Positions 1 through 64,000 of a stretch of 64,000 bases of DNA are shown here, one piece after another. Positions within the stretch are counted from its first letter, which is position 1; each line of letters starts with the position of its first letter. Position numbers and translations under genes: made by a program. This DNA is from Desulfobulbaceae bacterium BRH_c16a. Lineage in GTDB: Bacteria; Desulfobacterota; Desulfobulbia; Desulfobulbales; Desulfocapsaceae. The DNA lies in the NCBI GenBank assembly GCA_000961725.1, contig LADS01000045.1, positions 1 to 64,000 of the forward strand, read 5' to 3'. Below the pieces are notes generated by a model. It did no database searches. It was not told the DNA's origin and saw only the letters and a list, made by a program, of their open reading frames with translations.

Positions 1-601
1 TGTTGGGCTCTATCTGGCCCCGCCTGAGAGAGCTCTGGTGATCTCGGTGGATGAAAAACCAAGCATTCAGGCATTGGAGCGAGCTACTGGCTATGTCTGC
101 ACCAGCAACGGCAAAATTGTCCGCGGCCTCAAGAGTACCTATAAGCGGCACGGCACCTTGAATCTTTTTGCAGCGCTGAACGTAGCCACGGGTGCCATCC
201 ACACTCTGACCACGGAGTTTAAAAGGCGAGTAGAGTTTTTGGCGTTCATGGATCAGGTGCTCTTGGAGCTGCCCGGCAGTAATGAGAAAGAAATTCATGT
301 TATTCTCGACAATTATTGTATTCACAAACGCAATGACGAATGGCTGGCGCGACATCCGAACGTCAAATTTCATTTTACACCGACTTCTGCAAGTTGGCTA
401 AACCAAGTGGAGATATGGTTCGGAATCCTCTCCCGTAAAGCCCTGAAGAATGCAAGTTTTCAAAGCGTAAACGAACTATGTGCTGCCATCGAAGCCTTTG
501 TCGAAGCTTATCAACTGAACGCCAAGCCTTTCGTGTGGCGCAAGCGAGAAGTCAAAGGCTCGCAACTGAGAAATACTATCTCAAATTTATGCAAGTAAAC
601 A
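1..601 (+). mobile_element. Right part of an IS630-type insertion sequence
   Basis: The element is recognised only through its transposase gene. Its left end is outside the window. The right end must lie at or very near the transposase stop, because the neighbouring receptor gene ends normally (LVSKFKI) at base 602. No terminal inverted repeat could be checked without the left end. Confidence 0.6.
2..598 (+). CDS. IS630-family transposase, C-terminal part
   Basis: This is the C-terminal part of a DDE transposase of the IS630/Tc1-mariner type; the frame is open through the left window edge, so the N-terminal helix-turn-helix lies outside. Three acidic catalytic signatures can be seen: the D of DEKP just after the left edge, the D of ILDNYCIHK, and the E of NQVEIWFG. 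An internal GTG at 38 could be called as a start, but the codons before it read VGLYLAPPERAL, which is ordinary IS630 sequence, so the gene begins upstream. The stop is only 3 bases from the stop of the convergent chemotaxis receptor gene. Whether the element is intact cannot be judged from this window. Confidence 0.9.
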   Translation, partial: VGLYLAPPERALVISVDEKPSIQALERATGYVCTSNGKIVRGLKSTYKRHGTLNLFAALNVATGAIHTLTTEFKRRVEFLAFMDQVLLELPGSNEKEIHVILDNYCIHKRNDEWLARHPNVKFHFTPTSASWLNQVEIWFGILSRKALKNASFQSVNELCAAIEAFVEAYQLNAKPFVWRKREVKGSQLRNTISNLCK

Positions 602-2659
602 CTAGATTTTGAACTTCGACACCAGCTGCGTGAGTTTTTGCGACAGTTGCGACAGCTCATCGGCCGAGGTGCGAATATGTCGGCTGTTTTCCTTGACCTC
701 GACAGACCTTGCCTTGACCTGGGCCACCCCTTCCGACATCCTGCCGGTCATCGTGCTGCTGTTGGCCACATTGTGATTGATCTCGGTGATACCCCGGGAT
801 GCCTGGCTGACGTTGTTGACGATTTCGTTAGTGGTGATCGACTGCTCTTCCACGGCGGTCACGATAGTAGAGACAATGTCGTTCACATCGCCGATGACTG
901 TGGCTATCGAAGCGATATCCTTCACCGTTTCGCCGGTCTGGCGCTGGATTTCCTCAATGGCCGACTTGATCTTGCCGGTGGCGGCCGCGGTCTCTTTGGC
1001 CAGTTCCTTGATCTCGTTGGCCACCACAGCAAAGCCCTTGCCGGCATCTCCGGCCCTGGCCGCCTCGATGGTGGCGTTGAGGGCAAGCAGATTGGTCTGC
1101 TCGGAAATTTCGGTGATGGTCTCGGTCACCGTGCCGATTGCCCTGGCTGCCTCGCCGAGTTCTTTAACGCCGTCCTGGGCGCTTTTAGCTGTTGTTACCG
1201 CCTGTTCCGTGGTATTCCGCGCCCTGGCGCTGTTTTCTGCGATCTCTTTGATGGTGGTGCCCATCTCCTCGGAAGCCGAGGCAATCATGTCGAGATTGGT
1301 CGTCGATTCTTCCATCGCCGCCGACACCGAGTTGATATTATCGGAAACCTCGACAGCATTGCCGGAGGCCTCGTCAGCAATGGAGGTGGTGGAATCGGCA
1401 TTGATTACCATCTGCTCGGAGATGGTCGCAAGCTGGCTTGAGGCATGGGCCAAAGCGCGGGAGGAGGCAATGATATCCTGGAGCATCTCTTTCGATTTCT
1501 TTACCATCGCTCCTAGGGAGTTGGTGAGTTGACCGATGGCATCGAGGTTTTGGGAGTCAAAGTGAATAGTGTAATCGCCTTCCCCCACCTTGACACTTTT
1601 TTCCGCCAGGTCCTTCAGCGGTTTGTTGATGGAACGAACGAGGAAAATAGCCACCACGATGCCGGCAGCGACGACGATCAGGCCGATCAGCAGGTTGTTG
1701 CGAAGCATCTTTGCATCCAATCCGGCAATCAGGTCTTCCTTGTTCAAACCGGCTCCGATAAAAACACCCCATTCTTTGATAAATTTGACATACGTGAGTT
1801 TTTCCTGTCCCTCCCATGTGTAGGCGACAAAACCATCATTTTGATCCTTAAAAGCTGGGACCATGGTGAAAAGATTCGAGGCGGAGTCGAGCGTCGGGTG
1901 AATCAAAAATTTGCCGTCCTCTCCATAGACGAAGAAATAGCCGACACCCCCTACTTTGGTCCGGGAAATGAACTCCTGCACTTGCGGATTGAGGATAAGC
2001 TGACCGACATATATCGCTCCGACGATCTTTCCGCCACCATCGCGGATCGGGGAATAGGCCGTAAGATACCAGTCGTTTACTACAAATGCCTTGCCCCGGA
2101 AGGTTTCACCGTTCAGGATTGCCTTGTACACAGGACTATCCGATGGGATATAAGTCCCGGTGGCCCTTTGGCCGTCGACCTTTTTAACCGTGGTGGATAT
2201 ACGCAGCAGTTTATCGTCGACCAGTTGGAAGACGGTGGCGGAGGCGCCCGAGATAGTTGTTATGGAATCAACCAGATCGAAGGTGCCGTTAATAGCGCTG
2301 CTGCCATTTTTCAATTGCGGGATCTTCTGGGTATTCGCCTGTTTGGTGAATTGATTTACCAGGGTCTCTTCCCGCATTGTAGAGGTATCGAGCAATATTT
2401 CGCCATTTGATTTCAGTTCCTTTTCGAAAAACATCAGATCGCCGTCCAGTTTTTGTCGCAGGTTCTGGTCGTACATGATCAAGGCGTTGTAGACCGCCTG
2501 ATGACCGTCCTGAAGCGCCCTTTGTCCCAGGGAACAGAGGCCGTTATCAGCCATGCGGATCGCATTACCCGAGGTGATGAGGATGGAAACGACAGTGATC
2601 ATGACCACTGCGACAAAAAGCTTGGTGGTGAACTTAATGTTTTGCAGACTCTTCAGCAC
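602..2659 (-). CDS. Methyl-accepting chemotaxis protein (Cache-HAMP-MCP)
   Basis: This inner-membrane chemoreceptor senses a small ligand in the periplasm and controls the CheA kinase. A first membrane helix is at about 12-32, a periplasmic Cache_3/Cache_2-type sensor at about 40-310, a second helix at 322-342, HAMP at 343-395, and a long coiled-coil signalling domain whose conserved hairpin tip ([21 protein letters not shown]) is at 517-537. The protein ends in the usual LVxKFKI. The start is GTG, preceded by GGGAG at good spacing. The gene is monocistronic, convergent with the IS630 transposase and divergent from the ModF-like gene. The ligand is not predictable. Family assignment is certain. 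Confidence 0.95.
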
Positions 2660-3035
2660 TTTTCAATCTCCCAGAATAAAATTTGGTTTGTTGAAGCGTA
2701 CACCGCTTCTCCAGTCAATAGCATTAGCCTCGCGCCCAGAACGGGGTCTTTGCACAAGGAGTTGTATTCAAGAAGGATGGTATGTTTGGCCGCATTCATA
2801 TGATTGATTGTGCACCGCGACCACGTTAAATGTCTTCCATTGTATTGAAAAATTCGATCCTGTGTAAAAACGTCGTAGCAAATTTATTCAAAAAATGCAT
2901 TGAAATATTTGGAAAATTCTGCTCATGCCCGGATGCCAACAAGCAGTCTATGGCCAATTTGCATATGACGCACAAATAACGTGACCTGATCGGATCATGC
3001 GTTGCAAATTCCGGCTCCCATGGTAAATTCGCCGA
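2660..3035. other. Intergenic region between divergent genes
   Basis: These 376 bases separate the start of the chemoreceptor (-) from the start of the ModF-like gene (+), so both promoters must lie here. The stretch from about 2840 to 2925 is AT-rich. No gene, convincing operator or terminator was seen. Confidence 0.4.
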
Positions 3036-4427
3036 ATGCAAATCAAAAAGTTTACTCATTTCGGCCTTATCATCGACGAATTGACTACCGCCCAGGGAGA
3101 AAGCTGGTGCTTTTTAGGTGACAACCGATCCGGTATCGATCAGTTTGTTGCTTTACTCTCGGCGCGGCTCGCCAACTATTCCGCGGATCTTCTGCATCTC
3201 CCCGAACGAGCTGCTTTCCTGACCTTCCAGACCCAGCAGGAGATATTTGAGGAAGAGCTGCGTAACGACGACAGCGACTTTCTCGACAGGCAGGACCCAG
3301 GCACTCTGGTTCGCGAATTTCTGCCCGATTACCGCAACTATCTTCCCTTGCTGAAAAGCTTCGGCATGGACCGTTGTCTTGATCTGGGCTACCGGCATCT
3401 CAGTTCCGGACAGGCGAGAAAGCTGCTGTTGCTGCGCGAGCTGACCGGCGGAGCAACTACTCTCTTGATTGAGAACCCATACGACGGCCTTGACCAGGCA
3501 AGTTGTCATGAACTGAACCACACGCTCCATCAGTTGGCTGGACACAACATAGAACTGATTGTAACCGTCAACAGGACTGACGATATTCCTCCGTGGTGCA
3601 GCCATCTGGCACTTATCAGCGAGGGGCGCTTGAGCCATTCGGGGCCGAAAGATGAGATTTTGCCCCTGATTGTGAGAGACCTGGCATCCAGCCTGCGAAA
3701 AAACGATGCAGTCGCCTCCGTTTTGCTGAGTCCGGGGCACGCTCGGGAAAATAGCCGGGAGGAGCTAGTTTATCTGCAGGACGGCTTTGCCGGTTACGGC
3801 GACAACACCTTGTTTGCAGGCCTGAACCTGACCATTCATACCGGCGACCATACGCTCATCACCGGACACAACGGCTGCGGCAAATCGACTCTTCTCGATA
3901 TGATTACCGGCGACAATTCTAAATGTTATGCTAATACAATGAGGGTCTTCGGGCAAAGACGCGGGACCGGCGAATCGATCTGGGAGATAAAAAAGCAAAT
4001 GGGCATCGTCTCGCCTTCCCTGCACCGGGAACACCGGATACCCGGCAGCGCCCTTCAGGTGGTTCTTTCCGGACTGTTCGATTCCATCGGACTGTACAAG
4101 AAAGTTTCCCCGGTCGAAATCAAAACCGCCCGGCTTTGGCTCGCCTGGATCGATCTCCAGGACAAGTCTGAAACTCCCTTCCGGCGCCTCAGTTTTGCCG
4201 AACAGCGACAGGTCCTTATTGCCCGGGCGTTGATCAAACGGCCGAAGCTGCTCATCCTCGACGAACCGACACAGGGACTCGACGATATCAATCGCAATGT
4301 TCTCCTCGATCTCCTCGAAAAAGCCGCTGCCTTAAATCTCACCACCATGCTCTTTGTCAGCCACAGAAAGGATGAACAACGCCCGTTTTTTCGCCGGGAG
4401 ATCAAGCTCGACTCCTTTACCCCATGA
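3036..4427 (+). CDS. ModF-like protein with two ABC ATPase domains
   Basis: This soluble protein has two ABC-type ATPase domains in one chain and no membrane segments, as in E. coli ModF/PhrA (about 490 residues). The N-terminal domain (about 1-220) is degenerate: its Walker A reads GDNRSGID, lacking the lysine, and its Walker B region is LLIENPYDGLD; its signature is LSSGQ. The C-terminal domain (about 235-460) looks active, with Walker A GHNGCGKST, signature LSFAEQ and Walker B LLILDEPTQGLD. No molybdate transporter genes are adjacent, so the ModF name is by family only and the role is unknown. The start is ATG with a weak ribosome binding site. Confidence 0.85.
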   Translation: MQIKKFTHFGLIIDELTTAQGESWCFLGDNRSGIDQFVALLSARLANYSADLLHLPERAAFLTFQTQQEIFEEELRNDDSDFLDRQDPGTLVREFLPDYRNYLPLLKSFGMDRCLDLGYRHLSSGQARKLLLLRELTGGATTLLIENPYDGLDQASCHELNHTLHQLAGHNIELIVTVNRTDDIPPWCSHLALISEGRLSHSGPKDEILPLIVRDLASSLRKNDAVASVLLSPGHARENSREELVYLQDGFAGYGDNTLFAGLNLTIHTGDHTLITGHNGCGKSTLLDMITGDNSKCYANTMRVFGQRRGTGESIWEIKKQMGIVSPSLHREHRIPGSALQVVLSGLFDSIGLYKKVSPVEIKTARLWLAWIDLQDKSETPFRRLSFAEQRQVLIARALIKRPKLLILDEPTQGLDDINRNVLLDLLEKAAALNLTTMLFVSHRKDEQRPFFRREIKLDSFTP

Positions 4428-4491
4428 TGGTACATTGACACATTTGCAGTAACAACCATTTCAACCAATACATTCCTCAGCGGATAGAACG

Positions 4492-7023
4492 ATGATCAGG
4501 AAAATCCGGCGACTGCTGACAAGCTTATGGTATGGCTTGGTTTCTCCACAATATCGGCTGGCCAAAAGATCCGGTTTTTTCGACCACTCCTTTTATCTCG
4601 ATCAATATCAAGATGTTGCCGCATCGGGCGCGGACCCTCTGGTGCACTACGTTACCAAAGGTTTTGCCGAACTTCGCCAGCCGTTTCCTCTCTTTTTTGC
4701 CTTGTATTATCTGCAGCAAATCCCTGCATTGGTTAAAAACAACGAGAGCCCTCTTCGCCATTTCCTTCGACTGGGCAGGTATCGGGGATACGCCGCACAT
4801 CATTTTATCGAGGGGGAAGACTCTGCACAAATGGCTCCTGGAATCGATTCCGCCGGGCCGGATCCGCTCACCCACTTCATTATGGAAGGAGGAAGCAGCG
4901 CTTCTCCGCTGCCCTATTTCGATCCGGAATTCTACTGCACCAGGTATGCCGATGCTGCCGGGCACATTACCGATCCGCAGGCGGCGTACAAGCATTACCT
5001 GTCGGTCGGCTTAAGGCAAAAAAGGCAACCCGGAGTCTATTTCGATACCGGCTGGTACCTCGACAAGACCCCGATCCTCCACGACCGGGACCTTGATCCG
5101 ATCAGCCATTATTACATGTATGGCATCCTCGAGAAAAAAAGCCCGTCGCCGCTCTTCGATCCCGCTTTTTATGCGAAGACCTATGTTGTTCAGGTGGGCG
5201 AGGATCTCTTTGCCCATTATCTTCGTAACGAGTCGACGGAGGGTCGGCAACCGTGTTGCTGGTTCGATCCCGCCTTCTATCGACAAAGATACCTTGCAGG
5301 CGGGCACGATCCGGTTTCGCCCCTCAGGCACTATCTTCAGCAGGGATATCGCGAAAAATTGTACCCAAACCAGCGTGTCGCCGATCTTGCCGTAAAACCG
5401 CTCATCTCTGTGATTGTCCCGGTCTATAATGTCGCACCGGCCCATTTAAACAACTGTATCCGGTCGGTGCTCTACCAGTCCTATCCACACTGGGAACTTT
5501 GTCTTGCCGACGATTGCAGCACCCATACGGACATTCGCCCCCTGCTTGAGCATTGGGCCGCATCGGACAGCAGGATTAAAGTGGTCTTTCTCGCCGAGAA
5601 TGGCGGGATTTCCGCGGCGACCAATGCAGCTGCGGCTGCTGCCGAGGGAAGCTATCTGGCATTTCTCGATAACGACGATGAACTCACTCCGGAGGCCCTT
5701 TTTTCTTTTGCCCAGGCGATCAACAGCCACGGAGGCGACCTCTTCTACAGCGATGAGGATCTTATCGGCGACGACGGCACCCGGTTCAGCATATTCCGCA
5801 AGCCCGGATTCAACCGCGAACTGCTGCTCTGCCATAACTATGTTACCCATTGCGTTGTCGCGACAAAGACGTTGTATGAGAATGTCGGAGGGTGTGACTG
5901 CGAACTGAACGGGGCGCAGGATCTCGATCTTTTCCTGAAACTCTCGGAACAGGCCGAGCGGGTTATTCATATTCCGGAAATTCTCTATCATTGGCGAGCA
6001 TCCGAATCATCGACCAGCATCAATCATTTGCAAAAGGAATACGCCAACGAGGCGGGAAGGCAAAGCGTTGCCAATGCCCTGACCCGCCGGGGCGTAACTG
6101 CGACGGTTGAATGTACCGAGCTGAAATTTTTCTACCGGGCCCGGAGAAGGCTTCGTGATGACCTTTCAGTCACTGTTCTGGTGGGTTGGCAGAGGCCGAC
6201 GGAAGATTTTAATTTGTGGCTGAGTCGGCTGATCGCTACGGCCGGCTATCAGATCATGCAAGTCGTGATTGCGGTTGACTCGCCGGAGCGGGTCGATGCA
6301 GTTCAAAAGGCGGGCTCGGCTCTCGGTGTCGAGACGGTCGGCTTTATGGTCTCCGGCGATACTGACTTGACCACCGTCTACAATCGCAGCTGCGAGTACA
6401 TCCGCGGGGAGTTTGTGGTTCTCGCCGACAGCTTTCTGGAGGTTACCGGCGACGGCTGGCTGGCCGCCCTGCTTGAATACGGCCAACACGAAGAAACAGG
6501 TCTCGTTGGCGGGAAAACGAATTTTCCAGCCGACCAGCCGCAGGTTACCCCGATTCCGGACTGCAGCCTCACTTCACCCTCCTATTACGCGCGTTTTCTC
6601 ACAACCTGCTCGGTACTGATGAATGGCCTTCAATGCCCCCAGGAAGTTCGCAGCGTGGGTAGTGAATTGTGTCTTGTCCGAGCCTCTTTACTAAAGGATG
6701 CCGGTGGCTTCAAAGGAACTGATTTTCCTATCCTCTTTTTTATCCACGATCTTTGCTTCAGGTTGCACCAGCAGAGAAAGATACATATCTATACTCCATA
6801 TTGCTACTCGACAATAAAGACATATCCCGGTATTCCCTCGGACCGTGAACTTCTGTCATTGCAGCTCGAAAAGGCCCGGTTTCAACAGAGTTGGTTTAAC
6901 CTTCTCGACCAGGGAGATCCCTTTTACAATCAGGGTTTGCTTGAGGATCGCCACCTGTCGACAGATGAATTTAGAAGCTGGCTCACCAGTTCTCCCGCTG
7001 CTTCAACGCATACCTCAACCTGA
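4492..7023 (+). CDS. Glycosyltransferase family 2 protein with N-terminal repeats
   Basis: This is a large glycosyltransferase, probably for surface or exported polysaccharide. The first 300 residues contain repeats built on FDxxFYxxxY followed by a HYxxxG-like block; clear copies start near 30, 143, 184, 222 and 258, with more degenerate copies between. A GT-A fold GT2 domain follows (about 303-520) with ISVIVPVYN, the metal-binding DNDD at 393-396, and NGAQDLDLFLKL plus YHWRAS near 473-504. A second GT2-like domain without an obvious DxD occupies about 555-800. No transmembrane segments are evident. A small gene follows 12 bases later. The substrate is unknown. Confidence 0.88.
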   Translation: MIRKIRRLLTSLWYGLVSPQYRLAKRSGFFDHSFYLDQYQDVAASGADPLVHYVTKGFAELRQPFPLFFALYYLQQIPALVKNNESPLRHFLRLGRYRGYAAHHFIEGEDSAQMAPGIDSAGPDPLTHFIMEGGSSASPLPYFDPEFYCTRYADAAGHITDPQAAYKHYLSVGLRQKRQPGVYFDTGWYLDKTPILHDRDLDPISHYYMYGILEKKSPSPLFDPAFYAKTYVVQVGEDLFAHYLRNESTEGRQPCCWFDPAFYRQRYLAGGHDPVSPLRHYLQQGYREKLYPNQRVADLAVKPLISVIVPVYNVAPAHLNNCIRSVLYQSYPHWELCLADDCSTHTDIRPLLEHWAASDSRIKVVFLAENGGISAATNAAAAAAEGSYLAFLDNDDELTPEALFSFAQAINSHGGDLFYSDEDLIGDDGTRFSIFRKPGFNRELLLCHNYVTHCVVATKTLYENVGGCDCELNGAQDLDLFLKLSEQAERVIHIPEILYHWRASESSTSINHLQKEYANEAGRQSVANALTRRGVTATVECTELKFFYRARRRLRDDLSVTVLVGWQRPTEDFNLWLSRLIATAGYQIMQVVIAVDSPERVDAVQKAGSALGVETVGFMVSGDTDLTTVYNRSCEYIRGEFVVLADSFLEVTGDGWLAALLEYGQHEETGLVGGKTNFPADQPQVTPIPDCSLTSPSYYARFLTTCSVLMNGLQCPQEVRSVGSELCLVRASLLKDAGGFKGTDFPILFFIHDLCFRLHQQRKIHIYTPYCYSTIKTYPGIPSDRELLSLQLEKARFQQSWFNLLDQGDPFYNQGLLEDRHLSTDEFRSWLTSSPAASTHTST

Positions 7024-7035
7024 AGGACTTTCCCT

Positions 7036-7572
7036 ATGGACCCGGATGATCTTACTGCGAAGAATTTTCTGGACGAACTGTATCGACTGACTCATGGAGA
7101 CATGGCAGCCCAGGTCTCCATGTATGATGTTGGCTCGACTCTTGGCCTGAATAAAGTCGAGTCCGGGAGTCTGGCCGAAACGCTCATTGTCGAAGGTCTG
7201 GTTGAGTTGAAGACCCTTGCCGGGGGGATCGGCATCACCAGTGACGGCCTGGCGAACCTGGGCATTGCCGCTCCCGCCGACACTACGGCCGAGGCAACCC
7301 TGGCTTTCAGCAATGGTCCGGTGATAAATGATCGGGATCGGATGATGATCGAAAAGATTATCCGGCAGATTAAAGAGGGAATCACCGGTCAACCGGTTGC
7401 CTATGACAATCTGGAAGAGATTGTCATCGACCTCAAGACCATCGAATTACACCTGCTCTCGCCGCGACCAAAGGTTTCTGTACTGCGTGCGCTTCTGCGT
7501 TCGGCCCATGAAGCTCTCGTCAGCGCAGGCATCACCAACAGCGCGACCGAGTTCAAAGCGCTTATCACCTGA
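7036..7572 (+). CDS. Hypothetical protein, possible N-terminal winged helix
   Basis: This 178-residue soluble protein was not recognised as a named family. Residues about 10-85 resemble a winged-helix fold (a helix-turn-helix-like segment DVGSTLGLNKVESGSLAETLIVEGLVE, given here only by its ends, then a GIGITSDG turn), and the C-terminal half is helical. It starts 12 bases after the glycosyltransferase stop, with GAAGGA overlapping that junction, so it is probably co-transcribed. A strong hairpin terminator follows. Its function, including any DNA binding, is inference. Confidence 0.7.
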   Translation: MDPDDLTAKNFLDELYRLTHGDMAAQVSMYDVGSTLGLNKVESGSLAETLIVEGLVELKTLAGGIGITSDGLANLGIAAPADTTAEATLAFSNGPVINDRDRMMIEKIIRQIKEGITGQPVAYDNLEEIVIDLKTIELHLLSPRPKVSVLRALLRSAHEALVSAGITNSATEFKALIT

Positions 7573-7591
7573 AACGGCTTCGTTGAAAAAG

Positions 7592-7630
7592 AAAAGGGGG
7601 CATCAACCATGCAGGTTGATTCCCCCTTTT
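7592..7630. terminator. Bidirectional Rho-independent terminator
   Basis: A near-perfect hairpin is formed by AAAAGGGGG plus ATCAACC on the left and GGTTGAT plus CCCCCTTTT on the right, with an ATGC loop. It carries A and T tracts on the proper sides for both strands and lies between the convergent small protein gene and apbE. Confidence 0.85.
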
Positions 7631-7652
7631 GCGATCAAAAACGAACTTATTA

Positions 7653-8690
7653 TTATACCTGCCAGCCTGCCGAGTGCTTGACATCGCCATCCTTGCCGAT
7701 AACAAAGCATTCGCAATCGGCTTGCCTGTTGATAAACTGGATACCGGCAACCGGCTCCATGACAAAAACGCTGGTGGCAAGAGCATCGGCATCCATAACA
7801 GTCGGCGCTACAACCGTTACACTGCTCGCGAGTTGAGGAGAATGTCCGGTACGGCTGTTGATAATGTGATGGAAGAGTTTTTCTTTATCGTAGTAAATCT
7901 CATAGTTGCCGGAGGTGGCTATTGCGCCGTCCTGCATCGTAATTATATCGGGATACTCTTTGGTTTTCGCAGGGTCCTGAATGGCAACCGTCCAGGCCTT
8001 ACCCCCGGCAGCCTTGCCGCTGGTGCGAATATCTCCGCCGGCATTGATGAGATGGTTGGCCACGCCCCCTGCCCGTAATACCTCCGAGGCTCTATCGACA
8101 ATATATCCTTTGGCGATCCCGTCGAGGGTTATAGCCATCTCGCTCTTGCCGAAAAGCAACGAACCACTCTGAAAATGGATATTTTCACTGCCTACAAGCT
8201 TCAGAGTTTGATTAATTTCAGCCTCGGTCGGAATATGATCGACGGCCAGGCTGTTCTTATACAGATCGACAAGAGGTTTGACTGTGATATCGAATGCCCC
8301 GCCGGTCTCACGATTGTAGTAGAGTGAACGAGCCACCAGTTCGAGCACTTCCTGGGGAGCGGCCTCAAGCTTGCCGCCGCCATTCAGGGATCCTATAGGA
8401 GAAGTCTTTTCATAGTGGGTAAGCATTGTGTTCAGTCTGTCGATCTCCTCGAAAGCCAGACCGATTGCCTCTTCGGCCTCATCCCGTGAAGGATGGATGG
8501 CAGTCATCGCCACAAAAGTGCCCATGGCCAGTCTGGTCTTCGTTACTTTGTACTCCTTGCGACCAAAGAGAAAGGCTTCAGCTTTTTCGGCAGGGAGCAA
8601 AGCAGCTGATGCGGCACCAAGTCCCAAGAGGCCGGAGAGTTTTAAAAACGATCTTCTTTTTTGATCAAAGGGAGTCTCTGGATTTTTCAT
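7653..8690 (-). CDS. apbE: FAD:protein FMN transferase ApbE
   Basis: ApbE covalently attaches FMN, taken from FAD, to a threonine of exported flavoproteins, including RnfG and RnfD. The protein has a Tat-type signal (QKRRSFLKLSG near residue 11), and the conserved flavin/metal-binding segments TLDGIAKGYIVD, NAGGDIRTSG and HHIINSRTGH. It lies 117-150 bases downstream of rnfB on the same strand, fitting its role in loading Rnf subunits. The ATG at 8690 is chosen because it gives a normal short Tat n-region; an in-frame ATG at 8723 would add 11 residues. Neither has a strong ribosome binding site. Confidence 0.93.
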   Translation of the reverse strand: MKNPETPFDQKRRSFLKLSGLLGLGAASAALLPAEKAEAFLFGRKEYKVTKTRLAMGTFVAMTAIHPSRDEAEEAIGLAFEEIDRLNTMLTHYEKTSPIGSLNGGGKLEAAPQEVLELVARSLYYNRETGGAFDITVKPLVDLYKNSLAVDHIPTEAEINQTLKLVGSENIHFQSGSLLFGKSEMAITLDGIAKGYIVDRASEVLRAGGVANHLINAGGDIRTSGKAAGGKAWTVAIQDPAKTKEYPDIITMQDGAIATSGNYEIYYDKEKLFHHIINSRTGHSPQLASSVTVVAPTVMDADALATSVFVMEPVAGIQFINRQADCECFVIGKDGDVKHSAGWQV

Positions 8691-8820
8691 ATCAGTTACC
8701 AATCTTGAATTGTGAGGAGACATTACGAAATCAGTGCTTCATGAAGACTCTTTCGTAACGGCTCCTTATGCCGTTTTGGGTATTCTATTTATTTTTATCA
8801 GTAGTTCTGGAAGCTTAACA

Positions 8821-8837
8821 CCCCACATGGGGGGGGG
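8821..8837. repeat. G9 homopolymer tract with small hairpin after rnfB
   Basis: Nine consecutive G residues (8829-8837) begin two bases beyond the rnfB stop codon. CCCC-ACAT-GGGG at 8821-8832 can form a short stem. A second possible stem, AACGGC/GCCGTT, lies at 8757-8775. These may act together as a weak terminator or processing site between rnfB and apbE. Confidence 0.4.
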
Positions 8838-8839
8838 TA

Positions 8840-9715
8840 CTAATGAGCCATCTTAAGACCGTCGACGGCATTTCTGGCTATTGCCTGGCGACCTTGATAA
8901 TGTCTGAAGATATCTCTCGGGCATTTGGTCACGCAGGCGTTCTCGCAGCTTGGTCCGTAGGCGATACATGCCTTGTGATCGATTTTCACCACATTGTCTT
9001 CATACGCCACCGCACCTGCCGGACATGCCTTCACGCACATCTTACAGCCAATGCATCCCACCTGACAGACAGCCTTGACATTTTTGCCGAGATCTTTGGT
9101 CGAGCAGGGCACAAATACCCTTGCCTTGATGGTCTGGAGCTCGATAATTTTTTTCGGGCAGGTTCGTACACAGACGCCGCAGCTGACGCATTTATCGGGA
9201 TTGACAATGGGGAAATTTTCGACCATTTCGATGGCGTCAAATGGGCAGACAGCTGCGCACTCGCCCAAGCCGATACAGGCATACTGACAAGCGGAGGGGC
9301 CGCCGAAGCTGAGATTGGCAGCAGTGCATGAAGCAAATCCGTAATATTCATGCTTATGGCTGACCCTGCCTTCAACCCTTGAGCAGCGAACCACAGCCAG
9401 CTGGTCCTCGACAGAAGCCATCTTCTTGCCGGTCAATTCGGCAACTCGATTAGCGACCTTTTCTTTTCCTGGAAAACAGAGGTTGGGTGGAACATCGGGA
9501 TCGTTCACCACCGCGATAGCATATCCTTCACACCCCGGATAGCCACAGCCACCGCATTGAGCGAGCGGCAAAGACTCCACCACCTCTTCGATCAGAGGAT
9601 TGACCTCGACCGCAAATTTATGAGCGGCAAGAGCCAGACCGATACCAAAAAACAGGCCGATACAGCCAAGCAGAACCAAGCCGCCTAATGCTAATTTAAC
9701 TAATTCCGGATCCAT
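8840..9715 (-). CDS. rnfB: Rnf complex subunit RnfB (polyferredoxin)
   Basis: RnfB is the membrane-anchored iron-sulphur subunit that takes electrons from ferredoxin in the Rnf ferredoxin:NAD+ oxidoreductase. An N-terminal membrane helix (about 5-27) is followed by the CGGCGYPGCEGYA four-cysteine motif that binds a [4Fe-4S] cluster, then ferredoxin motifs CIGLGECAAVCP, CVSCGVCVRTCP, CIGCKMCVKACP and a C-terminal CxxxxxxCxxxCxxxCP-like set. With 291 residues it is longer than the E. coli form (about 190), like the polyferredoxin type of other Desulfobacterota. It is the last rnf gene of the operon, before apbE. Confidence 0.96.
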   Translation of the reverse strand: MDPELVKLALGGLVLLGCIGLFFGIGLALAAHKFAVEVNPLIEEVVESLPLAQCGGCGYPGCEGYAIAVVNDPDVPPNLCFPGKEKVANRVAELTGKKMASVEDQLAVVRCSRVEGRVSHKHEYYGFASCTAANLSFGGPSACQYACIGLGECAAVCPFDAIEMVENFPIVNPDKCVSCGVCVRTCPKKIIELQTIKARVFVPCSTKDLGKNVKAVCQVGCIGCKMCVKACPAGAVAYEDNVVKIDHKACIAYGPSCENACVTKCPRDIFRHYQGRQAIARNAVDGLKMAH

Positions 9716-9765
9716 ATCTATCTACTCTCAAACAAAATCTGGTTAATCTTCGTCAGTGGCGGGAC

Positions 9766-10707
9766 TTAGAAAATCTGTAAGCCCGAAAAGCCAAGAAACG
9801 CCATGGCAAATTGCCCGGCAACGATAAACGCAATCGGCAGCCCTTTGAAAGTAGGGGGAATATTTGCCAGCTGCATACGCTCGCTCACCGAACTCATGAG
9901 ATAGAGGGCGAGAAGGAAGCCCCCGCCGGCCCCAAGAGCCAGCATAAAAGTTTCAAAGACATTGTAGTTATTATTGGCAAGTATCAAAGGTACGGCAATG
10001 ATGACACAGTTGGCAATTACCAGCACCAGGTAGACCCCGAACGAATTGAAGAGTATGGGGTTGACCTTTCTCAGGACCGTGTCGACCGCCTGCACAGTCA
10101 GTGAAACAAGACCGATGAAAATGACGATCTGCAGAAAATTAAGGTCGAACGGAATCAAGATAAAGTTATAGAAAAACCAGCTCATCAGGGCCGACACAAC
10201 CATGACCACGGTAAAGACCACACCCATGCCTTTTGCCGTACTCTTTTTCTTGGCAGTGCCGAAAAACACGCACAGTCCAAGGTACTTGGTGAAAACAAAG
10301 TTATTGATAAGCAGTGCCGAGATCAATATGCTGAAGAGATAACCGAGATACGATTTACTCACCTTGACGATGGTCTTTTCTATTCCTGCCAGTCCCCTGA
10401 TGGTAACGACATGGGTGGCCGTGGTATTGAGGGTATCCTTAAAGGTCAGGGTGACACTTTTGCCATCTGCCGCAAGAACGGCGGAAGAGAGTGCGAGCCT
10501 GATGTCCGGATCCGGTTCTTCAACGACTGTGTAGTTGTCTATGTTCTCTGCGGTGTCTTTATCAACGGGTACCGAAAAGGTGACAACGATTTCTTTGTTC
10601 CCTTTGAAGCTCTGTTTGACAATCAACTCCTCTGCCAACGCCGACGAAGGTGTAAGCCAGAAGATCAATGCCGCCAATACGACATATATGGATTTTGCCG
10701 GAGTCAT
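9766..10707 (-). CDS. rnfA: RnfA with N-terminal secreted Ig-like domain
   Basis: Residues about 118-313 are a normal RnfA, a six-helix membrane subunit; they include the conserved FTKYLGLC cysteine and the IANC cysteine, which in solved Rnf/Nqr structures help hold a membrane [2Fe-2S] cluster. In front of it are a signal-peptide-like segment (1-25, ending SALAEE) and about 90 residues (26-115) resembling an SbsA-type bacterial Ig-like domain (VTFSVPVD, DGKSVTLTFKD, THVVTIRG). RnfA alone is about 190 residues, so this is a fusion. The start overlaps the rnfE stop by one base (TAATG), confirming that the extension is translated from the operon. Confidence 0.93.
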   Translation of the reverse strand: MTPAKSIYVVLAALIFWLTPSSALAEELIVKQSFKGNKEIVVTFSVPVDKDTAENIDNYTVVEEPDPDIRLALSSAVLAADGKSVTLTFKDTLNTTATHVVTIRGLAGIEKTIVKVSKSYLGYLFSILISALLINNFVFTKYLGLCVFFGTAKKKSTAKGMGVVFTVVMVVSALMSWFFYNFILIPFDLNFLQIVIFIGLVSLTVQAVDTVLRKVNPILFNSFGVYLVLVIANCVIIAVPLILANNNYNVFETFMLALGAGGGFLLALYLMSSVSERMQLANIPPTFKGLPIAFIVAGQFAMAFLGFSGLQIF

Positions 10708-11324
10708 TATAGTAACCCTTTTCTGCGTTTGTAATAGATTTCCACCCAGTTGAAAAAAGCCATCATCAAACCGACTACAAAAAAACCGGCGCTCGGCAAG
10801 ATGAAGAACAACAGGGGTTTGAAGCCCAGCACATCATAGCCGAGGATCGCTCCGGAACCAAGCAGCTCCCGGACAAATCCTATGACCATCATGCCAACCA
10901 TGAAACCGAGTCCCATGCCGAGACCATCCCAAAACGAGTCTTTGACCGGTTCTTTGCAGGCAAACATTTCAAGCCTCATGGTAATAATCGCAAAAGCCAC
11001 GATGAGCTTGACGAAAATCCCCATCTTTGCATACGCTTCCGGGAGATAGGCGGCAAGCACAAGATCGATTACCGTAACCCAGGTGGCGATAGTCAGGGTG
11101 TAGGTCGGGATGCGGATCCTCGGATGGATCAGGTCCTTGAATATTGAAATCGTCACACTCGAAAAGACCTGGACGAAAAGAACGGCTATCCCCAGCATGA
11201 GTCCATTCATGACTGTAGTAGATATACCCACGGCAGGGCACATGGAGAGCGCCAGCTTGAAAATCGGGTTTTCGCTCAGGATGCCTCTGCCGATCAGCTG
11301 CATGCTTGATTTATCATTTGACAC
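10707..11324 (-). CDS. rnfE: Rnf complex subunit RnfE
   Basis: RnfE is a six-helix membrane subunit paired with RnfA in inverted topology. The protein has 205 residues, a normal length. The first conserved cysteine is present (LALSMCPAVGIS). The second, in the segment that reads LIVVNCIVIGRAEAF in E. coli RsxE, is replaced: here it reads LIVAFAIITMRLEMF, with alanine (codon GCG) at the cysteine position. A different cysteine follows eleven residues later (MFACKEP). The start is GTG with AGAGGAAG upstream. The stop overlaps the rnfA start. Confidence 0.95.
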   Translation of the reverse strand: MSNDKSSMQLIGRGILSENPIFKLALSMCPAVGISTTVMNGLMLGIAVLFVQVFSSVTISIFKDLIHPRIRIPTYTLTIATWVTVIDLVLAAYLPEAYAKMGIFVKLIVAFAIITMRLEMFACKEPVKDSFWDGLGMGLGFMVGMMVIGFVRELLGSGAILGYDVLGFKPLLFFILPSAGFFVVGLMMAFFNWVEIYYKRRKGLL

Positions 11325-11345
11325 GTCGACTTCCTCTCACAAGAT

Positions 11346-12242
11346 TTAAAACGCTACAGCAAGCTGCTGCTCTTTCAGTACTTTATCCAAGGCAGCCACG
11401 CGATAGGCAAACTTCGTCACGATTCCTTTCACGCCATCCGCCACAGCTTTGGCCGAGATTGTGGCACCGGTAAGAGCATAGACATCCTTATCCTTGTATT
11501 GCTCGCGAAATTTCAAAATTTCATCCTCGGCTACCTTGCCGTTCAAGGCATCGAGGTAATCTGAGGGGATTGGTGCCTTTACGACATCGATTGCCTTAAG
11601 AGCTTCAAAGGGTTTGCCTTTGAGCTGATTTTTAAAATAATCCTGTTCTATTTCAGCCCCAAGACCGGGATCCTCTTCGTGTTCAAGAACTTCCATGCCG
11701 AGGATGGTGAAGGCCGGATCCAAGGCCAGCATAACGTGAATAAAGGTTTTAAAACCCTGGAACTTGCCGCCAATAAGGTAGGCGACACGTTTCCCGTCAT
11801 TAGTGACGACAACGGTCTGATCGGCAAACTTTACTGCATATCCAGGCCCGACAGCCTTTTCAACCAACTTGTTTCGCGTATCCGGTTCGAGTGCTTCCGC
11901 CTCACTGATTGCAACCGGATCGGCCGACAGCATCTCGCCGTTCAGGTCGATGTTCACCAGAAGAAAACCTTTTTCCTCACCATGTTTTGTCGGAACAAGA
12001 AAACCTATCGACTGCTTGTCGCTGCCCGATATCACATAGCGATACACCTCATGCAGGGCAACTGACTCCGGGGCTTTGACATTGCCTTTGTAGCCAAGCA
12101 GCTCGTACATTACCTGCTGCTCTTTGACGTGCTCATTATGTTTCTTGGCGTTACTGGTAAAAATAAAACAAATCCCCATCACCGTAGCAGCCATCAGGCA
12201 GGATACGGTAAGGCGAATCACTATGCTTAATATATTTTTCAT
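11346..12242 (-). CDS. rnfG: Rnf complex subunit RnfG (covalent FMN)
   Basis: RnfG is a periplasmic flavoprotein anchored by one N-terminal helix (about 5-27). It carries FMN bound covalently to a threonine in the motif YALTGATISAKAV near residue 258, the site modified by ApbE, whose gene lies downstream in the same direction. At 298 residues it is longer than the E. coli protein (about 206), with an extended central FMN-binding domain (VMLALDPAFTILGMEVLEHEEDPG region, named by its ends). Its ATG overlaps the rnfD stop by four bases, and rnfE begins 21 bases after its stop. Confidence 0.95.
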   Translation of the reverse strand: MKNILSIVIRLTVSCLMAATVMGICFIFTSNAKKHNEHVKEQQVMYELLGYKGNVKAPESVALHEVYRYVISGSDKQSIGFLVPTKHGEEKGFLLVNIDLNGEMLSADPVAISEAEALEPDTRNKLVEKAVGPGYAVKFADQTVVVTNDGKRVAYLIGGKFQGFKTFIHVMLALDPAFTILGMEVLEHEEDPGLGAEIEQDYFKNQLKGKPFEALKAIDVVKAPIPSDYLDALNGKVAEDEILKFREQYKDKDVYALTGATISAKAVADGVKGIVTKFAYRVAALDKVLKEQQLAVAF

Positions 12243-13294
12243 TTGGCACCTCCGATCGGCGGCGCGAAACGTTGCGGTTTAAACCAGCTGTCAAGTACTG
12301 TGCTGAGTGGATTCATCAGAAGGATTGCGTAGCAGATACCTTCCGGATAGCCGCCCTTCAGCCTGATAAGCACAGTCAGTCCGCCAATACCTATACCGAA
12401 AACGATTTTCGATACCTTGTTGGTCGGGCTGGTGACATAGTCTGTCGCCATGTAAAAGGCGCCGAGCAGCACGCCGCCGGAGAGAAGGCCGAGCAGCGGA
12501 TCGCCGCCGAAATATCCCTCACCTCCGAAAACCCAGGTCAAGACGGCAATTGTACCGAGAAGCGACACCGGGATATGCCAGGTGATATAGCCCCGATACA
12601 TCAGATACAAACCACCGAGAACCAGCAGGAAGCCCGAAGTCTCGCCGATACAGCCCGGCCGCCAGCCAAGAAAGAAGCTGCTGTAGAGACTTGCGCCGCT
12701 GCCGAAGGCCGCTGTGAAGGCAGCCATTCCCTGTTCTTTCATGACTGCCAGCGGGGTCGCCGTCGATACTGCATCAATCGAAGTGCCTAGGTAGGAAAAA
12801 ATGGCCATACCCTCAACAGGCGGCAGCCAGGCCGAAGTCATTGCCACCGGGAAGGACGCCAGAAGAAACGCCCGGCCGAGCAGAGCCGGATTGAAGAAAT
12901 TGTAGCCGATGCCGCCGAGGAGATGCTTGCCGATATAGATGGCAAAGACCGCAGCCAGGATCGGCAGGAGCGGGGAAACACCGGGCGGAATTATAAAGGC
13001 AATAAGCAGGCCGGTTAGCACCGCGCTGCCGTCCCTGATAGTCACCGGGCGGCCCAATGTTTTCTGGCTTATCGCTTCTACTGCCACACAACTGGCAACC
13101 GAAACCGCCGTGATGATGAGCGTTTGAATCCCGAAAATAAACACCGACAAAATCAGTGGTGGCACAAGACAGGCCACAACGGTCCACATAATTTTTTCGA
13201 CCGACTCATTGCTTTTCAGATGCGGCGATATGGATACCTTCCATCTCCCCACAGGTGAAACCGTTTGGTCGTCCGACTCTAGCTGTTTGCTCAC
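12239..13294 (-). CDS. rnfD: Rnf complex subunit RnfD (covalent FMN)
   Basis: RnfD is the largest membrane subunit, with about ten helices. The segment DAVSTATPLAVMKEQ contains the threonine expected to carry covalent FMN, the second ApbE target in the complex. I place the start at a GTG at 13294, preceded by AGGAG; the frame is open upstream to a TTG at 13339, but that would put the start inside a hairpin (13328-13347) and has no ribosome binding site. The end overlaps rnfG by four bases. Length is about 351 residues, normal for the family. Confidence 0.94.
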   Translation of the reverse strand: MSKQLESDDQTVSPVGRWKVSISPHLKSNESVEKIMWTVVACLVPPLILSVFIFGIQTLIITAVSVASCVAVEAISQKTLGRPVTIRDGSAVLTGLLIAFIIPPGVSPLLPILAAVFAIYIGKHLLGGIGYNFFNPALLGRAFLLASFPVAMTSAWLPPVEGMAIFSYLGTSIDAVSTATPLAVMKEQGMAAFTAAFGSGASLYSSFFLGWRPGCIGETSGFLLVLGGLYLMYRGYITWHIPVSLLGTIAVLTWVFGGEGYFGGDPLLGLLSGGVLLGAFYMATDYVTSPTNKVSKIVFGIGIGGLTVLIRLKGGYPEGICYAILLMNPLSTVLDSWFKPQRFAPPIGGAK

Positions 13295-13327
13295 GACTCT
13301 CCTCAAGACTTCTTGATTAAGACTAGT

Positions 13328-13347
13328 GCCCTGCTGCAATGCAGGGC
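13328..13347 (-). other. Intercistronic hairpin between rnfC and rnfD
   Basis: GCCCTGC and GCAGGGC form a perfect 7-bp stem with a 6-base loop in the 85-base gap between rnfC and the proposed rnfD start. There is no T tract, so it may be a message-stability or processing element rather than a terminator. Confidence 0.45.
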
Positions 13348-13379
13348 GAACCCTTGTTGATATTGTTCCGGTATCTCTG

Positions 13380-14705
13380 TTACTGCGGTCGCTTCGCCTT
13401 CATCTTGGCCAGTCGCACAAATTGAACAAGAGGGCGTTTGGCCGGGCATACATACGCACAGGAGCCACACTCAAAGCATTCGAATATGCCGAACTGGGCG
13501 GTATCCTCCGCTCTGTTAGCCTCGACATGAATAGCGATCTCTTTCGGCTCCAGGCCCATGGGGCAGGCCTCCAGGCACCACCCGCAACGGATACATTGGG
13601 AATGCGGTCTGGTATCGATCTCATCCTCGGTAAGGAAAAGAACGGCGGATGTGGTCTTGGTTACCGGCACGTCAAGGCTGGATACGGCAAAGCCCATCAT
13701 CGGCCCGCCAAGGATGATCTTGGCAAGTCCCGGCTTCAGTCCGCCCAGATATTCGACTATATCCTTCAGTTTCGTGCCGATCTTAACCTGCAGATTAGCG
13801 GCCCGGCCTATGCCATTACCGGCGACGGTAATTACTTTTTCATACAGCGGCTTACCGTACACCACCGCATCATGGATAGCCTTTGCCGTAGAAACATTCT
13901 GCACCACAACTCCCACTGCGGACGGCAGCGCCATTGCCGGCACTTTGCGCCCGGTCACGGCCTGGATGAGCTGCTTCTCGGATCCTTGCGGATATTTGAC
14001 CTGCAGGGCTTCAACCTTGATTATACAGTCTGGCCCCGATGCCATTTCTGCGGCTTTCTTCATCTCGCGAATCGCATCGGGTTTGTTGTTTTCAATACCT
14101 ATGTGACATTGGCTGATGCCAAGGATCTTCAGAATGATTTTTGCCCCTTCCACGACCTCCGCCGCAGATTCAAGCATCACCCGGTGATCGGCGGTGATAT
14201 AGGGCTCACATTCGGCCCCATTGAGGATCAGGGTATCAACCGGCGAGTCGGACGGCGGCTTCAATTTCACATGGGTCGGAAATCCGGCGCCACCAATACC
14301 GATGACGCCTGCATCGTGCACTTTTGCGAGCAGCTCGGAGCTGTCCAACTGCTGCCAGGACTGTTTTTCATAGTGAACAGGCGGAGCCTCGCGATCGACT
14401 GAAATGGTAATGGATGGAGCACTCACCCGAATCGGGTGGACAGAGACCCCGATATCTTTTACTTTGCCGGCGACAGGGGCATGAAGAGGAACGCCAAGCC
14501 CTTTCTTCACTTCTCCGACCAATCCGCCTTCGCCCACCTCCGCACGCTTGGCAACGGTCGGGGAACATGGGGCTCCGATATGCTGGCCGAGAATGAGTTC
14601 CAGTTCATCGGGTACAGGCATTATTTCTATAGCCAAGCCCTGCGATTGGGCCTTACATTCGGGCGGATGAGCACCACCTTTGGGAAATGTCAGCAACGAT
14701 TTCAT
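13380..14705 (-). CDS. rnfC: Rnf complex subunit RnfC (NADH/FMN and Fe-S)
   Basis: RnfC is the cytoplasmic subunit that exchanges electrons with NAD(H). The N-terminal barrel-like region (HAPVAGKV) is followed by the flavin/NAD segment GIGGAGFPTHVKL near residue 155, an SLBB-like domain, and two [4Fe-4S] motifs, CIRCGWCLEACP and CFECGSCAYVCP, near the C-terminus. The 441-residue length is that of the compact type without the alanine-rich tail seen in E. coli RsxC. It is the first gene of the rnfCDGEAB operon; the promoter must lie in the 66 bases up to the DHODH-like gene or further upstream. Confidence 0.96.
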   Translation of the reverse strand: MKSLLTFPKGGAHPPECKAQSQGLAIEIMPVPDELELILGQHIGAPCSPTVAKRAEVGEGGLVGEVKKGLGVPLHAPVAGKVKDIGVSVHPIRVSAPSITISVDREAPPVHYEKQSWQQLDSSELLAKVHDAGVIGIGGAGFPTHVKLKPPSDSPVDTLILNGAECEPYITADHRVMLESAAEVVEGAKIILKILGISQCHIGIENNKPDAIREMKKAAEMASGPDCIIKVEALQVKYPQGSEKQLIQAVTGRKVPAMALPSAVGVVVQNVSTAKAIHDAVVYGKPLYEKVITVAGNGIGRAANLQVKIGTKLKDIVEYLGGLKPGLAKIILGGPMMGFAVSSLDVPVTKTTSAVLFLTEDEIDTRPHSQCIRCGWCLEACPMGLEPKEIAIHVEANRAEDTAQFGIFECFECGSCAYVCPAKRPLVQFVRLAKMKAKRPQ

Positions 14706-14771
14706 AAGTATCTGGATTAGAGCAATATTTGGATATGGTGCGTGCTGTGCACGAACATGAAAATTACCTGA

Positions 14772-15776
14772 TCAGGACAATCCGCCATAATATTTCATAA
14801 ACTGGGTGCGTTCAAACACCGCAGGGTTCTTTGCCTTCTCGTAGCTCAGACTGCCTCTGAACTCGGCCAGGCTGGAAAAAGATTTCCGCGTCATCCATTC
14901 ATCGAGTCCCTTGAGAATGACAGAAATCTGTCCCGGGCCGTTTTTGTACACGGTCGATACAATTTGCGCTGCGGTGGCACCGGCGAGAATCTGTTTGATA
15001 AGGCCTTCGCTGTCGTGAATCCCGGTCGAGGCGACCAGATCCTTGTCAATAAGACCGGACATCAGGGCGATCCAACGCAAGGGGCCGCAACCTTCAACAG
15101 GATTGCTCAAAATATCGGCCGACTTGACGACCATTTTCTCAATGTCTATGTCCGGAGTATAGTACCGGTTGAACAGGACAAAACCTGAAATCTTATTGGT
15201 CATGCTCAGTTTCAGGATAAGACCGGCCAGTGAGGCGGAGTAGCGGCTCATCTTCAGGGTGATGGGAATGGAAATCATGCCGCTGACAATATTGATGATT
15301 TCCAGGTATTTCTTCTCGTTCTCTTCGCTGCTCATTTTAGGATTGGAGGGCAGCAGCGAGATATTCAGCTCGATGGCATCCGCCCCTTCCTGCTCGACCG
15401 ATTTAGCAAAAGATATCCATTCGGTTGCCGACACACAGTTTATGCTGGCAATCACCGGAATATCAACTGCTTTTTTGGCTCCGGAAATGAGCTTCAGATA
15501 CTTTTCAACTTCGTTGCCGCGGGTGTATTCGCGGATATAATCCATCGCCTCGGGATAATCGGCGGTATAGCTCTCGAGATTCGAAGATAATTCCGCCTGA
15601 ATCTGCTCTTCAAAGAGAGACTTCAGAACAACGGCGGCGGCATTATGGTCAGCCAGCTGCTTTATTTTGTCAACACTGTTGGTAAACCCGCAACTGCCGA
15701 CAATCAACGGATTTTTGAGATCGAGCCCCAGGTATTTTGTCGAAAGATCATTCATATCGTCTGATGTGTTCTCCAT
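14772..15776 (-). CDS. Dihydroorotate dehydrogenase-like FMN protein
   Basis: This TIM-barrel flavoprotein resembles class 1 dihydroorotate dehydrogenases (STKYLGLDLKNPLIVGSCG at the N-terminus, GADAIELNIS near the middle). The usual catalytic cysteine/serine loop is not obvious, and proteins of this group are generally annotated only as DHODH-like, so a role in pyrimidine synthesis is not assured. No pyr genes are nearby. It lies 66 bases upstream of rnfC on the same strand. Start choice is uncertain: ATGs at 15776 and 15755 are both possible and neither has a strong ribosome binding site; the frame is open to 15809. Confidence 0.8.
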   Translation of the reverse strand: MENTSDDMNDLSTKYLGLDLKNPLIVGSCGFTNSVDKIKQLADHNAAAVVLKSLFEEQIQAELSSNLESYTADYPEAMDYIREYTRGNEVEKYLKLISGAKKAVDIPVIASINCVSATEWISFAKSVEQEGADAIELNISLLPSNPKMSSEENEKKYLEIINIVSGMISIPITLKMSRYSASLAGLILKLSMTNKISGFVLFNRYYTPDIDIEKMVVKSADILSNPVEGCGPLRWIALMSGLIDKDLVASTGIHDSEGLIKQILAGATAAQIVSTVYKNGPGQISVILKGLDEWMTRKSFSSLAEFRGSLSYEKAKNPAVFERTQFMKYYGGLS

Positions 15777-16273
15777 CCAAATATATTTGCCTGGCCTGGC
15801 GCCGAGCACCCTACCGCCGCCTTAGGCAAGTTCTTGTGCAAATTATGCTCAAGCAACATCGAACAACAGTCGCTTTCCCAAATATTCGAACAGGTACAAA
15901 TACAAAATATTCACAGAAATTCAACTATATTTTCGATAGTTACCGTGCTATATCACCTAATCAATTGTTATTAATATTTATAATTTTTATTTATGAATGC
16001 AAAAAGGTTTAATTTTAGACCATACGACAGTTCAACCTGTTGTGCAACGATGCGGTCCAAAACTCTATCTCTCGGAATGTCCCATGAAAATTCGCCTATA
16101 ATAGCCGACCAGCTGGGTCTTGTGAAGGATGAATCGTCGGCAGATCCCTGGAGTGCCGACGGCAAATTATCCGTGTGCGGAAATCCAGGAAGTCTTATAT
16201 AGTCGGAACGACATCTCATCCCACCTCCTTTTTCTTATAATAAAGAACTCCCGGAATCTGCAAAGGGTCTCTC
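15777..16273. other. Intergenic region with AT-rich promoter zone
   Basis: This is a roughly 500-base divergent intergenic stretch. Bases 15880-16000 are very AT-rich and probably hold the promoter of the DHODH-like gene (-). Short open frames in both directions (15993-16202 on +, 15971-16219 on -) show no recognisable family and no ribosome binding site. Nothing else was identified. Confidence 0.4.
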
Positions 16274-17161
16274 ATGATCGATATCTTTCTTCGTCACCGG
16301 CCGATCTTCCAGGTTCTGTCCGGGGCATTCATGATCAGTTTCTCCGCCATTTTTGTTAAACTCGCCGATGTCTCACCCACTGCGTCCGGTTTCTACCGGG
16401 TATTTTTCGGCTTTATGTTTCTACTGGTGGCTGCCCTTTGGTTGAAAAAATTGAACAGACCGTCTTTCTCCCAAACGCTGCTCATCATTTTCTGTGGGTT
16501 CACCTTTGCCCTGGATCTCTTTTTCTGGCACGTCAGTATCATGTATATCGGACCCGGGCTTGCGACCCTGATCGGCAATTTTCAAGTTTTTCTGCTGGCC
16601 GCCATCGGTATTATCTTTTTGGGGGAAACTGCTCGGGCCCGCCTTTTACTGGCCATCCCACTGGCCATATCCGGACTCTTTCTGATAGTGGGCCTTGACT
16701 GGAACACGCTGGACGAAACATATAAGACCGGAATATATTACGGTCTTCTTACGGCGTTATGCTACACCATGTTCCTCGTCTGCCTGCGAAAGCTCCAGGC
16801 GGATGGAACTCCCTCGTTATTTTCTTCCCTCATGCTCGTTTCCCTGTGCTGCGCCATTTTCCTCGGGCTGAAGATGGTGCACAACGGTGATTCTTTCACC
16901 ATACCCGACCTGAAAAGCCTTTCCGCCCTGTTGAGCCTTGGGCTCTTCAGCCAAACCATCGGCTGGCTGCTGATTGCCGGCGCCTTGCCGAAAATTCAGG
17001 CCTCCTTTACCGGATTGATCCTGCTGCTTCAACCTTCTCTGTCATTTGTCTGGGATGTCGTTTTCTTCAACCGACCGACCGACCTTTTGAACTGGACCGG
17101 TGTCTTACTCACCTTGACCGCCATCTACATGGGGCTGACGGGAAAGAAAAGTCGGGCATGA
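16274..17161 (+). CDS. EamA/DMT-family transporter
   Basis: This is a ten-helix inner-membrane transporter with two EamA repeats (about 14-145 and 155-290), typical of drug/metabolite exporters of the RhaT/YdcZ superfamily. The second repeat contains the usual GALPKIQASFTGLILLLQP segment. The 295-residue length is normal. It is preceded by an AT-rich leader and followed by a short gap to the cupin gene. The substrate is not predictable. Confidence 0.88.
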   Translation: MIDIFLRHRPIFQVLSGAFMISFSAIFVKLADVSPTASGFYRVFFGFMFLLVAALWLKKLNRPSFSQTLLIIFCGFTFALDLFFWHVSIMYIGPGLATLIGNFQVFLLAAIGIIFLGETARARLLLAIPLAISGLFLIVGLDWNTLDETYKTGIYYGLLTALCYTMFLVCLRKLQADGTPSLFSSLMLVSLCCAIFLGLKMVHNGDSFTIPDLKSLSALLSLGLFSQTIGWLLIAGALPKIQASFTGLILLLQPSLSFVWDVVFFNRPTDLLNWTGVLLTLTAIYMGLTGKKSRA

Positions 17162-17256
17162 CTATATCGGTTGCATTCTCCGAAATCAGTTTCTATTATT
17201 ACAAAGAGTTTGCAGAAGAAAGACACCTTTATTCATGATTCACCACGGATACAATA

Positions 17257-17607
17257 ATGAAAATTATAAATTATCAGGACTCTCCCGCCCGTCGCTTTGA
17301 CAATGAAACGGTCCAGGGCGTTACCGGCAGAGTCGTCATAGGTAAAGCAGACGATGCGGAAAATTTTTGCATGCGGGTTTTCACGGTAGCCCCGGGAGGA
17401 TTTACGCCGAGACATTCTCACACCTGGGAGCATGAGATATTTGTTCACTCCGGCATAGGCAAAGTATTCGTGAACGGCGAATGGCGCGAAGTGACGAGTG
17501 GCACGGCCCTCTTCATTCCCGGCAACGAAGAGCATCAATTCATGAATGGCGGGGGCGAAGACTTTGTGTTCATTTGCCTTATTCCTTCGGGCGTGACCGA
17601 GCTGTAA
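17257..17607 (+). CDS. Cupin-domain protein
   Basis: This 116-residue single-domain cupin shows both conserved motifs: motif 1 is PRHSHTWEHEIFVHSGIG (two His, Glu and a further His as metal ligands) and motif 2 is FIPGNEEHQFMN. It is probably a metal-binding small-molecule enzyme or sensor. It lies 95 bases after the DMT transporter on the same strand and ends at a hairpin shared with the convergent DUF401 gene. The specific function is unknown. Confidence 0.85.
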   Translation: MKIINYQDSPARRFDNETVQGVTGRVVIGKADDAENFCMRVFTVAPGGFTPRHSHTWEHEIFVHSGIGKVFVNGEWREVTSGTALFIPGNEEHQFMNGGGEDFVFICLIPSGVTEL

Positions 17608-17640
17608 AGCTCTGCCTGTCCTGCTTCACTTTTGCAATGG

Positions 17641-17669
17641 TGCGGCCCGTCCAACCGGGCTGGGCCGCA
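17641..17669. terminator. Hairpin between convergent genes
   Basis: TGCGGCCC and GGGCCGCA form a perfect 8-bp GC-rich stem with a 13-base loop, between the cupin (+) and DUF401 (-) stops. There is no strong T tract on either side, so termination is likely but not certain. Confidence 0.5.
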
Positions 17670-17676
17670 TTCCCGG

Positions 17677-18963
17677 TCATTCAAGAAGAAGCCAGAACAA
17701 GGCCAGGCCGGAGAGCCCGAAGCATATGGACGGAGCGATGAGTCGGCGCCATGCTCCGACGAGTTCCGTCTCGAAATAGTTGCATGTAAGTACAAAGCAG
17801 ATGTGAATCGGCGAGATCATTACTCCCGTGAAACCGGAAAATGATCCGAGGATCAGGTAGGGTATAATGTCGTCCTCCATGCCAAGAGACTGCAGCAGGC
17901 CGATAAGCAAGGGAAATGTTGCTCCAACAAAGGCCATATTGATGCCGGCGACAATTCCCACCAGAAATGGCAGAAATACTGCAGCCGCAAAAAGAGCGAC
18001 TCCGCTCCCGGCGCTCTCGGACATTGCCCGGACAATTCCTGCAGCGCCCATTATATCCTTGAAGATAAAAATCACCGCAACCACCATGAGCATGGACATC
18101 AGGCTCTTTTTCCGCAGCACCTGGAGAAGAAAATCATAACCTAGTCGGTTTTGCAGCATGATGCAGCAGATGGCACCTGTCAGGGCGATGATGACTCCCC
18201 ATTCGAAGGCTATCCCGGGGGCAAACACGCCAAGCAAGGTTTCCAGGCCTACCGCGCCGACTATGGCAATGAGCAGGGGCAGGCCTTCTTTGACCACCAG
18301 ACCGACGTTTTTTTCCTGAGGGACATCTGTTTGATCCCGTAGTGGGGCAGGATTGAACACTCCTGGCCGGAGAAAAAAGAACCAGCCGATAACAAACATG
18401 GCTATCACTCCCGGCCAGGACTTGCCGATGTACTCACTCACCGGAATACCGGCAAGGGCAACTGTCAAGATGATTCCGGGGTATAAAGGCCAGGCCATCT
18501 CCCAGACGTGCCGGAACCAGTAGTTAATGACAGCCCTGTCCTCGTTTTTGAGATCCATGTCGGCGCTCACCGCTTTGACCATCGGCGCGGAAAAGATTGC
18601 CCCGCCCGGCATCGGCAAAAGGCCGATGAGCGCCGGAAAAAAAATAAGCCGCAGACGGACCCTGACGAGGTAACCGGACAGCGCCCCCATAAGCCTTGCC
18701 GACTGGCCTGATCTCTCCAGGCCATCCGAGAGAACGAGAATCAAGCCAACTATGGCGACAAGCAATAAAAATTTCTCCTCCACCAAAGCCAGGCAGCTTA
18801 CCTGCACCCATCCGAAAATGGAAAGCCCGAAGATCAGACCCATGAAAAGGCCGCCAAACAGGATGGAGAGAGCCAATCCAAGCTTGTTCCTGATTCCGAC
18901 CAGCATCAGAGCAAAGGCCGCGAGCACTTTCACAAACGGCAGGGCTGCAGAAAAATTTTCCAT
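17677..18963 (-). CDS. DUF401-family membrane protein (putative permease)
   Basis: This 428-residue, about eleven-helix integral membrane protein belongs to the DUF401 family, related to the large ion-transporter superfamily. A family hallmark, LLPMPGGAIFSAPMV, is at about residues 114-128, and a second loop, GVMISPIHICFVLT, is near the C-terminus. It stands alone, convergent with the cupin and divergent from the histidine kinase. Family members are presumed transporters of organic anions, but no substrate is established; the nearby lactate genes make a carboxylate worth considering. Confidence 0.85.
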   Translation of the reverse strand: MENFSAALPFVKVLAAFALMLVGIRNKLGLALSILFGGLFMGLIFGLSIFGWVQVSCLALVEEKFLLLVAIVGLILVLSDGLERSGQSARLMGALSGYLVRVRLRLIFFPALIGLLPMPGGAIFSAPMVKAVSADMDLKNEDRAVINYWFRHVWEMAWPLYPGIILTVALAGIPVSEYIGKSWPGVIAMFVIGWFFFLRPGVFNPAPLRDQTDVPQEKNVGLVVKEGLPLLIAIVGAVGLETLLGVFAPGIAFEWGVIIALTGAICCIMLQNRLGYDFLLQVLRKKSLMSMLMVVAVIFIFKDIMGAAGIVRAMSESAGSGVALFAAAVFLPFLVGIVAGINMAFVGATFPLLIGLLQSLGMEDDIIPYLILGSFSGFTGVMISPIHICFVLTCNYFETELVGAWRRLIAPSICFGLSGLALFWLLLE

Positions 18964-19168
18964 AATTAATAGGGACCAAAGCCAAAAAGCCGAAAATATT
19001 CAGATGCGATCCTTCAGGCAGCGTTCATCTGCCGCCGAAACCTAAAAATATTACTCCGATTACTCAGTCTACAGTATGCTTTTTCCCGAGCACGTACTAT
19101 ATATTTCCTGTGAACATGGATTGACACAAAAGAAATGAAAATACCGGCAAGTCCCCGCACACGACCCT

Positions 19169-21808
19169 ATGCGCTTCATTAGACTGATTTTTACCGTTAT
19201 CGCCTTCCAGCTGCTGCTGCCTTCGCTCTTAGCAGCGATTCAGGTACAGGATAAGAAAAACGTTCTCTATCTCAACTCCTATCACAATGGCTATAAGTGG
19301 TCCGATGGCTTGCTCGAAGGGGTCCGCACTGTTCTTAACAACAGCAAGTATAAAGTCGACCTGCAGATCGAGTACATGGATGCCAAAAAATTCCAGTATG
19401 ATGTTATTACGGAAAGTCAGTTCTTCCTCTATAAACAGAAATTTGCAAATGAAAAATTTGATATCATCGTCATCTCCGACAACGATGCCTTAAACTTCAT
19501 CAACCGGTACAGGGACCAACTGTTTCCCGGAGTTCCGGTTGTTTTCTGCGGCATAAACGACCTCATGGAAGCCGACACGGCTCCCGGCAACATTACCGGT
19601 GTAGTGGAAGTCTACGATTTAATCGCCACCCTGGATGTCGCAAAAAAACTTCATCCCAAAAGGGCTCGCGTCATCATCCTGATCGACGAGTCGACTGCCG
19701 GCAGCGCGATCAGACGCCAGGCCGAAAAAATTACCGAGCACATCGATACCGGCCTGCAGGTCGAATTCTGGACTCAACTGAGTCTCGAGGAGGCACAACG
19801 CCGCGTGAGCCATCTTCCCGACAACACGTTCCTGTTTATTGCCCCCTATTACCAGACGATCAACGGCCGTTTTTACACTTCCGAAGAGGTGAGCGAGGCT
19901 ATCTACAAGCACAGTTCCGTACCCATCTATACGGGATGGGAGTTCATGGTCGGCTACGGCGCCGTCGGCGGCAGAGTGCTGTCCGGAGTAGAACACGGCA
20001 AGATGGCCGGAGAGATGGCCCTGCAGATCCTTCAGGGGAAAAAAGCCGACGACATACCCATTGTCCGGGAACCAAGCGGTATCTATGTGTTTGACTACAT
20101 AGTGATGGAAAAACTTGGTCTTAAACGGGATCTGCTTCCTGAGAACAGCAGAATCATCAATGCGCCGAAAGCGATTTACGCTATTTCCAAAGAGCTTTTC
20201 TGGACCATAATGGTCAGCTTCATCCTCCTGCTTCTTGCCCTCATCTCCATGCTTGGGGCAATGCTCGAACGGCGCAAGGTCGAATTAAAAATCATCGATC
20301 AGCTGGCCTTTCAGGCGACTCTCATGGACACCATTCCACAACTCGTTTCATGGAAGGATCTTGAAGGAAAGTATCTTGGCGCCAACCGCGCCTTCATGGA
20401 TTTTTTCGGGATCGAGCAGACCCAGCAGGTAGTCGGTAAATCGACCGGACAATTGCTCAGCGACAAATCCTACTCCGACTGGTCGGTATCCGCCGATGCG
20501 GCCGTGGTGTACAGCAAAAAAGCCTTCCGCAAGATTCGCCGCAAAGTGACCGGCAAAAATGGCCAGGAGGCATGGATTGAAGTGAACAAGGTCCCTCTGC
20601 AGGGCCAGGGCGGTAAAATCGTCGGAATCCTCAGTACAGCTGAAAACATTACCAAAGAACAGAACCTGGAAAAGCAGCTCCTGCAATCGCAGAAGATGGA
20701 GGCCATCGGCACCTTGGCTGGAGGAATTGCCCATGATTTCAATAATATTCTTACATCGATCATTAATTCCACAGAACTCGCCATAGGTGATCTCAGCCCG
20801 GGGACGCAGACCGAGGCGGACTTGCAAAGGGTATTGAAAGCGGCGAGAAGAGGCGGCCGGGTCGTCCAGCAGATCCTGTCTTTCAGCCGCCCGTCCCGAG
20901 AAGGTTTTCGACCGACCGACATGGGCAGCGTTGTGCAGGAAGTCGTCCATCTGATGGAAGCCTCGATGCCCGCAAATATCACGGTAACGAGCAACGTCGA
21001 ACCGGCAAACAGGCTCTTTGTGCATGCCGACCCGACCCAGATGCACCAGGCTATCCTGAATCTCTGCACCAATGCCTTTCATGCCCTCAAGAAAAAGGGG
21101 GGCAACATCGACATCCAGCTGTCACGCATCCTCCCGGAAGACACCAAAATTACTTTGCTCCCTGATTTTTCCGGCAACCTTATCAAGCTTTCGGTAACCG
21201 ACAACGGTCCCGGAATCAAGCCGGAGATCATTGATAAAATTTTTGACCCGTTCTTTTCGACAAAAAACAAGTCCGAAGGCACAGGGCTGGGCCTGGCGGT
21301 AGTTCACGGCATCGTCAAGAGCCATCAAGGCGCCATCAGAGTTTTCTGCGGCGAGGAGAGCGGCAGCACTTTCGAGATCCTGCTGCCGGAAACCGAAGCG
21401 GGGGAAGATATCGTCTCCAGCAGCCTTGGCTCCGGATTCGAAACCGGGGGTCATATTCTTTTCGTCGAGGACGACGAGGATCAACTGCAGACCACGCCAC
21501 GCCTCCTCGAAGAAATGGGATTTGCCGTAACCGCTCTACGCGAACCTGCGGCTGCATTACATCTCGCCTCGTCAGTATCATCTTCATTTGATATAATGAT
21601 TACCGATTTCGACATGCCGGGAATGAGCGGGGCCGAACTCGCCGGCAGACTCCCCGGTCTTCCGGTGATACTCATTTCCGGGCGGGACGATGCCAGGGCG
21701 GCTGCCAGGGATTATGCCAACATCGTTAAAGTGGTCATCAAGCCATATGATAAAAAAGACCTCATGGAAGCAATCCGCGAGGTAATGTTAAGTGAAAAAC
21801 CAGCATGA
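19169..21808 (+). CDS. Hybrid histidine kinase with periplasmic ABC_sub_bind sensor
   Basis: The domain order is: signal/first membrane segment 1-23; periplasmic ABC_sub_bind-type sensor about 29-315; membrane helix 344-365; PAS 375-500; HisKA with phospho-acceptor H522 (GGIAHDFNNILTS); HATPase with NLCTNAFHAL, DNGPGI and GTGLGLA (about 625-740); and a C-terminal receiver domain with acidic pair EDD, phospho-acceptor D813 and K858. The next gene, a sigma-54 response regulator, overlaps it by four bases (ATGA), so the two form one system. The kinase and regulator sit directly upstream of lactate-oxidation genes, as do DVU3022/DVU3023 and the lactate region in Desulfovibrio vulgaris. Confidence 0.95.
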   Translation: MRFIRLIFTVIAFQLLLPSLLAAIQVQDKKNVLYLNSYHNGYKWSDGLLEGVRTVLNNSKYKVDLQIEYMDAKKFQYDVITESQFFLYKQKFANEKFDIIVISDNDALNFINRYRDQLFPGVPVVFCGINDLMEADTAPGNITGVVEVYDLIATLDVAKKLHPKRARVIILIDESTAGSAIRRQAEKITEHIDTGLQVEFWTQLSLEEAQRRVSHLPDNTFLFIAPYYQTINGRFYTSEEVSEAIYKHSSVPIYTGWEFMVGYGAVGGRVLSGVEHGKMAGEMALQILQGKKADDIPIVREPSGIYVFDYIVMEKLGLKRDLLPENSRIINAPKAIYAISKELFWTIMVSFILLLLALISMLGAMLERRKVELKIIDQLAFQATLMDTIPQLVSWKDLEGKYLGANRAFMDFFGIEQTQQVVGKSTGQLLSDKSYSDWSVSADAAVVYSKKAFRKIRRKVTGKNGQEAWIEVNKVPLQGQGGKIVGILSTAENITKEQNLEKQLLQSQKMEAIGTLAGGIAHDFNNILTSIINSTELAIGDLSPGTQTEADLQRVLKAARRGGRVVQQILSFSRPSREGFRPTDMGSVVQEVVHLMEASMPANITVTSNVEPANRLFVHADPTQMHQAILNLCTNAFHALKKKGGNIDIQLSRILPEDTKITLLPDFSGNLIKLSVTDNGPGIKPEIIDKIFDPFFSTKNKSEGTGLGLAVVHGIVKSHQGAIRVFCGEESGSTFEILLPETEAGEDIVSSSLGSGFETGGHILFVEDDEDQLQTTPRLLEEMGFAVTALREPAAALHLASSVSSSFDIMITDFDMPGMSGAELAGRLPGLPVILISGRDDARAAARDYANIVKVVIKPYDKKDLMEAIREVMLSEKPA

Positions 21809-23244
21809 CAAACATTCTCATCATCGACGATGATATTGAGGCCTGTGAGACCATGGCCAGCCTTGTCACCCGGCTTTCCTATGCCGCCGGCAAGGCCCAT
21901 ACCCTGAAAGACGGCCTCGATCTTGCACAGCGCAATAATTATGACGTGGTCTTCCTCGATGTCTACCTGCCGGATGGCAACGGTCTCGATATTCTCCCCT
22001 CACTCATGGCCATAAATGACCCTCCCGAGGTCATTATTCTCACCGGCAAAGGCAATCCGGATGGTGCCGAACTGGCAATCAAAGGCGGAGTATGGGACTA
22101 TCTCCTGAAACCAACCAGCGTCCGCGATATTACCCTCACCCTCAACAGAGCCCTGAAGTATCGCAAGGAAAAAAAGGGCAGTGCCGGCAAGAACGAACTT
22201 GTCATCACCGGCATCATCGGCAACAGTCCCGGCATCAAGGCAAGCATAGCGTTGACCGCGAAGGCCTCAATGTCCGAGGCCAATGTGCTTCTCACCGGAG
22301 AAACCGGAACCGGCAAAGAATTATTTGCCACCGTCATCCACAAAAACAGCAGCCGGTCATCCGGCAACTTTGTTGTGGTCGACTGCGCCTCTCTCACGGA
22401 ATCATTGGTGGAATCAACTCTTTTCGGTTATCTGAAGGGCTCGTTTACCGGCGCCCAGCTTGATCGCCAGGGTTTGATAAAAGCAGCTGACGGCGGCACT
22501 CTTTTTCTCGATGAAATCGGCGAAATGCCCCTTTCGATCCAGAAGGTTTTTTTGCGGGTCCTCCAGGAACGGCAGTTCAGACCGGTTGGAGCAACCAAGG
22601 AGCAGCCCAGCAATTTCCGCCTCATAGCCGCAACCAATCGTGACCTTGAACAGATGGTCGAAAAAGGCCAGTTCCGCAGCGACCTCCTGTTTCGCATCAA
22701 GACCATGCGGATAGACCTCCCCTCACTGCGTCAGCGGGTTGGCGATATCAATGACCTTGCCGATTTCCGGGTGAAGCAGCTGTGCAAGAATTTCGTCATG
22801 GAGCCCAAGGAAATCGGGGAAGACTTTTCCAAGACACTGGCTGAATACAACTGGCCCGGCAATGTCCGTGAACTCTTCAATATCCTTGAAAACGCGGTGA
22901 TCAATGCCGGTGAGGAAAGCACCCTCTGCGCCATGCATCTCCCGAGAAGTCTGAGGATTCAAGTCGCCAAAGCCCAGATTACCAGACTCACCGGAGCGCA
23001 GGTGATTGAAGAGGAAAGCACTGCCTCCGATCCTCTTGTGCAGAATTTCGGACAAAAAATATTTGAAGATATCTTCGACCGCCAGTTGCCGCCGCTGAAG
23101 GAGTTCAAGAATACCGCAGAAAAAACCTATCTCGGGGAACTGATTCGTCAATGTGAAGGAAATATCCATAACATAATGGATATTTCCGGCCTCTCCCGTT
23201 CTCATTTTTATGCCCTTTTGAAGAAATATCATCTGTCGCAATAA
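21805..23244 (+). CDS. Sigma-54-dependent response regulator (NtrC family)
   Basis: This is a transcription activator for RpoN-dependent promoters. The receiver domain (1-115) has phospho-acceptor D52 and the conserved K102. The AAA+ domain (about 137-370) carries Walker A GETGTGKE (165-172), the sigma-54 contact loop GSFTGA at 212-217 (canonical GAFTGA with Ala to Ser) and Walker B GGTLFLDEIGE. A Fis-type helix-turn-helix lies at about 445-478 (NIHNIMDISGLSRSHFYALL). It is translationally coupled to the kinase. The likely target is the sigma-54 promoter at 23460-23476 in front of the LUD gene. Confidence 0.96.
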   Translation: MTNILIIDDDIEACETMASLVTRLSYAAGKAHTLKDGLDLAQRNNYDVVFLDVYLPDGNGLDILPSLMAINDPPEVIILTGKGNPDGAELAIKGGVWDYLLKPTSVRDITLTLNRALKYRKEKKGSAGKNELVITGIIGNSPGIKASIALTAKASMSEANVLLTGETGTGKELFATVIHKNSSRSSGNFVVVDCASLTESLVESTLFGYLKGSFTGAQLDRQGLIKAADGGTLFLDEIGEMPLSIQKVFLRVLQERQFRPVGATKEQPSNFRLIAATNRDLEQMVEKGQFRSDLLFRIKTMRIDLPSLRQRVGDINDLADFRVKQLCKNFVMEPKEIGEDFSKTLAEYNWPGNVRELFNILENAVINAGEESTLCAMHLPRSLRIQVAKAQITRLTGAQVIEEESTASDPLVQNFGQKIFEDIFDRQLPPLKEFKNTAEKTYLGELIRQCEGNIHNIMDISGLSRSHFYALLKKYHLSQ

Positions 23245-23295
23245 TCGACGGTATCGCGCATTTTCCGGCCCGGGAGTTAAACGGCGGTCAAGATT

Positions 23296-23311
23296 GTCTG
23301 ACTTTTCGGAC
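23296..23311. promoter_or_regulatory. Possible enhancer site upstream of the sigma-54 promoter
   Basis: GTCTGACTTTTCGGAC is an imperfect dyad (GTCyGA-n4-TCrGAC) about 165 bases upstream of the sigma-54 -24 element, a normal distance for an NtrC-type activator. The assignment to the adjacent regulator is inference. Confidence 0.35.
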
Positions 23312-23368
23312 CACAATTCATGTGGAAAGGCTGTATCGGTGTCTTCGCCTTCCCGTCTGTCCTCTTTT

Positions 23369-23388
23369 CCGGACATGACGATGTCCGG
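23369..23388. promoter_or_regulatory. Perfect palindrome: terminator or enhancer site
   Basis: CCGGACAT-GACG-ATGTCCGG is a perfect 8-bp stem with a 4-base loop, 124 bases after the regulator stop and about 75 bases upstream of the sigma-54 element. It shares the CGGAC half-site with the dyad at 23296-23311. It may end the regulator transcript (weak T tract) or be an activator site. Confidence 0.45.
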
Positions 23389-23459
23389 CTTCCTTCACAG
23401 CTGTTCAGATTTTCGTGCTTTTCTATAAAAATACAGAGACAACGATGCAAGACCTTTTT

Positions 23460-23476
23460 TTGGCATATAAATTGCT
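23460..23476 (+). promoter_or_regulatory. Sigma-54 promoter for the lactate operon
   Basis: TTGGCATATAAATTGCT matches the RpoN consensus (TTGGCAC-n5-TTGCW) with GG at 23462-23463 and GC at 23474-23475, exactly 12 bases apart. It faces the LUD gene at 23639, giving a leader of about 150 bases, and lies directly downstream of an RpoN activator gene. Confidence 0.85.
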
Positions 23477-23486
23477 AATCAGCAAT
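23471..23486. promoter_or_regulatory. Operator-like dyad overlapping the -12 element
   Basis: ATTGCT-AATC-AGCAAT is a perfect 6-4-6 inverted repeat covering the -12 element and start-point region of the sigma-54 promoter. Its position fits a repressor site. The FadR/GntR protein encoded at the end of the same operon is the obvious candidate; this is inference. Confidence 0.55.
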
Positions 23487-23638
23487 GCGGCTTTCGTTGG
23501 ATTTTTCCATGAATGCACGATATAATCGAAAGTACTTTGGTTGTTGCAGGTTGTTCTTTCATCAATCCCCCGAATATCAATGCAACTTCAATCATTTTCC
23601 GACCAATACGCAGATATGCATAAACAAGGAAGAAGGAT

Positions 23639-24199
23639 ATGACTGAGAACAGAATAGACCGATTTATCGAGTCGGCAAAACGAGTCGGGGCAGAGGTCCT
23701 GAGAAAAGAAAATCTCCAGGAAGCAGCCGCCTATATTGCCGGCAAGGCTCAAGGGACAACCCTGGTTCCGGAGACTCCCCTGGCCAGACGACATGGGCTG
23801 CGGGCTCTTTTATCGGAGGCCGGAGTCAACGTTTTTACCAAAGGGTTCAGGGAAGCAGGTCATCTGCCGGGGGCCGGCGTCACCTTCAGTAATTTTGCCA
23901 TGGCCGATACCGGTACAGTGGTGCTGGAAAGCACCGATGAAAACATTCGTCTTGCGACAACACTTCCCGAAATACATTTTGTTCTGGTCGATCCGGCGAC
24001 CATCCTCAGGGACAATCTCGCCGCGGCCGAGCCCATGAATGCTTTTCATCAGGACGCTGCACCTAAATTTATTGCCTACATCACCGGCCCAAGCCGTACC
24101 GCCGACATAGAGCGAGTGCTGACCATCGGTTGTCATGGCCCCAGAGAATTGCACATTCTTCTGGTGGATAACATTTCCAGCGATCTGCTGGAAAATTGA
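23639..24199 (+). CDS. LUD-domain protein, LutC-like
   Basis: This 186-residue protein is a single LUD (DUF162) domain, the LutC/LldG family that works with LutA and LutB in oxidation of L-lactate to pyruvate. It includes the typical VTFSNFAMADTGTVVLES strand-loop and the C-terminal YITGPSRTADIE...GCHGPRELHILLVD segment (ends quoted). The ribosome binding site is AAGGAT. The LutB-LutA fusion follows 15 bases later. The pair corresponds in arrangement to DVU3032/DVU3033 of Desulfovibrio vulgaris, whose products are implicated in L-lactate oxidation. Confidence 0.92.
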   Translation: MTENRIDRFIESAKRVGAEVLRKENLQEAAAYIAGKAQGTTLVPETPLARRHGLRALLSEAGVNVFTKGFREAGHLPGAGVTFSNFAMADTGTVVLESTDENIRLATTLPEIHFVLVDPATILRDNLAAAEPMNAFHQDAAPKFIAYITGPSRTADIERVLTIGCHGPRELHILLVDNISSDLLEN

Positions 24200-24214
24200 G
24201 AGGAGAAGAGAAGA

Positions 24215-26389
24215 ATGGCACCAGAAGTGACCTATAAAAAGAGCGTTGAAGAGGCCATTGGCAATCCGAAACTGAGCAAGGCCCTTCACCTCTTCGGTGA
24301 CGCCTATCTCATTGCCAGGGAAAATGCTTTCAGAGGACTTGACTTTCAAGAGATGCGCACCGAACTCGCCGCCATAAAGGATGAAGTTCGAATTCGCCGA
24401 AAGGAACTCCTCGCTGAATTCATTAAAAATGCCGAAGCTGCAGGCTCCAAAGTCTTTTTAGCCAAGGACACCAAAGAAGCCAATGAGTACGTGATCAACC
24501 TGGCGAAACAGAAAAAGGCCAAACTGATTGCCAAATCGAAATCCATGGTGTCGGAAGAAGCACATCTCAACAAAGCTCTGGAAGCACACGGAATCAGGGC
24601 AGCGGAAACCGATCTCGGCGAATGGATTGTCCAGCTGGCCGGTCAACGGCCGAGCCACATGGTGATGCCCGCCATCCATATGTTCAAGGAGGAAGTCGCC
24701 GAACTGTTCAGCAAAGAAGCCGGCAAACACCTTGCCCCGGAAATTAAAGCTCTGGTCGATCATGCCCGCGAAAGGCTGCGCAAAGAATATTTCAATGCGG
24801 ATATCGGTCTTACCGGCGCCAATTTCCTCGTCGCCAACACCGGCGGCATCGGTCTTGTGACCAATGAGGGAAATGCCCGGCTCTGCGCCACATTACCCAA
24901 GGTTCATGTGGTCTTTGCCGGCATTCATAAACTGGTGCGCAACATTGAGGATGCAATCAAGATTACCAGGCTCCTGCCGCGCAATGCCACCGGTCAGCTT
25001 CTCACCTCCTACGTCACCTGGATCAGAGGCGGTGTCCCGGTCGATGGCGTGCAGAAAGAGCAGCACATCGTCCTCATCGACGGCGGCCGTGAAGCGCTGT
25101 TCGAATCGAAAGCCTGCCAGGACGCCCTGCGCTGCATCCAGTGCGGGGCCTGCGCCAATGTCTGCCCGGTATACCAGACCGTTGGCGGCCACGTGTTCGG
25201 CTCCATCTATATTTCCGCCATCGGCATCATCCTCACCGCCTTCTACGAGGGGCTGGACAAGGCCAAGGAAATCACCAGGGCCTGTATCGGCTGTCGCTCC
25301 TGTGTCGCAGTCTGCCCGGCCAAGATCGATCTGGAAGAGATCATCCTGCATCTGCGCAACGAGGTTTCCAAGGAGTACGGGATGGGGGCCATCAAAAACG
25401 TGGCCTTCAAAGCGATTATGAAAAATCGCGGGCTCTTCCACAATCTGGTGCGGGCCGCTTCCAAACTGCAGTTGCCGGTCACCCAGAAGAACAGGAGCGA
25501 ATCCGGGCCTCGTATCATTCGCCATCTGCCGATGCACTTCATGGCCAAAGACTATACCGAATGGCGGGATCTGCCGGCTATTGCCGAAAAGCCTTTCCGC
25601 GATCAATTTGGCACGATTGTCCAGAATGTCGTAAAGCCCCTCTACCGTGTCGGCTTTTTTGTCGGCTGTGGAGCGGATTTTGTCTACCCCGAGGTTGGGG
25701 TGAGTCTCATCAAGGTCTTGAATGCTCTGAATGTCGAAGTGGTATTCCCGAAAACCCAGAACTGCTGCGGCATCCCCGCGCTTTATTCGGGCGATACCGA
25801 GACCGGTGAATATCTGGCCAAACAGAGTGTACAGGCGTTCACCGATGCCGACGTCGATTATATTCTCTCGATTTGTCCGACATGCACCATGGCCGTTAAA
25901 CGGGATTTCGTCGAACGGCTTGCCGATCACCCGCAGTGGTCTGCAAAGGCCATGGCACTTTCCAATAAAACCATGGACGCTTCCGCCTTTCTTGAGAATG
26001 TGCTCGGAGCTTCTGCAAAACTCGGTTCAGCCGGACCTCAGAAAACGGTGACCTACCATGACTCCTGTCACCTGAAGCGTGGCTCGAACGTCTGGAAGGA
26101 ACCGCGGGCGCTTCTGGCCTGTTCGGGGCACCGGGTCGAAGAGATGAAAAACTCCGATCGCTGCTGCGGCTTTGGCGGGACGTACTCGTTTCTCAGTCAT
26201 CCGCAGATATCCAGACAGATCACCAAGGATAAGGTCGAGACCATCCTGGCGACCGGGGTAAAAACTGTGGCTACCGATTGCCCGGGCTGCATGATCATGC
26301 TGAAAGGTGCGGTAGGCAAGACCGACGCGACCATCCGTTGCGCCCATACCATTGAGCTGCTGGCGGAATCGCTGGAGATGAAAAAATAG
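24215..26389 (+). CDS. LutB-LutA fusion: LUD, ferredoxin and CCG-domain protein
   Basis: This single 724-residue chain covers two subunits of the LutABC/LldEFG lactate-oxidation system. Residues about 70-300 form a LUD domain (LutB). Residues about 305-375 carry two [4Fe-4S] motifs, CIQCGACANVCP and CIGCRSCVAVCP. Residues about 480-720 are a LutA-type module with two CCG motifs (QNCCGIPALYSG and DRCCGFGGTYSF), each preceded by a CxxC- or HDSCH-type segment. It is a cytoplasmic or membrane-associated electron-transfer enzyme; the acceptor is not shown by sequence. A GntR regulator gene follows 17 bases later. Confidence 0.93.
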   Translation: MAPEVTYKKSVEEAIGNPKLSKALHLFGDAYLIARENAFRGLDFQEMRTELAAIKDEVRIRRKELLAEFIKNAEAAGSKVFLAKDTKEANEYVINLAKQKKAKLIAKSKSMVSEEAHLNKALEAHGIRAAETDLGEWIVQLAGQRPSHMVMPAIHMFKEEVAELFSKEAGKHLAPEIKALVDHARERLRKEYFNADIGLTGANFLVANTGGIGLVTNEGNARLCATLPKVHVVFAGIHKLVRNIEDAIKITRLLPRNATGQLLTSYVTWIRGGVPVDGVQKEQHIVLIDGGREALFESKACQDALRCIQCGACANVCPVYQTVGGHVFGSIYISAIGIILTAFYEGLDKAKEITRACIGCRSCVAVCPAKIDLEEIILHLRNEVSKEYGMGAIKNVAFKAIMKNRGLFHNLVRAASKLQLPVTQKNRSESGPRIIRHLPMHFMAKDYTEWRDLPAIAEKPFRDQFGTIVQNVVKPLYRVGFFVGCGADFVYPEVGVSLIKVLNALNVEVVFPKTQNCCGIPALYSGDTETGEYLAKQSVQAFTDADVDYILSICPTCTMAVKRDFVERLADHPQWSAKAMALSNKTMDASAFLENVLGASAKLGSAGPQKTVTYHDSCHLKRGSNVWKEPRALLACSGHRVEEMKNSDRCCGFGGTYSFLSHPQISRQITKDKVETILATGVKTVATDCPGCMIMLKGAVGKTDATIRCAHTIELLAESLEMKK

Positions 26390-26406
26390 ACTTTGACACA
26401 AACGAT

Positions 26407-27150
26407 ATGACTATTCGACCGATTAAACCAAAACGTGTTTCCAGCCTGGTCTTTGAACAGATCCGGGAACTGATTTACAAGGGTACCTTCAAGCCCGGCC
26501 AGCAAATCCCGCCGGAGCGCGAGCTCGCTCTCTCCATGGAGGTAAGCAGGACTTCCGTGCGGAATGCCCTCGATAAATTGATCAAGCTTGGCCTGCTCTG
26601 GCAGATCCAGGGTCAGGGAACATTCGTCGGTTCCCCCGAAAACCGCCATGGCAATCCACTTGCCGCGGCCATGGCAACGGATGAGGCGACTTTTTTCGAT
26701 CTGCTCGAGGTGCGCATGGGGCTGGAATGCAATGCGGCAAGACTGGCAGCACAACGCGCAACTGAAAGCGACCTGCGCGCCATGCAAAAAAGTCTTGAGG
26801 AGATGGCGGACGATCTGGCAGGTACAAATATGATTTCAACCTCCGCAGATACATCCTTCCATATGGCGGTGACTTTCTCCACCAAGAACCCGGTGCTGAT
26901 TCATCTGACCAGGAATTTCTATGATTTTCTCTTTGTGGGCATCAAGAAAAATCTTGCCCATATGGTGGAAGCCCAGACTGCCTACGCCGATGTCCTGGAG
27001 CATCACCGCTCTATTCTCCGGCACATCAAAAGCAGGGAGCCGGAAAAAGCCTATGAGGCGATGCGCCGGCATTTGGTGTATGTGCAGGAGTTCTTCGAAA
27101 ATCGCAACAATTTTTCCGATACCATTTCATTGAAGCATCTTGCAGCGTAA
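26407..27150 (+). CDS. FadR/GntR-family transcription regulator (LldR-like)
   Basis: An N-terminal winged helix (about 8-75: LVFEQIRELIYKGTFKPGQQ then PPERELALSMEVSRTSVRNAL) is followed by an FCD ligand-binding domain (about 95-235) with the conserved metal/ligand histidines (DTSFHMAV and LEHHRSIL). This architecture matches LldR/PdhR/GlcC, which respond to lactate, pyruvate or glycolate. It is the last gene of the sigma-54-controlled lactate operon and probably represses it in the absence of substrate; the dyad at 23471-23486 is a candidate operator. Confidence 0.92.
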   Translation: MTIRPIKPKRVSSLVFEQIRELIYKGTFKPGQQIPPERELALSMEVSRTSVRNALDKLIKLGLLWQIQGQGTFVGSPENRHGNPLAAAMATDEATFFDLLEVRMGLECNAARLAAQRATESDLRAMQKSLEEMADDLAGTNMISTSADTSFHMAVTFSTKNPVLIHLTRNFYDFLFVGIKKNLAHMVEAQTAYADVLEHHRSILRHIKSREPEKAYEAMRRHLVYVQEFFENRNNFSDTISLKHLAA

Positions 27151-27167
27151 ACGGAAAACCAACTGAC

Positions 27168-27195
27168 GCCGGCATCGCAACCCGACGATGCCGGC
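27168..27195. terminator. Terminator hairpin
   Basis: GCCGGCATCG and CGATGCCGGC form a perfect 10-bp stem with an 8-base loop in the 65-base gap between the convergent GntR gene and the chalcone-isomerase-like gene. There is only a weak T tract (GGTTGTCCTGTT). Confidence 0.7.
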
Positions 27196-27215
27196 ATCGG
27201 TTGTCCTGTTCCGGC

Positions 27216-27779
27216 CTATTTCTTGTAGCTCAACAATTGTTCCTTGAGGCTTTTGGTCACCGGCTCATCGCCGAGCCAGATTCTCAGCAGGGCATCGTTA
27301 AAATCTTTTCCGGGAATTTCCCCTTTCTGCATGCCTTTGACGGTGACCGTGGTTCCGCTTGACGGAGCGAAATCAAGGACAATCACATCGTTTTTCTTCA
27401 CATCCTCAAAAAGCGCATTGAACCGATCGATTCTTTCCTGCAGACCGGCAAGATCCTCACTGCCGGTATTTCCCTTGAATCCTTCATTCCATGCATCGAC
27501 TAGCTTATCTTTGGTTACCTCTTTGTAGAGAAAATGCATAATTATTCGCTTCCTGCCTTCAGCGGCGATGACTTCCGCGGCCGATGCGGAAGGATTTTCC
27601 ATATACAGCTCGGCAATATAAATGTCGAAGAATACTTTAGTTCTGATTCCGGCACCATTGAGATGGAGCGTGGTGCCGTCATCGGTCAGAATGGTTTCCT
27701 GTACCATCACACCGGCAATCTCCTGAGCATTTGCCGGCAAACCGATCATTAACAAACAAAACATTAGAAGAATCCGCAT
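27216..27779 (-). CDS. Chalcone isomerase-like secreted protein
   Basis: This 187-residue protein has a Sec signal peptide (MRILLMFCLLMIGLPANAQE) and matches the bacterial chalcone-isomerase-like family (EIAGVMVQETI, LNGAGIRTKVFFDIYIAELYM). Members are periplasmic lipocalin-like or fatty-acid-binding-fold proteins with no proven flavonoid activity. The ATG at 27779 is chosen because it starts the signal peptide and has AAGGGAG upstream; the frame is open for 17 further codons. It is monocistronic, divergent from Hsp33. The function is unknown. Confidence 0.85.
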   Translation of the reverse strand: MRILLMFCLLMIGLPANAQEIAGVMVQETILTDDGTTLHLNGAGIRTKVFFDIYIAELYMENPSASAAEVIAAEGRKRIIMHFLYKEVTKDKLVDAWNEGFKGNTGSEDLAGLQERIDRFNALFEDVKKNDVIVLDFAPSSGTTVTVKGMQKGEIPGKDFNDALLRIWLGDEPVTKSLKEQLLSYKK

Positions 27780-27977
27780 TGTGTTGCTCCCTTGTCTGAA
27801 GTTGATTGAAATGTACGACGATGGCGGCATTTTACCCTTTTCTCACTGGAACGTAAACGTAAACTTTAGACCGTTGCCGCTTCTTCATTTCGGGTATTGA
27901 TTCTGACTGCTTAAGTACTATAGTGAGGCAGAATATTCGAGTATCATAAAAATAATCCCACACCTCTCTCAGAGAAC

Positions 27978-28880
27978 ATGGCCGATATCATCGAAAGAGT
28001 CATTTCCGACACCGGAAATTTTTTTGGCATAGCCTGCAATACCACCGAGCTGGTTGCCGAAGCGTGCAGAAGACACGACGTCGGACCTACCGCAGCCGCC
28101 GCTCTCGGCAGGGCGCTGACCGGCGCCGCCCTTCTTGCCGCCCTGTTAAAAGATGACCAGAGTGTTCTCCTGAGATTTGAAGGAAACGGCCCTCTGCGCA
28201 AAATTATTACCGAAGCAGGATATAATGGCTGGGTCCGCGGCTATGTCGCCAACCCTTACGCCGATGTGCCGCTCAAAGACGGCCGTATCGATGTCGCTTC
28301 GGGTATAGGCAAAGCCGGCTTCCTCACCGTTATAAAAACCATTGGCCAGGATCAAAAATACCCAGGCACCATCCAACTCTATACCAGCGAGATCGGGGAA
28401 GATTTAGCCTACTATCTGTCCCAGTCCGAACAGACCCCTTCGGCTATCGCCCTGAGCATCCATCTGCAGAAAGACGGCTCGATCGCCGCAGCCGGTGGCT
28501 TTCTCGTCCAATCGCTTCCGCCGGCGGACGAAAACATCCTCTCGCGCATCGAACAGGAGATAGCTGCTCTGCCACCTCTGTCCGCCCTTCTCCTTGCCGG
28601 CAAGAGTCCAGACGAGATCCTTTCCATCCTGTTCAAAAACGTTCCCCATCGAAACATCGGGTCGCGCGCACTTCACTACTCCTGCAGTTGCAACCACGAA
28701 AAGATGCGGGGGGCACTTGTCTCGCTGGGCACCAAAGACCTGACGGATATCCTCGAAAAAGAAGGCGATGTCGAGGTGTGTTGCGAGTTCTGCCGCCAGT
28801 CCTACCGGTTCAGCGGATCTGAACTGAGCCAGCTGATTGAAGAGGAAAAATCCGAGAACGACAAGACGGCCGACGATTAG
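27978..28880 (+). CDS. hslO: Hsp33 redox-regulated chaperone
   Basis: Hsp33 is a cytoplasmic holdase switched on by oxidative unfolding. The N-terminal catalytic fold contains the family segments LGRALTGAALLAALLK and GPLRKIITEAG; the C-terminal redox switch has the zinc cysteines CSC (HYSCSCNHEK) and CxxC (CCEFCRQSY). The 300-residue length is normal. Its presence fits the oxygen-related genes further along the window. Confidence 0.96.
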   Translation: MADIIERVISDTGNFFGIACNTTELVAEACRRHDVGPTAAAALGRALTGAALLAALLKDDQSVLLRFEGNGPLRKIITEAGYNGWVRGYVANPYADVPLKDGRIDVASGIGKAGFLTVIKTIGQDQKYPGTIQLYTSEIGEDLAYYLSQSEQTPSAIALSIHLQKDGSIAAAGGFLVQSLPPADENILSRIEQEIAALPPLSALLLAGKSPDEILSILFKNVPHRNIGSRALHYSCSCNHEKMRGALVSLGTKDLTDILEKEGDVEVCCEFCRQSYRFSGSELSQLIEEEKSENDKTADD

Positions 28881-28957
28881 CTTATTAATCCTTCCGACAA
28901 AGCTCTTTCCCCATTTTTTGCAGAAATATTGAAAATAGTATCCAGGGTACTCACTCT

Positions 28958-28981
28958 GTGACACCCCCCCCCTGTTATACT
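28958..28981 (+). promoter_or_regulatory. Promoter with C9 tract in the spacer
   Basis: GTGACA (28958-28963, five of six matches to the -35 consensus) is separated from an extended -10 element (TGTTATACT, -10 hexamer 28976-28981) by nine C residues plus TGT, a 12-base spacer. A start near 28988 would give a short leader with AGGGAGG at 29001. The C tract could make this promoter phase-variable. Confidence 0.5.
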
Positions 28982-29015
28982 CTCCTGAAACCATGAACTA
29001 AGGGAGGATTAACAG

Positions 29016-29237
29016 ATGAAGGAAAGTATCGGATATTTCAATCAGGACCTCGACAGTCAACTGAAAATCGAAGATGCATGCAGCAAGTGTAAAGGGAAAC
29101 TGGTTAAAAAGGGAAAAGGCCTCAAGCTCTTACTCAAAAAGCATGTATTCTCCGGTCTGGCCACCTGCGCTGTTGGAGGCATAATGTTTGGATCCATTGT
29201 GCTTTTTTTTCAGCAACTGGCTGAATACGGCTGGTAA
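29016..29237 (+). CDS. Small CxxC-containing membrane protein
   Basis: This is a 73-residue protein of unknown family. A single CxxC (DACSKCKGKLVKKGKG) sits near residue 22 in a zinc-ribbon-like half-site, followed by a very basic stretch (KGKGLKLLLKKH) and one membrane helix at about 45-67. A strong ribosome binding site (AGGGAGG, 8 bases before ATG) supports that it is translated. It lies alone between hslO and the alpha-hydroxyacid dehydrogenase. Possible roles include a membrane-tethered metal- or thiol-responsive peptide. Confidence 0.75.
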   Translation: MKESIGYFNQDLDSQLKIEDACSKCKGKLVKKGKGLKLLLKKHVFSGLATCAVGGIMFGSIVLFFQQLAEYGW

Positions 29238-29385
29238 AAGGACTCTCGTAAGGTTCGGTCGTAAAAGCTGAATTCGCTTGCCGGTCGCTCTCTTTTATAA
29301 TACATCTCTGCTATCGGACAATACAGTTCAGGGAGGCCTGTTCCCAGGCTGCCCACCATATTCACACGCCCCAACGGAGAACAGA

Positions 29386-30405
29386 ATGAAAGAGATTCGT
29401 GACAATGCAAGAAAACTTATGGAAAAATTCTGCTATGTCTGCCCGATCTGCAACGGCAAGGCCTGTGCCGGCGAGGTTCCCGGCATGGGGGGACTCGGCA
29501 GCGGTTCCTCTTTTACCGGCAATGTCCTGGCGCTCTCGGAACTCAAATTCAATATGCGCCTCATCCATGATGTTACCGAACCGGATACCTCGATTACCAT
29601 CCTCGGGAAACAGCTTGCCCTGCCGGTGCTTGCAGCCCCTATCGGCGGTATATCCTTCAATATGGGAGGAGGTATCTCCGAGGATCAATACATCCGGGCC
29701 ATCATTAACGGCTGCAGGGCCAAATCAATTCTCGGCTGTACCGGTGACGGCGTTCCGGAGTTCATCCATAGCGCCGGTTTCTCCGCCATCAAGGAGACCG
29801 GTGGTCATGGGATACCCTTCGTCAAGCCATGGGAAGACGAAGAACTCGATAAAAAACTGGAGCTCGCCAAAGAAACCGGAACCGATATCCTGGGGATGGA
29901 TATCGATGCCGCCGGCCTCATTACCCTGCGCAAGATGGGTCGACCGGTTTCTCCCAAGCCGCTTGACAAACTCGCTGCCATTATCAGGAAAAGCGGTCTG
30001 AAATTCATCCTGAAAGGGATAATGACAGCCGACGAGGCAGAACTGGCAATCGACGCCGGCGCAGACGCGATTGTCGTTTCCAACCATGGCGGCAGGGTTC
30101 TCGATCATGCCCCCGGCACGGCCCTGGTTCTTCCTGATATTGCCAAGTCGGTACAAGGCAGGATTGCCGTGCTGGTCGATGGCGGGATCCGATCAGGCGG
30201 CGACGTTCTGAAGATGCTTGCTTTAGGGGCGGATGCCGTTATGATCGGTCGTCCGTTTTCAATCGCCGCGGTAGGTGGCCTGCAGGAGGGCGTCGAGAAA
30301 TATATCGATGCGCTGCAGGGCGAGTTGAAACAGGCCATGGTGCTGACCGGGACCAGATCGGCCTCTGCGGTCGACGACAGGATCCTGTTCAAATCCTCGA
30401 GATAA
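29386..30405 (+). CDS. FMN-dependent alpha-hydroxyacid dehydrogenase (LldD-like)
   Basis: This TIM-barrel flavoenzyme belongs to the lactate/glycolate oxidase family. The signature VVSNHGGRVLDHAPG carries the catalytic His and an Arg, and DGGIRSGGDVLKMLALGADAVMIGRP is the FMN phosphate region (start DGGIRSGGDV). The N-terminus has CYVCPICNGKACAGE, a cysteine-rich segment seen in a subgroup of anaerobic homologues and absent from classical LldD. The ATG at 29386 is preferred because CGGAGAA precedes it and homology begins there; the frame is open from 29278. The likely substrate is lactate or another 2-hydroxyacid. Confidence 0.88.
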   Translation: MKEIRDNARKLMEKFCYVCPICNGKACAGEVPGMGGLGSGSSFTGNVLALSELKFNMRLIHDVTEPDTSITILGKQLALPVLAAPIGGISFNMGGGISEDQYIRAIINGCRAKSILGCTGDGVPEFIHSAGFSAIKETGGHGIPFVKPWEDEELDKKLELAKETGTDILGMDIDAAGLITLRKMGRPVSPKPLDKLAAIIRKSGLKFILKGIMTADEAELAIDAGADAIVVSNHGGRVLDHAPGTALVLPDIAKSVQGRIAVLVDGGIRSGGDVLKMLALGADAVMIGRPFSIAAVGGLQEGVEKYIDALQGELKQAMVLTGTRSASAVDDRILFKSSR

Positions 30406-30473
30406 TGAAGGAAGAAACGAACTCACGGGACTTTTGGTTCGCCGATTCATCAAATCCTCTAAGAGATTTTACG

Positions 30474-30501
30474 TTGCATTCATCTAAACGATAACTATTA
30501 T
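30474..30501 (+). promoter_or_regulatory. Probable sigma-70 promoter of the citrate synthase gene
   Basis: TTGCAT (30474-30479) and TATTAT (30496-30501) are separated by 16 bases in an AT-rich stretch. The leader contains a 7-bp hairpin (ATCAAGC-TCCTCT-GCTTGAT, 30557-30576). Confidence 0.45.
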
Positions 30502-30616
30502 TAAACAATATCAGAACTACCGATCATTGTAAAATGAGAGAATTCAGCTGAAATCAATCAAGCTCCTCTGCTTGATCCTTGCTTGCCCAGGTTAACAAGA
30601 CACCCAGGAGTAAAAT

Positions 30617-31903
30617 ATGAGCGAAAAAGCCACCCTGATCATTGACGGAAAGAACTACGAATTTGATATGATCACAGGCTCTGAGAACGAGCGCTGTATT
30701 GATATCCAGGCCCTTCGCGACACAACCGGATGCATCACCATGGATCCCGGTTTCGCCAATACCGGTTCCTGCTATTCCTCCATCACTTATGTTGACGGGG
30801 CCAAAGGTATCCTGCGCTATCGGGGCTATCCCATTGAAGAACTCGCCGAAAAGGCTACTTTTGTCGAAACCGCCTATCTGATACTGTACGGAGAATTGCC
30901 AAAAGCCGACCAGCTCAAAGCCTTTTCCGCTCGGTTAAAAGAACATGCCCCTCTTCACACAAATCTCGAGCATCATTTTTCCGGTTTCCCCAAATCAGCC
31001 CCGCCCATGGCGATTTTGTCGGCAATGCTTAATCTGGTCTCCTGTTTCCACACCGAGGTGCTCGACGTCCCGACGACCGGGGCAGAATTTGACCGGACCG
31101 CCTCGCTACTTCTTTCGAAGGTCAGGACAATCGCCGCCTTTGCCTACAGAATGGCCTCGGGAAAACCGATCAATCACCCCAATCCCAATCTGACCTACTG
31201 CGGCAACTTCCTCCATATGATGTTTTCCGACCCCTATCAGGAATATGAGGTTTCGCCGGTTATCGACCGAGCCCTCAATCTCTTTCTGGTCCTCCATGCC
31301 GACCATGAGCAGAATTGCTCCACCTCCACGGTACGGGTGGTAGGCAGTTCACGGGCCAACCTGTTCAGTTCGGTCTCCGCCGGAGTCTGTGCCCTCTGGG
31401 GTCCGCTGCATGGCGGAGCCAATGCCGCCGTCATCGGTATGCTCGAAGACATCCGCCGATCCGGTCGTGCCGCATCGTACTATATCGACAAGGCCAAAGA
31501 CAAGAACGACCCGTTCAGACTTATGGGCTTCGGTCACAGGGTCTACAAAAACTTCGATCCTCGCTCAATCATTCTCAAGAAGCAGGTACACAATGTCCTG
31601 GAAGCCCTGAAGCTGGACGATGAACTGCTGGAAATCGCCCTGCAGCTCGAACAGGCTACCCTGAAGGATGACTACTTTATCAGCAGAAATCTCTATCCTA
31701 ATGTCGATTTTTACAGCGGCATCCTGCTCAGAGCCATCGGCATTCCACTGAATATGTATACTGTGATGTTTGCCATTGGCAGAATGCCCGGCTGGATTAC
31801 CAACTGGAAAGAGTTGCATGACCATAATTTACGAATTTCCCGCCCGCGCCAGATCTACACCGGTTCGCTGGCCCGATCCTTTATCCCCATCTCGGAACGT
31901 TGA
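30617..31903 (+). CDS. gltA: Citrate synthase
   Basis: This enzyme condenses acetyl-CoA and oxaloacetate at the entry of the citrate cycle. At 428 residues it matches the hexameric bacterial (GltA) type. The catalytic residues are visible: His in GPLHGGANAA, His in GFGHRVYKNFDPR, and Asp in YPNVDFYSG. The N-terminal domain starts ATLIIDGKNYEFD, as in GltA. Start ATG has AGGAG nine bases before. The gene is monocistronic and ends at a strong hairpin. Confidence 0.95.
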   Translation: MSEKATLIIDGKNYEFDMITGSENERCIDIQALRDTTGCITMDPGFANTGSCYSSITYVDGAKGILRYRGYPIEELAEKATFVETAYLILYGELPKADQLKAFSARLKEHAPLHTNLEHHFSGFPKSAPPMAILSAMLNLVSCFHTEVLDVPTTGAEFDRTASLLLSKVRTIAAFAYRMASGKPINHPNPNLTYCGNFLHMMFSDPYQEYEVSPVIDRALNLFLVLHADHEQNCSTSTVRVVGSSRANLFSSVSAGVCALWGPLHGGANAAVIGMLEDIRRSGRAASYYIDKAKDKNDPFRLMGFGHRVYKNFDPRSIILKKQVHNVLEALKLDDELLEIALQLEQATLKDDYFISRNLYPNVDFYSGILLRAIGIPLNMYTVMFAIGRMPGWITNWKELHDHNLRISRPRQIYTGSLARSFIPISER

Positions 31904-31928
31904 TTGAAACGGTTATCCAGAACCCATC

Positions 31929-31970
31929 AAGCCTCCTGATTCCAATGATACTGCAGGAATAAGGAGGCTT
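31929..31970 (+). terminator. Terminator of citrate synthase gene
   Basis: AAGCCTCCT and AGGAGGCTT pair perfectly; inside, ATTCC and GGAAT extend the stem. The structure lies 26 bases after the stop codon. Confidence 0.75.
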
Positions 31971-32075
31971 CCTTATGTCTCGAAATTTTTTCTTGTAAAG
32001 AATCCGCTTCATGGTATATCTTCGATCTCTTTATGGAGTTTCTTGAAAAAACAGCCACTTAAATCGAGGACACTT

Positions 32076-32486
32076 ATGGAAACCATCAATTGGAGAAATG
32101 AATTCAGTGTCGGAGTTGAGGAAATGGACACGCAGCACAAGAAGCTGCTCGCCATGATCAACAGACTGATTGAGGAACAGCACTCTCTGACCGATCCAAA
32201 AACAATCGCCGACCTCCTGACCGGCATGATCGATTATGCTCAGGAGCATTTCCGTGCCGAGGAATATCTCATGGCCGAATATGACTATGACAAGAAATCG
32301 GTGCAGGAAGCACAGCACAAAGCCTTCATCGATAAGACCGTATCCTTTCTTTCGGCGTCGTCGGATATCGGCCCGAACATACTTTCAGCCGCTCTTCTCG
32401 ATTATCTCGGCTCCTGGCTCGTCCGCCATATCCTCACCGAGGATATGCAGTACAAGGAGTTTTTCAGAAATAAGGGCCTCAGCTGA
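32076..32486 (+). CDS. Bacteriohemerythrin
   Basis: This is a 136-residue four-helix di-iron oxygen-binding protein. Ligands follow the family pattern: H in DTQHKKL, HFRAEE (HxxxE), H in AQHKAF with the following HxxxH-type pair, and H-IL-TED (HxxxxD). Start ATG at 32076 has GAGGA upstream. It is followed 15 bases later by an IscU-like gene, so the two are probably co-transcribed. The role is oxygen sensing, storage or protection of iron enzymes, consistent with the oxidase cluster beside it. Confidence 0.93.
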   Translation: METINWRNEFSVGVEEMDTQHKKLLAMINRLIEEQHSLTDPKTIADLLTGMIDYAQEHFRAEEYLMAEYDYDKKSVQEAQHKAFIDKTVSFLSASSDIGPNILSAALLDYLGSWLVRHILTEDMQYKEFFRNKGLS

Positions 32487-32501
32487 AGAGTTTCAATACC
32501 T

Positions 32502-32927
32502 ATGGAAAAGACATCGCCTCGGACTTTTCTAGAGCATTCACCGCATTTCCAGGAGATGGTTTCCCGGGTGGATCGATACGGCACCCTTGAAAGACCGGAT
32601 GGATATGGAAAAAGGGTCGGCGATTGCGGCGACACCATAGAGTTGTTCCTCTCAGTACGGGGCGGACAACTGCAGATGGTCACTTTTAAAGTTGAAGGGT
32701 GCGCCAACACCGTGGCCTGCGGCAATACCGTATCTTTTTTAATGGAAGGAAGAACCCTTGCCGACGCCTGGCAACTCACCCCGGAAAATGTCATCGCGTT
32801 TCTGGAAACTCTCTCCCCCGATCATCACCATTGCGCCGAACTGGCGGTGGGCGCCTTCTATAACGCCCTGGCCGATTTCAATCGCAGGCAGCAGGAGGCC
32901 TGGAAAAAACCCTACCCGCGCCGGTAA
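32502..32927 (+). CDS. IscU/NifU-N-like iron-sulphur scaffold protein
   Basis: This 141-residue protein has the three scaffold cysteines in family context: GDCGDTIELFL, GCANTVACGNT and HHHCAELAVGAFYNA. It lacks a C-terminal NifU extension. No iscS or other isc genes adjoin, so it may serve a special purpose, such as cluster repair under oxygen; pairing with bacteriohemerythrin (15-base gap) supports that but is inference. It is convergent with the cytochrome c gene. Confidence 0.85.
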   Translation: MEKTSPRTFLEHSPHFQEMVSRVDRYGTLERPDGYGKRVGDCGDTIELFLSVRGGQLQMVTFKVEGCANTVACGNTVSFLMEGRTLADAWQLTPENVIAFLETLSPDHHHCAELAVGAFYNALADFNRRQQEAWKKPYPRR

Positions 32928-32976
32928 CGATCTTTCCGATTGCAAGAACAGCATTCAGGCCCCGCGACCAGGCTGC

Positions 32977-33384
32977 TTATCGAAAAAGATAGGCTGTGAT
33001 ATCACGAGCATCCCGATCTGAAACATCCAGCTCGGGCATGGCCGTCTCTGGGGAGAATCTTCGGGGATTTCGAATCCACCTGATCATATTGTCGGGAGAA
33101 TTTGCCAGAACCCCTCCTATATACATCTGTTCCCTGATATCGTACAGCTTAGGACCCACTCTGCCTTTTGCCCTGCGAACGCCGGTTATCATATGACATG
33201 AGAAACAACCATGCCTGAGGATCGAAGCAGGCCCTTGTTGTGGATTCCCGCCGGGCACTTCCCATAAAGGCGCAACGTTCTTCCGTTCCGAATGGGCCAG
33301 GGCCGGATCCGGCATGGCAAAAAGGCCGATAACTGCCAAAATGACAATGTTTTGCAACATCCGCCCTATACTGTAATTCCGCAT
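32977..33384 (-). CDS. Small exported c-type cytochrome
   Basis: This 135-residue protein has an N-terminal signal or anchor helix (about 9-30) and one haem site CFSCH with a distal methionine in ETAMPELDVSD. It is the last gene of the oxidase operon, 17 bases after the cytochrome b-c gene. The ATG at 33384 is preferred because of GGAGAG upstream; the frame runs on to 33795, but that part overlaps the cytochrome b gene and is not coding. It probably carries electrons between the bc-type complex and the oxidase. Confidence 0.88.
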   Translation of the reverse strand: MRNYSIGRMLQNIVILAVIGLFAMPDPALAHSERKNVAPLWEVPGGNPQQGPASILRHGCFSCHMITGVRRAKGRVGPKLYDIREQMYIGGVLANSPDNMIRWIRNPRRFSPETAMPELDVSDRDARDITAYLFR

Positions 33385-33401
33385 CAAAGCTCTCCAAAGT
33401 G

Positions 33402-34832
33402 TTATCGCTCGGTCACTTTCCCTGTCACGGTTATCTCTCGTGGAAAGGTCTGCGCCACAAGAACGAAATCGGCAATTCGGTCTAGATCCTCTGCCGAAAT
33501 CCGCCCCTGATAACTCGGCATCGGCACATCTTCCGTTGGATTCAGGATGAAGTTTCGAAGTTCGGTCTGGGACATCCGATGTTCGATTCTCGCCAGATCG
33601 GGTCCGACCCTGCGGCCATGTGAAGCTATGGCATGACAGCTGTTGCAGCCATACCGGGCAAAGAGCCGGCGGCCGCTTTCCGCTTCTTCGGAGATAACCA
33701 CCCCGATGGGCGTCGGCGGCGGAGTCGAATCCGGCCATCCCGTCCATGGCGACTTGGTACGGAGATACGTCAGGTATATAATGACGACGACGCACAGCAC
33801 AACAAACCCTGTCCAGAAAGGTCTTTTTCTCAGTCCGCGATTAACACCCCGATCGACGAAAGGCAGAAGCATCATTCCGATGAATAAAGTCGATGGAAAC
33901 GCCACGTAAAAAATCGGTGCAATCGCTGGAGGCAGCTGAGCGATCAGGGCGCTGTACCACCAGAACCACCATTCTTCCCGCGGCATCGACTGCTGGATCA
34001 GGTTGCCTTCCGGAAACATCTCTCGAGGTCCGACCGCCAGTGCCACGAGGAATGCTATTGAAAAAACCGCAAAGGCCATGGTGCCGGTCTTCAAAACCGT
34101 TCGCGGGTGAAACCATTCCCCTCTTTCTTCCGAATGGGCCGCTTCCTTATACACCTTCTTCTGCTCTTTTGCCGTCCGCACGGGATGCTTTTGCTCAGCT
34201 CTTGAAGTCACTCCGTGTATGACCACCAGATAGAGGTGAAAACCCACCAGGCCGATCAAAAAAAGCGGGACGATCCAGATGTGAACACTAAAGAAACGGG
34301 TCAGGGTCAATGAACCGATCTGTGGTCCGCCTTGAACCAGAAGCACCAGTTCATCACCGATAAAAGGGACGTTGTGAAACATGTTGAGGACCACCCCTAC
34401 GGCGTAAACCGCGCGCTCATCCCAGCGCAGCACATACCCGGTGAACGACATCGTAAGCACCAGGAAGAATTGAAACACCCCGACGATCCAGGTACCCTCG
34501 CGGGGAGCTTTGTAACCGCCCAGCACCAGGTGGCGAAATACGTGAAGTACCAGCATCACCACCATAATCCCGGCCGACCAGTAGTGTATCCCTCGGATCA
34601 GCCAGCCCAAGGTCAGCTGATGCGTGATATGCCGGACGCTGTCATAGGCATGGTCCGCGGCATTGGTATAATAGAGGGTCATGGTAATGCCGGTGATAAC
34701 CTGAATCATCAGCAGGGTGGTCAGAGTGGCACCATCGCCCTGATACCACGGCGTTTCCGGCACCCGTCTATAAAGGACATTCTCTCTGAACGGAACAAAG
34801 CCGAAGCGTTCTGCGGCGGTCTTTTTCAGCAT
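33402..34832 (-). CDS. Cytochrome b with fused c-type haem domain
   Basis: This is the membrane core of a bc/b6f-type quinol-cytochrome c reductase. Residues about 30-225 form a cytochrome b6-like four-helix part with haem ligands H-x13-H (RGIHYW...LHVFR) and H-x14-H (SVHIW...GFHLYL); the latter spacing is the b6 type. Residues about 245-375 correspond to subunit IV, but the Qo-site PEWY motif reads EEWW (MPREEWWFWW). The C-terminus (about 385-476) is a cytochrome c domain with CNSCH and methionine in DVPMPSYQG. Rieske precedes and a cytochrome c gene follows. Residue positions are approximate. Confidence 0.92.
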   Translation of the reverse strand: MLKKTAAERFGFVPFRENVLYRRVPETPWYQGDGATLTTLLMIQVITGITMTLYYTNAADHAYDSVRHITHQLTLGWLIRGIHYWSAGIMVVMLVLHVFRHLVLGGYKAPREGTWIVGVFQFFLVLTMSFTGYVLRWDERAVYAVGVVLNMFHNVPFIGDELVLLVQGGPQIGSLTLTRFFSVHIWIVPLFLIGLVGFHLYLVVIHGVTSRAEQKHPVRTAKEQKKVYKEAAHSEERGEWFHPRTVLKTGTMAFAVFSIAFLVALAVGPREMFPEGNLIQQSMPREEWWFWWYSALIAQLPPAIAPIFYVAFPSTLFIGMMLLPFVDRGVNRGLRKRPFWTGFVVLCVVVIIYLTYLRTKSPWTGWPDSTPPPTPIGVVISEEAESGRRLFARYGCNSCHAIASHGRRVGPDLARIEHRMSQTELRNFILNPTEDVPMPSYQGRISAEDLDRIADFVLVAQTFPREITVTGKVTER

Positions 34833-34883
34833 TATCCTGATCTCCTTGCAAATGGACGATGATTCCGCCTCGCAATGGTTACT

Positions 34884-35363
34884 CTATGCCATGGGCGGCA
34901 CCGAATTGAGGTCGATTTCGATCTCGCCGCCTGCGATCCTGATGGCAAACCGATACATGGGGCGATTTGGAGGACCGGCCATACGCTTGCCGTTCTTATC
35001 GAAAATGCCGCCATGACAAGGACAGAAGAAACATTGGCTGCCCGGATCGAAGGTAAGCGGACAGCCAAGATCGGTGCAACTCCTCGAATAGACGACAGCT
35101 TCCTCGGCCGACGGCCGCCAGGCATACACTGCCTTTTCGCGTAATGCCCTGCCCCATTCCTCTTCGGGCAAAGAAACAATGATTTTGCGCATTTCGCCAA
35201 TTGGAAAATCATCGAGCGGTCCGATCGATCGCCACACATTCCGCCTCGGCCGATACATCCAGACCGGCGAGATACCTGCGATGAGCGCAGGTATACCGAC
35301 CATTGCAGCAGTCGCGAGGCCAATACATCTGACTAGCCATTTCATCATCGATCTTCTTTCCAT
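34884..35363 (-). CDS. Rieske iron-sulphur protein with Asp in the cluster motif
   Basis: This 159-residue quinol-oxidising subunit has an N-terminal anchor with an ERRS-type leader (MERRSMMKWLVRCIGLATAA) and the two Rieske boxes. Box 2 is normal (CPCHGG). Box 1 reads CTDLGCP instead of CTHLGCP: a GAT codon replaces the histidine ligand. ATG at 35363 is chosen because CAGGAG precedes it; the frame is open to 35414. Gene order (oxidase, small membrane protein, Rieske, cytochrome b-c, cytochrome c) places it in the same electron chain. Whether it still holds a [2Fe-2S] cluster is uncertain. Confidence 0.9.
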   Translation of the reverse strand: MERRSMMKWLVRCIGLATAAMVGIPALIAGISPVWMYRPRRNVWRSIGPLDDFPIGEMRKIIVSLPEEEWGRALREKAVYAWRPSAEEAVVYSRSCTDLGCPLTFDPGSQCFFCPCHGGIFDKNGKRMAGPPNRPMYRFAIRIAGGEIEIDLNSVPPMA

Positions 35364-35429
35364 CCCGGACTCCTGAAATGATACGGGCGATGAATTTTTA
35401 GCTTTTTGCAGCACTCCAAAATGTTCAGG

Positions 35430-35825
35430 TCAACATCCACCCAGATATGCGAAAACGGGCAGGCTCTCGACAAAAATTATCAGCACGAACAGCGCGTTGA
35501 GTGGCCATCCAAAGCTTGACAAATATCTTTCGCCTTCATTGTTTGGGCTATGCTCAGCCTGTCTCCTGTCGCGCCGCGCGTCCACATAACCGACAAATGT
35601 TGCGCCGATGGCGGGTATGATCGACAACCCGCTGACCAAGATGAGCAGCCAGGCAACACCGCTGATCCCCGAATACATTTTCTCGTCGAAACCGCTGACG
35701 CAACCGAATTCCCCGATTGCATAGATCGCCAGCAGATGAAAGGTCCAGGCGATACCGCCGCCGACAAAAGCAAACCAGCGCCGCCATGTTCCCGGACGAA
35801 ATGTATGTACCGCTTCGCTATACAT
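35430..35825 (-). CDS. Small membrane protein of the oxidase cluster
   Basis: This 131-residue protein has three predicted membrane helices (about 18-38, 55-80, 106-127). No named family was recognised. It lies 10 bases after the CoxA-C gene and 66 bases before Rieske, in the same operon, so it is probably an accessory or assembly subunit of the oxidase. The N-terminal region has aromatic and basic residues (TWRRWFAFVGGGIAWTFH) suggestive of a membrane-interface role. Confidence 0.75.
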   Translation of the reverse strand: MYSEAVHTFRPGTWRRWFAFVGGGIAWTFHLLAIYAIGEFGCVSGFDEKMYSGISGVAWLLILVSGLSIIPAIGATFVGYVDARRDRRQAEHSPNNEGERYLSSFGWPLNALFVLIIFVESLPVFAYLGGC

Positions 35826-35835
35826 TGGAATCCTC

Positions 35836-38349
35836 TTAGAGAATGTACGGCATCAGATAGGTTACCAGAAACACGAGCATGCCTGTTGCAACGGCAAAGA
35901 ACCAGAACATTTCGCTGTTCTGAAGCCAGAGTTGCAGCCGCGGCGTCTCGAGCGGCTCGGATAATCGCTTCAGCCTGATCAGGGTTCCGGCCAGCATCGC
36001 CGTTCCAACCAGAACCGTCAGGAGGGCAAAACCATTCAGCGTGAAAAATATCGAAGCGTAGGCGTTGGCGGTTGGGCCAAAGGGTGTATTGATCAGAACC
36101 CATAGCTCGCCGCCGGCAAAGCCGATGCCGGAAAGGACTGCTCCACTCATGCCCAAAAGAAGCGGTCTTCTGAGCCCTCTTCGCCAAAACCGGGAATTTG
36201 CCGCTTGCACTATGCCTCCGACCGCGAGAATGGCAAACGGAAACAGCGACTCGAGAATCCGTGGCTTGGCGAGTCCGGCCTGCGGCCACTCACTCGAATA
36301 GAGGCGCAGATAAAAGTACGCGTAAATCAATGCTCCCAGCACGGTGAAAAGGATGGCGATCATTCCGATCGTGCCCCACCATCCCGCCGCCTTCGTTCCG
36401 GACGAAAGCAAAGGAAGATTCAAGCGGGCTGCGAGTTCCTCGGCTTCCTCGGGGGGAATCTCCGGCTCAAGACACATCCACCGACCAATCATTGCTATCG
36501 CAACACCCGCCATAAGGCCGGCGAGAATAAAACTTTTGGCCAGAAAAGAGACTGCCGCCGACAAAATGACAACAGAGACCATAAAGGGCATTATCGTCGA
36601 ACCGGGAAGATACTGCAGAGCCTGGGGCCGTGCGTTGGTGACATCCGTGACCAGGGTTGCCCGCCAGCCGCTCGGCCGGAATTCGAGAATCTCGGCCACA
36701 GCATTCAACTCGCTGTTGCGGCCCTCCTGCGAAACGGGATTCCATACGGGATAACGATCCTGCACCACGGGGGGTCGCCGATAACCGTAAGTTGGCGGCG
36801 GCGAAGCGATCGACCATTCCAGAGTACCCCCGCCCCAGGGGTCGCCGCCTGCGGGTCGGCCCCGCCAGGCGCTCCAGAAAAGACTCAAGAGGGCGATGGT
36901 AAACCCCAGTGCCAGCACATAGGCGCCGATGGTCGAGATAAGATTGAGGGTGCCGACGCCCAGATCTTCCGGGAAGGTGTAAACCCGGCGTCGCATGCCC
37001 AGGAGTCCGATGATATACATCGGCATGAATGTCAGATTAAAACCGATGAATATCGCGCCGAATCCGATCCCGCCCCATATTTTGTTGAACATACGCCCGG
37101 AAACCTTCGGAAGCCAGTGATACATTCCGCCGAAAAAGGGCAAGACGGCCCCGCCGATCAGGACATGATGAAAGTGCGCCACGACAAAATTGGTATCGTG
37201 CACCTGCCAGTCGAAAGGCATGGTCGCCACCATCACTCCGGTCAGTCCGCCGTTGACAAAGATAAAGAAGAATCCGAGGATATACAGCATCGGCACGCTG
37301 TACCTGGGACGACTTCCCCAGAGGGTGGCGATCCAGGCGAAGATCTGCGCACCCGAAGCCAGAGCGATCATAAAGCTTGCGGCCATAAAAAACATCATCG
37401 GCAGATCCGGCAGTCCGGCTGTGAACATATGATGGGTCCAAAGTCCGAAACTGACGAAACCGACTATAACAACCGCCGCCACCACCAGCTCGTATGCGAC
37501 CATCCGACGGCGGGCAAAAACCGGGATGATCGTAGAGATGATACCGGTTGCGGGCAGGAAAATGATGTAGACTTCCGGATGGCCGAAAAACCAAAACAGG
37601 TGCTGCCAGAGCAGTGAACTTCCACCCAGGGCGGTATCGAAGAACCGCGTGCCTAACGAACGATCCATCTCCAGCAGGAGGCTGGCCAGAAGCAGCGGCG
37701 TGAAAGCAAAAATAATCATAATGCCGACAACCAGATAGCTCCAGATAAACAGCGGTATATGCTGGATAGCCATGCCGGGGGCGCGAAACTTGAGAATAGT
37801 GACGACGATTTCCAACGCGGCGCCGATCCCGGCTATCTCGATCATGCTGAGCCCGAGCAGCCAGAAATCAAGCCCCGGCCCCGAGAACTTCGGACCCGAT
37901 AACGGCGTATACGCAGTCCACCCCGCATCCGGCACCTGCCCGAACAGGAAGCTGGCATACATCGTCAGTCCGCCGAAAAGATAGAGCCAGTAGCCGAAAC
38001 TGGTGAGCCGGGGAAAGCCGATATCCTGGGAGCCGATCAGGAGCGGCACGAAATACAACCCCACCCCTTCGATAAACGGCACGGCGAACAGGTACAGCAT
38101 TGTCGAGCCGTGCATGGTGAATATCTGATTATAGGCATCCGGGCCGAGAAAAGTATTGTCCGGCACGGCAAGCTGGGTCCGCATGAAAAGCGCCAGAATA
38201 ATGCCGACAAAAAAGAACCCGAGCGCCGTGAGCATGTAACGCACGCCGAGGGGGCGATTATTGACGGCTGCAATCCACCCGGCCGGACCTGAGGGCGATT
38301 GCCATGTTTCGGTGAAGCGCTGTTCAAGTTGGCCGTCAACAGGGTTCAT
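35836..38349 (-). CDS. ctaD: Cytochrome c oxidase subunits I and III fused
   Basis: This 837-residue haem-copper oxidase core reduces oxygen. Subunit I covers about 30-555: low-spin haem His in MHGSTMLYLF, CuB His/Tyr in GHPEVYIIFLP (the Glu marks the A1 type), the CuB pair THHMFTAG, and haem ligands in VVAHFHHVL. After a linker, residues about 590-837 resemble subunit III, but the usual histidine-rich GxHGLH-type segment reads GFALLTVLVG, so this half is diverged. The start overlaps the coxB stop by four bases. Next in the operon is the small membrane protein. It serves oxygen respiration or detoxification. Confidence 0.95.
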   Translation of the reverse strand: MNPVDGQLEQRFTETWQSPSGPAGWIAAVNNRPLGVRYMLTALGFFFVGIILALFMRTQLAVPDNTFLGPDAYNQIFTMHGSTMLYLFAVPFIEGVGLYFVPLLIGSQDIGFPRLTSFGYWLYLFGGLTMYASFLFGQVPDAGWTAYTPLSGPKFSGPGLDFWLLGLSMIEIAGIGAALEIVVTILKFRAPGMAIQHIPLFIWSYLVVGIMIIFAFTPLLLASLLLEMDRSLGTRFFDTALGGSSLLWQHLFWFFGHPEVYIIFLPATGIISTIIPVFARRRMVAYELVVAAVVIVGFVSFGLWTHHMFTAGLPDLPMMFFMAASFMIALASGAQIFAWIATLWGSRPRYSVPMLYILGFFFIFVNGGLTGVMVATMPFDWQVHDTNFVVAHFHHVLIGGAVLPFFGGMYHWLPKVSGRMFNKIWGGIGFGAIFIGFNLTFMPMYIIGLLGMRRRVYTFPEDLGVGTLNLISTIGAYVLALGFTIALLSLFWSAWRGRPAGGDPWGGGTLEWSIASPPPTYGYRRPPVVQDRYPVWNPVSQEGRNSELNAVAEILEFRPSGWRATLVTDVTNARPQALQYLPGSTIMPFMVSVVILSAAVSFLAKSFILAGLMAGVAIAMIGRWMCLEPEIPPEEAEELAARLNLPLLSSGTKAAGWWGTIGMIAILFTVLGALIYAYFYLRLYSSEWPQAGLAKPRILESLFPFAILAVGGIVQAANSRFWRRGLRRPLLLGMSGAVLSGIGFAGGELWVLINTPFGPTANAYASIFFTLNGFALLTVLVGTAMLAGTLIRLKRLSEPLETPRLQLWLQNSEMFWFFAVATGMLVFLVTYLMPYIL

Positions 38350-39335
38350 TGCAGACTCCGAAGGTATTCCACTACAGCATGCAGATCATTTGGCGACAGA
38401 TACGAAGGCGGCATCATATTGCGGGGTTTGATCGACTGCGGATTTGCGATCCAGCCGGAGAGGTTGCCTTTGGTATTGTCGACGGTTCCGGCGCCCAGGG
38501 TTATTCGCGAACCAAGATGAGTCAGATCGGGTCCGGTATCGCTTTCTGAGATTCCCGTTATTGCGTGGCATGCCGCACAACCCTGTTGCAGGAAAACATC
38601 CCGGCCCTGCCGCAGCTGAGGATCGGTCGGGACAGGAGGCGGTCTGCTTTGGAGGGCAAGCCACTTGTCGAAATCCTCCGGTTCATGGGCGATCAGCCGG
38701 AAGGTCATGAGAGCATGGGGGCCGGCGCAGTATTCGGTGCAGGTGCCGCGGTAGACGCCGGGCTTATCGGCCGCCAGCCGCAGCTCTGTCGGATGGTCCG
38801 GAAGCATGTCTCTTTTGCCGCCAAGTCTCGGCACCCAGAAGCTATGAACTACACCATGGGATAACAGTTCAAACTGGACCACTTTCTTTACGGGAATATG
38901 GATTTCATTTGCATCAACAATGCCATGATCCGGATAACTGACTGCAAACCACCAGTGATGGCTTTGCACCTTGATATGAAAATCGGCGGGCACCTTGCCC
39001 ATTTCCACAGTCGAATGAATACTGGAAATGAGCATGACGACGAGGATAACCGTTGGTATGCCGATTCCCGAGATGAAAACAAAACGTGACCCCAGTACCG
39101 GATGTTCCCGGCGGCGAACCACCAGAGCCAGCACCACAAAAAGCATGGTGACGACAAAGACGATTCCATAGACAATCAGCATTTCCCACCAGATACGGGC
39201 AATTTGCTCGGCCGCCGGACCTGCAGGATAGAGCATCGATTCTCTTTCGGCATGGGCATCGCCTGCACAAAAAAGAAAGTTGAAAATGATTACAGGAAAC
39301 AGGACCAAATCTCGGATGTCTGCAGGAAGTGTCAT
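38346..39335 (-). CDS. coxB: Cytochrome c oxidase subunit II with fused cytochrome c
   Basis: This 329-residue subunit has a leader (1-29), two membrane helices (about 46-70 and 86-108) and a periplasmic CuA domain whose ligands are in CTEYCAGPHALM. The C-terminal part (about 235-329) is a cytochrome c domain with CAACH and methionine in NMMPPSYLS, defining a caa3-type oxidase. It is the first gene of the minus-strand operon, with the fused subunit I/III gene overlapping its stop by four bases. The upstream 500 bases hold its promoter. Confidence 0.94.
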   Translation of the reverse strand: MTLPADIRDLVLFPVIIFNFLFCAGDAHAERESMLYPAGPAAEQIARIWWEMLIVYGIVFVVTMLFVVLALVVRRREHPVLGSRFVFISGIGIPTVILVVMLISSIHSTVEMGKVPADFHIKVQSHHWWFAVSYPDHGIVDANEIHIPVKKVVQFELLSHGVVHSFWVPRLGGKRDMLPDHPTELRLAADKPGVYRGTCTEYCAGPHALMTFRLIAHEPEDFDKWLALQSRPPPVPTDPQLRQGRDVFLQQGCAACHAITGISESDTGPDLTHLGSRITLGAGTVDNTKGNLSGWIANPQSIKPRNMMPPSYLSPNDLHAVVEYLRSLQ

Positions 39336-39861
39336 AACTTGAGAAATTTTATTTATGCCTATATCTCGGCTCTCCGCAGTTCATGTTGGTTTTCGAGGGG
39401 TTTTTCCGCAATGCTTCATGGTCAACAGCCTATCTTATCAATTACTCGCAGTCAACTCTTTTATTGTGTCAGGCCTTTCCGCTTGTTCAAGGCTGATTTT
39501 TCCGTTAAAACATCAAGAAATCATCCTCGGCCGTCTTCTCATGGTCCAGGAATCGTTTTAGGATCGTGACATAAAGGGTCAGGTATATCTTTTGACGGCC
39601 GGATCTTCTTCCGTGGAGCTGGTTTCTTCCAGGGCGGTCCCGGGTGGTCTTTCGCATGAAATGCCGCTTGATTCGGCGCTGGAGGCTTATAATGAATTCG
39701 ACCAGCGAGAGGAGGGATGGATAAAAGTTGAGCTCCGGCCGTAACTGCCTTGCAGTGGCAATATAAGCAGTACCTCTCGATACACGCGCTGAAGAAGCAT
39801 TCCTTCTCTTATCCTGCACCGCACAGGAAAGACGCGTGTATCGCAGGTGTGAAAGGATTGC
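39336..39861. other. Intergenic region upstream of the oxidase operon
   Basis: This 526-base stretch contains the coxB promoter region (39336-39480 is AT-rich). A minus-strand frame of 104 codons (39505-39819) starts with GTG without a ribosome binding site, is strongly basic and matches nothing I recognise, so it is left uncalled. No terminator or operator was convincing. Confidence 0.4.
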
Positions 39862-40215
39862 CTACTGCTTCCTGTCCTGCCATGGCCATCTTCCGGTCAA
39901 CTCCACTTCCAGCGTAAAGCTCAAAAAAGTCCGTAAGATCAAAAGTACGGACAGGAGTCCCAAAGTATCTATGGTCAAATCAACAGCTACTGTATGAATA
40001 ATATCGGCCGCGACGAGAAATTCCAAGCCAAGCAGAATCCCCTGGCCAAGGCGCTGGCGGACTTCCTGAAAAACACGTTCCGACGCCTCTTTCAGAAACA
40101 AGCGGTTGGCAGCGTAATACACTGAATAGAGAGCGACCGACATTATAACTCCGATTCCGAACATCTCAATAATCGCTGCACACCATTCAGCAATGGGTTT
40201 TATAACATCGGACAT
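39862..40215 (-). CDS. DUF1622-family membrane protein
   Basis: This 117-residue protein has three predicted membrane helices and the family sequence IGVIMSVALYSVYY...LGQGILLGLEFLVAADIIHTV (ends quoted), typical of DUF1622. The function is unknown. It starts with GAGGGAGA upstream, embedded in the tail of an exoD remnant; its start codon region overlaps the out-of-frame end of that pseudogene. Confidence 0.88.
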   Translation of the reverse strand: MSDVIKPIAEWCAAIIEMFGIGVIMSVALYSVYYAANRLFLKEASERVFQEVRQRLGQGILLGLEFLVAADIIHTVAVDLTIDTLGLLSVLLILRTFLSFTLEVELTGRWPWQDRKQ

Positions 40216-40454
40216 GTAATCTCCCTCGGTTCAGCTGCACGGCAATCAACAGCACAAACAGCCCATGATCGTCGGCATGCCGGGAATTCCGTTCAGGGGT
40301 GAAGCGAGTATAGCGCCTACCAGAAGCAGCAAAGGACCAAACGACCTTCTTCCGACCGCCTTTATAATCACCTCAAGGAGACGCGACTTAAACTTTTGGC
40401 GGCTGTGTCGATCTTGTCAAGCATCTGTTCAAGATTGGTGAGATCCGGAGGCAT
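40200..40454 (-). pseudogene. Degraded exoD remnant (two frameshifts, truncated)
   Basis: Reading the minus strand from ATG at 40454 gives MPPDLTNLEQMLDKIDTAAK then SLSRVSL, followed by a stop. Shifting frame continues as EVIIKAVGRRSFGPLLLLVG then AILASPLNGIPGMPTIM, and a second shift gives LFVLLIAVQLNRGRLH. The pieces in order match the N-terminal half of ExoD-family (exopolysaccharide synthesis) membrane proteins. Two frameshifts and the missing C-terminal half show it is inactive. The DUF1622 gene starts inside its end. Confidence 0.75.
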
Positions 40455-40612
40455 GTTGTCATATATAGAAGGATTTTGAATGGCAGATCCAATGGTTGCA
40501 ACATTCAATCTCAAATACTTCCTGAAATTTTATGGTATTATTAAGATGTTACACATCAAACGAGATGTCAACCTGCTCATTTCTGTACAAAGCAATGGAC
40601 GGTCCCGATTGA

Positions 40613-40709
40613 CTGAAGGTCGCCAACCTCCTCGATGGGGAGGAAATGGCTGGGGTTGTATGCTACCTCCCCACTCGCTCCATGAGCAGGGAGGGTGTGG
40701 CCTTCTCAG
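40613..40709. terminator. GC-rich structured stretch downstream of the substrate-binding protein gene
   Basis: Alternating blocks CCTCC (40627), GGGGAGG (40637), CCTCCCC (40666) and GGGAGGG (40689) allow competing stems, enclosed by an imperfect outer repeat starting CTGAAGG (40613) and ending CCTTCTCAG (40709). It overlaps the stop of the substrate-binding protein gene. It may terminate that gene or be a mobile repeat. Confidence 0.4.
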
Positions 40710-41668
40710 TAGAGCGTGTCGGCCGAATCGAGAATCGCCTTGTCGATGCTCAATCCCATCCGTTCCCCGGCCGCTGGATTGATATGAAACGACAGATTCT
40801 CTTGAAACTCGACCGGCAGAGCCTCAGGTTTGGTGCCGGCCAGAATTTTTCTGGCCATGGCCCCGGTCTGTCTGCCATGTTGATAGTAGTCAAAACCCAT
40901 GGCGGCGATGGCGCCTCTTTTTACTGAATCGGTATCGGCAGTAAACAGCGGCAACCGGGTCCGCTCACAAATCTTGATAACTGCCTCCAAAGCAGAAACC
41001 ACCGTATTATCAGTCGGCACATAGAGGGCATCGACCTTGCCGACGAGACTCTGGGCCGCCTGGTAGACATCGGCTGAGTTGGTTACCGGCCCGTCAAGAA
41101 TGGCGATCCCCATCTTTTCCGCTGCTTCCTTCAGGCGCTTGACGTTGGATACCGAATTGACTTCGCCGCTGTTGTACATCACTCCCAGGTTCTTTATCTC
41201 CGGGAGGAAACGGCGGATCATCTCAAGATGTTTGTCCATCGGCATCTGATTGGAAACTCCGGTAATGTTCGGGCCTGGATGCATATAGTCCTTGACCAGA
41301 CCGGCGGCAAGGGGATCGGTAATAGCGGTAAAGAGCATCGGCGTGTTGGCCAGCTGTGGCGCTTTGTCATACGCCTTGGCGCAGGCCTGGGCGCAGGGCG
41401 TAGCAATCGCCACGATCAGATCAGGTGCGTCTGAGGCGATCTGCGTGGCAATCTGACCGGCGGTTCCCATATTGCCATGGGCGATATAATCTTTGTAGTC
41501 GGCAGCAATGCCATTTTCCTGCAGGTCGTCTTTGAATCCTTTCATCACCGCATTCAGGGCGGGATGCTCGACGAACTGGCTGATGGAAATCCGGACTGGT
41601 TCCGCACTTGCCGTCATAGCCGTCGTCAGAACCGCAACTGCAAGGAACAGATTGATAATTTTCTTCAT
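40706..41668 (-). CDS. Orphan ABC transporter substrate-binding protein (ABC_sub_bind)
   Basis: This 320-residue periplasmic protein has a Sec signal peptide (MKKIINLFLAVAVLTTAMTA, cleavage near SAEP) and two Rossmann-like lobes of the ABC_sub_bind/TrpX type (ISQFVEHPALNAVMKGFKD, TDPLAAGLV, NITGVSN). No permease or ATPase gene adjoins, so the protein may serve a transporter encoded elsewhere or a sensor kinase. The kinase at 19169 has the same sensor-domain family fused to it. Homologues bind aromatic amino acids or other small molecules; the ligand here is unknown. Confidence 0.88.
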   Translation of the reverse strand: MKKIINLFLAVAVLTTAMTASAEPVRISISQFVEHPALNAVMKGFKDDLQENGIAADYKDYIAHGNMGTAGQIATQIASDAPDLIVAIATPCAQACAKAYDKAPQLANTPMLFTAITDPLAAGLVKDYMHPGPNITGVSNQMPMDKHLEMIRRFLPEIKNLGVMYNSGEVNSVSNVKRLKEAAEKMGIAILDGPVTNSADVYQAAQSLVGKVDALYVPTDNTVVSALEAVIKICERTRLPLFTADTDSVKRGAIAAMGFDYYQHGRQTGAMARKILAGTKPEALPVEFQENLSFHINPAAGERMGLSIDKAILDSADTLY

Positions 41669-41817
41669 TTTCTTCCTCTTGTCGATGAGTTTAGGTGTTC
41701 GCTTCGATACCGTACATTCCTATTGACCTTTGTAGAGGATTATGGGAATTGCTTCAAGTAAATAGAGTTTGTCGATAAACGGATTCGACGAGCCCTCATG
41801 GCCCGACAGGCGGTGGC

Positions 41818-43395
41818 CTACTTTTTATAATTATCCGCAGCCTGTTCCGACAACAGTTTTTTTTCGATCTTTTTCGAAGCGGGAGTGACTGAAAGCCCAC
41901 CAAGTGCAGTGCAGCGAAGCTCGTGGGGAAGTGCTCGTCCGACCTTATCCATAGCCTCTACGACCTCGTCAAAGGGAACAACGTGGTCATATCCTGCCAG
42001 GGCCAGGTTGGCGCAGGATGCACCATTGCTTGCAGCTAATATGTTTTTCCCAAGGCAAGGCACTTCAACCCTGCTTGCGACCGGATCACAAACCATTCCG
42101 AAGATGTTCTGGAGGGCCATGGAGGCGGCGCTCAATGAGGATCTATAATCACCGCCCATCATTGAGACCATTGCTGCTGCAATCATCCCCGATGCTACCC
42201 CGCACTCAGCCTGGCAGCCGCAGATTTCTGCCGAAAAGGTGCTTTTTGTTGCAATCAGGGCGCCGATGACTCCTGCTGCCAGCAGCCCTCTGGCTTTTGC
42301 CTCTCTGTCAAGGTTCATCATGTCGGCAACCGCCATCACAGTACCCGGAAGTCCCCCGCAGGAACCGGCCGTGGGGGCAGCCACAATAACACCCATTGCA
42401 CTTTTGTTTTCCATGAGAGCGGTTACATAAGGGATGGCCTGGTCCAGCACGCCAAGGTTCAACATTTTGCCACCCCGAACCTTGGCAGCATATTTGCCGG
42501 ACTGAAATCCCAATATCCTGTCTTTGAAATGCGTCCCCTGCAGGCCTTGCAGGATGGATTTTTCTATGACATCAACAAGATGCAATGTTTTTCTCAACAC
42601 CTCATCCTGTGCAATACCACCCCTTGATGCTTCATAATGAAGGGCTAGATCGGCAAGGTCGGAAATCCCTTTTTTAGTTCCGTAATTTTCCATTTCCAGA
42701 CCCGTGGTAAAGGGTACCATGGATTCGGATGTCGTTAAAATCGGGAGTACGGGAGAAATTGGTCTCGTACCTGTAACAGCACGATGATGTACAATATTTT
42801 CCAAAAGGTCAGCATCAAATACGGTTAGTCGCGTGGCGAAAACAAGGGATTCCTCACCGGAGTCTGAGCTGAAAACTTTGCAACCTGCATGGTGGAGGAG
42901 ATCCAAAAGCGAAGATGGCGTACCCGTGGTCCAGATTATAAGCGCGTGACAATCCCCATAAAAGGATACTGGGAGGCCATCTATCTTTGTCACTTCGATC
43001 ATGCCTCCCCCTGTGGAGATCGCTACAAGGGTGTGTTCCTCCTGATCGTTTTTGAGCGTCAGGTTATAGGTGTTGGGATGAGGGTCTGCGAAATCGCCGG
43101 CGATACAATTCACCTCGAGATTGGCTTTCTGCATTTCGAGCTTGTACCTGACCAGTCTCTCGTCATCGGGATCAAAGCCTAAGAGGCCACCGGCAAGTCC
43201 CATGTCTGAACCTTGGGAAATCCAGGTTGTCGGCAGGGAACCATTGATGTCGAAACGAACAGTGACCTTTTTCAGTTCGCTTCCCATGAGCTCCCTGCCG
43301 ATTTTTCCTATTCTCACAGCTGCGGCGCTATGTGAACTGGAAGGTCCACGCATTACAGGCCCAATTACGTCATTAAGAATGCTGGGGATATTCAT
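41818..43395 (-). CDS. sdaA: L-serine dehydratase, iron-sulphur dependent, single chain
   Basis: This enzyme deaminates L-serine to pyruvate with a [4Fe-4S] cluster. At 525 residues it combines both domains: a beta domain at the N-terminus (GPVMRGPSSSHSAAAVRIG, residues about 12-30) and an alpha domain at the C-terminus (PTAGSCGGLPGTVMAV, ICGCQAECGVASGMIAAA, CDPVASRVEVPCLGKN) with the cluster cysteines. The ATG at 43395 has AGGAG upstream; the open frame continues to 43629 but that part is not coding. It is divergent from the ornithine-cyclodeaminase-family gene. Confidence 0.92.
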   Translation of the reverse strand: MNIPSILNDVIGPVMRGPSSSHSAAAVRIGKIGRELMGSELKKVTVRFDINGSLPTTWISQGSDMGLAGGLLGFDPDDERLVRYKLEMQKANLEVNCIAGDFADPHPNTYNLTLKNDQEEHTLVAISTGGGMIEVTKIDGLPVSFYGDCHALIIWTTGTPSSLLDLLHHAGCKVFSSDSGEESLVFATRLTVFDADLLENIVHHRAVTGTRPISPVLPILTTSESMVPFTTGLEMENYGTKKGISDLADLALHYEASRGGIAQDEVLRKTLHLVDVIEKSILQGLQGTHFKDRILGFQSGKYAAKVRGGKMLNLGVLDQAIPYVTALMENKSAMGVIVAAPTAGSCGGLPGTVMAVADMMNLDREAKARGLLAAGVIGALIATKSTFSAEICGCQAECGVASGMIAAAMVSMMGGDYRSSLSAASMALQNIFGMVCDPVASRVEVPCLGKNILAASNGASCANLALAGYDHVVPFDEVVEAMDKVGRALPHELRCTALGGLSVTPASKKIEKKLLSEQAADNYKK

Positions 43396-43495
43396 GTGAT
43401 TACTCCTTTCTTTTTGAGTAAGAAAACATTTGAAACGTGTGTATCTTCTGCATGGTAGCATTAAACCAAAGTGATTGCCGTGGCAAGACAAATCA

Positions 43496-43516
43496 TGTAT
43501 ACATATATTGTGTACA
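43496..43516. promoter_or_regulatory. Operator-like inverted repeat in divergent promoter region
   Basis: TGTATACA and TGTGTACA are separated by TATAT, giving a 21-base dyad with near-symmetry, midway between the divergent serine dehydratase and cyclodeaminase-family genes. Its form suits a dimeric GntR-type or similar regulator. No regulator gene is adjacent. Confidence 0.5.
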
Positions 43517-43558
43517 GTTTGGCGCCCTAAATAGGTAATTTTGCGACAGAGGAGTCTG

Positions 43559-44548
43559 ATGAAAACTAATAAAATATTGTATTTCTCCGGTGACGATTTA
43601 AGAGCAATCCTAACCATGGAAAAGTGCATAGAAGCAATGGCAACGGCATTCAGAGCCTTGAGTTCAGGTCAGGCCTCCATGCCTTTACGAACAGGTCTGG
43701 AAATGGTTGCAGACAATGCCACCGCGTTATTTATGCCGGTCTATTTACCGGGTATCGGCAAAGTTGGAGTAAAGACAGTTACCATGGCCAGGAACAACCC
43801 GGCCAAAGGCCTGCCCCTGATACATGCGATGATGATGATATTCGACTCAAGCACCGGTGTGCCACTGGCAGTACTGGACGGTGAAGTCATCACCGCCATG
43901 AGGACCGGAGCGGTTTCAGGCTTAGCGACTTCCCTGCTGGCAAAAAAAGATGCTCGCACTGCAGCAATCATTGGAACCGGAACTCAAGGGGAAACACAAC
44001 TCGAGGCAGTATGCAATGTAAGGGATATTCAAAAAGCATATGTCTTTGATATACAGGCCGCCAGAGCAGACGCCTTCGCCGCGAAAATGACAAGAAGGCT
44101 GAATATCGAGGTGGTTGTTGCAGGCTCTGCAGCCACTCTTCAGAACGCTGATGTGATATGTACCGCAACGTCCTCTAATAAACCTGTATTTGATGATGTG
44201 TATATTAAAAAGGGCGCACACATTAACGGTGTTGGTTCTTACAAGCCGGATATGGCTGAAATTTCACCTGAAACCATTGCCAGAGCAAAGGTCGTTGTAG
44301 ATCAGATTGAGGCATGTCTGGCCGAAGCCGGAGACTTAATACAGCCGATTCAGCGAGGAATTATCACTAAAAATCATATTCATGGTGAACTTGGTGAACT
44401 TGTAACAGGTAAAATCTCGGCGAGAGAAACCGACGATGAAATAACGGTATTCAAATCTGTCGGACTTGCTGTTCAAGACCTGATAACCGCCGACCTCGTT
44501 TTAAAAATTGCTCAAGAAAAAGACCTGGGGACAAGTCTTACCTTATAG
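43559..44548 (+). CDS. Ornithine cyclodeaminase / alanine dehydrogenase family protein
   Basis: This 329-residue NAD(P)-dependent enzyme of the OCD/mu-crystallin family has an N-terminal substrate domain (LRTGLEMVADNATALFMP, EVITAMRTGAVSGLAT) and a Rossmann domain with IIGTGTQGETQL. The family includes ornithine cyclodeaminase, archaeal-type alanine dehydrogenase and imine reductases; which activity is present cannot be read from sequence. Divergent pairing with serine dehydratase favours amino-acid breakdown to pyruvate. ATG at 43559 has GAGGAG upstream. Confidence 0.88.
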   Translation: MKTNKILYFSGDDLRAILTMEKCIEAMATAFRALSSGQASMPLRTGLEMVADNATALFMPVYLPGIGKVGVKTVTMARNNPAKGLPLIHAMMMIFDSSTGVPLAVLDGEVITAMRTGAVSGLATSLLAKKDARTAAIIGTGTQGETQLEAVCNVRDIQKAYVFDIQAARADAFAAKMTRRLNIEVVVAGSAATLQNADVICTATSSNKPVFDDVYIKKGAHINGVGSYKPDMAEISPETIARAKVVVDQIEACLAEAGDLIQPIQRGIITKNHIHGELGELVTGKISARETDDEITVFKSVGLAVQDLITADLVLKIAQEKDLGTSLTL

Positions 44549-44706
44549 TAACATGTTGTAAGCCTTGGCTTCTAAAACTGCCGCCGGTTGGATAATCCTA
44601 TCAGTTGTCTTTTTAATTACTGAATGGTATTGGTGTCTATGATCTGCGAGCAGCCTTGGCATCATTTTCATAATTCACCAATTCAGCATCACTCCGAGGA
44701 GTCCTC

Positions 44707-45450
44707 ATGGCCGGCAACACTGTTTCCCTTTTTATTCAATGCCTGGTCGACACCATGTTCCCGCAGGTCGGCGAAGCGATGGTCACCGTTTTTGACCGGC
44801 TGGGCATCCCGCTTGCATATCCGGAAGGACAGACCTGCTGCGGTCAGCCCGCCTTCAACAGCGGATATAGAAAGGAGGCTGCCGCCGCGGCACGCCATTT
44901 TATCGAGATCTTTGAGAGTGCCGAAACCATTGTCTGTCCATCCGGCTCCTGCGTCCATATGGTTCGTCATCATTACCCGGAGCTTTTCCCGGGCGATGCC
45001 GACATGGCTGCGAGAGCGCGGGCCGTTGCCGCAAAAACTTTTGAAATGACGGAATATCTGGTAGATGTTCTGGACGTGACCGACACCATGGCCGAATTTA
45101 CCGGCACTGTCACCTATCACGATTCCTGTCATCTGAGCCGTGGTCTGGGCATCGCCTTGCAGCCGAGGATTCTGCTTAAAAACATTCGGGGCCTTGAACT
45201 CATCGAAATGCAAAACAGCGATACCTGTTGCGGCTTTGGCGGTACTTTCAGCATCAATTATCCGGAAATCAGTACAGCCATGGTGGACGAGAAAATAGAC
45301 AATATCCTTGCCACCGGGGCGGACGCCGTGGTCGGCTGCGATATAAGCTGTCTGATGAACATTCAGGGTCGCCTGTCCAGACGCGGGGAAAAGGTTAAAG
45401 TGCTTCATGTTGCCGAGATTCTGGCCGGCTCCCGGGGAGGCAATGCATGA
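44707..45450 (+). CDS. lutA: Lactate utilisation protein LutA (CCG-domain Fe-S oxidoreductase)
   Basis: This 247-residue LutA/LldE subunit has two CCG-domain repeats: QTCCGQPAFNSGY with CPSGSC, and HDSCHLSRG with DTCCGFGGTFS. These cysteines are expected to bind an iron-sulphur cluster. It is the first gene of lutABC; its stop overlaps the lutB start by four bases (ATGA). Start ATG has GAGGAG. Together the three proteins oxidise L-lactate to pyruvate in the cytoplasm. Confidence 0.95.
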   Translation: MAGNTVSLFIQCLVDTMFPQVGEAMVTVFDRLGIPLAYPEGQTCCGQPAFNSGYRKEAAAAARHFIEIFESAETIVCPSGSCVHMVRHHYPELFPGDADMAARARAVAAKTFEMTEYLVDVLDVTDTMAEFTGTVTYHDSCHLSRGLGIALQPRILLKNIRGLELIEMQNSDTCCGFGGTFSINYPEISTAMVDEKIDNILATGADAVVGCDISCLMNIQGRLSRRGEKVKVLHVAEILAGSRGGNA

Positions 45451-46919
45451 ACCCGACTCAAAGCTCCGATTATCGTACAGCGGCTGTTGCAGGAATCGGC
45501 TCGGAACGCCTGCAAAAAAGCCTGCATGGCCTGCAGGATCGGTTCGGCAAAGGCGCGATGAAACTGTGGGCCGGGATGGAAGACCGGGAGATGCGCAGCC
45601 GGGTGAAAGATTCGCGGATGAGGACTCTTGAACATCTGGACATCATTCTCGCCGAACTGGCAAAAAACGTCAGAGCGCGCGGGGGGCAGGTTTATTTCGC
45701 GGAAACCGGTCAGGATGCTATTGATTATACCATAGAAGTTGCGAAAAAAAACGAGGTCAAGCGGGTAGTCAAGGGCAAGTCGATGACCTCGATGGAGATC
45801 AATATCGACCCGGCCCTTGAAAATGAAGGTATCGAGGTGGTCGAAACCGACCTCGGGGAATACATCATACAGCTGGCCGGAGACAAACCTTCCCATATCA
45901 TCGCCCCATGTATTCACCTGGACCGCAACCAGATAGGCAGGCTTTTTACCGATAAACTGGGAATCGACTACACCAACGATCCGCCGGCGCTCACTCTTGC
46001 GGCACGCAAGGCCTTGCGCGAAAAGCTGCTCAGTGCCGACATGGGGCTCACCGGCTGCAATCTGGCCTGTGCCGAAACCGGTCACATCAGTCTCGTCTCC
46101 AATGAGGGCAACATCAGAATGGCGACAACCATGCCGCGGGTGCTGGTCGCCCTCATGGGCATGGAACGCGTCGTTGCCACCCTCGCCGAACACCGGGAAG
46201 CACTTCAGCTCCTGACCAGGGGGGCGGCCCTGCAGAAACTCTCGACCTACGTCAGCTTCCTGGGCGGCCCGGCGGCCGAGGACGATCCGGACGGACCGCA
46301 GGAATTTCATCTGGTAATTATCGATAACGGCCGCTGCAAGATTCTTGCCGATCCGGAATTTCGCGAGGTACTGGCCTGCATCCGGTGCGGGGCATGCCTC
46401 AACATCTGCCCGGTATACGGCAAGATCGGCGGACACGCCTACAATTCGCCCTATTGCGGCCCGATCGGGGCAGTGATCACGCCGCTGCTCGACGGCATCA
46501 ACAAACACGCCGATCTCTGCAAGGGCGAAACCCTGTGTGGCGCCTGCAGGGAGATCTGCCCGGTTGAAAACGATCTGCCCCGGATGCTTGCCGCCCTTCG
46601 CCATAAACTGGCCTATGGCAGCGACCGGTGGAATACCCGGCAGCACAACCCGGCCGAAGCCTACGCCTTCAGCTTCTGGCGGCTGCTGGTCACCAATGCT
46701 TTTCTTTATCGAAGCTTCATCGCCATTGGCCGGATTTTCCAGTGGCCCTTTGTCAAAAAAAACAAAATGATCAAAAAAATGGCAGGCCTGGCCTCAGGTT
46801 GGACCGCGCACCGTGATCTGCCGCCGATTGCCGGTCGCACCTTTTCCGAACTCTGGAAAGAGAAATACCGCACCACTCGGCCGGCTGGCCCCGCAGCCAA
46901 GATTGAGGAGGAAAAGTGA
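45447..46919 (+). CDS. lutB: Lactate utilisation protein LutB
   Basis: This 490-residue LutB/LldF subunit has a LUD domain (about 70-300, including KGKSMTSMEINI and TGCNLACAETG) and two [4Fe-4S] motifs, CIRCGACLNICP (near 312) and CGACREICP (near 367). The C-terminal tail (KKNKMIKKMAG) may contact the membrane. It couples lactate oxidation by LutA to an acceptor. It overlaps lutA upstream and lutC downstream (TGATG). The 490-residue length is normal for the unfused form, unlike the fusion at 24215. Confidence 0.96.
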   Translation: MNPTQSSDYRTAAVAGIGSERLQKSLHGLQDRFGKGAMKLWAGMEDREMRSRVKDSRMRTLEHLDIILAELAKNVRARGGQVYFAETGQDAIDYTIEVAKKNEVKRVVKGKSMTSMEINIDPALENEGIEVVETDLGEYIIQLAGDKPSHIIAPCIHLDRNQIGRLFTDKLGIDYTNDPPALTLAARKALREKLLSADMGLTGCNLACAETGHISLVSNEGNIRMATTMPRVLVALMGMERVVATLAEHREALQLLTRGAALQKLSTYVSFLGGPAAEDDPDGPQEFHLVIIDNGRCKILADPEFREVLACIRCGACLNICPVYGKIGGHAYNSPYCGPIGAVITPLLDGINKHADLCKGETLCGACREICPVENDLPRMLAALRHKLAYGSDRWNTRQHNPAEAYAFSFWRLLVTNAFLYRSFIAIGRIFQWPFVKKNKMIKKMAGLASGWTAHRDLPPIAGRTFSELWKEKYRTTRPAGPAAKIEEEK

Positions 46920-47674
46920 TGGATAACCAGAACAGTTTCCTTGGTAATATCCGCATCGCCCTCGGTCTTGGTGCCGGCGAGGAGCGGGATAAAAGCCATT
47001 ACCCCGCCCTGTTTTCCTCCCCCGACACCGGCGCAATCGTCGCACGGATGCAGAACCGGACGGCAGAGGAGAAGGAAGAACTTGTCAATCTCTTCCAGGA
47101 AAACGCCAGGGCTCTCGGCATTCACACTCATATCGCCCTGACCGACAGCGATGCCGCGGGTATTGTAGTGGAATTGATCCGCAGCAAAGAGCCGGAGTTC
47201 ACGCATACCAAACATATTATGCAGCACGACCACCCGGATATCGCGGCCCTGCAGCTCTGGAAACGGTTCAACAGAGAGGCGGTCACCGTTCACACCACCT
47301 TCAGTGCGGATAGCGAGTTGCGCGAAAAAACCATCACCTCGTTTATCGGCATAACCGCCCCGGTGATCGGGGTTGCCGATTCGGCTACCGTAATCCAGTT
47401 CACGACACCGGGGCAACCTCGCTCCACTTCGCTGGTTCCTTCCATCCATCTTGCCCTTTTACGGCGGGACAGGCTGGTGGCCGATCTCAGTGAAGCCTAT
47501 GCCCTGCTGGGAGAAAAAGGTTATCCGGACAGCTTCGTTTTTATATCCGGCCCATCCAAAACCGCCGACATTGAAGCCCAGATGGTGCACGGCGCGCACG
47601 GCCCGCGGGAAATGCACCTGATTGTATTGCCGGCCGCTGACGGCCCCCTGGGCAAAAAGGAAATTTCCTTATGA
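46919..47674 (+). CDS. lutC: Lactate utilisation protein LutC
   Basis: This 251-residue LUD-domain LutC/LldG subunit contains the family core GITAPVIGVADSATVIQF and FISGPSKTADIEAQMVHGAHGPRE (first 15 residues are the diagnostic part). The ATG overlaps the lutB stop by one base and has a strong GAGGAGG ribosome binding site. It completes the lutABC operon. The stop overlaps the start of an AI-2E-family transporter gene, placing that protein in the same transcript. Confidence 0.94.
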   Translation: MDNQNSFLGNIRIALGLGAGEERDKSHYPALFSSPDTGAIVARMQNRTAEEKEELVNLFQENARALGIHTHIALTDSDAAGIVVELIRSKEPEFTHTKHIMQHDHPDIAALQLWKRFNREAVTVHTTFSADSELREKTITSFIGITAPVIGVADSATVIQFTTPGQPRSTSLVPSIHLALLRRDRLVADLSEAYALLGEKGYPDSFVFISGPSKTADIEAQMVHGAHGPREMHLIVLPAADGPLGKKEISL

Positions 47675-48765
47675 ATAAGGATTTGATCAGCAAAACCACG
47701 CTGCTCGGGCTGGTGGTCGTCATTTCGGCCCTCTTTCTCTCGATGATCCATCAGTTTCTGATGGCTATTTTCATGGCCGGCCTGTTTTCGGCGATGGTCG
47801 CCCCAGCCCACAACTGGCTCACCAAAAAACTGAAAGGCAGAGAGAACCTTGCTTCGATTATCACCGTCATAGGCATCGTCCTGCTGGTTTTAATCCCGCT
47901 GGCGGTACTCGTCACTCTGGTTGTTGCCCAGGCAATCAACGTCGGTCAGTCGGTTACGCCATGGGTCCAGCAGTTCATTAAAGAGCCGACGACCGTTTCG
48001 GTTCTGCTCGAAAACGTCCCCTATTACCAGGAGATTCTTCCCTATCGGGACATTATCATCCAGAAGGCCGGAGAACTTGTCGGCACCGTTACCTCCTTCC
48101 TGATAGATTCTCTCTCGTCCTTTACCAAACTGACCATCAATGCCGTCTTCTCGTCGATCATCATGCTCTATGTCATGTTCTACTTTCTCTCGATGGGCGA
48201 TGTACTGCTGCGAAAGATCTTATATTTTCTTCCCCTCGACGACTGTAACGAGCAACGGCTTCTCGACCGGTTCACATCGGTTGCCAGAGCGACAATCAAG
48301 GGTACCGTGATTATCGGCATCATCCAGGGGGCAATCTGCGGCATCGCCTTTGCCTTCGCCGGGATCAAAGGTCCGGTCTTCTGGGGCACCGTGATGGCGG
48401 TGATGTCGATTATTCCGGCCTTCGGCACGGCAATCATCTGGGTTCCGGCCCTTATAGTCCTCGCCTTGCTCGGGGATTTCAGCGGGGTGGTCATTCTTGC
48501 CGTTCTCTGCGGCCTGGTAGCCGGCAATCTCGATAATCTCCTGCGTCCCCGCCTGGTCGGCAAAGATACCGAGATGCACGATCTCTTCGTCCTCTTCGGC
48601 ACCCTCGGGGGCATCTCGATGTTCGGGCTGCTGGGCATTATGCTCGGACCGATCGTGGCCGCGCTGTTCATTACCATCTGGGAGATCTATGGCGATGCCT
48701 TCCAGAAGTATCTGCCAAACGTGGAAATCGTTCTGAAGAAACGGCAGGACGACGACCAGGAATAA
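47671..48765 (+). CDS. AI-2E-family transporter (PerM-type)
   Basis: This 364-residue membrane protein of the AI-2E/PerM family has about eight helices, including paired N-terminal helices (about 8-45 and 60-85) and the C-terminal half with GVVILAVLCGLVAGNLDNLLRPRLVG. Members include an AI-2 exporter and Na+/H+ antiporters, so substrate is open. Its ATG overlaps the lutC stop by four bases, which ties expression to lactate oxidation and suggests a carboxylate- or ion-related role here (inference). Confidence 0.88.
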   Translation: MNKDLISKTTLLGLVVVISALFLSMIHQFLMAIFMAGLFSAMVAPAHNWLTKKLKGRENLASIITVIGIVLLVLIPLAVLVTLVVAQAINVGQSVTPWVQQFIKEPTTVSVLLENVPYYQEILPYRDIIIQKAGELVGTVTSFLIDSLSSFTKLTINAVFSSIIMLYVMFYFLSMGDVLLRKILYFLPLDDCNEQRLLDRFTSVARATIKGTVIIGIIQGAICGIAFAFAGIKGPVFWGTVMAVMSIIPAFGTAIIWVPALIVLALLGDFSGVVILAVLCGLVAGNLDNLLRPRLVGKDTEMHDLFVLFGTLGGISMFGLLGIMLGPIVAALFITIWEIYGDAFQKYLPNVEIVLKKRQDDDQE

Positions 48766-48801
48766 AACCTTCCCTTTCTACAAATCGAGGCCCCCCAGGC
48801 A

Positions 48802-49686
48802 ATGCCCTATATTCTCCTCATTCTCACCACCTTGTTCTGGTCCGGAAATTTCGTGCTCAGCCGGGGAATGCATGCCGATATCCCGCCTTTTGCCCTCTCT
48901 TTCTGGCGTTGGGCGGTGGCCTTACTGATTCTCGCCTGTTTCGGTCTGCGCCATCTTCTCGCCAACCGGGAGATGGTCGTAAAGCACAAATACTTTCTCC
49001 TTATTCAGGGGATTCTGGGAGTGGCCGGTTTCAACAGTTTCGTCTACATGGCCATGCAGACGACCACTGCAATCAATGCAGCCCTGGTAAACTCCTGTAC
49101 TCCGATCATTATCGTCCTGATTTCCTGGATCATGCACCGGGATCGACTCAGCTTGCGCCAGTGTCTCGGGGTGGCGATCTCTCTTGGCGGAGTGGTGCTG
49201 ATCATCTCCCGCGGTGAACTGTCGACCCTGTACACCTTACAGTTCAACACCGGCGACATTCTCGTTTTTCTTGCGGCAATCTTCTGGGCGCAATACTCCG
49301 TCAACCTGAAAAACTATCCGCAGGGCCTGCATCCTTTAGCCTATCAGACCGGTATTGTCATCGTCGGCCTGATTTTTCTTCTGCCGCTCTATCTGCTTGA
49401 AATCTCCACCGGCAGGACCATGGCCGTAACCACTTCCACTGTGGTCACAATTGTTTATGTAGCCGTCTTTGCCTCGGTGCTGGCCTTTATCTTCTGGAGC
49501 CGGGCGGTAGCCATGCTGGGCGCCAATATCGCAGGGCCCTTCATTCATCTCATGCCGGTTTTCAGCACGATTCTCGCGGTAATTTTTCTTGGCGAGGCTC
49601 TCACCGGCAATCATATTCTCGCGATTCTCCTGATCTTCGGAGGAATCTGTATGACGACATTTCGGATAAAAAAGAGAAGGGACTGA
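48802..49686 (+). CDS. EamA/DMT-family transporter
   Basis: This ten-helix transporter has two EamA repeats (about 1-135 and 150-290), with family segments FWSGNFVLSRGMH, TTAINAALVNSCTPIIIVL and AFIFWSRAVAMLGANIAGPF. It lies 36 bases after the AI-2E-family gene on the same strand, probably at the end of the lut transcript. The substrate is unknown. It is distinct in sequence from the DMT protein at 16274. Confidence 0.88.
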   Translation: MPYILLILTTLFWSGNFVLSRGMHADIPPFALSFWRWAVALLILACFGLRHLLANREMVVKHKYFLLIQGILGVAGFNSFVYMAMQTTTAINAALVNSCTPIIIVLISWIMHRDRLSLRQCLGVAISLGGVVLIISRGELSTLYTLQFNTGDILVFLAAIFWAQYSVNLKNYPQGLHPLAYQTGIVIVGLIFLLPLYLLEISTGRTMAVTTSTVVTIVYVAVFASVLAFIFWSRAVAMLGANIAGPFIHLMPVFSTILAVIFLGEALTGNHILAILLIFGGICMTTFRIKKRRD

Positions 49687-49705
49687 CGCAGTTTTCCACA
49701 ATGCT

Positions 49706-49744
49706 CGTCTGCCAGGATTAACCGAGCGGCTATCCTGGCAGACG
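49706..49744. terminator. Strong hairpin between convergent genes
   Basis: CGTCTGCCAGGAT and ATCCTGGCAGACG form a perfect 13-bp stem with a 13-base loop, between the DMT transporter (+) and aspS (-). No T tract follows on either strand, but the position favours bidirectional termination. Confidence 0.65.
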
Positions 49745-49753
49745 ATGACGCGA

Positions 49754-51538
49754 CTATTCTTTCCAGTCGGGACGGATATGCAGTTCGGTCAGTTGCTTGC
49801 GGGCGACCGAAGCGGGTGCGTCGGTGAGCGGACAGGTAGCCTTCTGGGTCTTCGGGAAGGCAATGACGTTGCGGATGGAATCGCTGCCGGTTATGATCAT
49901 CAGCAGCCGGTCGAGACCGAATGCCAGACCACCATGGGGCGGAGCTCCCAATTCCAGCGCCCTGAGGAGAAAACCGAATTTCTCGGCCGCCTCTTCGGCG
50001 CCGATCCCAAGCACCTCGAGAACCTTGGACTGCAGGTCCCTCCGATGAATACGAATTGAGCCGCCGCCAATCTCGGTACCATTCAGAACCAGATCATAGG
50101 CACGGCTTAATACGGCCGATGGATCGCTGTCCAGCTTGGCGATATCTTCTTCCTTGGGCGCGGTAAATGGGTGGTGCAGGGCCTGATACCTTTTGTCCTT
50201 TTCATCGTACTCCATCAGTGGGAAATCGGTTACCCAGAGGAAACTGAAATCATCCTTTTTCAAAAGCCCCAGACGCCTTGCAAGTTCGACCCGCAATTCG
50301 GAAAGAACCTGCAGGACCACCTTTCTGGTGTCGGCCCCGAAAAAGAGTAAATCCCCTTCCACCGCTTCGGTTGCCGTTGCGATTGTCGTCCGCTCTTCCT
50401 CGGTAAAGAATTTGCCGATCGGCGACTGCCATTCGCCACCGGCCTTTATCTTGACCCAGGCCAGACCCTTGGCACCAAACTGGGCGACATACTCGGTCAG
50501 CACATCGAGCTCCTTGCGGGTGAACTCGGCGCAGCCTTTGGCGTTGATTGCCCGGACCGTGCCCCCTTTGTCGGCAATGTCCCGGAACACCTTGAAACCG
50601 CAGGTGGCGGCAATGGCGGTTAGATCGACAAGTTCAAAGCCGAAGCGAACGTCGGGACGGTCGGTGCCGAAGCGGTTCATCACCTCGTCGAAGGTCAGCC
50701 GCGGAAAAGGCGGGGTCAGGTCAAGACCAAGAGTCTCCTTGAACAGGGCGGCGATCATCCCTTCGTTGATCGCCATGATCTGTTCCTCGTCGACAAAGCT
50801 GAGTTCCATATCTATCTGGGTAAACTCCGGCTGCCGGTCGGCGCGCAAATCCTCGTCGCGAAAGCACTTGACGATCTGGTAATAGCGATCCATGCCGGCG
50901 ATCATCAGCAGCTGCTTGAACAGCTGGGGCGATTGCGGCAGGGCATAAAATTTTCCGGCGTTGACCCGGCTGGGCACCAGATAGTCGCGGGCGCCCTCGG
51001 GAGTGGAGCGGGTCAGCATCGGCGTTTCAATATCGAGAAAATCGTTGTCGTTGAGATAGTTACGGACGGTCTGGACCGCCTTGTGCCGCATGACCAGATT
51101 GGCCGCCATCTCCGGCCGTCGCAGATCGAGATAACGGTACTGGAGGCGGAGATTGTCCGAGACCTCGGTATCCTCATCGAGGGGAAAAGGCGGGGTTTCA
51201 CTGCTGTTGAGAATGCGCAGTTCGGAAACGAGAATTTCAATCGCTCCGGTTGCCAGTTTGGGATTGGCCATGTCACCGGGTCTGGCCACGACATTGCCCT
51301 GTATCGCCAGGACCCATTCACTGCGAAGCTGATGTGCTTTGGCATGAACTTCCGGGTTGATCTCCGGGTTAAAAACCACCTGGGTGATTCCACGACGATC
51401 ACGCAGATCGACAAAAATTACGCCGCCATGGTCACGCCTGCGCAGGACCCATCCCATCAGCGTTACCTGCTCGCCAACATTTTTTATTCCGAGGTCATTA
51501 CAAAAATGAGTCCGGCTCAACCTTCCCATCGATTCCAT
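49754..51538 (-). CDS. aspS: Aspartyl-tRNA synthetase
   Basis: This class II aminoacyl-tRNA synthetase charges tRNA-Asp. At 594 residues it has the bacterial architecture: anticodon-binding OB fold (about 1-105), class II core with motif 2 (FRDEDLRADRQPEFTQID) and motif 3 (GLAFGLDRLLMI), and the GAD insertion domain (about 290-420). Whether it also charges tRNA-Asn is not shown. It is 66 bases downstream of hisS on the same strand, a pairing seen widely in bacteria. Confidence 0.97.
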   Translation of the reverse strand: MESMGRLSRTHFCNDLGIKNVGEQVTLMGWVLRRRDHGGVIFVDLRDRRGITQVVFNPEINPEVHAKAHQLRSEWVLAIQGNVVARPGDMANPKLATGAIEILVSELRILNSSETPPFPLDEDTEVSDNLRLQYRYLDLRRPEMAANLVMRHKAVQTVRNYLNDNDFLDIETPMLTRSTPEGARDYLVPSRVNAGKFYALPQSPQLFKQLLMIAGMDRYYQIVKCFRDEDLRADRQPEFTQIDMELSFVDEEQIMAINEGMIAALFKETLGLDLTPPFPRLTFDEVMNRFGTDRPDVRFGFELVDLTAIAATCGFKVFRDIADKGGTVRAINAKGCAEFTRKELDVLTEYVAQFGAKGLAWVKIKAGGEWQSPIGKFFTEEERTTIATATEAVEGDLLFFGADTRKVVLQVLSELRVELARRLGLLKKDDFSFLWVTDFPLMEYDEKDKRYQALHHPFTAPKEEDIAKLDSDPSAVLSRAYDLVLNGTEIGGGSIRIHRRDLQSKVLEVLGIGAEEAAEKFGFLLRALELGAPPHGGLAFGLDRLLMIITGSDSIRNVIAFPKTQKATCPLTDAPASVARKQLTELHIRPDWKE

Positions 51539-51604
51539 AAGTTATCTATATGTTAAATTTTATACCCTTCAATTACGAAAAGCCGTTGCCAATACTTCAA
51601 CTTC

Positions 51605-52846
51605 TTATATACATCCGATAATAGCAGGTCCTGACAGCAGCACATTCTGTTGCTCTTCTGTTTTCATATTGCGCAGGATTCCATGGCCCGAAGCCAGTTC
51701 GGTATCGCCGATTATCAGCACAAAACGAGCACCGGCCTTGTTGGCCTGCTTCATCTGGCTTTTGAGGCTTCTGCCCTCATGGTCCATCGCTACAGACCGG
51801 ACTGTTCGGATTTCATGGGCAAGACCAAAACCGGCATGCACCCCCTGCTCCCCGATCCCGGCAATAAAAAGATCCAGGCCGGCACCTTCCGTTACAGCTG
51901 TCTCCTGTTGCTGCAGGAGAAGAACCAGTCTTTCCATGCCTAAGGCAAAGCCGATTCCCGGAGTATTTTTCGGCCCGCCAAGGGTTTCGACAAGCCCGTC
52001 GTATCTGCCGCCGGCGCCGACAGCGGCCTGGGCGCCAAGGTCGGAGGTTATGAACTCAAAGGTCGTCCGGCAGTAATAATCGAGCCCCCGGACCATAAAT
52101 TTATTCAGGCTGAATACCACACCTAATTGCCTGAGACCGGCCTGCACCTTCTGAAAATGATCGCTGCATCCATCGCAGAGATGCTCCTGAATCGATGGCG
52201 CCCCCTCCATCTGCTCGCGGCAGGCAGGCACTTTGCAATCGAGCACCCGCAACGGGTTGGTCACACTCCGTCGCTGGCAGTCACTGCAGAGGGACGGAAG
52301 GCGGTCGGTGATATAGGAAACAAGCTGAGCCCGGTACGCAGGCCTGCAGTCGGGACAACCGAGGGAGTTCAGCTCAAGACTGACAGTGATACCCAACTCT
52401 TTCAAGAGCATTGCCCCCATGGCCATCAGTTCGGCGTCGATCCGTGGATTTTCCGAACCCAGCACCTCGATGTCCATCTGGTGAAACTGGCGAAGCCGAC
52501 CCTTTTGCGGACGTTCGTGACGGAACATCGGACCGATGGTAAACAGCCGCTGCACCGGTTTCTGGGCATACAGACTATGTTCTATATAGGCCCGCAAGAG
52601 TGAAGCGGTCGCCTCCGGGCGCATCGTGATCTTCTTGTCGACAAAAGTATACATCTCTTTTTCGACAATATCCGTGGCCTCGCCGATCGATCTGGCAAAC
52701 AGTTCGGTTTCTTCAAGAATCGGCAGGCGGATCTCGGAAAAATGAAATCTCGCAAAAACATCCCGGGCCACTGTTTCGAGGTGCTGCCAGAGCTCTACCT
52801 CTCCCGGCACAATATCTTTAAACCCTTTCAGGGCTTGAATTTTCAC
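51605..52846 (-). CDS. hisS: Histidyl-tRNA synthetase
   Basis: This class II synthetase charges tRNA-His. Motif 2 (GPMFRHERPQKGRLRQFHQ), the histidine A box (VRGLDYYCRTTFEF), box with GGRYDGLVE and motif 3 (GIGFALGMERLVLL) are all present, with a C-terminal anticodon-binding domain. The 413-residue length is normal. Upstream is a good sigma-70 promoter (52906-52934), and aspS follows 66 bases after the stop. Confidence 0.97.
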   Translation of the reverse strand: MKIQALKGFKDIVPGEVELWQHLETVARDVFARFHFSEIRLPILEETELFARSIGEATDIVEKEMYTFVDKKITMRPEATASLLRAYIEHSLYAQKPVQRLFTIGPMFRHERPQKGRLRQFHQMDIEVLGSENPRIDAELMAMGAMLLKELGITVSLELNSLGCPDCRPAYRAQLVSYITDRLPSLCSDCQRRSVTNPLRVLDCKVPACREQMEGAPSIQEHLCDGCSDHFQKVQAGLRQLGVVFSLNKFMVRGLDYYCRTTFEFITSDLGAQAAVGAGGRYDGLVETLGGPKNTPGIGFALGMERLVLLLQQQETAVTEGAGLDLFIAGIGEQGVHAGFGLAHEIRTVRSVAMDHEGRSLKSQMKQANKAGARFVLIIGDTELASGHGILRNMKTEEQQNVLLSGPAIIGCI

Positions 52847-52905
52847 TGCAGTCTCCCGCTCAATTGGTAAATGGGGTTAGATACTGGTTGAGTCAAAAAC
52901 TTCGA

Positions 52906-52934
52906 ATTTAACCGCAATTTTGTGGTTTTGTCAA
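52906..52934 (-). promoter_or_regulatory. Sigma-70 promoter of hisS-aspS
   Basis: On the minus strand, TTGACA (52929-52934) and TTAAAT (52906-52911) are separated by exactly 17 bases, about 60 bases upstream of the hisS start. Confidence 0.7.
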
Positions 52935-53001
52935 GTTCACCCCTGTCAATCGCCTTTCTTCTCCGACTGATTTTCAAACAATGCCGCGCATCACACTGTT
53001 C

Positions 53002-53030
53002 TTGACAAAAACCGGCAAGAGATGCATTAT
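53002..53030 (+). promoter_or_regulatory. Sigma-70 promoter of the NMO-like gene
   Basis: TTGACA (53002-53007) and CATTAT (53025-53030) are separated by 17 bases, about 42 bases upstream of the ATG at 53073, which also has AAAAGGAG. Confidence 0.7.
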
Positions 53031-53072
53031 CTGATTTCTCGGATCTAACCTATAAAAAGGAGTTCTTTCAGC

Positions 53073-54059
53073 ATGAAGCTACCTTCACTCAATATCGCCC
53101 AGTTTACAGCCGCATTCCCACTCATTCAGGGCGGTATGTCAATACGTGTCTCCACCTCCGCACTGGCCGTGCCTGTTGCCGAATGCGGCGGGATTGGAGT
53201 CATCGGCGGCTCCGGCCTGCCGCCCGAAGAGCTTCACGCCGATATTAAAAAGGCAAAAGCCGCTACGAAAGGAGTGGTCGCCGTCAATATCATGTATGCC
53301 ATGAAGGACTTCTACCAGCTGGTTATGAGTTCCATCGATGCCGGCATCGACATGATCATCACCGGAGCCGGATTCTCGCGGGATATTTTTAAAATAGGTC
53401 GGGAAAACAACACCCCGATCGTCATGATCGTCAGTTCGCCGACACTTGCCAAACTTGCCGAGAAACTCGGAGCGGCGGCAATTATCGTCGAGGCTAAAGA
53501 GGCCGGCGGCCATCTTGGTACCGACAAGCCCTTGCGCGAGATTTTTCCTCCTATTCGCGACGTTATTAAAAACATCCCGCTGATCGCCGCCGGCGGCATT
53601 ACCGATGGCTACGAAATGGCGGAGATGATGGACAAATACGGGGCGGACGGAGTACAGATCGCCTCCCGCTTCGTTCTCAGCAAAGAATGCGATATCTCCG
53701 ACGCCTTCAAGCAGGCATACCTGAACGCCAAAAAAGAAGATATCGTCCTCACCTCCTCACCGGTAGGCATGCCCGGAAGGGCCCTTAACAATCCCTTTGT
53801 CAGGGCGATAAATGCCGGCGAAGACATGAGCACGAAAAAATGCCGGCAAATCTGCCTGAAAAAGTGCGACCATCATTATTGCATTAATGAACGTCTGATG
53901 ATGGCCCGCAACGGCAACATCCATGACGGACTCATTTTTTCCGGCGAGAATACATACAAGATGAACAGTATCCTTTCGGTTGCCGAAATCTTTAAACAGT
54001 TCAGAAACCAGGCCGAATCGGTTTACCGGGAAGGGCGAGGATTCTGTCCGGCTATCTGA
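53073..54059 (+). CDS. Nitronate monooxygenase / FabK-like FMN protein
   Basis: This 328-residue TIM-barrel flavoprotein matches the nitronate monooxygenase / enoyl-ACP reductase II superfamily: PLIQGGMSIRVSTSALA at the N-terminus, VEAKEAGGHLGTDK, IPLIAAGGITDGYEMAEM and GADGVQIASRF for flavin binding. The C-terminal part has a cysteine cluster, CRQICLKKCDHHYC, near residue 255. Activity in this subgroup is not established. The pcnB gene follows after 16 bases, so they may be co-transcribed. Confidence 0.88.
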   Translation: MKLPSLNIAQFTAAFPLIQGGMSIRVSTSALAVPVAECGGIGVIGGSGLPPEELHADIKKAKAATKGVVAVNIMYAMKDFYQLVMSSIDAGIDMIITGAGFSRDIFKIGRENNTPIVMIVSSPTLAKLAEKLGAAAIIVEAKEAGGHLGTDKPLREIFPPIRDVIKNIPLIAAGGITDGYEMAEMMDKYGADGVQIASRFVLSKECDISDAFKQAYLNAKKEDIVLTSSPVGMPGRALNNPFVRAINAGEDMSTKKCRQICLKKCDHHYCINERLMMARNGNIHDGLIFSGENTYKMNSILSVAEIFKQFRNQAESVYREGRGFCPAI

Positions 54060-54075
54060 TGTTCTCCAACATTCC

Positions 54076-55470
54076 ATGAGCTCCCTTACCGAAGCAGAAA
54101 TCCTGCTCGAAACACCTGCTGCCGCTTCTTCCCATCCTGTCCGCATCATCACCCGGGAGGAGCATCCTATCCGCATCGACCTGATGGATAGAGATGCGCT
54201 CTTTATCCTGAGAAAACTCGGTGAAGCCGGATTTGCCGGCTATTTGGTCGGCGGTGGCGTGCGCGATCTCTATCTCGGGAAAAAACCGAAGGACTACGAT
54301 ATAAGTACCGACGCGAGACCGGGACAGCTGCGCAAACTTTTCCCGAACAGCAACACCATCGGCCGCCGCTTTCGCCTGGTCCAGGTTTTTTTCAAGGGTG
54401 GCAAAACCATTGAGGTAAGCACCCTGCGCTCGCTCAGCGAGCATGACATTGACGGCCCGGAAGAGATACTTGCCCCCAACAACACCTTCGGTACGTTGAG
54501 TGAAGATGCCAGACGCCGCGATCTCACAATCAATTCTCTTTTTTTCGAGATTGACCGCAGCACCATCCTCGATTATGTGGGCGGCATCGACGATCTCGAT
54601 CGGGGGATCATCCGAATCGCCGGCGATCCGGCAAGAAGAATCGGCAGAGACCCGGTGCGGATGATGCGGGCAATCCGTCATGCAGCTAGAAATAATTTCG
54701 CCATTGAAGAGGACACCTGGACAGCGATTTGCGCGAACTGCAGTAAAATCTCCCTCTGCCCCCCATCGCGACTGCGCGATGAAATCCTCAAGGACCTGTA
54801 CAGCGGGGCGGCAGCACCCTGGTTTCATCTGGCTTTCGAATCCGGACTCTTTTTCAGTCTCTTTCCTGCCTACCGCGATACTTTTTACAGGTATGCCCAG
54901 GATGCCGACCAAACGAAGATTCTCCTTGTTCAACTCCTCGAAACCATTGATCGTGCCAACGCCCTGTCGCTCAGCCGGGGCATCCACCGCCAACCGGATT
55001 ATTTTTTTCTCGGCCTCTTTTTCATCCCCTGGATGGAGGCCCGCTGGCACCTTCTCAGCGAATTCCGCAAAAGCGGTGCACTCTATCAAGTGGCCAAGCA
55101 GATTCGTGAAGAGATCGACCACACCATCGGCATCGACCTCAACTTTCGCCGTTCGTTGCGGCAGGAAATGGTAAATCTGTTTATCAACCTGGCCATGCTC
55201 GTCCATCACAAGCAGCCAAATGGCTGGCCAAAATGGCTGAAAAACAAAAGTTATTTCCGAAAAGCACTTCTCTTTTATCATTTTTACCAGGAGGCTGTCA
55301 CCGGAGAGCCCATCGACGAGATACTGATAGCCCGCGAACCTGTGAAGCGGTTTCAGGAAGTCGAGCAACAGCCGATCCGAAAAGATGAAGAAATTCATCC
55401 ACCCGCACCCAAGCTCAAGCCCTCATTCTCTAAAAAAACCAAAGGCGGCATCTTCGGCTTCAAGAAGTAA
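54076..55470 (+). CDS. pcnB: Poly(A) polymerase (PcnB-type nucleotidyltransferase)
   Basis: This class II polynucleotide adenylyltransferase adds 3' poly(A) tails to RNA. The head domain has LVGGGVRDLYLGKKPKDYDI with the two catalytic aspartates, then NTIGRRFRLVQVFF, RRDLTINSLFF and GDPARRIGRDPVRMMRA, closest to PcnB rather than Cca. The C-terminal tail is basic (KKTKGGIFGFKK), as in PcnB. ATG at 54076 follows the NMO-like stop by 16 bases; the frame continues upstream into that gene, but homology does not. Length is 464 residues. Confidence 0.92.
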   Translation: MSSLTEAEILLETPAAASSHPVRIITREEHPIRIDLMDRDALFILRKLGEAGFAGYLVGGGVRDLYLGKKPKDYDISTDARPGQLRKLFPNSNTIGRRFRLVQVFFKGGKTIEVSTLRSLSEHDIDGPEEILAPNNTFGTLSEDARRRDLTINSLFFEIDRSTILDYVGGIDDLDRGIIRIAGDPARRIGRDPVRMMRAIRHAARNNFAIEEDTWTAICANCSKISLCPPSRLRDEILKDLYSGAAAPWFHLAFESGLFFSLFPAYRDTFYRYAQDADQTKILLVQLLETIDRANALSLSRGIHRQPDYFFLGLFFIPWMEARWHLLSEFRKSGALYQVAKQIREEIDHTIGIDLNFRRSLRQEMVNLFINLAMLVHHKQPNGWPKWLKNKSYFRKALLFYHFYQEAVTGEPIDEILIAREPVKRFQEVEQQPIRKDEEIHPPAPKLKPSFSKKTKGGIFGFKK

Positions 55471-55573
55471 TCTCGCCATCGCAAACACCAGCCTAAAAGA
55501 ATTCTCACATTCTCCAACGGTATTTTGAGGTGAAATCTTGTGTTCTCCTCGTCGGATGCTATAATCGTCGACA

Positions 55574-55938
55574 GCACAAGTTGCACTTAACTGCCCGAGC
55601 ATACAGGCACTTCACTCCCTCATGCCTGCACATTCATTTGTGGTTTTTTACTGTGCCCGCACCACACAGGAAGTAATCGACCGCAAACGATTGTGCGTAC
55701 TGTGCGTACATAAGTCTTAATACGCGAAGTTTTAGATCGGATTGTGCAATTCCCGTAGATTACACTTGCGCTAGTACCACAGAGGTGTTATTTTTTGACA
55801 CTTTTTCACCGGAGAGGTACTGTTTGCACAATTATTTTGTGCTCTTCCCACAAACATTGACGCACATTTTGCACAATGGCAATAAAAACCTTTCTACGAC
55901 CGCTTCTGAGCTTTATTGCGCTGCAACTTCTGCACAAT
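55574..55938. repeat. Array of seven GCACAA/TTGTGC motifs
   Basis: GCACAA occurs at 55574, 55826, 55871 and 55932, and its complement TTGTGC at 55691, 55741 and 55837. Several extend to TTGCACAAT or ATTGTGCAAT. The copies at 55826 and 55837 form a perfect inverted repeat with a 5-base gap. Random expectation for a given hexamer on both strands in 365 bases is below one. They may be binding sites for a hydrogenase regulator. Confidence 0.6.
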
Positions 55939-56133
55939 ACTTTCTCCTTTTTTTCCTTAAAGGTCGGACCAACATACCAATCAAGCAGAACCAATCCGTC
56001 CCCTGCACGCCACTCTCAAATCAAGAATGTCGGTGTTTGCACTTTACCGAAACCAGCAGTCTGCCAATCGCCTTCCCTCCTCCTGTCCTCCATCAGGGAC
56101 TCGGCAAGAGAGTTGTTAGTATCTCGAATTTCC

Positions 56134-56149
56134 AAAGCCGGCCGGCTTT
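56134..56149 (+). terminator. Terminator-like hairpin in the hydrogenase leader
   Basis: AAAGCC-GGCC-GGCTTT is a perfect palindrome followed by ATTTTT, a compact Rho-independent terminator form. It lies about 100 bases upstream of the hydrogenase small-subunit start and could end a leader transcript or attenuate the operon. Confidence 0.55.
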
Positions 56150-56251
56150 ATTTTTCATATGTATCGTTTTTCAGTTCAATTCTTCGGCGCTTTTGGTCGA
56201 AGCAACGCGCAAGGGCGCACATTTGTTGTCACACAGCAATAGGAGGTTGAT

Positions 56252-57322
56252 ATGGCAGACACAGTAAACAAAGCTCTGGACCCGCAGCTTGATCGGCGCG
56301 GATTCCTCAAGGGATGCACAATGGCTGCAGCCGCTTTAGGACTGTCCGAGGCGATGATCCCCAAACTCGTCGAGGCTGCCGCAACGGCAGAGCGACCGAG
56401 AGTTATCTGGCTACATTTCCAGGAATGCACAGGCTGCACAGAGAGTTTGCTGCGCTCATCGCATCCGGACCTGGCCCGCTTGCTCCTCGATATTATCTCG
56501 CTCGATTACCATGAGACGGTCATGGCCGCAGCAGGGCATCAGGCAGAACACAATCTTCATGAGACGGTTAACAATCATCCCTTCATCCTGGTTGTGGAAG
56601 GTGCAATCCCCACCAAGGATGGAGGAATCTATTGTAAAATCGCCGGCAAAACCGCCATGGATATTCTCGCCGAAGTTGCCCCCAAGGCTTCTGCGATCAT
56701 CGCCATCGGAACCTGCGCCACCTTTGGCGGCGTCCAGGCTGCGGCCCCCAACCCGACAGGTGCAGTCGGTGTTCAGGACCTGGTAAGCGGCAAACCGATT
56801 ATCAACATTCCTGGCTGTCCGCCAAATCCGATTTCCTTCCTTGGAACCATTCTCCACTATCTGACCTTCAACAGGCTGCCCGCACTTGATCATCTCAACC
56901 GTCCGCTCTTTGCATACGGCCGCAGAATTCATGACCATTGCGAGCGTCGCGCCCATTTTGACGAGGGTCGTTTTGTCGAGAATTTCGGCGACCAGTTCCA
57001 TAAACTCGGCTACTGTCTCTACAAAGTCGGCTGCAAAGGCCCCGAAACCTTCTCCAACTGTCCGGCAGTTCGCTTTAACGATGTCGATGTCTGGCCGGTC
57101 AGTGTCGGTCATGGCTGTGTAGGTTGTACAGAACCGAATTTCTGGGACACCATGACGCCATTTTACGAAAGACTGCCAATGGTAAAAATTCCCGCCAGTG
57201 GAATCGTCGAAAGTGCGGATCAGGTTGGTAAAACCATTCTTGGTGTAACTGCGGCTGCAGTCGGTATCCATGCCGCAGTGGGAATCGGCAAACGACTGAT
57301 CAAAGGCAAGGAAAAGGAGTAG
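56252..57322 (+). CDS. hyaA: [NiFe] hydrogenase small subunit, Tat-exported
   Basis: This periplasmic electron-transfer subunit of a group 1 uptake hydrogenase has a Tat signal (DRRGFLKGC, residues 14-22). The proximal cluster motif is CTGCTE at 59-64, with the standard glycine rather than the extra cysteine of oxygen-tolerant enzymes. Distal and medial cluster ligands follow (HDHCERRAHF, GYCLYKVGC, and CPAVRF...GCVGCTE, ends quoted). A C-terminal helix (about 327-348) with a basic tail anchors it to the membrane. The ribosome binding site is AGGAGG. It is the first gene of the hydrogenase operon. Confidence 0.96.
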   Translation: MADTVNKALDPQLDRRGFLKGCTMAAAALGLSEAMIPKLVEAAATAERPRVIWLHFQECTGCTESLLRSSHPDLARLLLDIISLDYHETVMAAAGHQAEHNLHETVNNHPFILVVEGAIPTKDGGIYCKIAGKTAMDILAEVAPKASAIIAIGTCATFGGVQAAAPNPTGAVGVQDLVSGKPIINIPGCPPNPISFLGTILHYLTFNRLPALDHLNRPLFAYGRRIHDHCERRAHFDEGRFVENFGDQFHKLGYCLYKVGCKGPETFSNCPAVRFNDVDVWPVSVGHGCVGCTEPNFWDTMTPFYERLPMVKIPASGIVESADQVGKTILGVTAAAVGIHAAVGIGKRLIKGKEKE

Positions 57323-57441
57323 CAAAAGCTATTTCCCCCTTTGTCTGCATGATACATTAGCGATAGGAAAAATCTTTTACCGGCGCCTGGAAAACAAAGC
57401 ATTCTCCAGTATCTGGTAGTTACTATTTGGAGGTTTCACAC

Positions 57442-59142
57442 ATGGCTCAGCGAATCACCATTGATCCGGTTACCCGGATCGAAGGTCACCTAAGAGTAGA
57501 TATCGAAGTAGACGGAGGCCTGGTCACCAAGGCATGGTCCTCCGGCCAGATGTACCGTGGTCTTGAGAACATTCTGAAAGGTCGCGATCCCCGCGATGCG
57601 TGGCTATTTGTTCAGCGCATCTGCGGTGTCTGCACCACGGTTCATGGTCTTGCTTCCGTCCGTGCCGTTGAAAACGCGCTCGGCCTTGAGATTCCCCTCA
57701 ATGCCCAGCTCATCCGCAACATGGTCCAGTCGATCCATTGTCTGCATGACCATATCGTCCATTTTTATGCCCTGTCGGCCCTTGACTGGGTGGATGTGGT
57801 TTCCGCGCTCGACGCCGACCCGGTCGCCACCGCCAAGCTTGCCGACAGTCTTTCCGACTGGCCCGGCAACAGCCCAAAACGTTTTGCCGCAGTAAAAGAC
57901 AAGCTGAAGGCCTTGGTTGCAAGCGGTCAGCTCGGTCCTTTCGCCAATGCCTATTGGGGCCACTCGGCGATGAAACTGCCGCCTGAGGCGAACCTGATGG
58001 CGGTTTCCCATTACCTGGAAGCACTCGACTATCAGCGTAAAGCCACTCAGGCTCTGGCCATCATCGGCGGCAAGAACCCCCACATCCAGAACCTCACCGT
58101 GGGCGGCGTCACCACCAATCTGAATCCCGAGAATCAAACCGCAGTGACCATGGAGCGTCTCTACTTCATCAAGCAGCTCGTTGAGGAAGTCAGCTCCTTC
58201 ATCAAGATGGTCTATATGACCGATGTCGTTGCCGTCGGCGCCCTCTATGCCGAATGGCTGCCCTACGGCGCAGGCGTAACCAACTACCTTGCTGCCCCGG
58301 ACATGTTCCTCGATGCCGCTGCAACCAAGGCCGATCTTCCCGGCGGAACCGTATTTGGCGGCGATCTGAAAACCATCAAGAAGATCGACATCCATGCCGA
58401 TCCGTATTTCAAGGAGAACGTTCAGGAATCCATCGCCAAGGCCTGGTATGACGGCGACTGGTCCAAACACCCATGGGAATCGTCAACCGAGCCGAAATTC
58501 ACCGACTTCGAGGATGAGGGCCGTTACACCTGGCTGAAGGCTCCGCGTTTCCAAGGCAAACCGATGCAGGTCGGGCCACTGGCCCAGATGGTCGTCGGCT
58601 ATGCCCAGGGGCATGAGATGACAGTTAAAAACGTCGATGCCTTCCTGGCTCGCATAAGCGCCGTCGCCGGAGTCACAGTCGGTCCGGAGATTCTCCACAG
58701 CACCATCGGTCGTCACGCCGCCCGTGCTGTCCGCGCCGGCATGATGGCAGACCTCTGCCTCAAGCATTGGAATCTGCTGGTCAACAATGTCGCCTCAGGC
58801 GATTATGAAATTTTCAGACCATGGTCGTATCCCAAAGGTGAACAGCGAGGCGTCGGCGTCCATGAAGCACCGCGCGGTCTGCTCTCCCACTGGATCGTCA
58901 TCGAGGACGGCAAAATCAAGAACTACCAGTGTGTTGTTCCTTCCACCTGGAATGCCGGCCCTCGGGATGCAGAAGGTCAGCTCGGACCCTACGAAGCTTC
59001 TCTTATGGGCAATCCTATTGCTGATCCGGAAAAACCTCTCGAGGTTCTTCGGACTATACATTCTTTCGACCCATGTATTGCCTGTGCCGTCCATATGCTC
59101 GATCCGGAAGGGAAGGAAGTAGTGAAAGTGAAAGCTCTGTAA
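57442..59142 (+). CDS. hyaB: [NiFe] hydrogenase large subunit
   Basis: This subunit holds the nickel-iron site that splits hydrogen. The L1 motif is RICGVCTTVHGLASV and the L2 motif is DPCIACAVH near the C-terminus, supplying the four cysteines. The 15 residues after that His (MLDPEGKEVVKVKAL) form the peptide removed by a maturation protease. No such protease gene (hyaD-type) is in the window. The ATG at 57442 follows GGAGG; a TTG at 57427 lies in the ribosome binding site and is not the start. It has no signal and is exported with the small subunit. Confidence 0.96.
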   Translation: MAQRITIDPVTRIEGHLRVDIEVDGGLVTKAWSSGQMYRGLENILKGRDPRDAWLFVQRICGVCTTVHGLASVRAVENALGLEIPLNAQLIRNMVQSIHCLHDHIVHFYALSALDWVDVVSALDADPVATAKLADSLSDWPGNSPKRFAAVKDKLKALVASGQLGPFANAYWGHSAMKLPPEANLMAVSHYLEALDYQRKATQALAIIGGKNPHIQNLTVGGVTTNLNPENQTAVTMERLYFIKQLVEEVSSFIKMVYMTDVVAVGALYAEWLPYGAGVTNYLAAPDMFLDAAATKADLPGGTVFGGDLKTIKKIDIHADPYFKENVQESIAKAWYDGDWSKHPWESSTEPKFTDFEDEGRYTWLKAPRFQGKPMQVGPLAQMVVGYAQGHEMTVKNVDAFLARISAVAGVTVGPEILHSTIGRHAARAVRAGMMADLCLKHWNLLVNNVASGDYEIFRPWSYPKGEQRGVGVHEAPRGLLSHWIVIEDGKIKNYQCVVPSTWNAGPRDAEGQLGPYEASLMGNPIADPEKPLEVLRTIHSFDPCIACAVHMLDPEGKEVVKVKAL

Positions 59143-59202
59143 GTCATCTTCACATACACTTAAAACTTTACTTTCCGGCTCAAACCGCAGGAGGTTATTA
59201 GA

Positions 59203-59847
59203 ATGGCAACATACGAGAAACATCATTGCTGGAGTTTACTGCTCCGGCTGTTCCACTGGATGTTTGCTCTGTCTATCGTGTTTCTGGTAGTTACAGGGTT
59301 CTACATCAACAATCCATGGACTAACTCCATGGTGGAAGGAAGTGCCAGCTTCCCCATGGCGATTATGCGCTACATGCATTTTATTGCAGCGTACACCTTT
59401 TCAGCGGCTGTCGCGATCAGGCTGTTCCTCTATATTTTCGGCAATGCCCAGGAAAGAGTCTGGGATATCCTGCCGATTTCCAAGAGGAATCTCAACAACC
59501 TGAAAATGACTTTGCTGCAGTACAGCTACATCAGCGATGAGCACGACGAGCGTCTCGGTCACAATATTCTGGCCGGTCTCTCCTATTTGTTCACCTTTAT
59601 CGTTGCTGTAGTCATGGTCCTGAGCGGTTTCTTCATGCTCTACCCGGAAGCGTCTTTCTGGCAGGGCTGGGGAGTTATGCTGTTTGGCAGTCAACAATTC
59701 GCCCGTTACCTCCATCACATTCTCATGTGGTGGTTTATGATCTTTGCTGTCATCCACCTCTATCTCTGTATCTGGAATGACGTGAAGGAACCCGAGGGAC
59801 TCATTTCCTCTATCTTTACCGGTGCGAAGTTCAAACACAAAGCATAG
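59203..59847 (+). CDS. cybH: Hydrogenase cytochrome b subunit
   Basis: This 214-residue di-haem membrane cytochrome passes electrons from the hydrogenase small subunit to quinone. Four membrane helices are predicted, with the family's haem histidines (RLFHWMFAL, YMHFIAAYTF, RYLHHILMWWFMIF and VIHLYLCIW). The start has GGAGG. It lies 60 bases after the large subunit gene. The end overlaps the proposed start of hypF by 26 bases. Confidence 0.93.
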   Translation: MATYEKHHCWSLLLRLFHWMFALSIVFLVVTGFYINNPWTNSMVEGSASFPMAIMRYMHFIAAYTFSAAVAIRLFLYIFGNAQERVWDILPISKRNLNNLKMTLLQYSYISDEHDERLGHNILAGLSYLFTFIVAVVMVLSGFFMLYPEASFWQGWGVMLFGSQQFARYLHHILMWWFMIFAVIHLYLCIWNDVKEPEGLISSIFTGAKFKHKA

Positions 59848-62203
59848 GCAGCAAAAGGTCGAAATTCTTGTCCGGGGTACTGTCCAGGGCGTAGGATTTC
59901 GACCCTTTATCTACAACTTAGCCTCTCGTTTCGGGATTTGCGGCACGGTGACCAATACCGGAGACGGAGTGGTCATCAAAGCCACGGCCGAGCACGAGAG
60001 GCTCTGTTTTTTCATCGGCGCCATAACAAAAGAGGCCCCGCCTCTCGCCAAAATCACCTCTGTCGAAAGTCATCCGCTTGACACCCCAATAGCCGAACAA
60101 AGCTTTTTCATCCTGCCAAGTGTCACCGGCAATTCAGCAAATACTGCGATACCGCCGGATATAGCGCTCTGCGACGACTGCCTGCGCGAGCTTCTCGATC
60201 CAAAGGATGACCGATTCCACTACCCGTTCATCAACTGCACCAATTGCGGCCCGCGTTTCACCATCGTTGAAACTATCCCTTATGATCGACCCAAGACTTC
60301 GATGAAGGTCTTTCCGATGTGTGACCGCTGTGAAGGGGAGTATTACGACCCCGGCAACCGAAGGTTTCACGCCCAGCCCAATGCCTGCCCTCGCTGTGGT
60401 CCGGGAATCACCCTCCATACTCAGACGGGTGAACCTGTTCCCGCTACCGATCCTGTCGCTGCGGCTGTTTCTCTGCTTGCAGATGACAGGGTCCTGGCAA
60501 TGAGAGGCCTGGGCGGTTTTCATCTGGTCGTCAACGGTTGCTCGGAAAAAGCTGTCGGCCTGCTCCGCCAAAGAAAAGGTCGACCGGATAAGCCGCTGGC
60601 TATTATGGCCCGAGACCTCCTTGCAGCAAGTGCATTCTGTATCGTAAATGACGCAGAGAAAAAACTCCTTACTTCGCCGGAACGTCCGATAGTTCTGCTG
60701 CGCAAAAAAAGTGACTGCGGCCTTGCCGCCAATCTTGCGCCAGGCATTGATGAAATCGGCGTAATGCTGCCCTATACGCCTTTGCACCATCTGCTTTTCC
60801 AGATGAAAGATTGCCCGCAGGTTCTGGTCATGACCTCCGGCAACATCAGCGGCTCGCCAATCTGCACCGCCAATGACGACGCTCTTGCGCGACTTGGGGC
60901 AATAGCCGACTTTTTCCTGCTGCACAACCGGGAGATCGTCACTCGGGTGGACGACTCCGTCGTGAGAGTGGTCGGCGACCACCATCCATTGCTTCTGCGA
61001 CGAGCCAGGGGTTTTGTTCCCGCACCGGTCATGATCGACCGGCAATTGCCGAAGATCCTCGGCTGCGGCGCGGGGTTGAAAAGCACCTTCAGTCTCGGCA
61101 GGGACCGGAGTGTCTTCACCAGTCAGCATATCGGCGATCTCGACAGCCTGCCGACCTATGATTTCTACCTTGAATCGATCGATCACCTCAAAAGCGTCCT
61201 GCAACTGGAACCGGAAGCGGTCGCCTGCGACCTTCATCCCGATTACCTGAGCAGCCGTTTTGCCGCAGAACTGGGGCTGCCGCTGTACAAGGTGCAGCAT
61301 CATCATGCCCATGCGGTCGCCGTCATGGCCGAGCACCGTCTTGACGGGCCTGTTCTTGCGGTGATCCTTGACGGAACCGGCCTCGGCGAGGACGGCACCA
61401 TATGGGGTGGGGAAATTTTGCTCGCGGACCTTACCGGCTTCAAACGTCTGGGCCATCTCAGCCATCTGCTTCTGCCCGGCGGTGACGCCGCCAACACCGA
61501 GCCCTGGCGAATGGGTTTATCCGCTCTCTACCAGACCTTCGGCCCTGCCGGCCTTGTTGCAGAAAGGCTGCCGCCGGCTCTTGCACAATTGGATCAAGCG
61601 ACAGTTGACACCATTTCTTCGATGATGGTCAATGGATTTCATTCTCCACTCACCTCCAGCTGCGGCAGATTATTTGATGCAGTGGCCTCTCTTCTTGGCC
61701 TGCGGCAGAAAATAAGTTACGAGGGGCAGGCTGCCATGGAGTTGGAAACACTCGCCAAAAGGGCCCACACTTCATCGTGGCTTGCGCAACTCTCGCCCAA
61801 AGCGCACAAAGACATCTCCCCCTTTCTCATTGAAGTGAAAGGAAAATGGGAGATTAGTTCACCGGAATTTGTTAAAATGGTTTACGACGGAATGACTAAG
61901 GCTGAGCCGGCATCGGTTATCGCTCTGCGCTTCCATTCCCTCCTTATCGGCAGTATTACAAGACTTATCGAAATTCTCGCTCATCAGACAGGTATAAAAC
62001 ACGTTGTGCTTTCCGGCGGCTGCATGCAGAACAGCTTACTGCTGGAGGGTCTCTTTCATACTCTGAATACAGTTCACCTGCAGGCTTTTACAGGAAACAT
62101 GCTCCCGGTCAATGACGGAGCGGTTTCTTTCGGTCAGACAATAATAGGAGGTTTACGACATGTGTCTCGCAATTCCCATGAGGGTAACCAGCGTCCAGGG
62201 TGA
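59822..62203 (+). CDS. hypF: Carbamoyltransferase HypF
   Basis: HypF makes thiocarboxamide on HypE, the source of cyanide ligands for the hydrogenase iron. Domains in order: acylphosphatase (about 12-100, GTVQGVGFRPFIYNLA), zinc fingers (CDDCLRELLDP, CTNCGPRF, CDRCEGEYYDP, CPRCGP), YrdC-like domain (about 210-390), and Kae1-like domain with VQHHHAHAVAVMAEH and DGTGLGEDGTIWGGE. At 793 residues it is slightly longer than E. coli HypF. The start is a GTG at 59822, the only start codon upstream of the acylphosphatase motif. It ends 44 bases inside hypC. Confidence 0.95.
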   Translation: MRSSNTKHRQQKVEILVRGTVQGVGFRPFIYNLASRFGICGTVTNTGDGVVIKATAEHERLCFFIGAITKEAPPLAKITSVESHPLDTPIAEQSFFILPSVTGNSANTAIPPDIALCDDCLRELLDPKDDRFHYPFINCTNCGPRFTIVETIPYDRPKTSMKVFPMCDRCEGEYYDPGNRRFHAQPNACPRCGPGITLHTQTGEPVPATDPVAAAVSLLADDRVLAMRGLGGFHLVVNGCSEKAVGLLRQRKGRPDKPLAIMARDLLAASAFCIVNDAEKKLLTSPERPIVLLRKKSDCGLAANLAPGIDEIGVMLPYTPLHHLLFQMKDCPQVLVMTSGNISGSPICTANDDALARLGAIADFFLLHNREIVTRVDDSVVRVVGDHHPLLLRRARGFVPAPVMIDRQLPKILGCGAGLKSTFSLGRDRSVFTSQHIGDLDSLPTYDFYLESIDHLKSVLQLEPEAVACDLHPDYLSSRFAAELGLPLYKVQHHHAHAVAVMAEHRLDGPVLAVILDGTGLGEDGTIWGGEILLADLTGFKRLGHLSHLLLPGGDAANTEPWRMGLSALYQTFGPAGLVAERLPPALAQLDQATVDTISSMMVNGFHSPLTSSCGRLFDAVASLLGLRQKISYEGQAAMELETLAKRAHTSSWLAQLSPKAHKDISPFLIEVKGKWEISSPEFVKMVYDGMTKAEPASVIALRFHSLLIGSITRLIEILAHQTGIKHVVLSGGCMQNSLLLEGLFHTLNTVHLQAFTGNMLPVNDGAVSFGQTIIGGLRHVSRNSHEGNQRPG

Positions 62204-62426
62204 CCCGGACGATTTCACCACCCACCAGATAGCCACAGTCGATGCCGACGGAATCAGCAAGGAGGTTCGTCTTGAGATAGTCGACCACTGGCCTTCAGTC
62301 GGCGATTATGTGATCATCCATGCCGGATTCGCCATCCATTCCCTGGTAGAGGAAGAAGCTCTGAAAAATATTGCACTCCTGCGGGAACTGGCCGAGAATA
62401 TGCCGGAAGAACTTCTCTGCCGATAG
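62160..62426 (+). CDS. hypC: Hydrogenase maturation chaperone HypC
   Basis: This 88-residue chaperone binds the large-subunit precursor and HypD, carrying the iron with its ligands. The N-terminal MCLAIP, with the essential Cys2, and the GDYVIIHAGFAIHSL segment are diagnostic. The start has AGGAGG at proper spacing, within the 3' end of hypF (44-base overlap in another frame). hypD follows 9 bases after the stop. Confidence 0.96.
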   Translation: MCLAIPMRVTSVQGDPDDFTTHQIATVDADGISKEVRLEIVDHWPSVGDYVIIHAGFAIHSLVEEEALKNIALLRELAENMPEELLCR

Positions 62427-62435
62427 GTGCCAGCC

Positions 62436-63524
62436 ATGAAATATCTTGATGAATACCGAGACATAAGTCTGGCCAAACCGCTGGTCGAGGAGTTGAAAAA
62501 GGCGGTCACCAAGCCGCTGCGGGTTATGGAGGTGTGCGGCTCCCATACCATGGCCGTGTTCCGCAACGGCTTGCGGACTATCCTGCCGCCAGGTCTTGAG
62601 CTCGTCTCCGGCCCCGGTTGCCCGGTCTGTGTCACTTCCGCTTCGCATATGGACGCCTTTATCGGCATGGCCGATCGTCCCGGCGTTCGCGTCGCCATTT
62701 TCGGCGATCTTTTTCGCGTCCCCGGCACCCGCGGCTCTCTTGCCGAAGCAAGTTCCCGAGGCGCAAAAGTCGATATCGTCTACTCGCCGATGGATGCTTT
62801 GGACCTTGCCGTAAAAAATCCGCATGAACTGGTCGTCTTTCTTGGCGTCGGTTTTGAAACCACCACTCCCGGTATTGCCGCGACCATCCTCACCGCGCAC
62901 AACACCAACGTCAAAAATTTTGCCGTGTTTTCAACCCAGAAAGTCATGCCTGCTCCCATGGAGGCACTGCTCAGCGATCCCGCCCTGAAGATTGACGGCC
63001 TGCTCTGTCCCGGCCACGTTTCCTCGATTATCGGCGCGGGAGCCTGGGAACCTCTGGTAAGAAAATACAACCTTGCCTGCGTGGTCAGTGGTTTTGAAAC
63101 CGCCGATCTCTTGAAAAGTCTCATCCTTCTCGCCCGCCAGGTGGGCAATAATGACAGGAAGGTGGAGAATGTCTATCCCCGTGCCGTCTCGTGGGAGGGC
63201 AATCTGCGTGCGGCGAAGATGGTTGCCGAGATTTTCGAACCGGCCGATATGGACTGGCGCGGCCTTGGCCGGATTCCTTTAAGCGGCTTGAAGATCCGAA
63301 ATAAATATGCCGACTTCGATGCCGAGGTCCGGCTTGAGATTACGCTTCCCGAAGCGAAGGAACCCAAAGGCTGCTTGTGCGGCAACATCCTCAAAGGCAT
63401 GAACACTCCGCGGGAATGTGTGCTTTTCGATACCCGCTGCTCTCCCGCCAATCCGATCGGGCCGTGCATGGTCTCGAGCGAAGGTACCTGCTCCGCATAT
63501 CATAAATACGGTCGGGATGAGTAG
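62436..63524 (+). CDS. hypD: Hydrogenase maturation factor HypD
   Basis: HypD is a [4Fe-4S] protein that, with HypC, assembles the Fe(CN)2CO unit. The family segments MEVCGSHTMAVFR, SGPGCPVCVTS, GFETTTPG, CPGHVSSIIG and the C-terminal cysteine set (CLCGNILKG, C..L.D and TRCSPANPIGPCMVSSEGTC, split here) are present. The 362-residue length is normal. ATG at 62436 is chosen; a GTG at 62427 would add three residues. hypE begins 211 bases later, after the inverted-repeat element. Confidence 0.96.
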   Translation: MKYLDEYRDISLAKPLVEELKKAVTKPLRVMEVCGSHTMAVFRNGLRTILPPGLELVSGPGCPVCVTSASHMDAFIGMADRPGVRVAIFGDLFRVPGTRGSLAEASSRGAKVDIVYSPMDALDLAVKNPHELVVFLGVGFETTTPGIAATILTAHNTNVKNFAVFSTQKVMPAPMEALLSDPALKIDGLLCPGHVSSIIGAGAWEPLVRKYNLACVVSGFETADLLKSLILLARQVGNNDRKVENVYPRAVSWEGNLRAAKMVAEIFEPADMDWRGLGRIPLSGLKIRNKYADFDAEVRLEITLPEAKEPKGCLCGNILKGMNTPRECVLFDTRCSPANPIGPCMVSSEGTCSAYHKYGRDE

Positions 63525-63530
63525 ATTTCT

Positions 63531-63679
63531 CCAGGAGTCTGTCGGATTATAGCAATTTTTTCTCAGATCGAGGCAAACTCGAAAAAATTACCGGAGGCAT
63601 ATAATTAATATTCCGAGGATAATTTTTTCGGGTTTAACGAAGAGATGGGGGAAAAGGGCATAATCCGACAGGCTCCTGG
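63531..63679. mobile_element. MITE-like element with 20-bp inverted repeats
   Basis: CCAGGAGTCTGTCGGATTAT (63531-63550) is repeated inverted at 63660-63679 with one mismatch (19 of 20). The 149-base element is AT-rich inside and carries no coding frame. It lies between hypD and hypE. The form fits a miniature inverted-repeat element or an intergenic repeat unit; no second copy was noticed in this window. Confidence 0.75.
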
Positions 63680-63735
63680 GCGCGATCAACTGACTGCACC
63701 CCCTAACCCAGTCCAGAAGAGGATAAAACAGGTCA

Positions 63736-64000
63736 ATGGCAGAACATACAATACTACTCGATCATGGCAGCGGCGGACTCGCCAGCCAGCAGTTGATCAG
63801 CGATCTTTTCCTTAAATATCTCGACAATCCGACCCTGCACAGCCTTGAAGACAGCGCTATCCTGCAGAACAAGCGCGGCAGGCTGGCCTTTACCACCGAC
63901 AGCTATGTGGTCGATCCCATTTTTTTCCCCGGCGGCGATATCGGCAAACTGGCCGTTCATGGCACTATCAACGATCTGGCAATGCGCGGAGCGACGCCTT
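63736..64000 (+). CDS. hypE: Carbamoyl dehydratase HypE, N-terminal part
   Basis: HypE dehydrates the thiocarboxamide made by HypF to thiocyanate. Only the first 88 codons are in the window; the frame is open to the right edge. The family sequences ILLDHGSGGLASQQLI, LHSLEDSAIL, FTTDSYVVDPIFFPGGDIG and LAVHGTINDLAMRGA are diagnostic of the PurM-like N-terminal domain. The ATG at 63736 is preceded by a weak AACAGG. The repeat element separates it from hypD. Confidence 0.95.
   Translation, partial: MAEHTILLDHGSGGLASQQLISDLFLKYLDNPTLHSLEDSAILQNKRGRLAFTTDSYVVDPIFFPGGDIGKLAVHGTINDLAMRGATP

Follow-up and report, generated by a model that had tools for sequence, protein, structure and literature searches.

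The hydrogenase locus

The window analysed here is a stretch of 64,000 nucleotides, positions 1 to 64,000 of contig LADS01000045.1 of Desulfobulbaceae bacterium BRH_c16a. It carries an uptake hydrogenase operon (hyn) on the forward strand, preceded by a gap of about 780 bp that runs from the end of the upstream open reading frame (ORF) at 55470 to the hydrogenase start at 56252. The operon and its leader contain the following features.

56252..57322, + strand: [NiFe] hydrogenase small subunit with a twin-arginine signal (TIGR00391; Pfam Oxidored_q6 and NiFe_hyd_SSU_C)
57427..59142, + strand: [NiFe] hydrogenase large subunit (Pfam NiFeSe_Hases; the best NCBIfam model, hydrogenase 2 large subunit, is below cut-off)
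59203..59847, + strand: hydrogenase b-type cytochrome subunit (TIGR02125)
59822..63524, + strand: hypF, hypC and hypD (TIGR00143, TIGR00074, TIGR00075)
56134..56155, + strand: terminator-like hairpin in the hyn leader (AAAGCCGGCCGGCTTT followed by a T-rich tail), distinct from the array described below

Within the leader (56134-56251) the terminator-like hairpin is conserved and is followed, just before the ribosome-binding site, by a TTCGGC hairpin in which some two-sided changes preserve pairing; attenuation or a leader structure is possible.

The hexamer array and chance

The original prediction was of an array of GCACAA/TTGTGC hexamers, far above chance in density, filling the gene-free region in front of hyn and bound by a regulator of hydrogen metabolism. 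Seven exact copies are indeed present, at 55574, 55691, 55742, 55826, 55837, 55871 and 55932 (the last ending at 55937). Three of them (55741, 55824 and 55869, with their flanks) extend to TTGCACAAT or its complement, and the 55826/55837 pair forms a perfect 6-bp inverted repeat, GCACAA-N5-TTGTGC, both as had been described. The upstream alignment shows that this inverted pair is not kept in relatives. The region is free of any convincing gene from 55470 to 56252; the strong sites do not simply fill it but are placed around a promoter.

The claim of a density far above chance holds for this hexamer only. In 40 dinucleotide-preserving shuffles of the window the densest 365 bases held at most three copies of GCACAA/TTGTGC, against seven in the real sequence. 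Some hexamer, however, reached at least seven per 365 bases in 13 of the 40 shuffles, and in the real window CCGGCA likewise reaches seven in its densest 365 bases. The hexamer was chosen post hoc and others match its density so often that density by itself is merely suggestive. Overall enrichment is not clear either (42 copies in the window, with 33.3 expected); it is the clustering that is striking. We therefore rest the case for the array on conservation and on motif scans.

Conservation had been named as a test, and the array is kept upstream of the orthologous hydrogenase within the genus, which we infer to be Desulforhopalus, in the family Desulfocapsaceae. A genome-wide count found WTTGTGCAAW 45 times in the own genome (three of these within the array), compared with 14 for the reversed pattern. 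A similar density in unrelated intergenic regions would have spoken against the prediction, and is rare: the best three clusters in 1.18 Mb of a relative left out of matrix training, G006, are those at hyn, rnf and nuo.

Sites and promoter at hyn

The sequences upstream of hyn were aligned for the own genome together with 13 relatives. A 22-bp matrix was trained on 29 promoters (hyn, nuo and rnf) from the genus plus the sister genome G028, with G006 excluded. The alignment and the matrix give the following picture of the gap.

55574..55588, - strand: outlying weak copy, two half-sites 9 bp apart (GCACAAGTTGCACTT); matrix score 11.9; unconserved in the alignment
55688..55709, + strand: putative upstream operator, 9-bp direct repeat TTGTGCGTACTGTGC; matrix score 21.9 (in the training set); conserved block
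55741..55750, no strand assigned: lone half-site ATTGTGCAAT, found in the sequence
55766..55794, + strand: sigma70-like promoter TTGCGC-N17-TATTTT with an extended -10 (consensus CTTG...GTGkTAnTTT), from the alignment
55813..55834, - strand: downstream half-site TTTGCACAA in a weak direct repeat; matrix score 14.2; TTTGCACAA is conserved
55858..55879, - strand: putative downstream operator, 9-bp direct repeat GCACATTTTGCACAA; matrix score 24.0 (in the training set); best site in the window
55919..55940, - strand: outlying weak site with the GCACAA at 55932; matrix score 13.5; unconserved

The promoter emerged from the alignment; a strict scan for the sigma70 consensus found none. The pattern derived from the alignment, whose consensus spans window positions 55765-55794, is matched in 13/13 hyn promoters; the transcription start is inferred to lie near 55801. 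As to a possible -24/-12 promoter of the kind served by sigma54 activators such as HoxA/HupR, the conserved promoter is sigma70-like, and sigma54 was assessed only by eye.

Two blocks of repeats are conserved in the alignment. The upstream block is a direct repeat, TTGTGC-N3-yTGTGC, at window positions 55690-55705; the downstream one, GACGCAC-N4-TTGCACAATGG at 55860-55880, is a 9-bp direct repeat in the opposite orientation. One strong repeat thus stands on either side of the conserved promoter, the two in opposed orientations; relative to the inferred start they lie some 100 bp upstream and some 65 bp downstream. The conserved unit is TTGTGC-N3-TTGTGC with a 9-bp period, in some cases with three units, and three-unit sites are present in family f3. 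Spacing between TGTGC cores on the same strand was 9 bp in 33 pairs from 32 genus-level promoters; in 34 promoters from other families it was 9 bp in 38 pairs, with 18 bp next (7 pairs). The bound unit, if the array is indeed bound, is most likely the 9-bp direct repeat rather than an inverted repeat.

A further model, R1, is sequence-only and was built in part from the very sites at issue; its scan scored no more than 150 candidates in each genome. It lists seven own-genome sites, and among these matches the 55858 site scores highest, the 55688 site third and a nuo site sixth; the second lies inside a coding region.

Motif matches at other operons

Putative sites also precede nuoA and the rnf operon, whose first gene is dihydroorotate dehydrogenase-like. 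The latter operon lies within the window.

8840..14705, - strand: rnfC, D, G, E, A and B (NCBIfam rnf models and ORFs)
14775..15755, - strand: dihydroorotate dehydrogenase-like gene, first of the rnf operon (NF005741; Pfam DHO_dh)
15831..15852, no strand assigned: putative operator upstream of rnf; matrix score 17.4 (in the training set); orthologous promoters in relatives

rnfC, D, E and B pass their curated cut-offs, while rnfG and rnfA match below theirs.

In the scan of G006 (1.18 Mb, left out of training) the top three clusters scored 26.2 (hyn), 19.6 (rnf) and 14.4 (nuo), and the best score in one order-4 Markov control sequence was 7.6. These loci are orthologues of training loci, so the scan tests conservation and specificity and is not a discovery. 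Simple patterns gave a consistent result within the genus: TTGTGC-N3-TTGTGC had 15 matches in 9/15 genomes and a gapped cluster pattern gave 31 rows in 11/15, the reversed control being 0 for each. By position, 24 of the gapped rows fall at hyn or nuo promoters (one, G001:C298, assigned by resemblance) and 7 elsewhere.

Single tandem sites were considered as a specific marker and rejected, several of the 15 TTGTGC-N3-TTGTGC matches falling within ORFs. GCACA-N4-GCACA proved likewise unspecific, with most of the 30 loci inspected lying within ORFs.

Several further matches are recorded here as observations. Within the window, three half-sites and a direct repeat occupy 2752-2978, with a chemoreceptor-like gene on one side and an ABC ATPase gene on the other. 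A strong match lies near the 3′ end of rnfC (window 13411 and locus L338) and is also found in G012; coding constraint or an internal site is possible. Another match falls within the hypF region (window 61791), and G006 has a strong counterpart (G006:C1:202612) at a corresponding distance from hyn. Elsewhere, two genomes of the genus, G008 and G009, have strong sites in front of formate-tetrahydrofolate ligase (L335, L337). A strong single site with an unidentified target gene occurs at G000:C49:94489 (score 21.6) and G000:C71:23326; the two contigs have hits in common and resemble assembly duplicates.

The idea of an array serving a regulator of hydrogen metabolism is thus supported, but the regulon appears wider than the hydrogenase. 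Sequence comparison supports its spanning hyn, nuo, rnf and the mvh-hdr operon introduced below; neither binding nor expression data are at hand.

A candidate regulator

The MerR-like protein BldC of Streptomyces binds 9-bp direct repeats, and we therefore screened proteins with the HTH_17 domain for motif-bearing promoters. The screen was confined to that domain: 36 matches in 5 genomes, of which 30 loci were fetched and scored upstream. Only one HTH_17 family had the motif upstream, and it did so in 5/5 genomes screened; for the rest of the 30 loci, upstream scores did not exceed 12.0. We call this family HTH-HdrCB.

HTH-HdrCB has 483 residues; its helix-turn-helix is N-terminal, and 4Fe-4S and CCG domains come after it. 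The helix-turn-helix matches Pfam HTH_17 at 32.0 bits (cut-off 27), with MerR and MerR_1 below cut-off. Fer4_8 and CCG are above their Pfam cut-offs, and HdrC structures are matched. None of the curated NCBIfam equivalog models HmcF, TmcB, DsrK and HdrC reached its cut-off, and a PDB profile search with the helix-turn-helix gave only weak matches to HTH proteins (best 0.0021), with no BldC chain at E<=1. Across 29 sequences the residues of the recognition helix are invariant except in one column. The own-genome frame runs into a TGA at one position, and 25 of the 29 members tabulated have TGA at that place, read as a selenocysteine codon; a simple string search found TCG, TCA, TGC and TGT there in the other four.

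In the own genome HTH-HdrCB stands second in the mvh-hdr operon, after a hydrogenase maturation protease gene, and is followed by HdrA-like and VhuG-like genes; in G006 a VhuA-like gene comes after these. The HdrA, VhuG and VhuA matches are below curated cut-offs, and MvhD was assigned by eye. An alignment of 11 mvh-hdr promoters shows a core that resembles the hyn core and a downstream repeat that reaches the probable start codon of the operon's first gene.

The mvh-hdr promoter was outside the matrix training set. HTH-HdrCB was found, at E<=1e-70, in 93/257 genomes of the class, in four families, and the upstream regions of all 93 genomes (95 gene copies) were scored. Partial fragments of the gene (e.g. 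G140:C73, G174:C120 and G244:C180) were left unscored. A site of at least 12.5 was found upstream of 92/95 copies in 91/93 genomes (29/29, 61/63 and 2/3 in the three subsets), and one of at least 16 upstream of 84/95 (27/29, 55/63 and 2/3). Markov controls reached these thresholds in 21/390 and 3/390 cases, respectively. Close paralogues were counted apart; that of G005 has no site and that of G003 only one of 15.3.

Position relative to the gene varies. The site usually lies about 525 bp upstream, compared with 67-212 bp in six f12 copies (G111, the second G112 copy, G113, G115, G116 and G117). Three copies fail to reach 12.5: that of G140, with just 226 bases of contig in front of it; that of G179 (L424); and, in G173, the second of two. 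G179 has TQTVIKNWIS as its recognition helix in place of HRNTIRNWIN and lacks the canonical repeat; no replacement 9-bp repeat was found near the promoter upstream of its HTH-HdrCB gene. G179 is possibly a natural change of specificity. The first G112 copy, with smaller helix changes (RRNTIRDWIR), still has a site of 18.6.

A second matrix was built anew from 54 sites in the HTH-HdrCB promoters of the other families. It is not fully independent, because its sites were picked with the first matrix. In the window it ranks the hyn site at 55858 first, the site at 2957 second, the rnf site at 15831 third (score 18.9) and the hyn site at 55688 fourth.

From these sequence relations alone, and without binding data, we consider that the factor acting at the array is probably HTH-HdrCB, which joins a winged helix-turn-helix of MerR/BldC-like type to an iron-sulfur protein of the HdrCB kind.

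Co-occurrence of sites and gene

At nuo, sites were present in 14/14 genomes with HTH-HdrCB and in 0/3 without it (G007, G010 and G016; Fisher p 0.0015, relatedness ignored). Nine of the 14 positive genomes were in the training set, and the remaining five were all positive (5/5). This test covers the 17 closest NuoB loci; more distant NuoB matches, from a search of 33 genomes, were unscored.

At hyn the association is not significant. Sites were found in 16/25 genomes with HTH-HdrCB and 1/4 without (p 0.28), so that 9/25 genomes bearing the gene have no hyn site. The hyn locus of G001, with only 86 bases upstream, was left unscored.

The main result against HTH-HdrCB as the factor is G007, which has a strong, full hyn array and in which the HTH-HdrCB gene was undetected. 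Its assembly comprises roughly 640 contigs, with completeness near 93%. Contamination was considered as the cause of this exception and is unsupported; none is evident, because the only close PcnB of G007 sits on the same contig.

Alternative explanations

One alternative is that a small energy regulon does have its operator in the array, but that the factor is unidentified, such as some other short helix-turn-helix protein or a response regulator, with HTH-HdrCB merely one of the targets. The exception in G007 speaks for this. The screen of motif-bearing promoters leaves room for such a factor, being limited to HTH_17 proteins (30 loci of 36 matches, 5 genomes), and direct repeats are also bound by response regulators, according to the available part of PMC5859096. 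We nevertheless judge this unlikely, though well worth keeping in mind. The motif tracks the HTH-HdrCB gene through four families, even where it has come to lie nearer to the gene; its 9-bp period fits a MerR-like mode; the altered recognition helix of G179 coincides with loss of the motif, albeit as a single event; and no other HTH_17 protein among the loci scored had an upstream site above 12.0.

An established global redox or hydrogenase regulator (Rex, a CRP/FNR protein such as HcpR, or a sigma54 activator of the HoxA/HupR type) seems very improbable as the protein that binds the repeats. The TTGTG half-site together with nuo and hydrogenase targets is reminiscent of Rex, and GCACAA-N5-TTGTGC in the window appears palindromic. 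Rex and CRP/FNR operators are inverted repeats, however, and what is conserved here is a direct repeat, the inverted pair being unconserved; the objection rests on the form of the operator alone. The conserved hyn promoter is sigma70-like, which weighs against the sigma54 reading only as far as inspection by eye allows.

Action at the RNA level, through a long hyn leader with terminator and hairpins in which the hexamers are incidental, could appeal to the terminator-like hairpin and the TTCGGC hairpin, both of them conserved, close to where the hydrogenase begins. As a replacement for an operator we give it slighter credence still. The repeats flank the promoter in both orientations and occur at four unrelated operons, and the leader between array and hairpin is poorly conserved. 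An Rfam search up to E 5 found no match in the array and a single weak one, to U7 (E 3.9), outside it at 55260-55313. RNA-level control of the leader may be an additional layer.

That the cluster is chance or composition, for which the shuffles with an equally dense hexamer might be cited, can practically be set aside, as conservation already refutes it and the scan of the left-out G006 and the motif upstream of HTH-HdrCB in other families also stand against it.

Proposed mechanism

We return to HTH-HdrCB as the probable factor. The array would then be the operator of an autoregulated transcription factor governing hyn, mvh-hdr, nuo and rnf, with HTH-HdrCB protomers inferred to bind head-to-tail on the repeats. 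The placing of repeats before and after the start in opposite orientation suggests repression by blocking, and makes looping possible. At hyn the downstream copy (about +57 to +78) would block transcription, as would the one at mvh-hdr that touches the probable start codon of the first gene, and a loop between downstream and upstream copies might aid repression. Some genomes also show opposed strong copies flanking the promoter at rnf and at mvh-hdr. When HTH-HdrCB binds may be set by the redox state of its Fe-S/selenocysteine module or by its assembly with HdrA. The repressive sign and the sensed signal are both inferred, without expression data, and we are less confident of them than of the identity of the factor.

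A broader proposal is that HTH-HdrCB is at once the Fe-S, mostly selenocysteine-bearing, heterodisulfide-reductase-like subunit of an Mvh-Hdr electron-bifurcating complex and a DNA-binding factor. It would directly read the redox or assembly state of the complex and set expression of its own operon as well as of hyn, Rnf and complex I, and so act as a trigger enzyme for energy conservation from hydrogen in sulfate reducers of the Desulfobulbales type. Its enzymatic role and its binding are both inferred, and we offer the proposal tentatively, as one about which we remain slightly more doubtful than convinced. We know of no regulator that balances periplasmic hydrogen uptake, bifurcation, Rnf and complex I in such organisms. 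If the candidate is right, one protein ties the state of the bifurcating complex to transcription of competing electron routes. It would, moreover, be a MerR-like factor whose sensor domain is an Fe-S/selenoprotein, and the additional helix-turn-helix, on an iron-sulfur protein of otherwise ordinary appearance, would have a role. The question is now directly testable, because a candidate regulator, a putative operator and four proposed target operons have been named.

Comparison with known systems

PutA-type trigger enzymes join an enzyme and a DNA-binding domain in a single chain that governs its own operon. HTH-HdrCB, whose enzymatic role is inferred, differs from them in the types of domain. 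In Geobacter, the repressor HgtR links growth on hydrogen with energy genes. In the open-licence literature, as far as titles and the openings of abstracts reveal, neither an Hdr protein fused to a helix-turn-helix nor the GCACAA/TTGTGC motif was found.

In its DNA reading the candidate is closest to BldC, which the available part of PMC5859096 describes as binding 9-bp direct repeats as head-to-tail multimers. The likeness lies in a MerR/HTH_17-type domain and in 9-bp direct repeats in variable number, binding at the candidate's repeats being inferred. The core sequences differ, TGTGC for HTH-HdrCB and AATT for BldC. BldC has 68 residues and no further domains, whereas HTH-HdrCB carries about 400 extra residues of HdrCB-type Fe-S protein. 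With 483 residues, Fer4 and CCG, it does not share the BldC-family trait of being short and without dimerisation or effector domains.

In the rest of the chain it resembles HdrCB proteins of the HdrD/HmcF/TmcB type, having Fer4 and CCG domains, a selenocysteine codon (25/29) and hdrA- and vhu/mvh-like neighbours. Selenocysteine-containing Hdr proteins have been described from the genome of Desulfobacterium autotrophicum (PMC2702500, available in part). HTH-HdrCB differs in its added N-terminal helix-turn-helix; the available part of PMC2702500 mentions no DNA-binding domain on Hdr. HdrR of Methanosarcina barkeri, an archaeal activator of hdrBCA, is likewise a helix-turn-helix regulator of an hdr operon, but no Hdr fusion is described for it in the available part of PMC11218639. 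An autoregulating factor with MerR-like DNA reading is of a known kind, and what would be new, on the inferences made here, is the unusual sensor or enzyme domain and the regulon.
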